From positions 1 to 32,225 of IMG/VR virus record IMGVR_UViG_3300036791_000207: a DNA stretch of 32,225 bases; one strand, 5' to 3'. Shown one piece after another: positions 1 through 32,225 of the stretch. The notes below the pieces were generated by a model. That model ran no database searches and was not told the origin of the DNA. It saw only the letters and a program-made list of their open reading frames with translations. A program made the position numbers and the translations under genes. The DNA is from a virus. Each line of letters begins with the position of its first letter. Within the stretch, counting starts at the first letter, position 1.

Positions 1-114
1 AGGCGGTGTCAATCGGACCTAGGCCCGAGTATCGCGAGAACCGTTTCACGGGGAACACATCGCGATAACGGCAACGTGCGGCGACTCATGCGGCGCGCGT
101 CGTACCCCTTACTC
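1..114. repeat. Terminal direct repeat, left copy
   Basis: Bases 1-114 are repeated at 32112-32225 with one difference (T at 89, C at 32200). No open frame of note lies inside. It contains an inverted pair TATCGCGA (30-37) and TCGCGATA (60-67), and a CCTAGG palindrome. The copy at the very end of the sequence means the molecule is either circular and was opened here with overlap, or linear with short terminal redundancy. Together with a single intact attP, circular or excised DNA is the simpler reading. Confidence 0.9.
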
Positions 115-208
115 ACCCACTAGAAAAAGTCGATCGCGGCGGCGAGCACGGCGGGCGACATAGCGGGCGCGATTCTGCGGGCATGACCTCGAGCTCGGCG
201 GCGATCGG

Positions 209-262
209 CGCCCAGGGCGCTACCAGGGCGCGGGCCCGTTTCCCGACCGGGCGCCCTGGGCG
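209..262 (+). terminator. GC-rich hairpin with two alternative pairings; possible terminator
   Basis: CGCCCAGGGCGC (209-220) is perfectly complementary to GCGCCCTGGGCG (251-262). A second copy of the left arm, CCAGGGCGC (223-231), can pair with GCGCCCTGG (251-259) instead. The two stems exclude each other. A T-containing stretch (TTTT at 267-270) follows after a few bases, so a plus-strand intrinsic terminator is possible, but the T run is short and displaced. Confidence 0.4.
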
Positions 263-266
263 AGTG

Positions 267-316
267 TTTTCGTAACTTTTTCGTAAGTGGTCATTTTTTG
301 ACCAGTTTTCGTAACC
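267..316. promoter_or_regulatory. Left-arm integrase repeats (three TTTTCGTAA sites)
   Basis: TTTTCGTAAC occurs at 267-276, TTTTTCGTAAGTG at 277-289 and TTTTCGTAACC at 306-316. The same word recurs on the other side of the tRNA-like core at 498-507 and 509-521, and the 13-mer at 277-289 is identical to the one at 509-521. Repeated words on both flanks of a core are the layout of arm-type sites for the N-terminal domain of lambda-like integrases. That assignment is inference; the repeats are seen directly. Confidence 0.65.
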
Positions 317-358
317 CCGAAAAGTGCATGAAACGCTATGTTTTAAGGGGTTTTGAGG

Positions 359-403
359 TGGTGGGACGGGAGGGGCTCGAACCCTCGACCGCGGCCTTAA
401 AAG
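359..403 (-). other. attP: attP core: 3' half of a tRNA gene (reads as tRNA-Lys UUU)
   Basis: On the minus strand this stretch reads as an anticodon loop CTTTTAA, the 3' side of the anticodon stem GGCCG, a five-base variable region, a T arm (GAGGG, loop TTCGAGC, CCCTC), the acceptor 3' strand CCGTCCC, discriminator A and CCA. The bases that would form the 5' side of the anticodon stem (404-408) do not pair, so only the 3' half is present and this is not a functional tRNA gene. Carrying the tRNA 3' end lets a phage restore the gene after integration. With the loop set as above the anticodon is UUU (Lys). Only one copy exists in the window, which fits attP of excised DNA rather than attL/attR of a prophage. 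Confidence 0.85.
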
Positions 404-413
404 TGCTCAGATT

Positions 414-491
414 GCGTCCATAGGCGTCCATACGTTATACTAAGTGCTTGATTTAGTTGATAGCGGTGCAGGGGCGTACAGGCCCGTACAG
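414..491. promoter_or_regulatory. Helically phased CGTMCA direct repeats between attP core and integrase
   Basis: GCGTCCATA occurs at 414-422 and 424-432, and CGTACAG at 475-481 and 485-491. All four share CGT(C/A)CA, starting at 415, 425, 475 and 485, that is spacings of 10, 50 and 10 bases, so all sites face the same side of the helix. Closely spaced direct repeats near an attP core are typical of binding sites for excisionases such as lambda Xis; binding by the protein at 1960 or the AlpA-like protein at 31783 is a guess. Confidence 0.55.
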
Positions 492-497
492 ACAAGG

Positions 498-521
498 TTT
501 TTCGTAGATTTTTCGTAAGTG
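498..521. promoter_or_regulatory. Right-arm integrase repeats (two TTTTTCGTA sites)
   Basis: TTTTTCGTAG at 498-507 and TTTTTCGTAAGTG at 509-521, spaced 11 bases apart and matching the three left-arm repeats. They sit just in front of the integrase start, so integrase bound here might also repress its own gene. Confidence 0.6.
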
Positions 522-559
522 ATTTGCAGAATTTCCCGGGTTTTATAGGAGTTTTGAAA

Positions 560-1759
560 ATGGGTTTTCGTATAGATACCAAGGGCGGGCGCGAGGCGCT
601 CACGGTTCGAAACGCGGAATATTGGGAGCCGATACGCGCGGGCCTATACCTCGGGCTGCGCAAGGGCGCTAAGTCGTCGGCCTGGAAAGGTCGCTATCGC
701 CTCGAGTCGGGCGAGCAAGCGTACAAGACACTCGGCGCCGATCGGCCCGGGTTCAGTTACGCCGAGGCGCGCAAGGCGCTCGAGGTATGGGCGACGTTGC
801 TTGACCAGGGCGTGACCGGGCTCGACGCGGCGGGCGAGGTGGCGACGGTCGCGAGTGCATGCCGCGCGTACGTCAAGAGCCTACGCGTTGCCAAGCGAAC
901 CGCGACCGCGCGCGATAACGATATGTGTTTTCGTCGGCAGGTTTACGGGTACGCGCACGTCGCGGCGCCCGGCGTTCGCAAGGAACCCTCGCACCCGACG
1001 CACGCCCTCGCCGCCCGCGAGCTCGCCAAGGTCACCCGCAACCACCTCTCAGACTGGCGCGACGAGCTCGTCGACGAGGCGGGCTCGGGGCTGTCGCCCT
1101 CGGCGGTGAACCGGGCAATCGGTCGGCTCAAAGCCGCGCTCAACTACGCCGTCGAGACGAACCTCGCGCCCGCGACGTTGAGCACCGAGGCGAAATTCGG
1201 CCTCAAGCGATTCGAGTCGGCGGGCGAGCCGCGGAAAATCTACCTCGACAAAAAGCAGCGCGCGAAATTGCTCGCGGCGATCGACTCGCCCGCGCTGCGC
1301 GATGTGATTGAGGCCGCGATTCTGACCGGCGCCCGCCCGGGCGACTTCGCCGAGCTCGTGCGCGGCGACTTTGATCGCAAACACAAGGTCGCAACGTTTC
1401 GCGCTAAGACCAAGGCGCGCACGGTGCCGCTATCGCCCGACGCGTTCAAATTGTTCGAGCGACGCGCCGAGTCGAAATTGCCCGCCGCGTTTATGTTCAC
1501 GATGGACGACGGGCGCAAGTGGGAGTCGCACGAATGGGCGAAACCGATTCGCGAGGCGGCGGCGAAAGCGGGCCTCGAGCTCGGCGTGTGTCTGTACACC
1601 ATGCGGCACTGTTTCATCACCGACGCACTCGCGGGCGGCATGCCGCCGCTCGACGTCGCCCGCGTCACGGGCACGAGCCTCAAAATGATCGATGAACACT
1701 ATGGGCAATTCGTCAACCAAACCGCCGCGAAACACCTCGCGTCGATATCGATGCTCTAG
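560..1759 (+). CDS. int: Tyrosine recombinase (phage integrase)
   Basis: This 399-residue site-specific recombinase should join attP to the host tRNA site and, with a directionality factor, reverse the reaction. The C-terminal catalytic domain shows Arg259 (TGARPGDFAEL), Lys283/Lys285 in the beta-hairpin (FRAKTKARTVPL), Arg349 in YTMRHCFITDAL and the nucleophile Tyr381 in IDEHYGQF. The His of the HxxR box is Tyr here and the second His box reads GTS, a variation I know from other phage integrases with MGTS..MIE.HYGH endings. The N-terminal ~190 residues hold the arm- and core-binding domains. I start at ATG 560, because TAGGAG at 546-551 is well spaced; an in-frame TTG at 524 lacks such a site. 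The gene reads away from the attP core and ends at a strong terminator. Confidence 0.95.
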   Translation: MGFRIDTKGGREALTVRNAEYWEPIRAGLYLGLRKGAKSSAWKGRYRLESGEQAYKTLGADRPGFSYAEARKALEVWATLLDQGVTGLDAAGEVATVASACRAYVKSLRVAKRTATARDNDMCFRRQVYGYAHVAAPGVRKEPSHPTHALAARELAKVTRNHLSDWRDELVDEAGSGLSPSAVNRAIGRLKAALNYAVETNLAPATLSTEAKFGLKRFESAGEPRKIYLDKKQRAKLLAAIDSPALRDVIEAAILTGARPGDFAELVRGDFDRKHKVATFRAKTKARTVPLSPDAFKLFERRAESKLPAAFMFTMDDGRKWESHEWAKPIREAAAKAGLELGVCLYTMRHCFITDALAGGMPPLDVARVTGTSLKMIDEHYGQFVNQTAAKHLASISML

Positions 1760-1786
1760 GCAATAGTTGCCTACGTTGACCCTCGA

Positions 1787-1814
1787 GGGCGCCGCTATCG
1801 GCGCCCTTTTTTTT
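1787..1814 (+). terminator. Rho-independent terminator after the integrase
   Basis: GGGCGCCG (1787-1794), loop CTAT, CGGCGCCC (1799-1806), then eight T residues. A perfect 8-bp GC stem with a T tract, 27 bases after the integrase stop, separates it from the excisionase-like gene, so the two genes are not simply co-transcribed. Confidence 0.93.
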
Positions 1815-1880
1815 GCCGCGGGCATGTCCTGCGGTCACGCCGCGCCGTGGTCGTGCCGCGTCGCGAAGTGCAAAGGTCTG

Positions 1881-1896
1881 TGTCAGGCGGTGTCAA
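1881..1896. promoter_or_regulatory. Operator-like tandem TGTCA motif, copy 1
   Basis: TGTCAGGCGGTGTCAA holds two TGTCA words exactly 10 bases apart. The same 16 bases occur at 32108-32123, upstream of the AlpA-like gene. Here they lie just before the -35 element of the excisionase-like gene. Read on the minus strand the motif begins with TTGACA, so a -35 element in that direction is an alternative explanation. Confidence 0.5.
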
Positions 1897-1900
1897 ACTC

Positions 1901-1930
1901 TTGAAATAATATTCCACCCGCGTATATAAA
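1901..1930 (+). promoter_or_regulatory. Candidate sigma70-type promoter of the excisionase-like gene
   Basis: TTGAAA (1901-1906) is followed by TATATA (1923-1928, spacing 16) or TATAAA (1925-1930, spacing 18). The stretch is AT-rich within GC-rich DNA and lies about 30 bases before the start codon. The transcript would begin near the hairpin that covers the ribosome-binding site. Confidence 0.6.
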
Positions 1931-1932
1931 CG

Positions 1933-1951
1933 ACTCCCCTTGTGAGGGAGT
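1933..1951 (+). promoter_or_regulatory. Hairpin over the ribosome-binding site of the excisionase-like gene
   Basis: ACTCCC (1933-1938) and GGGAGT (1946-1951) are complementary with a 7-base loop. The right arm contains the GAGGGAG ribosome-binding site of the gene at 1960, so a folded leader would hide it. Function is inferred from the overlap only. Confidence 0.4.
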
Positions 1952-1959
1952 GTGCATAG

Positions 1960-2202
1960 ATGAATAGAACGAACCACAAGTCGCGACCCCTCGAGGCCGC
2001 GCGCGTTGAGGTGCCGCGGCGCCCTCGCTATACCGTCGCCGACGCGGCGGTGCTCATGGGAATATCCCGCTCGCTCGTGTATCAGAGGATTCGCGAGGGC
2101 AAAATCAACTCGGTGCGCGACGGCGCCCGGCGATTCATCACCGCCGCCGAGGTGCGCCGCTACGCGAACGGAATCGCGCCGAGTGCACAAGTCGGTGGAT
2201 AA
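1960..2202 (+). CDS. Excisionase-like / MerR-type helix-turn-helix DNA-binding protein
   Basis: An 80-residue basic protein. Residues ~25-70 match the excisionase/MerR-like winged-helix pattern: YTVADAAVLMGISRSLVYQR is the helix-turn-helix, followed by IREGKINSVRDGARRFITAAEV, where the wing and a final helix are expected. Such proteins act as recombination directionality factors or regulators. The place right after the integrase and the CGTMCA repeats near attP support an excisionase role. ATG 1960 has GAGGGAG at 1944-1950. It has its own candidate promoter and a possible RBS hairpin, and follows the integrase terminator. It could instead be a general repressor of the early region. Confidence 0.8.
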   Translation: MNRTNHKSRPLEAARVEVPRRPRYTVADAAVLMGISRSLVYQRIREGKINSVRDGARRFITAAEVRRYANGIAPSAQVGG

Positions 2203-2218
2203 ATTGTTAGCACATCGT

Positions 2219-2233
2219 GTGCGACTGTCGCAC
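2219..2233. repeat. Small inverted repeat after the excisionase-like gene
   Basis: GTGCGA-CTG-TCGCAC, a perfect 6-bp stem with a 3-base loop, 17 bases after the stop at 2202. There is no T tract, so it is a weak terminator or an operator at best. The rest of 2203-2355 holds no gene; it includes an alternating (CG)6 tract at 2259-2270. Confidence 0.35.
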
Positions 2234-2355
2234 CTCGCGCGGGCTCACTCCTTGAATACGCGCGCGCGCGTTCGGAATCTTACTGCTTACGTAACTACCA
2301 GTTATTAGCGCGGCCACGATTCAACGTTGCCGCGGGCCGCGAGGGAATGTCGCTC

Positions 2356-3036
2356 ATGCGTGAGGCGTTGCGCTCTGAACTCGAACCGATCATTCCGGCG
2401 CGCATGCGCGCCCGACCGATCGACCCGCGCGGCTACTCGGTGCCGTGGTTCGTCGCGGAAATCGACGGCGAGTTTGATTTTCGCGTGATCGGCCCGGGCA
2501 AGTGGGCGCGCGCGATTCGTTTCCGCGTGTGCTGGCTGTGCGGCGAGCCGCTCGGTCGGCTCTACACGTTTTGCATTGGTCCGATGTGCATGGTTAATCG
2601 CATCACATCGGAACCGCCGAGTCATACCGAGTGCGCCGAGTACGCCGCGAAGGCGTGCCCGTTTATGACGCGCCCGCTCGCCCAGTATCGAACGGCGAAC
2701 ACGCCCGAGGGCACGCACAAGCCGCCCGGCGTCGGGCTCACACACAATCCGACCGCGGTCGTACTGTGGACCGCTCACGGTTATTCGATTGTCCGATGTG
2801 GCGACGGGGCGTTGATTAGCCTGGGCGATGATCCCGACGCGCTGTCGTTTTGGACCAAGGGCCGACACGCGACTCGCGCCGAGGTGCTCGAGGCGATGCG
2901 CGTCGGATTCCCGAAGCTACTCGAGGCCGCGAACGCCCAGGGCGGCGACGCGCCGCACGCGCTCGAGCTCGCCGTCGCGCGGGCAATGCCGTTACTACCG
3001 GGCGACCCCGAGCCCGACGAGGTGCCGTTGCTATGA
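2356..3036 (+). CDS. Conserved phage-type zinc-binding protein, unknown function
   Basis: A 226-residue protein whose middle carries likely metal-binding pairs: CWLCGEPLG, then CIGPMC and HTECAEYAAKACPFMTRP. This arrangement is familiar from hypothetical proteins of phages and proteobacteria that seem to bind zinc, but no role is known to me. The C-terminal half has no motif I recognise. ATG 2347 directly abuts GAGGGA, whereas ATG 2356 has that sequence 10 bases upstream, so I prefer 2356. It overlaps the next gene by ATGA and heads a three-gene group running to 3502. Confidence 0.75.
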   Translation: MREALRSELEPIIPARMRARPIDPRGYSVPWFVAEIDGEFDFRVIGPGKWARAIRFRVCWLCGEPLGRLYTFCIGPMCMVNRITSEPPSHTECAEYAAKACPFMTRPLAQYRTANTPEGTHKPPGVGLTHNPTAVVLWTAHGYSIVRCGDGALISLGDDPDALSFWTKGRHATRAEVLEAMRVGFPKLLEAANAQGGDAPHALELAVARAMPLLPGDPEPDEVPLL

Positions 3037-3272
3037 AACTCCTACTCGCCGCAAGGCAATCGATCATTCTCGCCGCCGTGCTCGTCTCGGTGGTGCTCTC
3101 GCTCGTCGCGCTGCCGTTGATCGTCGCGCTCGCGTGCATCATGTCGGGCGTGCGGCGCTTGCGACGCTCGCCGCTGCACCTCGAGGTGCCGCACATCTAC
3201 GCGCCCGGGCCCGGCGACGAGGACGACGACGAGACCGACGAGGACGACATGCATCACCCGAGGCCCGCATGA
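3033..3272 (+). CDS. Small membrane protein with an acidic tail
   Basis: A 79-residue protein. Residues ~9-38 form one long or two short hydrophobic segments (IILAAVLVSVVLSLVALPLI, then VALACIM), followed by the basic stretch GVRRLRR and a very acidic end rich in Asp/Glu (about residues 60-72). Charge pattern suggests an N-terminal membrane anchor with a cytoplasmic tail, though orientation is not certain. Size and a hydrophobic segment would allow a holin-like role, but the early position and lack of an endolysin neighbour argue against a confident call. Confidence 0.65.
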   Translation: MKLLLAARQSIILAAVLVSVVLSLVALPLIVALACIMSGVRRLRRSPLHLEVPHIYAPGPGDEDDDETDEDDMHHPRPA

Positions 3273-3502
3273 CGAGGTGCGAGCACTACGCGTGCCGATG
3301 CGCCCGCGCCGCCGAGCTCGCCGCTATGGCCGACCGATACAACCGCCCGAGCTTATTGCTCGCGGCGATTAACGTGCACTATCGTCAAGTCGAGTGCCGC
3401 ATGCACCCGCCGCCGCGCGGGCCTTATGCATCGATGCCGACGGTGCTTGATGCCGACGCCGCGCAACTTATTTTTGATCGCGAGGTCACGCCTCGTGTCT
3501 AG
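3269..3502 (+). CDS. Small Cys-rich protein, unknown function
   Basis: A 77-residue protein starting with ATG inside the previous stop. The N-terminus MTRCEHYACRCARAAELA carries C-x-x-x-x-C-x-C, and a further Cys-Met-His lies near residue 45 (VECRMHPPP), so a metal site is possible. No family recognised. Its last 17 bases overlap the end of the minus-strand HTH gene, a tail-to-tail arrangement. Confidence 0.6.
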   Translation: MTRCEHYACRCARAAELAAMADRYNRPSLLLAAINVHYRQVECRMHPPPRGPYASMPTVLDADAAQLIFDREVTPRV

Positions 3503-4088
3503 GCTCAGGGTGCAGCAACGTTATCAACGCGAGCGCGACCTCGACTTGCGCGACGCCGCCGAGCTCGATCGACACGAACCGATCGTCGGCGGCGTAGGTC
3601 TCGAGCTTGAGGTGCACGGGCGGCGCGCCGTCGGGCCGCGGCAAGAGCGCGACGGGCATGCGGGCATGTTTGATACTCGGCGCTTTCGGCGGCGCCTCGA
3701 GGTCGTGCCCGTTGCCCTTGCGCAGCACCGCGCCCGGTTTGAATTTACCTTTCGGCTCGAGCAATCGGTGCATCGGCACGCGCAACGCCTCGGCGATAAA
3801 TCCCGCGGTGCGCGGCGTCGGCCAGCCTTTGCCGTTACTGAAATTACGAAACATCGATGCGTTATTGACCGCGAGCGAACCGCTCGAGGTTTTATCGATG
3901 CCCGAAATCGCCGCCGCAATTTTCATGTGGTCGATATCTTTCTCACGCAGCAACTCGGTATAGGCCGCATAGAATTTATTTTTCAACTCGTCGGCACTCG
4001 CTCGAGTCGGCCATTCAAAACCCGCGCGACTCGCGGGCGGCGTCGGTTTTTTTCTTTTCTGCGCAAGACCTTTCAACGGTTTCAACAT
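3486..4088 (-). CDS. HTH (XRE-like) transcriptional regulator, candidate phage repressor
   Basis: A 200-residue protein. Residues ~28-112 look like a divergent Cro/CI-type domain: HMKIAAAISG, an insert, then ASMFRNFSNGKGWPTPRTAG and FIAEALRVPMHRLLE, the usual recognition helix, G-x-x-P-T turn and closing helix. No peptidase (LexA/CI S24) domain follows, so autocleavage is unlikely. ATG 4088 has AAGGAAA just upstream. It is the second gene of a leftward pair opposite the rightward early operon, the usual position of a lysogeny repressor. That role is inferred; the HTH is divergent from consensus because of the insert. Confidence 0.7.
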   Translation of the reverse strand: MLKPLKGLAQKRKKPTPPASRAGFEWPTRASADELKNKFYAAYTELLREKDIDHMKIAAAISGIDKTSSGSLAVNNASMFRNFSNGKGWPTPRTAGFIAEALRVPMHRLLEPKGKFKPGAVLRKGNGHDLEAPPKAPSIKHARMPVALLPRPDGAPPVHLKLETYAADDRFVSIELGGVAQVEVALALITLLHPEPRHEA

Positions 4089-4106
4089 GACACTTTTTCC
4101 TTGTCG

Positions 4107-4364
4107 TTAATGATTTGTTCTCGCCTCGGACACTCGCTCGAGCGCACGCCGCACGAGCCGCCCAACCAAGGGCGCAACGTACTCAACCCGACCGGCACGG
4201 AACGACAGTACCTCGCGATACGCGCTCAACGCCTTGGGCCCAAGTTTTCGCCAGCGATACACCGAGCCGCGACACCGATCGCACAACTCGAGCCCGCCGT
4301 TTGTGCCGCGCCCGTCGGGCAACTCGACGCCGCACTCGGGCACATCGCAATATTTTTTCGCCAC
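4107..4364 (-). CDS. Small zinc-finger-like protein, first gene of the leftward operon
   Basis: An 85-residue protein with Cys pairs at the start: YCDVPECGVELPDG, then LCDRCRGSVYRWRKLG, giving a C4 metal site in residues ~6-33. The rest is helical and basic. The start is GTG at 4364 behind GAGAGGTG. The HTH gene follows 18 bases later on the same strand. It may assist or antagonise that regulator, but no family is known to me. An ATG start at a nearby position would not keep the first Cys pair. Confidence 0.65.
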   Translation of the reverse strand: MAKKYCDVPECGVELPDGRGTNGGLELCDRCRGSVYRWRKLGPKALSAYREVLSFRAGRVEYVAPLVGRLVRRALERVSEARTNH

Positions 4365-4398
4365 AAAATCACCTCTCGTTGTTGGTTACCGAGCGACG

Positions 4399-4404
4399 AA
4401 TATA
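4399..4404 (-). promoter_or_regulatory. Candidate leftward -10 element
   Basis: On the minus strand this reads TATATT, 35 bases before the GTG start at 4364. The -35 position (about 4422-4427) falls inside the 16-bp palindrome and is not a consensus hexamer. Confidence 0.35.
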
Positions 4405-4420
4405 CGCCGCGATTCGCGTG

Positions 4421-4436
4421 CATGGCTATAGCCATG
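4421..4436. promoter_or_regulatory. 16-bp perfect palindrome, candidate operator
   Basis: CATGGCTATAGCCATG is a perfect inverted repeat in the 125-bp gap between the divergent leftward HTH operon and the rightward CsrA operon. It overlaps or touches the expected -35 positions in both directions. A dimeric repressor, such as the protein at 3486, is the natural candidate ligand. Confidence 0.6.
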
Positions 4437-4458
4437 TGTGCAGAGACGTGCGGGTATG

Positions 4459-4464
4459 TATATA
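4459..4464 (+). promoter_or_regulatory. Candidate rightward -10 element
   Basis: TATATA lies about 26 bases before ATG 4490, in an AT-rich patch (TATGTATATAG). No good -35 hexamer is present at the usual distance, so transcription may need an activator or rely on an extended -10. Confidence 0.4.
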
Positions 4465-4489
4465 GAGTGCCACGAGTGCCCGACTCTTG

Positions 4490-4759
4490 ATGATGCGCGC
4501 GTGCCCTGAGTGCGGACGCGAAGCATCGCGCGCAACGTGTTTGCGCAACGCGTTTGCGCGCTCGCGGCCCGGCGATATCGCGGTGTGCGGCGAGTGCGGC
4601 GCCGTGCTGATTTTCACTGAGGCGGGAACGATGCGAAGTATTTGCGACGACGAGCTCGAGCACCTCGGGCCCGCCGTGCGAGGCGAGGCGATGTTGACGA
4701 GTCGGCTAGTGCGTCGCTTTCGTGCCGCACTAAAAACTATAAGCCATAGGAGGCATTGA
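4490..4759 (+). CDS. Zinc-ribbon protein, unknown function
   Basis: An 89-residue protein with two Cys pairs, RACPECGREA near residue 5 and CGECGAVLIF near residue 34, a classic zinc ribbon. A helical C-terminus follows. Start is ATG 4490 or 4493; no good ribosome-binding site is seen, and the candidate promoter would give a leader of only about 20 bases. It is the first gene of the rightward operon and is followed 3 bases later by csrA, so the two are probably co-transcribed. Confidence 0.65.
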   Translation: MMRACPECGREASRATCLRNAFARSRPGDIAVCGECGAVLIFTEAGTMRSICDDELEHLGPAVRGEAMLTSRLVRRFRAALKTISHRRH

Positions 4760-4762
4760 GCA

Positions 4763-4957
4763 ATGTTGATACTAACGAGACGAGTCGGCGAAACGATAAC
4801 GATCGGCGAGCACATCACGGTTACCGTGCTCGGCGTGAAAGGCAATCAAGTACGCGTCGGAGTGGCGGCGCCGAAGGATGTCACCGTGCATCGGGAGGAA
4901 ATTTACGAACGAATCAAACGCGAAGGCGGCGACCGCGGCGAGATACCCGCGGAATAA
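4763..4957 (+). CDS. csrA: CsrA/RsmA family post-transcriptional regulator
   Basis: A 64-residue protein matching CsrA over its full length: [20 protein letters not shown], then [20 protein letters not shown] and [12 protein letters not shown]. CsrA is a homodimer that binds GGA motifs in mRNA leaders, often over the ribosome-binding site, and changes translation or stability. The key RNA-contact residues Leu4 and Arg44 are both present, so it should be active. The form is close to gammaproteobacterial CsrA. AGGAGG (4748-4753) is an unusually strong ribosome-binding site and contains a GGA, so it could be autoregulated. In a phage it may retune host carbon, motility or biofilm control, or control phage genes; that is inference. 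Confidence 0.96.
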
Positions 4958-4975
4958 TTGGCTCGAGGTGTGGCG

Positions 4976-5173
4976 ATGAAATTAACCGGCGCTCGGCGTC
5001 AGTGCTCGGCGTGCGCCGAATATTTCAACTCGCAAAAAAGTTTCGAGCGGCATCGCATCGGCCTCGGAATGGAACGGCGCTGCCGCACCCGCGAGGAAAT
5101 GATCGCGCGCGGGTTCGCGGTCAATGCGGCGGGTTTTTGGGTAACCGAGGCATGGCGCAAGGATGAACCATGA
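4976..5173 (+). CDS. FDXHR-type putative zinc-binding protein
   Basis: A 65-residue protein with CSACAEYFNSQKSFERHR followed by RRC and a GF..N..GFW pattern near the C-terminus. This fits the small phage zinc proteins named after an F-(D/E)-x-H-R motif; Cys-Cys-His-Cys would bind the metal. Role unknown. ATG 4976 is preceded by GAGGTG (4965-4970); the in-frame TTG at 4958 right after the csrA stop is less likely. It overlaps the VRR-NUC gene by ATGA. Confidence 0.75.
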   Translation: MKLTGARRQCSACAEYFNSQKSFERHRIGLGMERRCRTREEMIARGFAVNAAGFWVTEAWRKDEP

Positions 5174-5763
5174 GCTCGCCCGCCGCACTGTACGCCGAGC
5201 TCGTGCGCAAGGCGCCGCGTCGCCGCGGTCATCCCGAGGACGACATACAACGCGCCGTGTGCAAATACTGGGCGCTCAAACATCGCTATACCTGGGAGCG
5301 AACATGGCACACGCCGAACGGGCTCGCCGCGAAAAATAAAAAGCTCGCGGCAATCTTCGCGGGCCTCGGCGTTAAGCCCGGCGTGTTCGATTTAGTGTGC
5401 ATCGCGCGGCGCGGGCCTTACACGGGATTTGCGCTCGAGCTCAAGAGCGCGCACGGTCGCATGAGCGACGAGCAAGAGAACTGGCAAACCCGTTTCATTC
5501 TCGAGGGCTATTACGTCGCGGTCGCGTTCACCCTCGAGGCGGCGATATCATCGATCGATTTTTATCACACGCACGAACTGAGTACGCCCATGCCGCAACG
5601 TAAGCAACCGCCGCCGCGCGGCGACCTTGGAAATGTGTTCGGGCCGCAGACGCCCGCCGAACTCGACGCGATTCTCAAGCCCGCGCCTGCAAAGAAACTG
5701 CCGAGTAATCGGCGCGTAAAATTCCGCGCGCGCCACCCGCGCCCGCCTCGACTCACCCGATAG
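5170..5763 (+). CDS. VRR-NUC domain nuclease
   Basis: A 197-residue protein. The N-terminal two thirds match the VRR-NUC restriction-like fold: an early acidic residue in HPEDDIQRAVCKYW (~residues 20-34), the strand KPGVFDLVCI with the catalytic Asp (~residue 73), and ALELKSAHGRMSDEQ with the E-x-K pair (~residues 89-91). Related phage proteins act as structure-specific or single-strand nucleases in DNA repair and recombination. The C-terminal ~60 residues are Pro- and Arg-rich and unmatched. No replication genes surround it. Start ATG 5170 lies in the previous stop. Confidence 0.88.
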   Translation: MSSPAALYAELVRKAPRRRGHPEDDIQRAVCKYWALKHRYTWERTWHTPNGLAAKNKKLAAIFAGLGVKPGVFDLVCIARRGPYTGFALELKSAHGRMSDEQENWQTRFILEGYYVAVAFTLEAAISSIDFYHTHELSTPMPQRKQPPPRGDLGNVFGPQTPAELDAILKPAPAKKLPSNRRVKFRARHPRPPRLTR

Positions 5764-5775
5764 GAGTGCACCCGC

Positions 5776-7164
5776 ATGCTGCCGTTCGAAATGCCGACAC
5801 CGTTCGAATTTTTCACCGCGAAGCGAAAAGTATTTGCGCATTATTTTTATACGTTCCCGCTGTCGATCGATAACCGCATGCCGTGGGAGGATTACTACAA
5901 CGTGCAATTTTTGGAACCGGACGGCGAAAGCGGCAAGCATCAAGATCAGGGCGGATTTTTGCGACAACGCCCGCTCGCCCAGGCGCAACAGTACCCGCGC
6001 GACGATACCGCCATGATGTGCAAAGAAATCGAGATGGCAATTGCCCGCGGCATCACGGGGTTTACGTTCGACATGCTGTCGATCGACGACGCGTTGTCGC
6101 CGACCGGGCATTTGCAAATGTTGCTCACCGCCGCCGCGCGCACCGACCCGCGATTTAAAATTGTGCCAATGCCCGATATGGCGAGCATGGGCGATATTAC
6201 CGCCGAGCAACTCGAACAAATTATTCTGTCGGTGAAAGACTCGCGGCAAATCTACCGCCTCGACGATGGGCGCATGCTCGTCTCGCCGTACAACGCAACC
6301 GCGCGTGAGGCGTCATGGTGGAAAGAGGTTATCGACGCGCTCAACTCGCAAGGCGTCGCAATCGCTTTCATGCCGACGATATCGGGCGGCGGCATGCCCG
6401 ACGAGGACATGGTCGCGATCAGTTACGGCTATGCAAATTGGGGCACGGTGATTCCCGAGTCATCGGCGAACCTCGACGCCGCGAACGCGCACGAGCTCGG
6501 GCTCGCCTACATGCTGCCGATCGGCTCGCAACAGTACAGGCCGAAAAATCCGAACTACTGGGAAGCCTCGTGCTCATTGTCGTTTCGTAATTCCTGGCAA
6601 GCCGCGATCGACACTTACGCGGACTATGTGCAAATCGTTACGTGGTCCGATTTTTCGGAAAGCGCGCAGATTCAACCGTTCACCGACAAAGGTCTCGCGG
6701 GCAATATCGGAACGGGTTTCTATGACCTCAATGCGTTTTATGCCGCGTGGTTCGCGACCGGCAGGCAACCGCGCGTGCTGCGCGACGCGCTCTATTGGTT
6801 TCATCGCAAAATGTTTCTCTCGAGCCCGCACCCGAACCAAGTCGACGACACGCCGTGTAACGGTGGCACGCCCGAGGATTCGATCGAGCTCGTCGCGCTA
6901 CTCACGAGCGATGCCGACGTGTGCATCAATGATTCGTGCGTGACCGCGTGCGCGCCGTTTGCTGCCGTCAAGGCGCCTCTCGCCAAGGGCACGCCGCACT
7001 TTGCACTTAAGCGAAACGGCTCGAACGTGTTCGCATTCGATAGCCCGATCGCGGTCGTCGGACCCGACGAGCCGCTCGATACGGGTCTAACCGATCTCAC
7101 CTACTGGTGCGGCAGTGGACAGGCGCCGACGGTGCCGCCCGCCGTCGGCGGTTTCGACTTGTGA
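5776..7164 (+). CDS. GH71-like glycoside hydrolase (endo-alpha-1,3-glucanase family)
   Basis: A 462-residue protein. The start resembles GH71: KVFAHYFYTFPLSIDNR (~residues 18-34), DGESGKHQDQGGFLRQRPL (~50-70), then the barrel strands GITGFTFDMLSIDD, KIVPMPDMASMG, RMLVSPYNATA, AISYGYANWGTVIP and YVQIVTWSDFSES, ending the domain near ALYWFHRKMF (~residue 345). A beta-rich ~110-residue tail with several Cys follows. GH71 enzymes cut alpha-1,3-glucan (mutan-like polymers). No signal peptide is visible, so release would need lysis or virion attachment. AGGAG lies 10 bases upstream of ATG 5776. Family placement is from pattern memory; substrate is inferred. Confidence 0.85.
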   Translation: MLPFEMPTPFEFFTAKRKVFAHYFYTFPLSIDNRMPWEDYYNVQFLEPDGESGKHQDQGGFLRQRPLAQAQQYPRDDTAMMCKEIEMAIARGITGFTFDMLSIDDALSPTGHLQMLLTAAARTDPRFKIVPMPDMASMGDITAEQLEQIILSVKDSRQIYRLDDGRMLVSPYNATAREASWWKEVIDALNSQGVAIAFMPTISGGGMPDEDMVAISYGYANWGTVIPESSANLDAANAHELGLAYMLPIGSQQYRPKNPNYWEASCSLSFRNSWQAAIDTYADYVQIVTWSDFSESAQIQPFTDKGLAGNIGTGFYDLNAFYAAWFATGRQPRVLRDALYWFHRKMFLSSPHPNQVDDTPCNGGTPEDSIELVALLTSDADVCINDSCVTACAPFAAVKAPLAKGTPHFALKRNGSNVFAFDSPIAVVGPDEPLDTGLTDLTYWCGSGQAPTVPPAVGGFDL

Positions 7165-7173
7165 GGTGCGCGC

Positions 7174-7398
7174 ATGCCTCGAGGCAAAACGTTTGACGCC
7201 GAATGTCGGCGGCTCGCGGCGCTGATTCGCCGCAACGCCGACCGCTGCGAGACTGCAACGGGCCCGCGGTGCAAATGTCACTGCGGCGGCGCGCAGCACG
7301 GCAAGCCGCACTCGGCGCGATGGGTCGCGAACACGGCGCGCGCAATGACGCGCGCGCAGTACGAAGGCGCGCAAGCCGAGCTCGAGCTCGAGCAATGA
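7174..7398 (+). CDS. Small Cys/His-rich protein
   Basis: A 74-residue protein with PRCKCHCGGAQHGKPHS (~residues 31-47), a compact cluster of Cys and His that should bind metal, flanked by two helices. Similar C-x-C-x-C-G-G-x-x-H-G motifs occur in phage hypothetical proteins of unknown role. GAGGTG precedes ATG 7174. It starts a run of tightly overlapping small genes leading to the HNH endonuclease. Confidence 0.6.
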   Translation: MPRGKTFDAECRRLAALIRRNADRCETATGPRCKCHCGGAQHGKPHSARWVANTARAMTRAQYEGAQAELELEQ

Positions 7399-7574
7399 GC
7401 GAAAGCGAAACCGAGCGCGAAATAGAGCGGCTACGCGCGTATCTATGGAAATATGGGAAGCATCTAACGTCATGCGCGGCGCGCGGCCCGCTCGGTGTCT
7501 GTAATTGCGGGTGGATTGAAATTCGCGCGACCTTGGCAGGCGACGCCGCGCGACCCGACGAGCCCGGCGCATGA
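7395..7574 (+). CDS. Small protein with C-terminal Cys motif
   Basis: A 59-residue protein starting at ATG 7395 inside the previous stop (ATGA). The N-terminus is an acidic helix (SESETEREIERLRAYL); HLTSCAARGPLGVCNCGW follows, a C...C-x-C pattern. No function recognised. Overlaps at both ends place it in the same operon as its neighbours. Confidence 0.55.
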   Translation: MSESETEREIERLRAYLWKYGKHLTSCAARGPLGVCNCGWIEIRATLAGDAARPDEPGA

Positions 7575-7879
7575 GCGACGACAAGGTAACGCCGCTACCC
7601 GTGCGCGCGAAACCTCTCGGCAAAATGCTCGAGGTCGTGCGATCGTTCGGCAAGTGCGAGCACCGCCGCGCAACCGTCGACGAACAACTCGCCGAGCTCA
7701 CATGTTCCGATTGCGGCGCCAAGCTCAACCCGATTCAGTACCTTGTGCAGATAGCGAACAAACTGTCGGCGTGGGAATGGGAGCACGAGCGCATCGTCGC
7801 CGCACGCAAGCAACTCGCCGAACGTAAGCGCGCGCGCTGCCCTCACTGCGACACAATGTTCGACATTCGGATTCGCTAA
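7571..7879 (+). CDS. Zinc-binding protein, unknown function
   Basis: A 102-residue protein with KCEHRRA (~residue 28), LTCSDCGAKLNP (~44-55) and, at the C-terminus, ARCPHCDTMFDIRI (~88-101). The two outer motifs and the central pair suggest one or two zinc sites joined by a helix (~56-86). The final TAA overlaps the ATG of the HNH gene. It could be a DNA-binding helper for the neighbouring endonuclease, but that is only from position. Confidence 0.6.
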   Translation: MSDDKVTPLPVRAKPLGKMLEVVRSFGKCEHRRATVDEQLAELTCSDCGAKLNPIQYLVQIANKLSAWEWEHERIVAARKQLAERKRARCPHCDTMFDIRIR

Positions 7880-8235
7880 TGGCGCTGCTCACTCGCAACC
7901 GCGTGCATCGTCAACCGTTTCTCGGGCACAGTGAAAAATGGTATGCCGAACGCGACGCACGAATGCGCGAGCAACGCGACCCGATATCAAAGCAACTGTA
8001 CGACTCGAGTGCATGGCAAACACTACGGCGCATCGTGCTCGAGGATGCGAACTATCGATGTGCAACCGAGCAATGCAAGACTCGAGCGACTGTCGTCGAT
8101 CATGTGCTCGCGCACCGTGGCGATTCAATGCGTTTCTTTGATCGTGATAACCTTCGCGCGCTTTGCAAACGGTGTCACGATCGCAAGACCGCACGAGTCG
8201 ACGGCGCGTTCGGTCGTACGCCGAGGCAAAAGTAA
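7879..8235 (+). CDS. HNH endonuclease (packaging-associated type)
   Basis: A 118-residue protein with the HNH core: SSAWQTLRRIVLEDANYRC, then CKTRATVVDHVLAHRGD (His of the first motif) and FFDRDNLRALCKRCHDRKTA (Asn and last His). Two CxxC-like pairs hold the fold. In many HK97-like phages a small HNH protein near the terminase is needed with TerS and TerL for specific DNA cleavage at cos. Here three genes, including a glycanase, separate it from terS. Start ATG 7879 overlaps the previous TAA. Confidence 0.9.
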   Translation: MALLTRNRVHRQPFLGHSEKWYAERDARMREQRDPISKQLYDSSAWQTLRRIVLEDANYRCATEQCKTRATVVDHVLAHRGDSMRFFDRDNLRALCKRCHDRKTARVDGAFGRTPRQK

Positions 8236-8395
8236 ATGACGCGACTCGATGCTCGAGCATGCATGGCGCGGCTACGCGATCAAAAAGCGGGGAGCCCGTT
8301 AACAAGGCAGGGGGGGCCCGTAAAATCGCCATTGACGCGCGTCCCGAGCGACGACGTTGGTCGAATTTACGCGCCGACAAATCGGGAAAAACGGC
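8236..8395. other. Gap after the HNH gene; candidate cos region
   Basis: A 160-base stretch without a convincing gene. A frame opens at ATG 8236 and runs to 8610, but it reads through the next gene in another frame and looks unlike a protein. The stretch holds a 12-bp palindrome ATGCTCGAGCAT (8249-8260), GTTAAC (8298-8303), a run of seven G (8310-8316) and GGGCCC. Position between HNH and terminase genes and the palindromes fit a cos site; this is inference. A frameshifted or decayed small gene is the alternative. Confidence 0.35.
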
Positions 8396-8596
8396 ATGTC
8401 TCAACGAAAGTTTTTGATTCTGTGCGTGGTCGCCCTCGCGGCGATTGTCGCGGTCGCGGTCGCGAGCTTTTTGATATTGAACGCATCCGACGATTGCCGC
8501 CGCCGCGTGCACCGTCGGCACTGCATCGTGCACACGTTGCCCGACGGTACGCGCACGCTCGAGTGCCGGTTACTGCCGCGCCGACATCGGGTGTAA
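8396..8596 (+). CDS. Small single-pass membrane protein
   Basis: A 66-residue protein. Residues ~5-29 form one hydrophobic segment (FLILCVVALAAIVAVAVASF), followed by a basic, Cys-containing stretch (DDCRRRVHRRHC) and ECRLLPRRHRV. The N-terminus is short and positive (MSQRKF). It might be an anchored periplasmic peptide or a holin/spanin-like protein; there is no lipobox. No strong ribosome-binding site is visible before ATG 8396, so the start is less sure. The next gene begins 10 bases later. Confidence 0.6.
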   Translation: MSQRKFLILCVVALAAIVAVAVASFLILNASDDCRRRVHRRHCIVHTLPDGTRTLECRLLPRRHRV

Positions 8597-8606
8597 GGGG
8601 CATCGC

Positions 8607-8861
8607 ATGAGGATCACGGGCCCGTTTTACGGCGTGGTCGACGATCGCGGCGACATTCTGCTCGATCAACTAGGGAACCCGATGCTCTACGCGAACGTCG
8701 GCCCGCACTTTGTAGAGAACCAAAAACGCAAAGGGCGCCGCGTGGTGTTCATTTATTTACAAATGCATTACACGTTGCCCGCGAGCGAAACCGATTCGCG
8801 CAATGAATACGCGCGCTCAATCGGCGACATGCCACCAACAACGCGAGGGGAACCGACATGA
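8607..8861 (+). CDS. Hypothetical protein
   Basis: An 84-residue protein starting at ATG 8607 after AAGGGG. Residues ~5-55 look like a small beta domain (YGVVDDRGDILLDQLGNPML) and the end is polar. No Cys pairs or membrane segment. It overlaps the GH16-like gene by ATGA and so is translated with it; it might be a partner of that enzyme, but nothing in the sequence shows this. Confidence 0.55.
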   Translation: MRITGPFYGVVDDRGDILLDQLGNPMLYANVGPHFVENQKRKGRRVVFIYLQMHYTLPASETDSRNEYARSIGDMPPTTRGEPT

Positions 8862-10039
8862 TTATTATTATTCCGCCGTGCCGACGGCGCGAGCGGGTGC
8901 CGACGTTTATTCGCGGCGACGTGAGCACGACCGACCTTTTGCGCCGCTACCCGGCGAAGCGATACCCGGGCTCGAGCGCAAGTACTGAAATGGGTCTCAT
9001 GCAATCGGACGGCGTGCGATGGCTCGTGCAAGGCACGCCGCCGATACCGCCCGGCGCCGCCGAGCTCGGCTACACGCAAAACCTGTACACCGTATTTCCC
9101 GCCGAGGCGGAAATCGCCTACTCGCCCGACGTCAAGGCGCGCATTTATTCGGGGTTCGGCCCGTCGTCGATTCACCCGACGAGCGCGGCGTATACGACCG
9201 ACGAGAACGGGCAATTGCAATTGATCTATCCCGAGGGCGGCGAGGATCGCGGATTGTTTTGCACACAAAACGCGCTCAACTCTCAGCAACTCGCGGGGAA
9301 TCTCGGCACGCTGCCGTACGCACTCGCGGGTCGCGGGCTCTACACGGAATGCGCGTTCACGATTCCGACGCCCGGCGACGTCGATCACTTCAATGCTTTT
9401 TTCGTGATGCCTCAACAGCACAACACGATACAACTCGATTCGAACCCCGCATTCCCGAACAATTACGAGCAATGGCACGAGCTCGACGTGAACGAAAACG
9501 GGCACGGCACCGACCAGGGCGGCGCGTACCGCGGCGCCTATCTGCAATGGGCGGGCGTCTATCGCTGGGCGTGGACGCTCGCGGCGACGCCGACGGTCGG
9601 CGCGACGAGTGTCAAGCTCACGCAACCGTGGACGGGCGAACCCGGTTCGTTCCCGATCAAATTCGATAGCGGCGAATCGCGCAACTCGGTCATGGTCCCG
9701 GGCTCGGTCGGCCCGTACTCGATATCCGCGCTCACGATCGCGTGCAAGACGCCCGCCGTCGAAATTGGCTACACGCGATTTATGTCGCCCTCGAACATTC
9801 AAACGACGCCGCTCGACTACACGACCGAGCACACGTTCGGCGGCGCATACGACCCGATCGGCGGCACTTGGACGATATGGGAGGACGGCAAAAAGCAAAA
9901 AACGGTGAGCACGCGCAGCGCATCCGACAACGCGTTTCGTGATACCGGGCTCATGTACTTACTTTTGCAAACGAACTCTCACGGCAAGAAAAAGGCTAGC
10001 CGAATGAGTGTTCGATACTTCGCGATGTGGACGCCGTGA
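8858..10039 (+). CDS. GH16-like glycanase (concanavalin A-like fold)
   Basis: A 393-residue protein. Residues ~160-235 resemble GH16: a strand GLYTECAFTIPTPGDVDHFN, FFVMPQQH, and then HELDVNENGHG, which holds the family signature E-x-D-x-x-E as Glu208, Asp210 and Glu213 (nucleophile, helper and acid/base by analogy). A typical WTIWEDGKK strand near the end supports the jelly-roll fold. GH16 enzymes cleave beta-1,3/1,4-glucans or galactans. No signal peptide is evident. An N-terminal ~100 residues is unmatched. It is followed directly by terS (GTGA overlap). Without a search I cannot exclude a polysaccharide lyase or lectin of the same fold. Confidence 0.68.
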   Translation: MIIIIPPCRRRERVPTFIRGDVSTTDLLRRYPAKRYPGSSASTEMGLMQSDGVRWLVQGTPPIPPGAAELGYTQNLYTVFPAEAEIAYSPDVKARIYSGFGPSSIHPTSAAYTTDENGQLQLIYPEGGEDRGLFCTQNALNSQQLAGNLGTLPYALAGRGLYTECAFTIPTPGDVDHFNAFFVMPQQHNTIQLDSNPAFPNNYEQWHELDVNENGHGTDQGGAYRGAYLQWAGVYRWAWTLAATPTVGATSVKLTQPWTGEPGSFPIKFDSGESRNSVMVPGSVGPYSISALTIACKTPAVEIGYTRFMSPSNIQTTPLDYTTEHTFGGAYDPIGGTWTIWEDGKKQKTVSTRSASDNAFRDTGLMYLLLQTNSHGKKKASRMSVRYFAMWTP

Positions 10040-10503
10040 GTCGACGCCCGACCGCTACCATTTTGAAATTGATTCGCGGCGCCGACGAGCACCCGTCGCG
10101 GCTCAAGGATGACCGACCGAAAATTGACGAGCGCCCGGTGATGCCGCCCGGGCTGAAACTCTCGAGCGATGAACAGGCGATATTTGATTGGCTACTCGAG
10201 CACGTCTACCGCAAAGGCGTGCACGGCACGGGCGACGCGATTGCGTTCGCGAAAATTGCGCGGCTCACCTCGCGCGTCAATGCGATCGACGCCAAAATCG
10301 CCGAGCACGGGTTACTCATGAAAAATCCAAAAAACAAGAAACCGGAATTGCAACCGTACACCCGGTTAAGCCGCGACCTATGGCAACAACTCGGCATCGC
10401 GCTAGGTGAAATCGGCGCGACGCCCGCGGGGCGCGTCAAACTCGCGGGCCCGCACGGCGGCGGTGCGCTCGGCGAGCCGAGCTCGTGGGACGAAATCAAT
10501 TGA
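10036..10503 (+). CDS. terS: Terminase small subunit, P27 family
   Basis: A 155-residue protein. The N-terminus RRPTATILKLIRGADEHPSR matches the KPTALKLLxGNPxxRP start of P27-type small terminases, followed by the Pro-rich linker MPPGLKLSSDEQAIFDWLLE and helices with DAIAFAKIARLTSRVNAIDA and LSRDLWQQLGIALGEIGATP, the usual C-terminal part. It recognises phage DNA and starts packaging with the large subunit. GTG 10036 overlaps the stop of the glycanase gene; an in-frame GTG at 10027 is also possible. One small gene separates it from terL. Confidence 0.88.
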   Translation: MSRRPTATILKLIRGADEHPSRLKDDRPKIDERPVMPPGLKLSSDEQAIFDWLLEHVYRKGVHGTGDAIAFAKIARLTSRVNAIDAKIAEHGLLMKNPKNKKPELQPYTRLSRDLWQQLGIALGEIGATPAGRVKLAGPHGGGALGEPSSWDEIN

Positions 10504-10748
10504 GGCGCGTTGTCCGATTGCCGTGCGGGTGCACCGTCGAGGGCGACCGATATCTCGCGATGTGCGCGCCGCACGAGCTCGAGCACTCGGCATTGCACGC
10601 CCAGGCGCAAGCCGACTACCGCGGGCGCTTGCACCCGATGTGCAACGAGTGCGGGTGGCGCAAAGGCGGCGTCGATTCGTGGAATGGGCGCGCCTGTAAG
10701 TGCGGATTCGCGGCGCCGCCGATGCGCGTCGACGCGGCGCCGCCGTGA
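10500..10748 (+). CDS. Small zinc-binding protein between terS and terL
   Basis: An 82-residue protein with RLPCGCTVEGD, MCAPHE, HPMCNECGWRKGG and ACKCGFAAPP: eight Cys/His ligands in four groups, enough for two zinc sites. A TTG start at 10500 overlaps the terS stop; an in-frame GTG at 10485 would overlap more. Insertion of such a protein between the terminase genes is unusual and could mean a packaging helper. Function unknown. Confidence 0.6.
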   Translation: MRRVVRLPCGCTVEGDRYLAMCAPHELEHSALHAQAQADYRGRLHPMCNECGWRKGGVDSWNGRACKCGFAAPPMRVDAAPP

Positions 10749-10751
10749 CCC

Positions 10752-12686
10752 GTGACCGATCAAACCGATTTGTTCGGCAGTACGCCGAAACCGAAACCCG
10801 GGCGCCCGCGGGTGTGGCAACACGAGGGCGACCGGCGCGCGCACGAGAATCGCAAACGGAAAAAGAAACGCACCGCCCGAGCCGACGCGGTACGCGCCGA
10901 CCCTGAGCTCGCCCGGCGCCTCGCGGTACAGGCGCGCATTGACTCGCTCGCGAAACCCGCCGTCGAATTGTTCGTCACCGACGACGACTTGCTCGAGCTC
11001 GCGGGTGAGTATCCGAACGTCGCCGAGGCGTTGCAGTACGCCCGCGACGTGCTCGCGGGGCGCATCGATGCGTGCGAATGGGTACGCCGCGCCTGCGAGC
11101 GGCACGACGGCGACCTCGAGCGCATGGGCGGCGATGATTTCGCCTACACGTTCAACGCCTCGCGGGGCGAGCGGGTGTTGCGCTCGATTCAGATGTTTCG
11201 CGAAATCCGCGGGCCTCGAGCAAAGCAACGATTCCGGTTCGCGCCCTGGCAAAAATTCATTATTGCCTCGGTGTTCGGCTGGGTCGACGCCCGCGGCGCC
11301 CGGCGCTTTCGGTACGTGTTCGTCGCCGTGCCTCGAGGCAATGGCAAATCTTCGCTCGCCGCGACCCTCGGGCTCTACGCGGTCGCGCTCGACGGCGAGG
11401 GCGGCGCCGAGGTGTACGCCGCGGCGGTGACGCGCGACCAAGCTCGAATCGTGTTCGACGCCGCGGTGCATATGGCGCGAGGCGACGAGCAATTTCGCCG
11501 CAAGTACGGCATTGAATTGAACGCGCGCGCGATTCTGCAAGTCGACTCGGCGTCGATATTCCGCCCGCTGTCGCGCGACGCCCAGGCGCTCGACGGGCTC
11601 AACGTGCATATGGCGATACTCGACGAGCTCGCCGCCCACAAAACGCGCGAGGTTCACGACATTCTCGTTACCGCGACGGGCAAGCGCTCGCAATCGCTGA
11701 TTTTCTGCATCACGACGGCGGGCGCGAATCAATCGGGCATCGGGTTTGAGCAATGGAAGTACACGCAACGGGTGCTCGCGGGGCAATCGGTCGACGAGTC
11801 GTTTTTCGGAATCATTTACACGATCGACGACGCCGACGATTGGCAATCGCCCGACGTGTGGGCAAAGGCTAATCCGAATTGGGGCACCTCGGTCAACCCG
11901 GGCGTGATTCAAAACCTCGCGCAACGTGCTCGAGCAATCGCCAGCCAACAAAACGCGTTCAAGCAAAAGCATTTAAACGTTTGGACGAATGCCGCGGTCG
12001 CGTGGATGAACATGGTTCAATGGCAAGCGCTCGGCGACGGCGAGCTCGTCGAGGCATCGTTCAACGGTGACGAGTGCGTGATCGGGCTCGACCTCGCGGC
12101 GAAAGTCGACCTCGCCGCTCGAGTCAAATTGTTTCGCCGACCGATCGACGGCGTGTTGCATTACTACGCGTTCGCGCACTTCTATTTGCCCGAGGCCGCG
12201 ATCGTCGACGGGCGCAATGCCTCATACGAAACATGGCAGGGCGAAGGCTGGATAACGGCGACGCCCGGCGAGGTCACCGACTTTAACGTCATCGAGTCGG
12301 ACCTATTGAACGACGCCGCGCATCACCGCGTGCTCGATATCGCTTACGACCCGTGGCAAGCCTTGCAACTCGCGAGCAACTTAGCGGCGAAAGATATCTC
12401 GGTCATTGAGTACCGCCCGACGACCGCGAATTTTTCGCCAGCGATGAAGGAAATCGACGCGCTCGTGCGGCAAGGTCGCTTTCATCACGACGCGAACCCG
12501 GTGCTCGCGTGGAACGTCGCTTGTGTTGAGGTGATGGAAGATTTCAAAGGCAACATTTACCCGCGAAAAGATCGCGACGACCCGCACCAAAAAATCGACG
12601 GGCTCGTCGCGTTGTTGATGGCAATGGGTCGCTTGATGGCGCTCGACGCCGCGCCCGAGGCGGTGCCGAGTTTGACGTTTCTGTAA
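10752..12686 (+). CDS. terL: Terminase large subunit
   Basis: A 644-residue packaging motor. The ATPase shows Walker A VPRGNGKSS (~residues 193-201) and Walker B HMAILDELAAH (~285-295), with coupling motif SLIFCITTAG. The nuclease half has the acidic motif VIGLDLAAKVDLAA (~440-453) and the C-terminal KIDGLVALLMAMGR with its conserved Asp. It cuts concatemers and pumps DNA into the prohead. The basic, Lys/Arg-rich N-terminus (KRKKKR) is longer than usual before the ATPase. Start GTG 10752; a clear ribosome-binding site is not visible. Confidence 0.96.
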   Translation: MTDQTDLFGSTPKPKPGRPRVWQHEGDRRAHENRKRKKKRTARADAVRADPELARRLAVQARIDSLAKPAVELFVTDDDLLELAGEYPNVAEALQYARDVLAGRIDACEWVRRACERHDGDLERMGGDDFAYTFNASRGERVLRSIQMFREIRGPRAKQRFRFAPWQKFIIASVFGWVDARGARRFRYVFVAVPRGNGKSSLAATLGLYAVALDGEGGAEVYAAAVTRDQARIVFDAAVHMARGDEQFRRKYGIELNARAILQVDSASIFRPLSRDAQALDGLNVHMAILDELAAHKTREVHDILVTATGKRSQSLIFCITTAGANQSGIGFEQWKYTQRVLAGQSVDESFFGIIYTIDDADDWQSPDVWAKANPNWGTSVNPGVIQNLAQRARAIASQQNAFKQKHLNVWTNAAVAWMNMVQWQALGDGELVEASFNGDECVIGLDLAAKVDLAARVKLFRRPIDGVLHYYAFAHFYLPEAAIVDGRNASYETWQGEGWITATPGEVTDFNVIESDLLNDAAHHRVLDIAYDPWQALQLASNLAAKDISVIEYRPTTANFSPAMKEIDALVRQGRFHHDANPVLAWNVACVEVMEDFKGNIYPRKDRDDPHQKIDGLVALLMAMGRLMALDAAPEAVPSLTFL

Positions 12687-12776
12687 TTTCGGGCGTACAT
12701 TCGGCGCGGGCGACGGTGGGCCGGTCCCAGGCAGTAGCGAAAAACTTTTTGTTTTTCCAACCCTTGCGAGACGCCC

Positions 12777-12884
12777 ATGCATATCGAATCGACGCCGCCG
12801 AGCCCGACGCCTTACTCGAACCGCACGCGACCGCACCGCACGGCGCGTGACCGCACGCCGCCGCCGCCGCCCGCGAAACGCTAG
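12777..12884 (+). CDS. Possible 35-residue Pro/Arg-rich peptide
   Basis: ATG 12777 opens a short frame ending at TAG 12882-12884, giving a Pro-, Thr- and Arg-rich peptide with a PPPPP run before the C-terminal AKR. GCGAG lies about 8 bases upstream. It fills the otherwise empty 210-base gap between terL and the protease. The gap also has an inverted repeat GAAAAAC-TTTTT-GTTTTTC (12739-12757). A real gene is uncertain; composition is what GC-rich random sequence would also give. Confidence 0.3.
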   Translation: MHIESTPPSPTPYSNRTRPHRTARDRTPPPPPAKR

Positions 12885-12896
12885 GGGCCGCGCGTC

Positions 12897-13568
12897 ATGC
12901 TACGCACGGCGCCCGCGCTCGGGCGACAGTACCGTTCCGCAACCGTTGAGCCGCTCGGCGATCGTCAGATGCGATTCGTCGCGAGCGATGAAACCGTCGA
13001 CCGATACGGCGATGTCATCGTCGCGAAGGGCTGGCAACTCGACGCGTTCAAAACGAACCCGGTGTTACTGCTAGACCATCAAGCCGACGCCGAGCACATC
13101 GTCGGCAACGTCACCGACATCCAGGTTACGGGCAAGCGATTGATTGCGACCGCGACAATCGCCGATTTCAAGGATGACCCCGCGCTCAAGGATTCGAAAA
13201 TTCGCGAGACGACTGACACCGTATGGGCGCTCTTGCAGAATAAAATTCTGCGCGCCGTGTCGGTCGGGTTCACCGTCAACTCGTACGACGATATCGAACG
13301 CATCCTAGATGACGAGGGCGAGCCGACGGGCGGCGTGCGGTATCTGAAACCCGAATTGCTCGAGCTTTCAATCGTTGCGATTCCCGCAAATCCGAATGCA
13401 CTCGCGCTCTCGCGCTCGCTCGAAATTCCCGAAACGATTTTAAACCGAGTGATGCCGTTCGATGCAGTCGCGCACGAACGTCGACTCGAATATCGCCGAC
13501 GATTTGCCCGCTTGAAATCCGCCGGCGTCAACTTCGCGGCTCGCCCGCACTCAACTCACACAAGGTAA
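12897..13568 (+). CDS. HK97-family prohead protease
   Basis: A 223-residue maturation protease. The family pattern is plain: SDETVDRYGDVIVAKGWQL, His61 in LLLDHQADAEH, Ser122 in RAVSVGF, and the strand LLELSIVAIPANPNAL with the third catalytic region. It should digest the capsid delta domain during maturation and then itself. The start ATG 12897 has no close strong ribosome-binding site (GGGGCC upstream). Directly followed by the capsid gene, as usual. Confidence 0.94.
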   Translation: MLRTAPALGRQYRSATVEPLGDRQMRFVASDETVDRYGDVIVAKGWQLDAFKTNPVLLLDHQADAEHIVGNVTDIQVTGKRLIATATIADFKDDPALKDSKIRETTDTVWALLQNKILRAVSVGFTVNSYDDIERILDDEGEPTGGVRYLKPELLELSIVAIPANPNALALSRSLEIPETILNRVMPFDAVAHERRLEYRRRFARLKSAGVNFAARPHSTHTR

Positions 13569-13576
13569 TCGCCGCC

Positions 13577-15004
13577 ATGAAAAAGATTTCCGATCAGATT
13601 GACGCGCTCGCGAAAAAGCGCGGGCTGAAAGTCTCGGCGCTCGAGGAACTCATGGAAAAAGCCGACGCGGCGAATCGTGAGTTTGATGCCGACGAGGCAA
13701 CCGCGTACGACCAACTCGAGACCGACGTCAATCAGATTGACTCGCACCTCAAGCGATTGCAGGGGCTCGAGGACACGATCGCGCGCACCGCGACGCCCGT
13801 CGCCCGCCCGTCGCGCGAGAACGGCTCGCGCAATGCAAAGCTCGCGAAGGGCGTCGGGTTCGCACGCATCGCGCAATTGATCGCGGCGAGTCAAGGCAAT
13901 GACCTCATTGCGCAGCGACTCGCGCAACAGCACTACGGCGACGCGCCCGACCTCTCGCGATATTTCGAAGGGCGCGCGAGCGGCGTGATTGCCCGCGCGG
14001 CGACGACCGCGGCGACAACGCAAGATCCCGCATGGGCGGGCGTGCTCACCTACGCCGCGCAACTCTCGAGTGAATTGATCGAGCTCATTTACGCCGAATC
14101 GGTGCTCGGGCAACTCACGCGCATGCGCAACGTTCCGTTCAACGTGCGTATCCCGCGCGAGACCGCGATCGTCGGCTCGGCGATGTGGGTCGGCGAAGGT
14201 CTGCCGAAACCCGTCGGCAAGGGTGGGTACGATTTCGTGACGATGCCGTGGGCGAAGGCGGCGTTAATCGTCGCAATCACCGACGAGCTCGCGCGATTCT
14301 CGAACCCCGCGGCGGATGTGCTGATTCGCGATTCTCTTGTGCGCGCCGTCGCGCAGTTTCTCGATACGCAATTTGTCGGCGCGGGCGCACCCGTCGCGGG
14401 CGTGAGCCCGGGCGGCATTTTGAACGGACTACCCGCGGGGCAATTGCTAGCGTCGGCAGGCGCGGGCCTCGCAGCCATGCAATACGACGTGACGAACGCG
14501 GTCTCGGTGTTGACCGCAATCGCCGCGCCGCGCGCGCCGATCTGGCTCATGTCGCCGACGAACCGCACCGCGCTCGAGATGCAAATCAACGCGTTCGGAC
14601 AGTCCGCATTCCCGTCGATCGGTGCGAGCGGAACCCTCGCGGGCTATCCGATCGCGGTATCGGCGTTCGTGCCGAACAACGAAATCATTTTGATGGATCA
14701 GGACAAAATTCTGCACGCGTCCGACCCGAGCATCGCCGTCGATGTATCGCGCGAGGCGAGCATTCAAATCGACACCGCGCCCGCAAATCCGCCGACGCCA
14801 CTCGTCTCCTTGTGGCAGCAAAACATGATCGGTCTGCGCGCCGAAAAATATGAATATTGGATGCGCGCCCGCGACAACGGAGTCGTCGTACTGACCGGCG
14901 TCAATTACCTAGTCTTGCCCGCACCCGGCGCATTTGCCGCCGCCCAGGCGAACGCGAACGACCGCGCCGCGAGTGAGCGCAACCGCGCGCACAAGGGCGA
15001 GTAA
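13577..15004 (+). CDS. HK97-family major capsid protein
   Basis: A 475-residue shell protein. Residues 1-~75 are a charged coiled coil (KKISDQIDALAKKRGLKV, EELMEKADAANREFDADEA), the delta scaffold removed by the protease. The HK97 fold follows from ~residue 95, with PWAGVL/LSSELIELIYAESVLG, RIPRETAIVGSAMWVGEG, NRTALEMQINAFG and EYWMRARDNGVVVLTGVNYL near the end. Larger than HK97 gp5 (385 residues). No Lys-Asn crosslink pair can be assigned from sequence alone. Followed by a hairpin and then, unusually, the portal gene. Confidence 0.95.
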   Translation: MKKISDQIDALAKKRGLKVSALEELMEKADAANREFDADEATAYDQLETDVNQIDSHLKRLQGLEDTIARTATPVARPSRENGSRNAKLAKGVGFARIAQLIAASQGNDLIAQRLAQQHYGDAPDLSRYFEGRASGVIARAATTAATTQDPAWAGVLTYAAQLSSELIELIYAESVLGQLTRMRNVPFNVRIPRETAIVGSAMWVGEGLPKPVGKGGYDFVTMPWAKAALIVAITDELARFSNPAADVLIRDSLVRAVAQFLDTQFVGAGAPVAGVSPGGILNGLPAGQLLASAGAGLAAMQYDVTNAVSVLTAIAAPRAPIWLMSPTNRTALEMQINAFGQSAFPSIGASGTLAGYPIAVSAFVPNNEIILMDQDKILHASDPSIAVDVSREASIQIDTAPANPPTPLVSLWQQNMIGLRAEKYEYWMRARDNGVVVLTGVNYLVLPAPGAFAAAQANANDRAASERNRAHKGE

Positions 15005-15018
15005 ATTATCGGAACCTC

Positions 15019-15044
15019 GAGGCGCACGGACGCGCCTCAATTTT
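15019..15044 (+). terminator. Weak terminator-like hairpin between capsid and portal
   Basis: GAGGCGC (15019-15025) pairs with GCGCCTC (15032-15038) over a 6-base loop, followed by AATTTT. A moderate stem with a short T run 15 bases after the capsid stop could trim transcripts so that capsid is made in excess over portal. Confidence 0.45.
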
Positions 15045-15062
15045 CCTCGAGGGGTAACCAGC

Positions 15063-15080
15063 ATGCAGGGCGCGCAATGA
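15063..15080 (+). CDS. Five-codon leader ORF (MQGAQ) overlapping the portal start
   Basis: GAGGGG (15049-15054) is spaced 8 bases from ATG 15063, which opens a five-codon frame whose TGA (15078-15080) overlaps the portal ATG (15077-15079). The portal start has a weaker AGGG of its own. Ribosomes loading on the leader could re-start on the portal gene, which would couple or limit its translation. Sequence facts are plain; function is inferred. Confidence 0.35.
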   Translation: MQGAQ

Positions 15081-16498
15081 ACCTAATCGACCGCGCCCTT
15101 ACGTGGGCGGTGCGCCGACGCACGGGCGGCGCAATGACGAGCTTGCCGACGGCGGTGCCGTGGTTCGGCGGTAACCCGTTGCCGCCGCTCTCGCACGGCT
15201 ACGTGCACGAACCTTTCCCGGGCGCGTGGCAGATGAACCAGGAACTATGCGGCCCGGGCGGCATTTTTTCCGCGGTGTATGCGTGTATCGCAATCATTAG
15301 CGGCGACATCGCGAAACTGCCGCCGAAGATTCGTAAGCGATTGCCCGACGGTTCGAAAATTGATTTCGATCAGCATCCCGCGGCGAAGGTTCTTTGGTAT
15401 CCGAACCCCTATCAAACCCGCGTCGATTTTTGGGGACAGTTCTTAGCGTCGGCATTGTTCACGGGCAACGCGTACGCGCTACTCGTGCGCGACGAGCGCG
15501 GCGTTATCGCCGAAATGCACTTACTCGACCCGCGCCGCATCACGCCGATGATTGCCGACGATGGCTCGGTGTTCTACCGCGTCGCCGCCGATAAGCTCGC
15601 GGGCATCGACGAGGGCATCGTGCTACCGGCGCGCGCCGTGATGCATCACCGATTGCTCACCCTCGCGCACCCGCTCGTCGGCGTCACGCCTTTGTATGCG
15701 GCGGGCGTGTCGGCGTTGACCGGGCAAACCATTTTGCAAAACAGTCACGCCTTTTTCTCGAACATGAGTCGCCCGTCGGGTGTCATCACCGTACCGGGCA
15801 AGCTCGAGGAATCGATCGCGACCCGCTTGCGTACCGAATGGAACGAAAATTTTCGGGCCGCGCAGATGGGCCGCACCGCGGTCTTAACGGCGGGCGCGAA
15901 ATGGGAGCCGCTCACAATGACCGCGGTCGACGCGCAACTCGTCGAGCAATTGAAATGGTCCGTCGAGGACGTCGCGCGCTGCTTTCGCGTGCCGCTCTAC
16001 ATGCTCGCCGATCAAACCCGACTCAGTTTTAAAAACGCCGAGCAACTCGCGCGCACCTACTACTCGCAGACTTTGCAATATCACATCGAATCGGTGCAGG
16101 CGCGCATCGATGTAACGTTCGGTCTGAGCGAGAGTATTTATTGTGAATTCGACTTGTCCGCGTTTTTGAAAATGGAATACGACGCGCGCATGGCTGCGCA
16201 TCAAATCGCGCTCAACGCGGGAATTAAAACCATCAACGAAGTGCGACACGACGAGGAATTGCCGCCGAAAGAGGGCGGCGACGAGCCGCTCGTGCAGATG
16301 CAATACCGCCCGCTCTCAATGGCGGGCGAGCCCGTGCCGACGGCGGGGGCGCCCGGCGCACCGACCGACCCGTCGCCGCCCGACGACCCGGTTAATCCCG
16401 ACGAACCCTCGAGCGATGAAGAAACGCCGCCCGACGGCAACGCCGCCGCTCTTGTGTCACGCATCCGAGCCCGCGCGCTCGAACGGTGGGCCGCATGA
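15077..16498 (+). CDS. HK97-family portal protein
   Basis: A 473-residue portal subunit; twelve form the ring through which DNA passes. Typical segments are VYACIAIISGDIAKLPPKI, HPAAKVLWYPNPYQTRVDFW, TGNAYALLVRDERG, MHLLDPRRITPM, HAFFSNMSRPSGVI, VARCFRVPLYMLAD and YYSQTLQYHIE. The Pro/Asp-rich C-terminus is disordered-looking. In most HK97-like phages the portal gene precedes the protease and capsid; here it follows them. It overlaps the next small gene by ATGA. Confidence 0.95.
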   Translation: MNLIDRALTWAVRRRTGGAMTSLPTAVPWFGGNPLPPLSHGYVHEPFPGAWQMNQELCGPGGIFSAVYACIAIISGDIAKLPPKIRKRLPDGSKIDFDQHPAAKVLWYPNPYQTRVDFWGQFLASALFTGNAYALLVRDERGVIAEMHLLDPRRITPMIADDGSVFYRVAADKLAGIDEGIVLPARAVMHHRLLTLAHPLVGVTPLYAAGVSALTGQTILQNSHAFFSNMSRPSGVITVPGKLEESIATRLRTEWNENFRAAQMGRTAVLTAGAKWEPLTMTAVDAQLVEQLKWSVEDVARCFRVPLYMLADQTRLSFKNAEQLARTYYSQTLQYHIESVQARIDVTFGLSESIYCEFDLSAFLKMEYDARMAAHQIALNAGIKTINEVRHDEELPPKEGGDEPLVQMQYRPLSMAGEPVPTAGAPGAPTDPSPPDDPVNPDEPSSDEETPPDGNAAALVSRIRARALERWAA

Positions 16499-16731
16499 AA
16501 CAAGACGACCTCGCGCTCGCAATCACCGACGCGGTTATCGACGCAATAAAAACGGTTCTCCCTGCGATCGTGGCGGACGAGTGTCGCAAGCAAGTCGCAC
16601 AATTGCCCGCACCGTTAGATGCCGCGAGCATCACCGCCATGATTGCAGGCGAGATTGCGCGGGCGCTTGAGGCGCCGCGCCCTCGAGCTCGCAAGAATGG
16701 CAACGGGCACGCGCCGAGGGCCGACGCATGA
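16495..16731 (+). CDS. Small helical protein after the portal
   Basis: A 78-residue protein with two helices (DLALAITDAVIDAIKTVLPA and ASITAMIAGEIARALEA) and a basic tail PRPRARKNGNG. ATG 16495 lies in the portal stop, and its own stop overlaps the connector start. No family recognised; it may be a minor head or assembly protein given its place. Confidence 0.55.
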   Translation: MKQDDLALAITDAVIDAIKTVLPAIVADECRKQVAQLPAPLDAASITAMIAGEIARALEAPRPRARKNGNGHAPRADA

Positions 16732-17456
16732 GCGACGCCGCACCTCGAGCTCGCCCGCCCAGGCCCGCACGCACCTCGCTCACGGGCGGCAGCACCGCAC
16801 CGCTGCCGACGGTCGACTCGCTGAAAATAGCGCTCGGTATCGACGAGGCCGACACATCGCACGATGCCGCACTCGATAATTTGCTCGGCGCGTCGATCGC
16901 GGCGATTGAAAATTATTGCGACCGGGTGTTCGAGCTCGGCGACTACACGCAAACATTTACGACGATCGACACTCGCAACCGGACCCTATTTTTAAAGGCG
17001 TTTCCCGTCGTGTCGGTCGACTCGGTGCAGCGCGACGGCGCCGACCTCACGGGCTGGAAATTGCACGCCGAGGTCGGCGAATTGCGCCAGCCATTCTGGC
17101 GCTACGGGTACGGTAATTATTATCCGTGGTGGTCGCCGCTCGAGGACGCCGACATTGTCGTGACCTACTCGGGCGGCTATCCGCCCGATGCATGGCCGAC
17201 GCAACTCGTCGACATTCTCAATCAATTGATTGCCGACCGATGGAACGCGACGGGCGGCTCGGGCCTGTACGGCGATGACACGGGCGCGGGCGGCAAGGTC
17301 AAAGGGTTTACGGTCGACGGCGTCACCGTGAACTATGACGTCGGCAATCCGTCGACCGAGGGCGCCTCGGTCACGAGCGGCGAAATTCCGCCCGAGCTCG
17401 CGCCCTACGTCGCCTCGCTCAATTACTACGCGGTGCGCCGCGGGTGGGGTATCTAG
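16728..17456 (+). CDS. Head-tail connector (adaptor) protein, gp6-like
   Basis: A 242-residue protein. After a Pro/Arg-rich start, residues ~28-70 match the gp6/gp15-type connector: SLKIALGIDEADTSHDAAL, LLGASIAAIENYCDRVFELG, then YTQTF and beta strands (FPVVSVDSVQRDGADL), IVVTYSGGYPPDAWP and LVDILNQLIADRW. Such adaptors bind under the portal ring. It is longer than the ~100-200 residues usual for the family, mostly by an added C-terminal part that ends ASLNYYAVRRGWGI. Confidence 0.85.
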   Translation: MSDAAPRARPPRPARTSLTGGSTAPLPTVDSLKIALGIDEADTSHDAALDNLLGASIAAIENYCDRVFELGDYTQTFTTIDTRNRTLFLKAFPVVSVDSVQRDGADLTGWKLHAEVGELRQPFWRYGYGNYYPWWSPLEDADIVVTYSGGYPPDAWPTQLVDILNQLIADRWNATGGSGLYGDDTGAGGKVKGFTVDGVTVNYDVGNPSTEGASVTSGEIPPELAPYVASLNYYAVRRGWGI

Positions 17457-17457
17457 G

Positions 17458-17772
17458 GTGATACCGGCGCTCAAAAACAAACAGGCGCTCGACGCGCAAG
17501 CCGCGATACGCACCGCGAGCCGCGCGATCACGGTGCTCGAGGTGCCGCCGCGCGACATCGTCGCCCGTGTCCGCATGCTTTCCGCCGCCGAGCTCGCGAA
17601 CTGTGCCGAGCTTTACGTGTGCCGCGTCACCGTCGCGCTGGATCAATTTCCCGACACGCCGCCGCGCAAGGGGCTCGTATTCAAAATCGACGGCGTCGCG
17701 CGCGGCATCGTCGAGGTTTTAAATTCCTGGTACGGACCGCATCAAGTCGGCTGGGTGCTCGGTGTCAAATGA
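17458..17772 (+). CDS. Putative head closure (stopper) protein
   Basis: A 104-residue protein with GTG start at 17458, one base after the connector stop. The C-terminal half is beta-rich (CRVTVALDQFPDTPP, GLVFKIDGVARGIVEVLN, GWVLGVK). In siphoviruses the slot between connector and tail terminator holds the head-closure protein; size and strand content agree. The family call rests mainly on position. Confidence 0.55.
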   Translation: MIPALKNKQALDAQAAIRTASRAITVLEVPPRDIVARVRMLSAAELANCAELYVCRVTVALDQFPDTPPRKGLVFKIDGVARGIVEVLNSWYGPHQVGWVLGVK

Positions 17773-18182
17773 GTAGCACGTTCGTACGCGAGGCGATTTA
17801 CACGGCGATACCGCTGCTCTTGCCCGACCTCGCGTTCGTGCCGACGTTGAATGTGCCCGTCGATAAAACGGTGTTTCCCGACCTTTGGTTTACCGTGGAT
17901 TTCGCCGCGCTCGAACGCCCGCGCACCGCGCTCGGCTCGCCCGGCTGTTACCTCGAGCGCGGCGTGATTCTCGCCGACATGTATTCAAAGCCCGACGTCG
18001 GCGATATTCCGCTCGCACAGATGGGCGACGAAATTAGCGCGGCGTTTCTCGATTGGACCGACCCGACGGGCGCGTTGCGTATCTATCAAGTGAACCCGCC
18101 GACCGAGGTCGACGGCGGCGACATGCGCGGCGCGTGGTGGGTGATGCAACTCTCGCTCGATTACAACTACCGAACCGATTAA
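17769..18182 (+). CDS. Putative tail terminator / completion protein
   Basis: A 137-residue protein overlapping its predecessor by ATGA. Helix STFVREAIYTAIPLLLPDL then strands with WFTVDFAALER, SPGCYLERGVI and a final MRGAWWVMQLSLDYNYR, the alpha/beta layout of tail terminators that cap the tube and join it to the head. The order connector, closure, terminator, tail tube is standard. Family call mostly from order and shape. Confidence 0.65.
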   Translation: MSSTFVREAIYTAIPLLLPDLAFVPTLNVPVDKTVFPDLWFTVDFAALERPRTALGSPGCYLERGVILADMYSKPDVGDIPLAQMGDEISAAFLDWTDPTGALRIYQVNPPTEVDGGDMRGAWWVMQLSLDYNYRTD

Positions 18183-18197
18183 CAAGAGGTATTCGCT

Positions 18198-19337
18198 ATG
18201 GCCGTTTCCGCTGATCTAACCCGAGTCGCCGTCGTACGCGAGACGACGCCCGGCGTCACGCCTGCGACGCCCGCTTTCATCGTTGCACGCATCACCTCGG
18301 AATCGCTCGCGTTCAATCCGACGACGACGTTGTCGAATGAGCTCAACCCCGCGCGGCAAGTCGCGGATGTCATCGTTTCGGGCGGGAGCTCGGGCGGCGA
18401 CACGGGGTTCGAAATGTCGCGCAACGATTGGTTCGAGGAGATGCTATCCGCCGCGCTCGGCAATGAATGGGACGCGACCGCGCCCGGGCGCCTCGAGGTC
18501 GGCGGCATTTTAAAAACCTACACGATCGAAAAGGATTTCACGCTACAGGTCGAACCGACCGAATTGCACGAGTATCAGCGAATGGTGCGCGCGATCGTCG
18601 ACACCATGACGTTAACCTTTTCGCCGACCGCGGCGAACGTCGGCACCGTGGCGTTTTTGGGCGGCACGTATTCGCGCGACTCGGTGCCGGTCACGGACTC
18701 GACCTACAGCGCACCCGGTACACGCCCGGTGATGACCGGGTCCGAAGCGATGCCCGTCGTCATGTCGATCGGCGGCACCGACTATCTCGCGTGGTGCATG
18801 AGTCAAGTCGTCGTCACGATGAAAAATAACGGGCGCGCGATCGATTGCCTCGGCACATTGGGCGCCGCCGAAATGGTGCTCGGGCGTTTCGAGTGCGAAG
18901 TGACGATGCAAATTTATGCGGCGCTCGATACCGGCGTTGTCATGGATGCATTTTTGAACGCGACCGAGATTCAATTCGGCATTGAGGCGACCGACTCAAT
19001 CGGCAATAGCTATTGGTTCGAGTTTGATCGGTGCCGCATTCAGACGTGCACCGAGGTCGCGGGCGGCACGAATCAAGACGTAATACTCGCCGTGGCGCTG
19101 CAAGCGCTCGTCGGGCCGACCGCGACGCCGCCGCTACCCTCGGTCGATTCTGCCGTGTGGATTCTGCGCGCGCCCGTGCCGCCGAACGATACCGCGGGCG
19201 GGCTCGGCACACTCGCCGCGGGCGAGGCCGCGGGGTTCGAGCGCTCGTCGTTGTGGTCGCGCATGCAGGAATTGAAGCAAGAGCAAACCGACGCGCCCGC
19301 GCAACCGTTCGAGCCCGCGAGTGAGGTCACCGCATGA
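18198..19337 (+). CDS. Major tail tube protein
   Basis: A 379-residue protein with AAGAGG before ATG 18198. The N-terminus VSADLTRVAVVRETTPGVTP and the region SNELNPARQVADVIVSGGSS match the phage tail-tube family that starts by contrasting a 'RE..PG..P' loop with a 'E.R..Rq..d....G' strand. Glycine-rich beta strands follow. The last ~50 residues (ASEV..) are acidic and helical. A single copy of a larger than usual tube protein, encoded just before the G/GT chaperones. Confidence 0.85.
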   Translation: MAVSADLTRVAVVRETTPGVTPATPAFIVARITSESLAFNPTTTLSNELNPARQVADVIVSGGSSGGDTGFEMSRNDWFEEMLSAALGNEWDATAPGRLEVGGILKTYTIEKDFTLQVEPTELHEYQRMVRAIVDTMTLTFSPTAANVGTVAFLGGTYSRDSVPVTDSTYSAPGTRPVMTGSEAMPVVMSIGGTDYLAWCMSQVVVTMKNNGRAIDCLGTLGAAEMVLGRFECEVTMQIYAALDTGVVMDAFLNATEIQFGIEATDSIGNSYWFEFDRCRIQTCTEVAGGTNQDVILAVALQALVGPTATPPLPSVDSAVWILRAPVPPNDTAGGLGTLAAGEAAGFERSSLWSRMQELKQEQTDAPAQPFEPASEVTA

Positions 19338-19816
19338 AATTTGGAAATATTCGCGATTGGGAAAGCGACGCCGCGCTCGAGCTCGAGGGCGTGCCGTTCG
19401 ACATTGGGCGCGAGCGAGTCATCACGATACGGCGCGCGGGCGGTGCGAACCGTGATTTCGTGGTCGCATACGCCGCGCTCATTCGCTCGATACTCGGCGA
19501 CCGCGACCCGGCAGCGCTCGACGATGCCGCGCAACGCGAGCTCAACGACGAGCTCGGGCGCCGATTGCCGCCGCTCTTTGCCGATCATGTCGTGCTCGGG
19601 TGGTCGGGGTTTCTCGACGAGACCGGCGACCCGGTGCGCTACACAAAGGCGGCGTTTCTCGAGCTCGTCGCGGCGGCGCCCGATTTGTGGACGCGGTTGC
19701 GCGCCCAGGCCGACACCCGCGAGAGGTTTCAACGTGAGCAAATCGAACGCGACAAAGTACGCATTTCAAAATCCTCGCGTTTCAAACGGAATGGGGGCAG
19801 TTCGGCACACGCCTAA
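19334..19816 (+). CDS. Tail assembly chaperone G-like
   Basis: A 160-residue protein overlapping the tube gene by ATGA. Helical with charged pairs (HVVLGWSGFLDETGDPVRYT, AFLELVAAAPDLWTRLRAQ), as in chaperones that coat the tape measure. It stops at 19814-19816, where a second reading frame (-1) is already open (from 19738) and continues to 20208. Sequence of the -1 frame just past the stop (EWGQFGTRLSALARRG) looks protein-like, so a lambda-style gpG/gpGT pair is likely. Confidence 0.8.
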   Translation: MKFGNIRDWESDAALELEGVPFDIGRERVITIRRAGGANRDFVVAYAALIRSILGDRDPAALDDAAQRELNDELGRRLPPLFADHVVLGWSGFLDETGDPVRYTKAAFLELVAAAPDLWTRLRAQADTRERFQREQIERDKVRISKSSRFKRNGGSSAHA

Positions 19817-20208
19817 GCGCCCTCGCCCGGCGCGGCGTGAACGTTCCCAGTTTGAAACGCGCGCCGACAACGCCGCCGCATTTAATGCCCGTGCTGTTGG
19901 CGCTGTGGGATTTGCGCGCCGAGCGCGCGATCGGCGCCAGCATGGGCGGCGCGATTCCGTGGCGCGCGATCATTGCATGGGCGCACGAGTACGGCGTCGC
20001 CGACCGCGAGAGTTTCGTCGAGCTCGTGCAACACGCCGACGGCGTGACAATGGCGGCGAGTGATGGACGCGATAAACGGGCCCATTCTCACGGCGCCAAG
20101 TCTGCGGGTAACGCGCTCGCGCGAGGTGTTTCAACAGTACCTACAAGGCGACTTGCAACAGGTCATCGCGGCGGCGCACGCATGGGTGCCGCAAAAAACG
20201 GCGCTTGA
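19738..20208 (+). CDS. T part of the G-T frameshift chaperone
   Basis: The -1 frame relative to the G gene, open from 19738 to the stop at 20206-20208. Residues LMPVLLALWDLRAERAIGAS and AIIAWAHEYGVADRESFVEL resemble the T domain of tail chaperones, which binds tail-tube protein. It has a GTG (19837) but no good ribosome-binding site, so expression by -1 slippage from G is likelier. Candidate slip points are T-GGG-GGC (19792-19798) and T-TTC-AAA (19780-19786); neither is a perfect X-XXY-YYZ heptamer. The last ~145 bases overlap the next gene. Confidence 0.7.
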   Translation, partial: ANRTRQSTHFKILAFQTEWGQFGTRLSALARRGVNVPSLKRAPTTPPHLMPVLLALWDLRAERAIGASMGGAIPWRAIIAWAHEYGVADRESFVELVQHADGVTMAASDGRDKRAHSHGAKSAGNALARGVSTVPTRRLATGHRGGARMGAAKNGA

Positions 20209-20818
20209 AATCCGCAATCAAATCGCACTCGGCAATTCCAAGCAATTCACCTCAATAGTCGACGGCTCGCGCGCCAAGCCGATCGCCGAGGCGAAGGTCA
20301 AGACTCAAACATTTTTCGTAACCACAATCCTCGCGAAGCAACTCGAGCGGGCGAAACCCGTGCTCGTGGCGGCGATTCGCCGCGCGACGACCGAGCATTC
20401 GGGATTGCTCGCGGGCGGGTGGTCATGGTTCCTACAGTCGGGCGGCAAGTCGGGCCCGGTCTCGCGCCTGGGCGAGACGTTACCCGGCGACCTCACGTTG
20501 CGCGCGGGCGATGCGTTGATATTGGCGCCGTCGGCGCGTTACGCATGGTTCGCGAATTATCACGCGGCACGCCGCGAGACCTTCGTACCCGCCGAGGTGC
20601 GCCGAGCTCGAGCGGGCAAAGGCAACCGGCGCAAGCCGCCGCGCGGTTTCGGTTTCATGGCATACGCCGCGCGGCAATTGCGCGCACCGCTGAAAAATAT
20701 CGGCGTCTCGGTGTGGCCGGTCAACTCGACGACGCTCGCGCCCTCGGGCACGGTGTCGCGGTTCGGCGTGCCGATTCTCGTGTTCGTTGTAACCTCGCGT
20801 CTGCGCACGCTCAACTAA
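20063..20818 (+). CDS. Tail-region protein, unknown function
   Basis: A 251-residue protein lying between the chaperones and the tape measure. ATG 20063 (or GTG 20060) is chosen because the following residues (PILTAPSLRV, FQQYLQGDLQQVIAAAH) read like a real protein. The segment SARYAWFANYHAARRETF, with a basic loop and GFMAYAARQL, recalls HK97 gp10-like completion proteins, but the match is loose. This slot usually holds nothing or a minor tail protein. It overlaps the T frame by about 145 bases. Confidence 0.55.
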   Translation: MDAINGPILTAPSLRVTRSREVFQQYLQGDLQQVIAAAHAWVPQKTALEIRNQIALGNSKQFTSIVDGSRAKPIAEAKVKTQTFFVTTILAKQLERAKPVLVAAIRRATTEHSGLLAGGWSWFLQSGGKSGPVSRLGETLPGDLTLRAGDALILAPSARYAWFANYHAARRETFVPAEVRRARAGKGNRRKPPRGFGFMAYAARQLRAPLKNIGVSVWPVNSTTLAPSGTVSRFGVPILVFVVTSRLRTLN

Positions 20819-20828
20819 GGGGCTCACC

Positions 20829-23531
20829 GTGGACGAAACGAAAACCCTCGCATGGCAATTGATCGTTGAAACCAAGGGCATCGAACAAAACACGAAAGCC
20901 GCGGCGGATTCGCTCGGCTCATTATCGGCGGCGGCGGATCTCGCCGAGGCTTCGATTAGTGCCGTGGTCGGCTCGGAAATCCTGCGCCAATTCGTCGACC
21001 TCATTAACGCGTATGAGGAAATCGGCAATAAATTGCGGCTCGTCACCGACGGCGCCGATCATCTCGCCGACGTGCAAGACCGATTGATTGAACAGTCGAG
21101 CAAAAATCGCAGCGACTTGGCCTCGAGTGCCGATCTATATACGAAATTAACCCAAGGTCTCGAGGGCTACGGCAAGAGTGCGAACGATGTGCTCGCGCTG
21201 CTATCGACGATTGAGCAAACGATAAAGCTCTCGGGCTCGAACGCAAGCGATGCCGCGGGCGAAATCCAGCATTTCACGAACGCGTTGCAAGCGGGCTCAT
21301 TGAGCGAGCGCGATATCACGACGCTATTGCAGAAACTTCCCGACCTCGGCAAAGCAATCGCGAAGGGGCTGAACGACGGGCTCGGCGTGAGCATTGCGAC
21401 GCTCAAGGAAATGGCGAAACAAGGCGAGCTTACGACCGGCGCCGTCACCGATGCATTGACGCGCAGCGCTGCCGAAACACAGAGCGCATTCGACAAGCTC
21501 GCGCCGACGTTCAAAGAGTCGCTCGGCAATGTGCGCGACGGCGCGATATCGGCGGCGGGTGCGCTCGACGATGTCACGGGATTAACAAAGCTATGGTCGA
21601 TCACGCTCAACGGGCTCGCGGACGATTTGAACCTCGTCGGCAAAGGAATGAAATCGCTTAAGTCGGGCGTGCTCGACGTCGCGAGCTCGGTCAAAACGTT
21701 TGTCGTGAATACGGTCGACCTCGCGAAAGCCGCGGTCAACGGACAAGGCGCGTTGCTCGCCTACGGGCAGGCGACGCACCAAACCGCTAATTGGATGGAC
21801 ACGGCGACCGACTCGACGGTAAAGCTCACGAAGGCGCAAGAGGAAGGCAAAGCAGTATTCAACGAGGCGACCGCGGCGCTCAACGCGCAACTCGGCGCGA
21901 GCGCGATTAAACAGGCCGCGCTAAATGCGCAGATTGCCGCGGGCGCCGCGAATCAACGCGCGGGCGCCGACGATGCGCGGCACCTCTCGACGACGTTGTC
22001 GGCACAACTCGAGGTCGAAACAAAACTCGCCGCCGCGAAACTCGCGGGCAAGCAAGTCTCGGCGGATGAGGTCGCGCAGTGGCGGGCGCTCGCCGCGACC
22101 GGCGCCGCCGTGACGAATGCGCTCGGCGACCAAACCGAAAAACTCGGGCTCAATCAGCAAGCATTCGAGGCGAACCGTTCCGCGGTGCAAGGCTATGAGG
22201 CGCAAATAACGCAAGCCGCCGTCGCGCAAGCCGCGCTCACTCTGTCGCAATCGTTCGGGATCAACCAGCAACAAGCGGGCGCGCTCGCCGCCGCACGATT
22301 CACCGCGGCGATAGATGCACAATTGAAGGTCGCCGCCCAGGTCCGCGACGAGCAACAGCGCGGCATCACCGTCACCGCCGCGGACCTTGCGCAACGGCAG
22401 AAACTCGCCGCGCAAGCCGCGAGCGATACCGCCGCCGAGAATGAGCGCGCGGCGCAACTCGCGAAATCAAACGAGGCGGCGCTCGCGTTTCAATCGACGA
22501 TGATCGGCGTCGGCGATGCGCTCGCGCAAACCGCGCTCGAGCAAAACGTTTTAAATGTTGAGGTGACGCAAGGCGTCGACGCGGCGGCGGCGTATCGAAT
22601 TCAAGCCGAGGCGAATTTGAAACTCGAGCAAGAATTAAACGTTGCGCGCGCCCAGGGCAAGGACGTCACCGACGGACGCGTCACCGCCGAGCGGGCCGCG
22701 ACCAAGGCGCTCGCCGATCAGCAAGCAACCCTTGCTCAATCTAAAACCAATTGGTCGAATTTGAACGCGGCAATCGACGCGGGCCGCACACCCGCCGAAC
22801 AAGCAACGATCAACGTGCAGCACTTGCAAGCCGCCTATGCTGAATTCGGCGCGTCGCTCGACGCCTCGCAGGCGACCGCGTATTTTCAAACGCTTCGCGA
22901 CGAGACCGCCAAGACGAGCGATTTTTTCGAGGAAAAAAAGGGTGTTTTCGACGCGTTCGTCACCGACTTTACGAATTTTCTCACCGACGGGAAATATAAT
23001 TTCAAGGCGTTCGCGCTCTCGCTGATTCAAGACATGGGCAAAATAATTATTGAAATGGAATTGATGAAGGCGGCGAAACTTTTGCTCGGCGGTTTCGGCG
23101 GCGGGAGCATCGGCCTCGGCGACATCGGCCTCGGCGGCATGGCGGCGGGCGGCGTGATTAACCGCGGCAACGTTGTACCGTTCGAGTCGGGCGGCGTGGT
23201 CGGCTCGCCCGTGACATTCGGCCTCGCGGGTGGGCGCACGGGTTTGATGGGCGAGGCCGGGCCCGAGGCAGTCATGCCGTTGTCGCGTCTGCCGGGCGGC
23301 GCGCTCGGCGTGAAATCCGCGCCGCACCGTATCCAAGTGATAAATAAGCTCGGCGTTCCCGCGGCGGCGAAAGTAACGCAATCATCCGACCGCACGTCGA
23401 TCGTGCTCGAGGCCGCGCAACTCGGCGCGCAGATGGCCGAAGATAAATTGATGCGCTCGGTTCGTTCCGGCTATGGACCGAGCGCAACCGCGTTACAACG
23501 CACCTACTCGCTACGGCGTCGGACGGGCTAG
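20829..23531 (+). CDS. Tail tape measure protein
   Basis: A 900-residue protein with GTG start behind AAGGGG. The N-terminus carries the tape-measure domain (LITEKLRL-like NKLRLVTDGADHLADVQDRL, ASSADLYTKLTQGLEGYGKS, LSERDITTLLQKLPDLGKAI). The middle is a long Ala/Gln-rich helical rod (~260-720). The C-terminus has the lambda-type ending NFKAFALSLIQDMGK, glycine-rich hydrophobic stretch, and GLMGEAGPEAVMPLSR. About 0.15 nm of tail per residue would give a tail near 135 nm. It sets tail length and may form the DNA channel in the membrane. Confidence 0.95.
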   Translation: MDETKTLAWQLIVETKGIEQNTKAAADSLGSLSAAADLAEASISAVVGSEILRQFVDLINAYEEIGNKLRLVTDGADHLADVQDRLIEQSSKNRSDLASSADLYTKLTQGLEGYGKSANDVLALLSTIEQTIKLSGSNASDAAGEIQHFTNALQAGSLSERDITTLLQKLPDLGKAIAKGLNDGLGVSIATLKEMAKQGELTTGAVTDALTRSAAETQSAFDKLAPTFKESLGNVRDGAISAAGALDDVTGLTKLWSITLNGLADDLNLVGKGMKSLKSGVLDVASSVKTFVVNTVDLAKAAVNGQGALLAYGQATHQTANWMDTATDSTVKLTKAQEEGKAVFNEATAALNAQLGASAIKQAALNAQIAAGAANQRAGADDARHLSTTLSAQLEVETKLAAAKLAGKQVSADEVAQWRALAATGAAVTNALGDQTEKLGLNQQAFEANRSAVQGYEAQITQAAVAQAALTLSQSFGINQQQAGALAAARFTAAIDAQLKVAAQVRDEQQRGITVTAADLAQRQKLAAQAASDTAAENERAAQLAKSNEAALAFQSTMIGVGDALAQTALEQNVLNVEVTQGVDAAAAYRIQAEANLKLEQELNVARAQGKDVTDGRVTAERAATKALADQQATLAQSKTNWSNLNAAIDAGRTPAEQATINVQHLQAAYAEFGASLDASQATAYFQTLRDETAKTSDFFEEKKGVFDAFVTDFTNFLTDGKYNFKAFALSLIQDMGKIIIEMELMKAAKLLLGGFGGGSIGLGDIGLGGMAAGGVINRGNVVPFESGGVVGSPVTFGLAGGRTGLMGEAGPEAVMPLSRLPGGALGVKSAPHRIQVINKLGVPAAAKVTQSSDRTSIVLEAAQLGAQMAEDKLMRSVRSGYGPSATALQRTYSLRRRTG

Positions 23532-23534
23532 CGC

Positions 23535-23912
23535 GTGACCGCGCTCTACAATCCGGCGAATTTTGGTTGCATCGATCGCGACACATTCCAATTGAAACCC
23601 TCGACGCGCACGGTGCTCACCGCGGGCGATATCCCGCGGCGCGTGGTCAAGACCGGCGATGTAATGGCGCCGCTCGAGGCGAGTTTCACGAGCTCGCCGA
23701 CGGATAAGCAATACGGCGCATTCTGGCAATGGGTGAAATTCGACCTCGCGGGCGCGGCGCTGCCGTTCCTGATCGACTTGTATTTGTGGAACGCGCCGCA
23801 ACGGGTGCGCGCTCGATTCATTGGACCGCTCAAGGCGCAACGCGTCGACTTTACGGGCTGGGTCGTCTCGGGCGTGTTCGAGATTGAGCGCGAATCGGTG
23901 ACGCCTCCGTGA
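23535..23912 (+). CDS. Minor tail protein, possible distal tail component
   Basis: A 125-residue protein with GTG start at 23535, four bases after the tape measure stop. It is beta-rich (RRVVKTGDVMAPLEASFT, FWQWVKFDLAGAALPFLIDL, GWVVSGVFEIE). Position matches lambda gpM or a related tip protein. No specific family could be assigned. Confidence 0.6.
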   Translation: MTALYNPANFGCIDRDTFQLKPSTRTVLTAGDIPRRVVKTGDVMAPLEASFTSSPTDKQYGAFWQWVKFDLAGAALPFLIDLYLWNAPQRVRARFIGPLKAQRVDFTGWVVSGVFEIERESVTPP

Positions 23913-24403
23913 CGGTCGCGCTCTGGCCCGCGACGCTGCCGTTGCCGCAAGTACAAAGCCAAGTCGTCGACGGCGCCTCGCGCACCGATGCGATCGACCT
24001 TTTGACCGGGCCGACCCGGGTGCGCCTCGCGCGCCGCCATGCGGGCGAGACTTTCGAGTTTGAGCTCTGGTTATCGGGCGACGAGTGCGTCGCGTTCGAG
24101 CATTGGTACGCCGCCGCGGTCGTGGCGGGCGGTGAGATTGTGTTGCCGTGGGTCGGCGGCGGTCGCGTGCTCGCGTTCGTCGATGAGTACCAATTGAAAC
24201 CGCAGGGGCTCGGCTGGATTTTGAACGGCGCCGCGGTCGAACTGCGCACCGATCAAACCTTATGCGACACCGAGCTCAACGCGATGGGGTACAACGTGCT
24301 GCGCGACCCGGGGCCGCCGACGGTCGATGTGATTCAAGACGACGGCGCCGCCGCGGACGCGTGGCAAGACAATTACGATATTTCGCTATTCGAGGCATGT
24401 TGA
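23909..24403 (+). CDS. Minor tail protein
   Basis: A 164-residue protein starting at GTG 23909 in the previous stop region. N-terminus WPATLPLPQVQ and beta strands VRLARRHAGETFEFELWLSG, FEHWYAAAVVAGGEIVLPWV. Together with the preceding protein it looks like a split or paired tip component. The last ~30 residues are acidic (VIQDDGAAADAWQDNYD). Unknown function beyond tail tip location. Confidence 0.55.
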   Translation: MTVALWPATLPLPQVQSQVVDGASRTDAIDLLTGPTRVRLARRHAGETFEFELWLSGDECVAFEHWYAAAVVAGGEIVLPWVGGGRVLAFVDEYQLKPQGLGWILNGAAVELRTDQTLCDTELNAMGYNVLRDPGPPTVDVIQDDGAAADAWQDNYDISLFEAC

Positions 24404-24404
24404 C

Positions 24405-24902
24405 GTGACGACCGACTATCAACGATGGGCGACACAACACGCGCTCCAAAATGTGCAACTCGTGCAAGTGCTCGAGTTTATTCATCCCGCTTGGAGCTCG
24501 AGCCTATGGGTGAGCGACTACGGCGTACCGTTCAACGCAACGACCGAGGCCGCGGTCGCTTTTCTCGCGGCGCCCGTTGCGTTCACGATTGAATTGCCGA
24601 CCTCGGGCGCCTCGACGCAACAGCAACTCACGATAAAAATGGACGCGCTCGGCGGGCAACTCGTGCAAACCGTGCTCGCATTGACCGATGCGCAGCGCCA
24701 GCAAGCCTTAAAAATTAACTATCGCGTGTACCTGGACACCGAGCCCGCGGCGCCGTGCTTGGACCCGCTCGCGTTTATCCTTTTGGACGTGAGCTCGACG
24801 CGCATCGTCGCGCAATTGAATTGCGCCTCGACGGTGTTGCCGAATATGGCGGCGGGCATCCGCTACACGATGGATAAATTTCCGACCTTGGCTTACCTAT
24901 GA
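24405..24902 (+). CDS. DUF1833-family phage tail protein
   Basis: A 165-residue protein with GTG start at 24405. The pattern QVLEFIHPAWSSSLWVSDYG, then FTIELPTSGASTQQQLTIKM and ALKINYRVYLD, AFILLDVSSTRIVAQLN fits DUF1833, found next to NlpC/P60 tail proteins. It likely corresponds to lambda gpL-type tip proteins. Followed by the NlpC/P60 gene with an ATGA overlap. Confidence 0.75.
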   Translation: MTTDYQRWATQHALQNVQLVQVLEFIHPAWSSSLWVSDYGVPFNATTEAAVAFLAAPVAFTIELPTSGASTQQQLTIKMDALGGQLVQTVLALTDAQRQQALKINYRVYLDTEPAAPCLDPLAFILLDVSSTRIVAQLNCASTVLPNMAAGIRYTMDKFPTLAYL

Positions 24903-25303
24903 ACCCGCTCGAGCTCATTGGAACCCCGTTCGAGCTCGGCGGTACGACGCCCGCGGCGTTCGATTGTTGGGGCCTCGTCGAGTACGTGCGGCGCGAATCG
25001 TTCGGGCTCGCGACGCCGATCGTCGAGCTCGCCGAGGATCACGGCACGTACGCCGCGGTGCGCGCGATCGATGCGAGCCGCAAGCATTGGCAGAAACTCG
25101 CGGCGCCTGGGCGCCCGGGCGATGTGGTCGGCATGGCGCGCCGCTCGAGCGGCCCGTTGCATCACGTCGGCGTTGCGCTCGAGCACGGCGTATTGCACGC
25201 CTACCGGGGCGAGACCGGCGTCGGCGGCTCGGTGCTGTTCACGCCCTGGGCGCGGCTCGTGTTTACGTTTCCGCTTGTTGAGGTTTTCAGATGGCCGAAC
25301 TAG
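24899..25303 (+). CDS. NlpC/P60-type tail assembly peptidase (gpK-like)
   Basis: A 134-residue cysteine peptidase domain: FDCWGLVEYVRRE carries the catalytic Cys (~residue 22), PLHHVGVALEHGVLHAYRG the His (~residue 95) and the third polar residue. It lacks the JAB metalloprotease half found in lambda gpK. In tail tips this domain probably opens peptidoglycan during entry or trims tail proteins. It overlaps the next gene by 13 bases. Confidence 0.9.
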   Translation: MNPLELIGTPFELGGTTPAAFDCWGLVEYVRRESFGLATPIVELAEDHGTYAAVRAIDASRKHWQKLAAPGRPGDVVGMARRSSGPLHHVGVALEHGVLHAYRGETGVGGSVLFTPWARLVFTFPLVEVFRWPN

Positions 25304-28125
25304 TCGTTATTCGCGACCCGTTGCGCGGCGGTCGCACGTTCGTAAATTTGCGCCCGGGCGAAACGATCGCGGCGGAATTGCGGCGGCACTTTCCCGACGG
25401 CATCCCGGGCGCGTGGGAGCTTTACCGCGGCGAGGCGCACCCGGATTGTTATTTGCCGTACGCCTCACACGAGACAAGCCGCGTCGATGGCGGGCGCTAT
25501 GTGCTCGTGATGAAACCGACCGGGCCGCTCGCGGGCCCGCTGCTACTCGCGTTTATGGTCTCGGCGCTGTTGTCGATCGTGCAAACGATTTTCGCGCCCG
25601 ACATGGTCAACAAGGCATCGCCCTCGCCCGACTCGTCGAGCCCGAACAATCGACTCGCGGGGCAGACAAACCAGTTACGCCCAGGCGCTCGAGTGCCGGA
25701 TATTTTGGGAGTCGTGCGCGCGTACCCCGATCTATTCGCCGCACCTATCGAGCAATGGACCCGGCGAACGCAATTCATACAGCAATTCTTTGTGCTCGGC
25801 GTCGGCGACTACTCGGTCGCGAATGCCAAGGTCGGCGAGACACCCGTCGCGAATATCTCGGGCGCGGCGCTCAATCAATACGGCACGACTTCAAATGTGC
25901 CGACGATTCTCGCGGTCAAAACCTCGAGCGAAATCGGGAGCATGGGGCTCACCGTCGAATCGGACGCGCTCTCGCAACCCGGCGCGGGTGCGGTGTTTGC
26001 TGCCTCGGGCTCGACGATGACAACGCAAAGTTATGTGCCGGTCACGGTAGGCACGCCGATTCGAATAGACGGCACCGCGAGCAACAACGGATTTTTCGAC
26101 GTGACCGCGGCGGCGGCGCCGAGTCAACCGAACCCGCCGTTCGTGTACACGCTCGCGGGTCGCGCCGTCGTGAGCGAAAGCGCGGCGACGCCGAGCATTC
26201 AAAATTGCATCCCGGTTCAAAACTTGCGGCCCGTCGACACGCAGCCTTATGGACCCTCGAGCACGCCGCTCACGATTGCGGGCGGCGCGAACGTTTACAT
26301 CAACAATACCGTCGGCGTTATCACGCGCTTTTCGTACGTCTCGGGCGGCTCGCCAGTGAACCTTATCGGCACTTGTGCAACGGTGGGTTTTGTCTCGGGC
26401 TCGCACTACCCGGGCGCGATCGATTATTTTTCGACGTACAAAACACTCGCGAACGTCGCAATCAATTTTCCCGCCGCGGATTTGCCGCCGCCGCCGATAC
26501 CGTTTCAACCCCAGCAACACACTTACATTTATGTGAGCGAGTACACCGACCCGGGCGCGCCCGGCACGGGCACGGGCGGCGGGCCGACCTACAATTTATT
26601 TACGAATTGGTACGTCGCGCCGATGCAAAACCCCGATGAAATTTGGATTGACATAGCCTTTCCGTCGGGCCTCGCGTGGTATCAGTCGGGCACGCGCAAA
26701 CCGTACTCGATCGGCGTCACCGCGGAGATTCGCCGCGTCGGCGCCGCCGCCGCGCAAGCAACGCAATCGTGGACCTTCACCGACTCGACGCAAGGTTATA
26801 TCCGATGGACCGAGCGCATTGTCGTGAGCTCGCTATCGCTGCCCGCGGGCTCGCCCTACATACAAGTTCGCTTGCAACAGACAACGGAGTTTCTCGCGGA
26901 CGATGCGACGAACCAGCGCATACAAGACACCCGATGGGAACGGTTCGCGGCGACGCGAAACTTAGACTCGGCGCCGTATCCGACGATCACGGTCATGCGA
27001 TTGACAATGCAGAACACGCAAAGCGCGGTCAACGTTGCCGCGGGCAATAGTTCTTTCAATTGCGAGGCGACGCGCGTATTGCCGACGTGGACGGGCTCGG
27101 CATGGTCGACGCCCGCCGCCTCGACAAAATGGGCCGACGCCTTAGTCGCGCGCATGAAAGCAATCGACGGCGCGAACAAAACCGACGCCGATATCGATAT
27201 AGCGGGAATCTACGCAATACAAGCGACGCTCAACGGGCAAGACTCGGGCGCGCAAGGCGCGATCAGTCTCACCCTCGACACATCGCAAGATATCGACGCC
27301 GAATTGCAATTGATCGGCGGGCTCGCGCGCTGCGTGATTTACCGCGTCGGCACAAAGCTATTTGCCTCGCGCGACCAGGGCGGCAAAACCGCGGTCGCAT
27401 TGTTTACGGGCCGCTCAAAATCGCCCGAGGCCGAAACACTCGCGCTCTCGCTCGCGAGCGAGTCGGACCCCGACGCGTTTTTGATTCAATACATCGACGT
27501 GGGCGCGGGCTACAAGATACGCACCTACCAATTCCCGACCGCGGTCACGCCCGCGAACCCGACGACGCTCTCGCCGCCGTTCGCGAACTGGGCGCAAGCA
27601 TGGCGCCGCGCTCAATACGAATGGAACCGCCTACAACTACGCCGCGACTCGGTGAGCATGAGCGCAACCGACGAGGCGCGGCTCTTGCACCTAGGCGATG
27701 TGATTAACGTCGTCGACGATGTGTCGAACCTCGCGCAATCCGCGGGCGAGGTCATCGCGATATCGGACGATTTTTTGACGCTCACCCTCGACCGGGCGTT
27801 ACCGTTCACGAGCGGCGGCGCGAGTTATACCGTGTTGCTGCGTTCGCAAGACGGGCGCACGACTGACTCGGTGCCGCTCGCGGCGAGCTCGGCGGGTAAC
27901 CTCGCTGTGCTGTCGCGGGGCGCGGCGTTCCCGGTGAAAGGTCGCGACGACGGGCTCGGTTCCATGTATGCGATTTATTCCGCGAGCTTGGCGACGGTGC
28001 GCCCGTGGCTCGTGACCATGCTCGAGCAAGACGCGCCCTACATGAAAGTTACCGGCGCCAATTGGCGCAACGAAGTATTTGCAGGCGATACCGCGACGTT
28101 ACCGCCCGCTCCGGTGTACCCGTGA
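25291..28125 (+). CDS. Tail tip protein, gpI-gpJ-like host specificity protein
   Basis: A 944-residue protein. The first ~35 residues resemble the ubiquitin-like part of tail assembly protein I, and residues ~72-100 are hydrophobic (PLLLAFMVSALLSIVQTIFA). NNRLAGQTNQLRPGARVPDI begins the gpJ-like region that forms the central tip fibre. Many beta strands follow and the C-terminal part (EARLLHLGDVINVVDDVSNL) is typical of such tips. The host receptor contact probably lies near the C-terminus but cannot be located here. ATG 25291 has GAGG nearby (25279-25282). Confidence 0.88.
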   Translation: MAELVVIRDPLRGGRTFVNLRPGETIAAELRRHFPDGIPGAWELYRGEAHPDCYLPYASHETSRVDGGRYVLVMKPTGPLAGPLLLAFMVSALLSIVQTIFAPDMVNKASPSPDSSSPNNRLAGQTNQLRPGARVPDILGVVRAYPDLFAAPIEQWTRRTQFIQQFFVLGVGDYSVANAKVGETPVANISGAALNQYGTTSNVPTILAVKTSSEIGSMGLTVESDALSQPGAGAVFAASGSTMTTQSYVPVTVGTPIRIDGTASNNGFFDVTAAAAPSQPNPPFVYTLAGRAVVSESAATPSIQNCIPVQNLRPVDTQPYGPSSTPLTIAGGANVYINNTVGVITRFSYVSGGSPVNLIGTCATVGFVSGSHYPGAIDYFSTYKTLANVAINFPAADLPPPPIPFQPQQHTYIYVSEYTDPGAPGTGTGGGPTYNLFTNWYVAPMQNPDEIWIDIAFPSGLAWYQSGTRKPYSIGVTAEIRRVGAAAAQATQSWTFTDSTQGYIRWTERIVVSSLSLPAGSPYIQVRLQQTTEFLADDATNQRIQDTRWERFAATRNLDSAPYPTITVMRLTMQNTQSAVNVAAGNSSFNCEATRVLPTWTGSAWSTPAASTKWADALVARMKAIDGANKTDADIDIAGIYAIQATLNGQDSGAQGAISLTLDTSQDIDAELQLIGGLARCVIYRVGTKLFASRDQGGKTAVALFTGRSKSPEAETLALSLASESDPDAFLIQYIDVGAGYKIRTYQFPTAVTPANPTTLSPPFANWAQAWRRAQYEWNRLQLRRDSVSMSATDEARLLHLGDVINVVDDVSNLAQSAGEVIAISDDFLTLTLDRALPFTSGGASYTVLLRSQDGRTTDSVPLAASSAGNLAVLSRGAAFPVKGRDDGLGSMYAIYSASLATVRPWLVTMLEQDAPYMKVTGANWRNEVFAGDTATLPPAPVYP

Positions 28126-28328
28126 GGCTCGTCAAGGCGGCGCGCGCGCCCGGCTGCTGTAGCAAGTGCGGCAAAATGGGCGCGATATTCCGCAAGCCGC
28201 TCGAGCTCGAGGCGGGCGTCGCCGCCGCGCTCGCCAAGCAACTCGACACCGAGGCCGCGATTCGCGAGCGCATCGTCGACATGCGCGCGAACGGTCTGCT
28301 ACTCGAAATAACGGAGCAAAACTTATGA
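28122..28328 (+). CDS. Small protein with Cys motif
   Basis: A 68-residue protein starting with GTG inside the stop of the tip gene (GTGA). PGCCSKCGKMGAIFRKPLEL gives a C-C-x-x-C site, followed by a helix (AGVAAALAKQLDTEAAIRER). No family recognised. It ends in an ATGA overlap with the tail fibre gene, so it is co-translated with the adsorption proteins and could be an assembly helper for the fibre. Confidence 0.5.
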   Translation: MRLVKAARAPGCCSKCGKMGAIFRKPLELEAGVAAALAKQLDTEAAIRERIVDMRANGLLLEITEQNL

Positions 28329-30958
28329 CGACAACGCTCGCGAGAATTTTGTTGCTGTCGCGGACCTCGGCGGCGCTCAACGGGTCCGACCCGATTTTGC
28401 TCGATGGCGAGCTCGCTATCGCCGATTCGGGCTCGACGTTTCCGATCGTGAAAATCGGCGACGGCGTGCGGCATTGGTCGACGCTGCCGATATTGAACGG
28501 CGGCTCGAGCGCGGCACCGCCTCAATTCGCCGTGCAATACAACGTCGGCGGCGTACCGCACGGCAGCGCGGCGTTCACGTTCGACGGCACGACGGCGACG
28601 ATCAATTGCGCGAGCGCTCAAAACGCGCTAGTGATTAACGGGCCGACCGCGCCCGCGAGTTACGACCCAATTGTAAGTATCAATCAGACGGCGATTATTC
28701 CGGGCGGCTCGGCGAACGTCGGTTTGCAATTTGATGCAGAGATGAAAGGCGCCGCCGTGTCGCAACCGTTTATCACGGTGCGCAACGATGCGAGCGGCGG
28801 CGACTTTGTGTTTCAACGCGCCGCGACGAATTTTAGCGGCACGCTCGTCACGAGCGGACCCTCGGGCCCGGCGATATCGATGATCGCGAGCGGCGTCGGC
28901 GAGGCGTACATACTCGGCGCGGGCGGACGCACGACGATTTACATGCCCGCCGCGGGCGGCGCAATCATTCCGGCACCGCCCGCGACCAAAGTCGCTCTCA
29001 CTGTGGCGGGCGCAGCGAATCAACCCGTCGCGATTTTGAACGCGCCGACGACGACCGGGCAAAGCCTCGGGCTACAGGTCAACGCGGGCACGAACTCGAG
29101 CGACTGGGCGCTCAACGTCAACACGCAAACCGGGCACCCGTTGCTCGGCTGTTACGGCGACGGCTCTTTTTTCATCGGATTCAATGGCGCTAATCCGACG
29201 CTGCGCGGCTCGGCGGCGGGCGGCGTGTCGGTGGCAGTGCCCGCGGCGGCGACGACGACGCTCGCCCTCGCGACCTCGAGCGGGAGCACGGCGCTCGCGA
29301 TCAGCGGGCCGACGGTGGCGCCGACGACGTTCGCGCCGCTCGAATTAATTACGCAAACGGTGGGCGCATCGTCGAACGGTGCACCGCAAATCGCGCTTAT
29401 GCTCAAGTCAACGATCGCGGGCGCGGCAATCATGACGCCCGCTATCGATATTCAAAACGACAACTCGAGCGGCGATTTTCTCGTGTGGCGAACGGCGAGC
29501 GCATTCACGGGCGCCGTTATCACTGGCGCGCCCGCGGGCCCGGCGACCGCACTCGTCACGCAAGGCGCGGGCGAGAGTTTGGTATTCGGCACGAATGGCA
29601 AGGCGGCGATGTGGATAACCGCCGCGGGCAATGTGACGTTCGCGGCGCAGTCGAGCGGCGCGGGCCTCACGCTATCGGGCGTGGCGCCGTTCACGGGGCT
29701 CGCGGTCAACAGCACGGGGCCCGGGCGCCTCGACGCACTCGTCGCGAACAATACGAACGGCGCGAGCGGCGATAATGTGCGATGGGAATTAATCGCGGGG
29801 ACAACCGACTTTTCGGGCTACGCCGTGCCGTCGCTGAATTCGGTCGCGATAGTCACGGGCGGGCCGACGGGTCCGCAGGGCGTCATCCGCACGAGCACGA
29901 ATTGCCCGATCGTGTTCGGTACGCTGGGCATTTTCCGCGGGCAGGTCGACGGTAGCGGCTCGTGGACCCTCGCGGCGCCGACGGCGGGCTCGGGGCCCGT
30001 GCTCGCGACGAAAGCCTCGGCGCTTAACTCGAGCATCATTCAGGGCGTCGACTCGACGGGCGTCAATACGGTAGCGCTGCAATCGAGCGCCGCGGTCGGC
30101 TATGTCGGTTCCATATCGAACACGGCGTTCGCTCTTTTCACCAACAACGCGAACCGCATAACGATCAGCAATACGGGCGCCGTGGCGATTGTGGCGCCCA
30201 CCTCGGGCGTTGCGCTCACCGTCGCGGGCGTTGCGGGCGCGTCTAACACGTTGAGTCTCGATTTAACGGCGGGCGTTGCGGGCCTCGTATTCACGGTGGC
30301 GAACACGACCGCGACGAGTTTGTTTAGCTATGGAAATGTGGCGGCGACGGTGTTCGGTGGGATGAATGTCACCGCGGCGGGCACGCTGCAACTCGGGCCC
30401 GGTAACGCCAATGCGTTCAACTTAGTTACAAACAATGCAGCGCGCATCAGTATCGACCCGAACGGCGCGGTCAGCATTTTCGCGCCCGCCGCGGGCTCGA
30501 CGTTGAGCATTGTCACGCTCGCGAATCAACGCGGCATCAGCATAACGACGACCGCGGCGAGCGGCTCGGCGTCGATTTCAATGGACAATCAATCGGGCTC
30601 GTTTATTCAATTCGGCGGTAACGGTTCGGTGTTCGGTTGGGTCGGTTCCTCGGCGCAAATTGCGGGCGGCGCGCTACTCGATATGGCGGTATCGACGAAC
30701 ACGACCTCGAACGGTTTGATACTGGCGACGGCGGCGACGGCTCGCCTCATCATTTCCGGCACGGGTGACTGCCGATTTGCGGGTGCGCTCGCGATGAACA
30801 ACAAAACAGCCTACGGGGGCTCGGCTGGATGGGGCACGCCGACGGGCGGCGGCGTGCTCGCGAATTTTCCGGGCGCCTCGGCGACGCTCGTGCAGTGCTC
30901 TAATACCATTTCGACGTTGATCCAGATTCTTAAAAATTTCGGTTTGATGCTCGCCTAA
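28325..30958 (+). CDS. Repeat-built tail fibre protein
   Basis: An 877-residue protein. Residues ~10-60 (LLLSRTSAALNGSDPILLDG, KIGDGVRHWSTLPILNGG) match the N-terminal domain of fibre proteins of the Mtd type that attach to the tail. Beyond it the protein is Ala/Gly/Ser/Thr-rich beta repeat. Two ~105-residue stretches are clear copies: one starting near NGPTAPASYDPIVSINQT, the other near SGPTVAPTTFAPLELITQ, sharing PxIxxxNDxSxGDFxxxR and GxGExxxxGxxGKx. The ending STLIQILKNFGLMLA is typical of fibre C-termini. I start at ATG 28325; the frame is open further upstream but lacks a start matching the context. Confidence 0.82.
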   Translation: MTTTLARILLLSRTSAALNGSDPILLDGELAIADSGSTFPIVKIGDGVRHWSTLPILNGGSSAAPPQFAVQYNVGGVPHGSAAFTFDGTTATINCASAQNALVINGPTAPASYDPIVSINQTAIIPGGSANVGLQFDAEMKGAAVSQPFITVRNDASGGDFVFQRAATNFSGTLVTSGPSGPAISMIASGVGEAYILGAGGRTTIYMPAAGGAIIPAPPATKVALTVAGAANQPVAILNAPTTTGQSLGLQVNAGTNSSDWALNVNTQTGHPLLGCYGDGSFFIGFNGANPTLRGSAAGGVSVAVPAAATTTLALATSSGSTALAISGPTVAPTTFAPLELITQTVGASSNGAPQIALMLKSTIAGAAIMTPAIDIQNDNSSGDFLVWRTASAFTGAVITGAPAGPATALVTQGAGESLVFGTNGKAAMWITAAGNVTFAAQSSGAGLTLSGVAPFTGLAVNSTGPGRLDALVANNTNGASGDNVRWELIAGTTDFSGYAVPSLNSVAIVTGGPTGPQGVIRTSTNCPIVFGTLGIFRGQVDGSGSWTLAAPTAGSGPVLATKASALNSSIIQGVDSTGVNTVALQSSAAVGYVGSISNTAFALFTNNANRITISNTGAVAIVAPTSGVALTVAGVAGASNTLSLDLTAGVAGLVFTVANTTATSLFSYGNVAATVFGGMNVTAAGTLQLGPGNANAFNLVTNNAARISIDPNGAVSIFAPAAGSTLSIVTLANQRGISITTTAASGSASISMDNQSGSFIQFGGNGSVFGWVGSSAQIAGGALLDMAVSTNTTSNGLILATAATARLIISGTGDCRFAGALAMNNKTAYGGSAGWGTPTGGGVLANFPGASATLVQCSNTISTLIQILKNFGLMLA

Positions 30959-30978
30959 TTTGCTAGGAGGTTTTTGCA

Positions 30979-31233
30979 ATGGCCGACAATCAGGTACAGA
31001 TACAACCCGCGACCGCGGCGCAATGGGCGCTAGATTTTTTGCAGCGCGCGAACATGACCGGCGCCGACGTCGAGCGATTCGGCGTTGCGCGCGCGATGCT
31101 ACAAGCAATCGCCGCGGGCTCGGTGCTCGTGACGCCCTCGAGCGCCATGCTCGAGCAAGCCGACGCCGAGCGGCTCAAGGCGGCGGGCACGAACGGCGCG
31201 GCGAACGGCGCGGCGGCAGACTCGCCGCCGTGA
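30979..31233 (+). CDS. Small protein after the tail fibre
   Basis: An 84-residue protein with a strong ribosome-binding site (TAGGAGG, 30963-30969) before ATG 30979. Helical N-terminus (AAQWALDFLQRANMTGADVE) and a flexible C-terminal end rich in Ala, Asn and Gly. No membrane segment, so it is not an obvious holin. Unknown function; highly expressed if the ribosome-binding site is a guide. Confidence 0.6.
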   Translation: MADNQVQIQPATAAQWALDFLQRANMTGADVERFGVARAMLQAIAAGSVLVTPSSAMLEQADAERLKAAGTNGAANGAAADSPP

Positions 31234-31499
31234 TTCCGCGCGGGCTCAAGCTCGCGATGCTCTACGCCCATGCGCGCGAGGCGAAAATAACGCTCGACTA
31301 TGTGCGCGAGCAATTGGTCGACGGCGCCGAGCTCGGGCTCGCGCATCGCACCGTGCGAATCATGACGCCGCTCAATGAGTTACTCGAGGCGCTCGCCCAG
31401 GCGCACCGCGCGCAGACGCGCAAGCGACTCGCCGAGCTCGGTCAGTCGGACGCCGAGGCGGCGTCGGCGACGATCGCGAGCGAACCGAAAACGGTTTGA
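31230..31499 (+). CDS. Small helical protein, unknown function
   Basis: An 89-residue protein starting with GTG 31230 in the previous stop. Helices LKLAMLYAHAREAKITLDYV and ELLEALAQAHRAQTRKRLAE. No Cys, no membrane segment. It ends 58 bases inside the convergent minus-strand coiled-coil gene. Last gene of the rightward late transcript. Confidence 0.55.
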   Translation: MIPRGLKLAMLYAHAREAKITLDYVREQLVDGAELGLAHRTVRIMTPLNELLEALAQAHRAQTRKRLAELGQSDAEAASATIASEPKTV

Positions 31500-31786
31500 G
31501 CGAAGGGTTCCCGGGTGCGGCCCGCGGCGCGCGCCGCCTCGCGGCGTATGCGCTCGAGGGCGAGGCGCTGCCGGTGTAGGTGCCACAATGCCCGGCGATG
31601 ATCGGCCCGGGCCCGTTGTACGTCGGCCTCGAGGCGCGAGATACAGGCGAGCGCTGCCGTCGCGTTGCCTTGTGCGGCAAGTCGGCGGGCGTCGGCGGCG
31701 GTTTTGTCATGCATGGCGGTTTGAAGTTCGCGCACGCGACCCGCTACAGGCCGCGCACGCTCTATGGTTGCGAGTTGCCCGGTCAC
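31442..31786 (-). CDS. Coiled-coil protein downstream of the AlpA-like gene
   Basis: A 114-residue helical, charged protein: RVRELQTAMHDKTAADARRL, then AALACISRLEADVQRARADH and LHRQRLALERIRREAARAAG. The GTG at 31786 overlaps the AlpA-like stop (GTGA), giving a tight two-gene unit; an in-frame ATG at 31921 lies deep inside the upstream gene and is unlikely. Shape recalls Rz-like spanins or structural helpers, but there is no membrane anchor. Role unknown. Its end overlaps the plus-strand gene by 58 bases, tail to tail. Confidence 0.55.
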   Translation of the reverse strand: MTGQLATIERARPVAGRVRELQTAMHDKTAADARRLAAQGNATAALACISRLEADVQRARADHRRALWHLHRQRLALERIRREAARAAGRTREPFAQTVFGSLAIVADAASASD

Positions 31787-32049
31787 TTGGGCCCGTTCAA
31801 CTTGAGCGGCGTCGGGCGATCCAGTAGCGCCACAATTTCCGCCCGCCGCCAAAAAACCCGGCGCGTGTTTGCGAGGCGAACCGGCGACGGAAACCGCCGC
31901 GCCCGTACGCCTCGCAACCATGTCGACCGCGACACTCGAACCATTATCAGCACCTCATTGATCGTCAAAAGTTTGGCAGTCGCTAGCGTGGTCGCCACTA
32001 CTGGCGCCGCGTAACTCGTGCCGCGATTGACGCGGTTACCATCATGCAT
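31783..32049 (-). CDS. AlpA-family DNA-binding regulator
   Basis: An 88-residue protein whose residues ~30-80 match AlpA/excisionase-type winged helices: LLTINEVLIMVRVSRSTWLR (helix-turn-helix), then GVRARRFPSPVRLANTRRVF and WRRAEIVALL (wing and last helix). These proteins regulate prophage or integrase genes and may act as excisionases. ATG 32049 has AAGGAG (32059-32064) spaced 8 bases away; GTG 32058 would sit on the ribosome-binding site. It lies on the far side of the attP control region from the integrase, transcribed away from it. The TGTCA tandem motif at 32108 is just upstream. Confidence 0.85.
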   Translation of the reverse strand: MHDGNRVNRGTSYAAPVVATTLATAKLLTINEVLIMVRVSRSTWLRGVRARRFPSPVRLANTRRVFWRRAEIVALLDRPTPLKLNGPK

Positions 32050-32107
32050 ACCTCTCACTCCTTCGAGACCATCGACCCTCGGAACAGCGCGAAAACCTAC
32101 GCTCGTA

Positions 32108-32123
32108 TGTCAGGCGGTGTCAA
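32108..32123. promoter_or_regulatory. Operator-like tandem TGTCA motif, copy 2
   Basis: The same 16 bases as at 1881-1896, about 60 bases upstream of the AlpA-like start. On the minus strand it begins with TTGACA, a perfect -35 hexamer; a -10 candidate 18 bases on (TAGGTT) is poor. The motif reaches into the start of the right terminal repeat. Confidence 0.5.
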
Positions 32124-32225
32124 TCGGACCTAGGCCCGAGTATCGCGAGAACCGTTTCACGGGGAACACATCGCGATAACGGCAACGTGCGGCGACTCAC
32201 GCGGCGCGCGTCGTACCCCTTACTC
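32112..32225. repeat. Terminal direct repeat, right copy
   Basis: Copy of bases 1-114 with one mismatch (C at 32200 against T at 89). It lies upstream of the minus-strand AlpA-like gene, so in a closed circle the stretch from 32050 through the joint to 559 is one non-coding control region between that gene and the plus-strand integrase. Confidence 0.9.

Follow-up and report, generated by a model that had tools for sequence, protein, structure and literature searches.

α-1,3-Glucan is a polysaccharide that occurs in biofilms and in the walls of fungi. Work on glycoside hydrolase family GH71 has dealt with fungal and bacterial members, most of which are secreted. The described systems closest to the protein reported here are Agn1 from S. 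pombe (8yfh) and AnGH71C from A. nidulans (9fnf-9fnh), which share its fold, its C-terminal β-sandwich, and its DxxE motif (VIA Z 35-37 over 365-369 residues). DxxE is the GH71 catalytic dyad, and replacement of either acid lowers activity 200 to 15,000-fold (PMC12394665). In contrast to Agn1 and AnGH71C, to which it is about 20% identical, our protein is phage-encoded, lacks a signal peptide, and falls in a separate clade.

Results

Phage record and gene content

The window, which is the whole stretch of DNA analyzed, is an entire virus record (IMG/VR IMGVR_UViG_3300036791_000207, 32,225 nt) with a 114-nt direct terminal repeat. Because of this repeat, the record is complete or circular (complete or nearly so). 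Its gene set includes a tyrosine integrase, terminase, capsid, portal, tail tube, tape measure, and a gpJ-like protein. The features relevant to this work are as follows.

1..114, no strand: terminal direct repeat, left copy (right copy 32112-32225, 1 mismatch)
359..403, minus: tRNA-like 3' end, possible attP core (sequence inspection)
551..1759, plus: tyrosine integrase of a temperate phage (PF00589, 8e-9)
4763..4957, plus: CsrA-like global regulator, accessory (PF02599, 2.3e-25)
5170..5763, plus: VRR_NUC-like nuclease directly upstream of GH71 (VRR_NUC, 2.5e-4, just below cut-off)
5776..7164, plus: GH71 α-1,3-glucanase-like protein, 462 aa, catalytic domain and C-terminal β-sandwich (Pfam, model, VIA)
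7174..7398, plus: small Cys-rich protein (sister-phage comparison)
7879..8235, plus: HNH endonuclease (PF01844, 8e-6)
8858..10039, plus: 393-aa protein without a known family (ELDVNE resembles GH16 ExDxxE by eye only)
10027..10503, plus: terminase small subunit (PF05119, 2.8e-6)
10752..12686, plus: terminase large subunit, TerL (PF20441, 1.3e-42; phrog_9, 8e-152)

Judged from the integrase, the tRNA-like possible attP, and the genes running from terminase through tail, the virus is a temperate siphophage, in agreement with the siphovirus named in the original prediction. Profile matches to the neighboring genes also confirm the predicted location of the GH71 gene between an early nuclease and the HNH/terminase genes, outside the tail module. 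The nuclease itself matches phrog_824 (5e-26) and the Holliday junction resolvase phrog_5702 (8e-11). In the host search, the tRNA-like att sequence had no match in 398 Pseudomonadota genomes, and no endolysin or holin was recognized across the whole window.

Several other reading frames were inspected. The 393-aa ORF at 8858-10039 has phage-like codon usage, but its reading as a second glucanase from the GH16-like motif is unsupported: the protein belongs to no Pfam, PHROG, or NCBIfam family, has no meaningful PDB match, and gave a single-sequence model with a pLDDT of 31. A minus-strand ORF at 3486-4088 has coding-like codon usage and is kept in sister phages; by eye it could be a repressor, with no family match. 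The region 3' of the fiber gene (28166-32058) consists of short ORFs without an assigned family, together with an AlpA-like gene on the minus strand.

A full-length GH71 protein

The ORF at 5776-7164 (plus strand) is uninterrupted, opens with an ATG at 5776, and encodes 462 aa. The start codon lies 12 nt downstream of the nuclease stop, and an AGGAG motif precedes the ORF. A stop-free run of 462 codons was found in 0 of 200 base shuffles of the window, and codon usage (0.29 per codon, compared with 0.23-0.41) is like that of structural genes. Together with the catalytic dyad described below, length and codon usage rule out a pseudogene or chance ORF. The protein matches Pfam PF03659 (Glyco_hydro_71) with an E value of 9.3e-30 and a score of 104.1 bits against a cut-off of 34; the match spans residues 78-419 and profile positions 15-374 of 375. 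A sequence search of the PDB returned Agn1 (8yfh, 6.8e-11) and AnGH71C (9fnf, 1.9e-6), and no model in PHROGs or NCBIfam matched the protein.

The structure prediction against GH71 that had been proposed as a check was carried out with AlphaFold2 using a 25-sequence alignment, which resulted in a model with a pLDDT of 92.3 and a pTM of 0.92. The best Foldseek match in the PDB is Agn1 (4.5e-26), to which the model aligns with a VIA Z of 37.3 over 368 residues; AnGH71C follows at 35.8. The alignment to 8yfh covers residues 18-450 and includes the C-terminal β-sandwich packed against the barrel, as in GH71. The dyad is encoded as follows.

6649..6660, plus: codons of D292-F-S-E295, the DxxE catalytic dyad (alignment)

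Both D292 and E295 are invariant across 25 aligned GH71 proteins. D292 aligns with the site of the Agn1 D237N substitution (mutant 9m6l compared with 8yfh), and the dyad as a whole aligns with the D265/E268 motif of AnGH71C. The GH99 endo-α-mannanases have a related barrel, but the fold match is weaker (Z 24.9) and their first dyad residue is Glu, whereas the window protein has Asp292 and the GH71 C-terminal domain; GH99 membership is thus ruled out. By alignment, the catalytic acids are therefore present. Neither placement in another family nor loss of the catalytic acids, which the original prediction of a GH71-like enzyme had named as grounds against it, was found. Taken together, the profile match, the model, and the dyad show that the window protein is a full-length, intact-looking GH71 enzyme that is predicted to cut α-1,3-glucan.

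Insertion site in sister phages

Sister phages were defined as 8 viral records, several of them fragmentary, with TerL proteins 70-75% identical to that of the window. The nuclease upstream of GH71 is conserved in sister phages, and the GH71 gene is absent from 8 of 8 records (several fragmentary). L040 and L043 have the small Cys-rich gene directly after the nuclease, with no GH71 between. From this adjacency, GH71 is evidently an exchangeable accessory insertion between the VRR-type nuclease and the small Cys-rich gene. In the sister record L037, the nuclease-HNH interval (1542-5376) is a variable accessory region. It encodes an unassigned protein of 511 aa along with a ParB-like protein and one for Mom DNA modification (PF25680, 4.7e-51). 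The gene for the 511-aa protein lies at the corresponding place, and the idea that it is pectate-lyase-like was unsupported.

Relatives and phylogeny

No GH71 relative was found among the cultured phages in the collection searched, and a single-sequence scan of viral contigs with the window protein also gave none. For this reason, alignment-based scans of IMG/VR were used, and these uncovered 14 further viral GH71 genes in 13 records. BFVD held no close GH71-like viral model. The cellular relatives comprise 24 loci from the genome collection and one Nonomuraea record.

In the final tree, the window and 12 viral genes form one phage-only clade with a support of 100/100, apart from bacterial GH71. 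The two remaining viral genes, L004 and L005, are placed with enzymes from actinobacteria, and a single clade for all viral GH71 was weakly rejected (p-AU 0.04, earlier tree). The records also differ in their packaging proteins: the window carries TerL phrog_9, L030 carries TerL phrog_38 and portal phrog_156, and L032 and L034 carry portal phrog_1216. Based on these differences, the GH71 gene is one that moves between unrelated phages. In one record, L003, the gene directly upstream of GH71 (8317-9963) is methyltransferase-like with an apparent intein (Hint and LAGLIDADG matches).

Identity to the window protein is 39-50% within the phage clade, about 31-38% for bacterial GH71, and 19-21% for characterized fungal enzymes; no characterized enzyme was found in the phage clade or the nearest bacterial clades. 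This distance from the bacterial and fungal enzymes, along with the closer resemblance among phage clade members, would fit a different α-linked polymer as the substrate, such as a host-specific exopolysaccharide or a mixed-linkage glucan, reached by the same release route. Set against it are the Asp-x-x-Glu dyad and a fold that is nearer to α-1,3-glucanases than to GH99 mannanases (Z 37 versus 25), and we regard such a substrate as very improbable.

Export signals

Signal-peptide-like N termini are present in 25 of 25 cellular relatives, of which 23 were scored by a simple test of hydrophobicity and the other two, L021 and L025, by eye. By the same tests, none of the viral GH71 proteins has one. 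It should be noted that the test is home-made and is not SignalP. The window protein, which had been predicted to lack a signal peptide, indeed has an N terminus without signal-like features. The free phage GH71 proteins start beside a conserved LPF, close to where the mature catalytic domain begins. A few GH71 members without a signal peptide are known, making the signal a usual trait but not a strictly defining one (PMC12394665).

These findings bear on whether the gene serves the host. As an auxiliary or lysogenic-conversion gene, GH71 would help the host or lysogen use environmental α-1,3-glucan (e.g., of fungal walls) or oligosaccharides. The phage is temperate by its integrase, CAZyme genes occur in soil viruses with one viral chitosanase proven active (PMC9485262), and AnGH71 enzymes prefer nigero-oligosaccharides over polymer (PMC12394665). 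However, the bacterial relatives share an export signal that the phage protein does not have, and a free cytoplasmic enzyme could not reach the polymer until lysis. In addition, the gene lies on the same strand directly behind the nuclease, upstream of the packaging genes, and no promoter-like site of its own was found just upstream. Since such a role needs export and no export signal is present, the proposal that the enzyme is carried as cargo for the lysogen is disfavored, and the auxiliary role is quite improbable.

Lysis and tail contexts of GH71 genes

With a cytoplasmic enzyme and an extracellular polymer, exit would be either by lysis or on the virion, and relatives of the window gene are found in both contexts. 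In L036, the lysis cassette runs in the order endolysin (9244-9744; phrog_90, 1.4e-26), holin-like ORF, GH71, and an Rz-like gene within which lies an Rz1-like lipoprotein frame. The holin-like ORF ends just 5' of GH71 and was called by eye, with no Pfam match, and the match of the Rz-like spanin is weak (E 0.02). The L036 GH71 is 44-46% identical to the window protein, and its position in the cassette suggests that the lysis-release route is used. A GH24 endolysin and an Rz spanin lie upstream of GH71 in L033, as does a GTA_holin_3TM (6.8e-23) in L075. Others, namely the window, L030, L031, L035, L032, and L034, have GH71 near nucleases or packaging genes. Release at lysis, as originally proposed, thus gains support from relatives in (L036) or near (L033, L075) lysis cassettes but not from the position of the window copy, which lies outside any such cassette, upstream of terminase.

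Three relatives (L073, L074, and L076) are larger fused proteins. L073 consists of DUF2460, a glycine linker, GH71, CHB_HEX_C, and a legume lectin, and L076 is also a DUF2460-GH71 fusion; in both, hub-like, NlpC/P60, and large tail genes come next. In L074, GH71 sits behind a different N-terminal region with a Big_1-like domain. L036 and L074 are on one 132,772-bp virus record, about 72 kb apart, which therefore carries a lysis-cassette copy and a fused copy. The tail fusions suggest that the virion route is also used, and since three relatives are fused, including two joined to a tail domain, a virion role is likely for the GH71 family despite the free-standing window copy.

For the window enzyme itself, a virion role would involve non-covalent binding to the tail or head and digestion of a glucan capsule on entry, as by a depolymerase. 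The DUF2460 fusions ahead of tail genes, the Big_1-like fusion, and the L004 GH71, which sits between a tail-fiber gene and the tape measure, are consistent with such a component. However, no anchor, linker, or lectin domain was found in the window protein, which starts at the catalytic domain, its gene and the tail genes are about 11-21 kb apart, and a search of the window for DUF2460 found none. We therefore consider a virion-bound window enzyme unlikely. Because the window copy has no anchor, release at lysis is the better guess for it.

Co-occurrence with CsrA

A CsrA gene (4763-4957) lies upstream of the nuclease-GH71 pair, and 3 other GH71 virus records also carry CsrA. CsrA was found in 4 of 14 GH71 records and, above the cut-off, in 0 of 30 control viral records (one-sided Fisher p 0.007), the controls being few and not host-matched. 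CsrA is absent from the 8 sister-phage records and was found by tblastn in 85 of 50,697 cultured phage records. Given the few controls and unmatched hosts, the CsrA-GH71 association is a lead only. If true, phage CsrA could switch off matrix production of the host.

Discussion

Our current hypothesis, which we hold to be somewhat better than even, is that the window protein is a soluble, cytoplasmic matrix glucanase that is released at lysis and acts on α-1,3-glucan to help progeny spread. The free-standing enzyme would accumulate in the cytoplasm late in infection and be set free when the cell bursts. It would then act by inverting hydrolysis on α-1,3-glucan, or on a glucan with many such linkages, whether in the capsule, in the biofilm, or in the surrounding matrix. 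Cutting of the matrix could allow progeny to disperse and reach new cells. There is precedent in principle for phage depolymerases that are soluble (PMC7232179). More generally, viruses with this GH71 probably use the enzyme to pass a glucan matrix. A broader scheme, which we put forward tentatively as a possibility, is a phage-specific GH71 family from which unrelated environmental phages employ a tail fusion for entry and an unsecreted lysis-time enzyme for exit, sometimes alongside a CsrA that could silence the host matrix.

The phage-only branch, with its missing export signals and its lysis-cassette and tail-region contexts, suggests that α-1,3-glucan matrices are a barrier for environmental phages, and the phage enzymes could provide a direct test of whether such matrices protect cells from phage. 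They may also be a compact source of glucanase for biofilm and plaque work. A literature search, with most subscription papers outside its scope, found no relevant paper linking GH71 to phages or to viral auxiliary genes. While the enzyme family is known, neither the phage clade nor the two ways in which it is deployed appear to have been described.

The nearest cellular counterparts are the bacterial GH71 proteins (Nonomuraea, Cryobacterium, Verrucomicrobia, and Planctomycetes; L002, L006-L027), which align with the window protein over nearly the whole length at the 31-38% identity given above. Unlike the window protein, they are exported and many have an extra N-terminal region. The soil viral CAZyme V-Csn, a chitosanase, is likewise a glycoside hydrolase of an environmental phage (PMC9485262). 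It belongs to a different family, and the lysis-cassette and tail-fusion contexts of phage GH71 point to a role in infection rather than in host nutrition. Phage capsule and EPS depolymerases, whether tail-anchored or soluble, also target extracellular polysaccharide (PMC7232179), and phage GH71 proteins similarly occur both free and fused to tail domains. The window copy differs in that it is free-standing and in that GH71 was not found among the described depolymerases.
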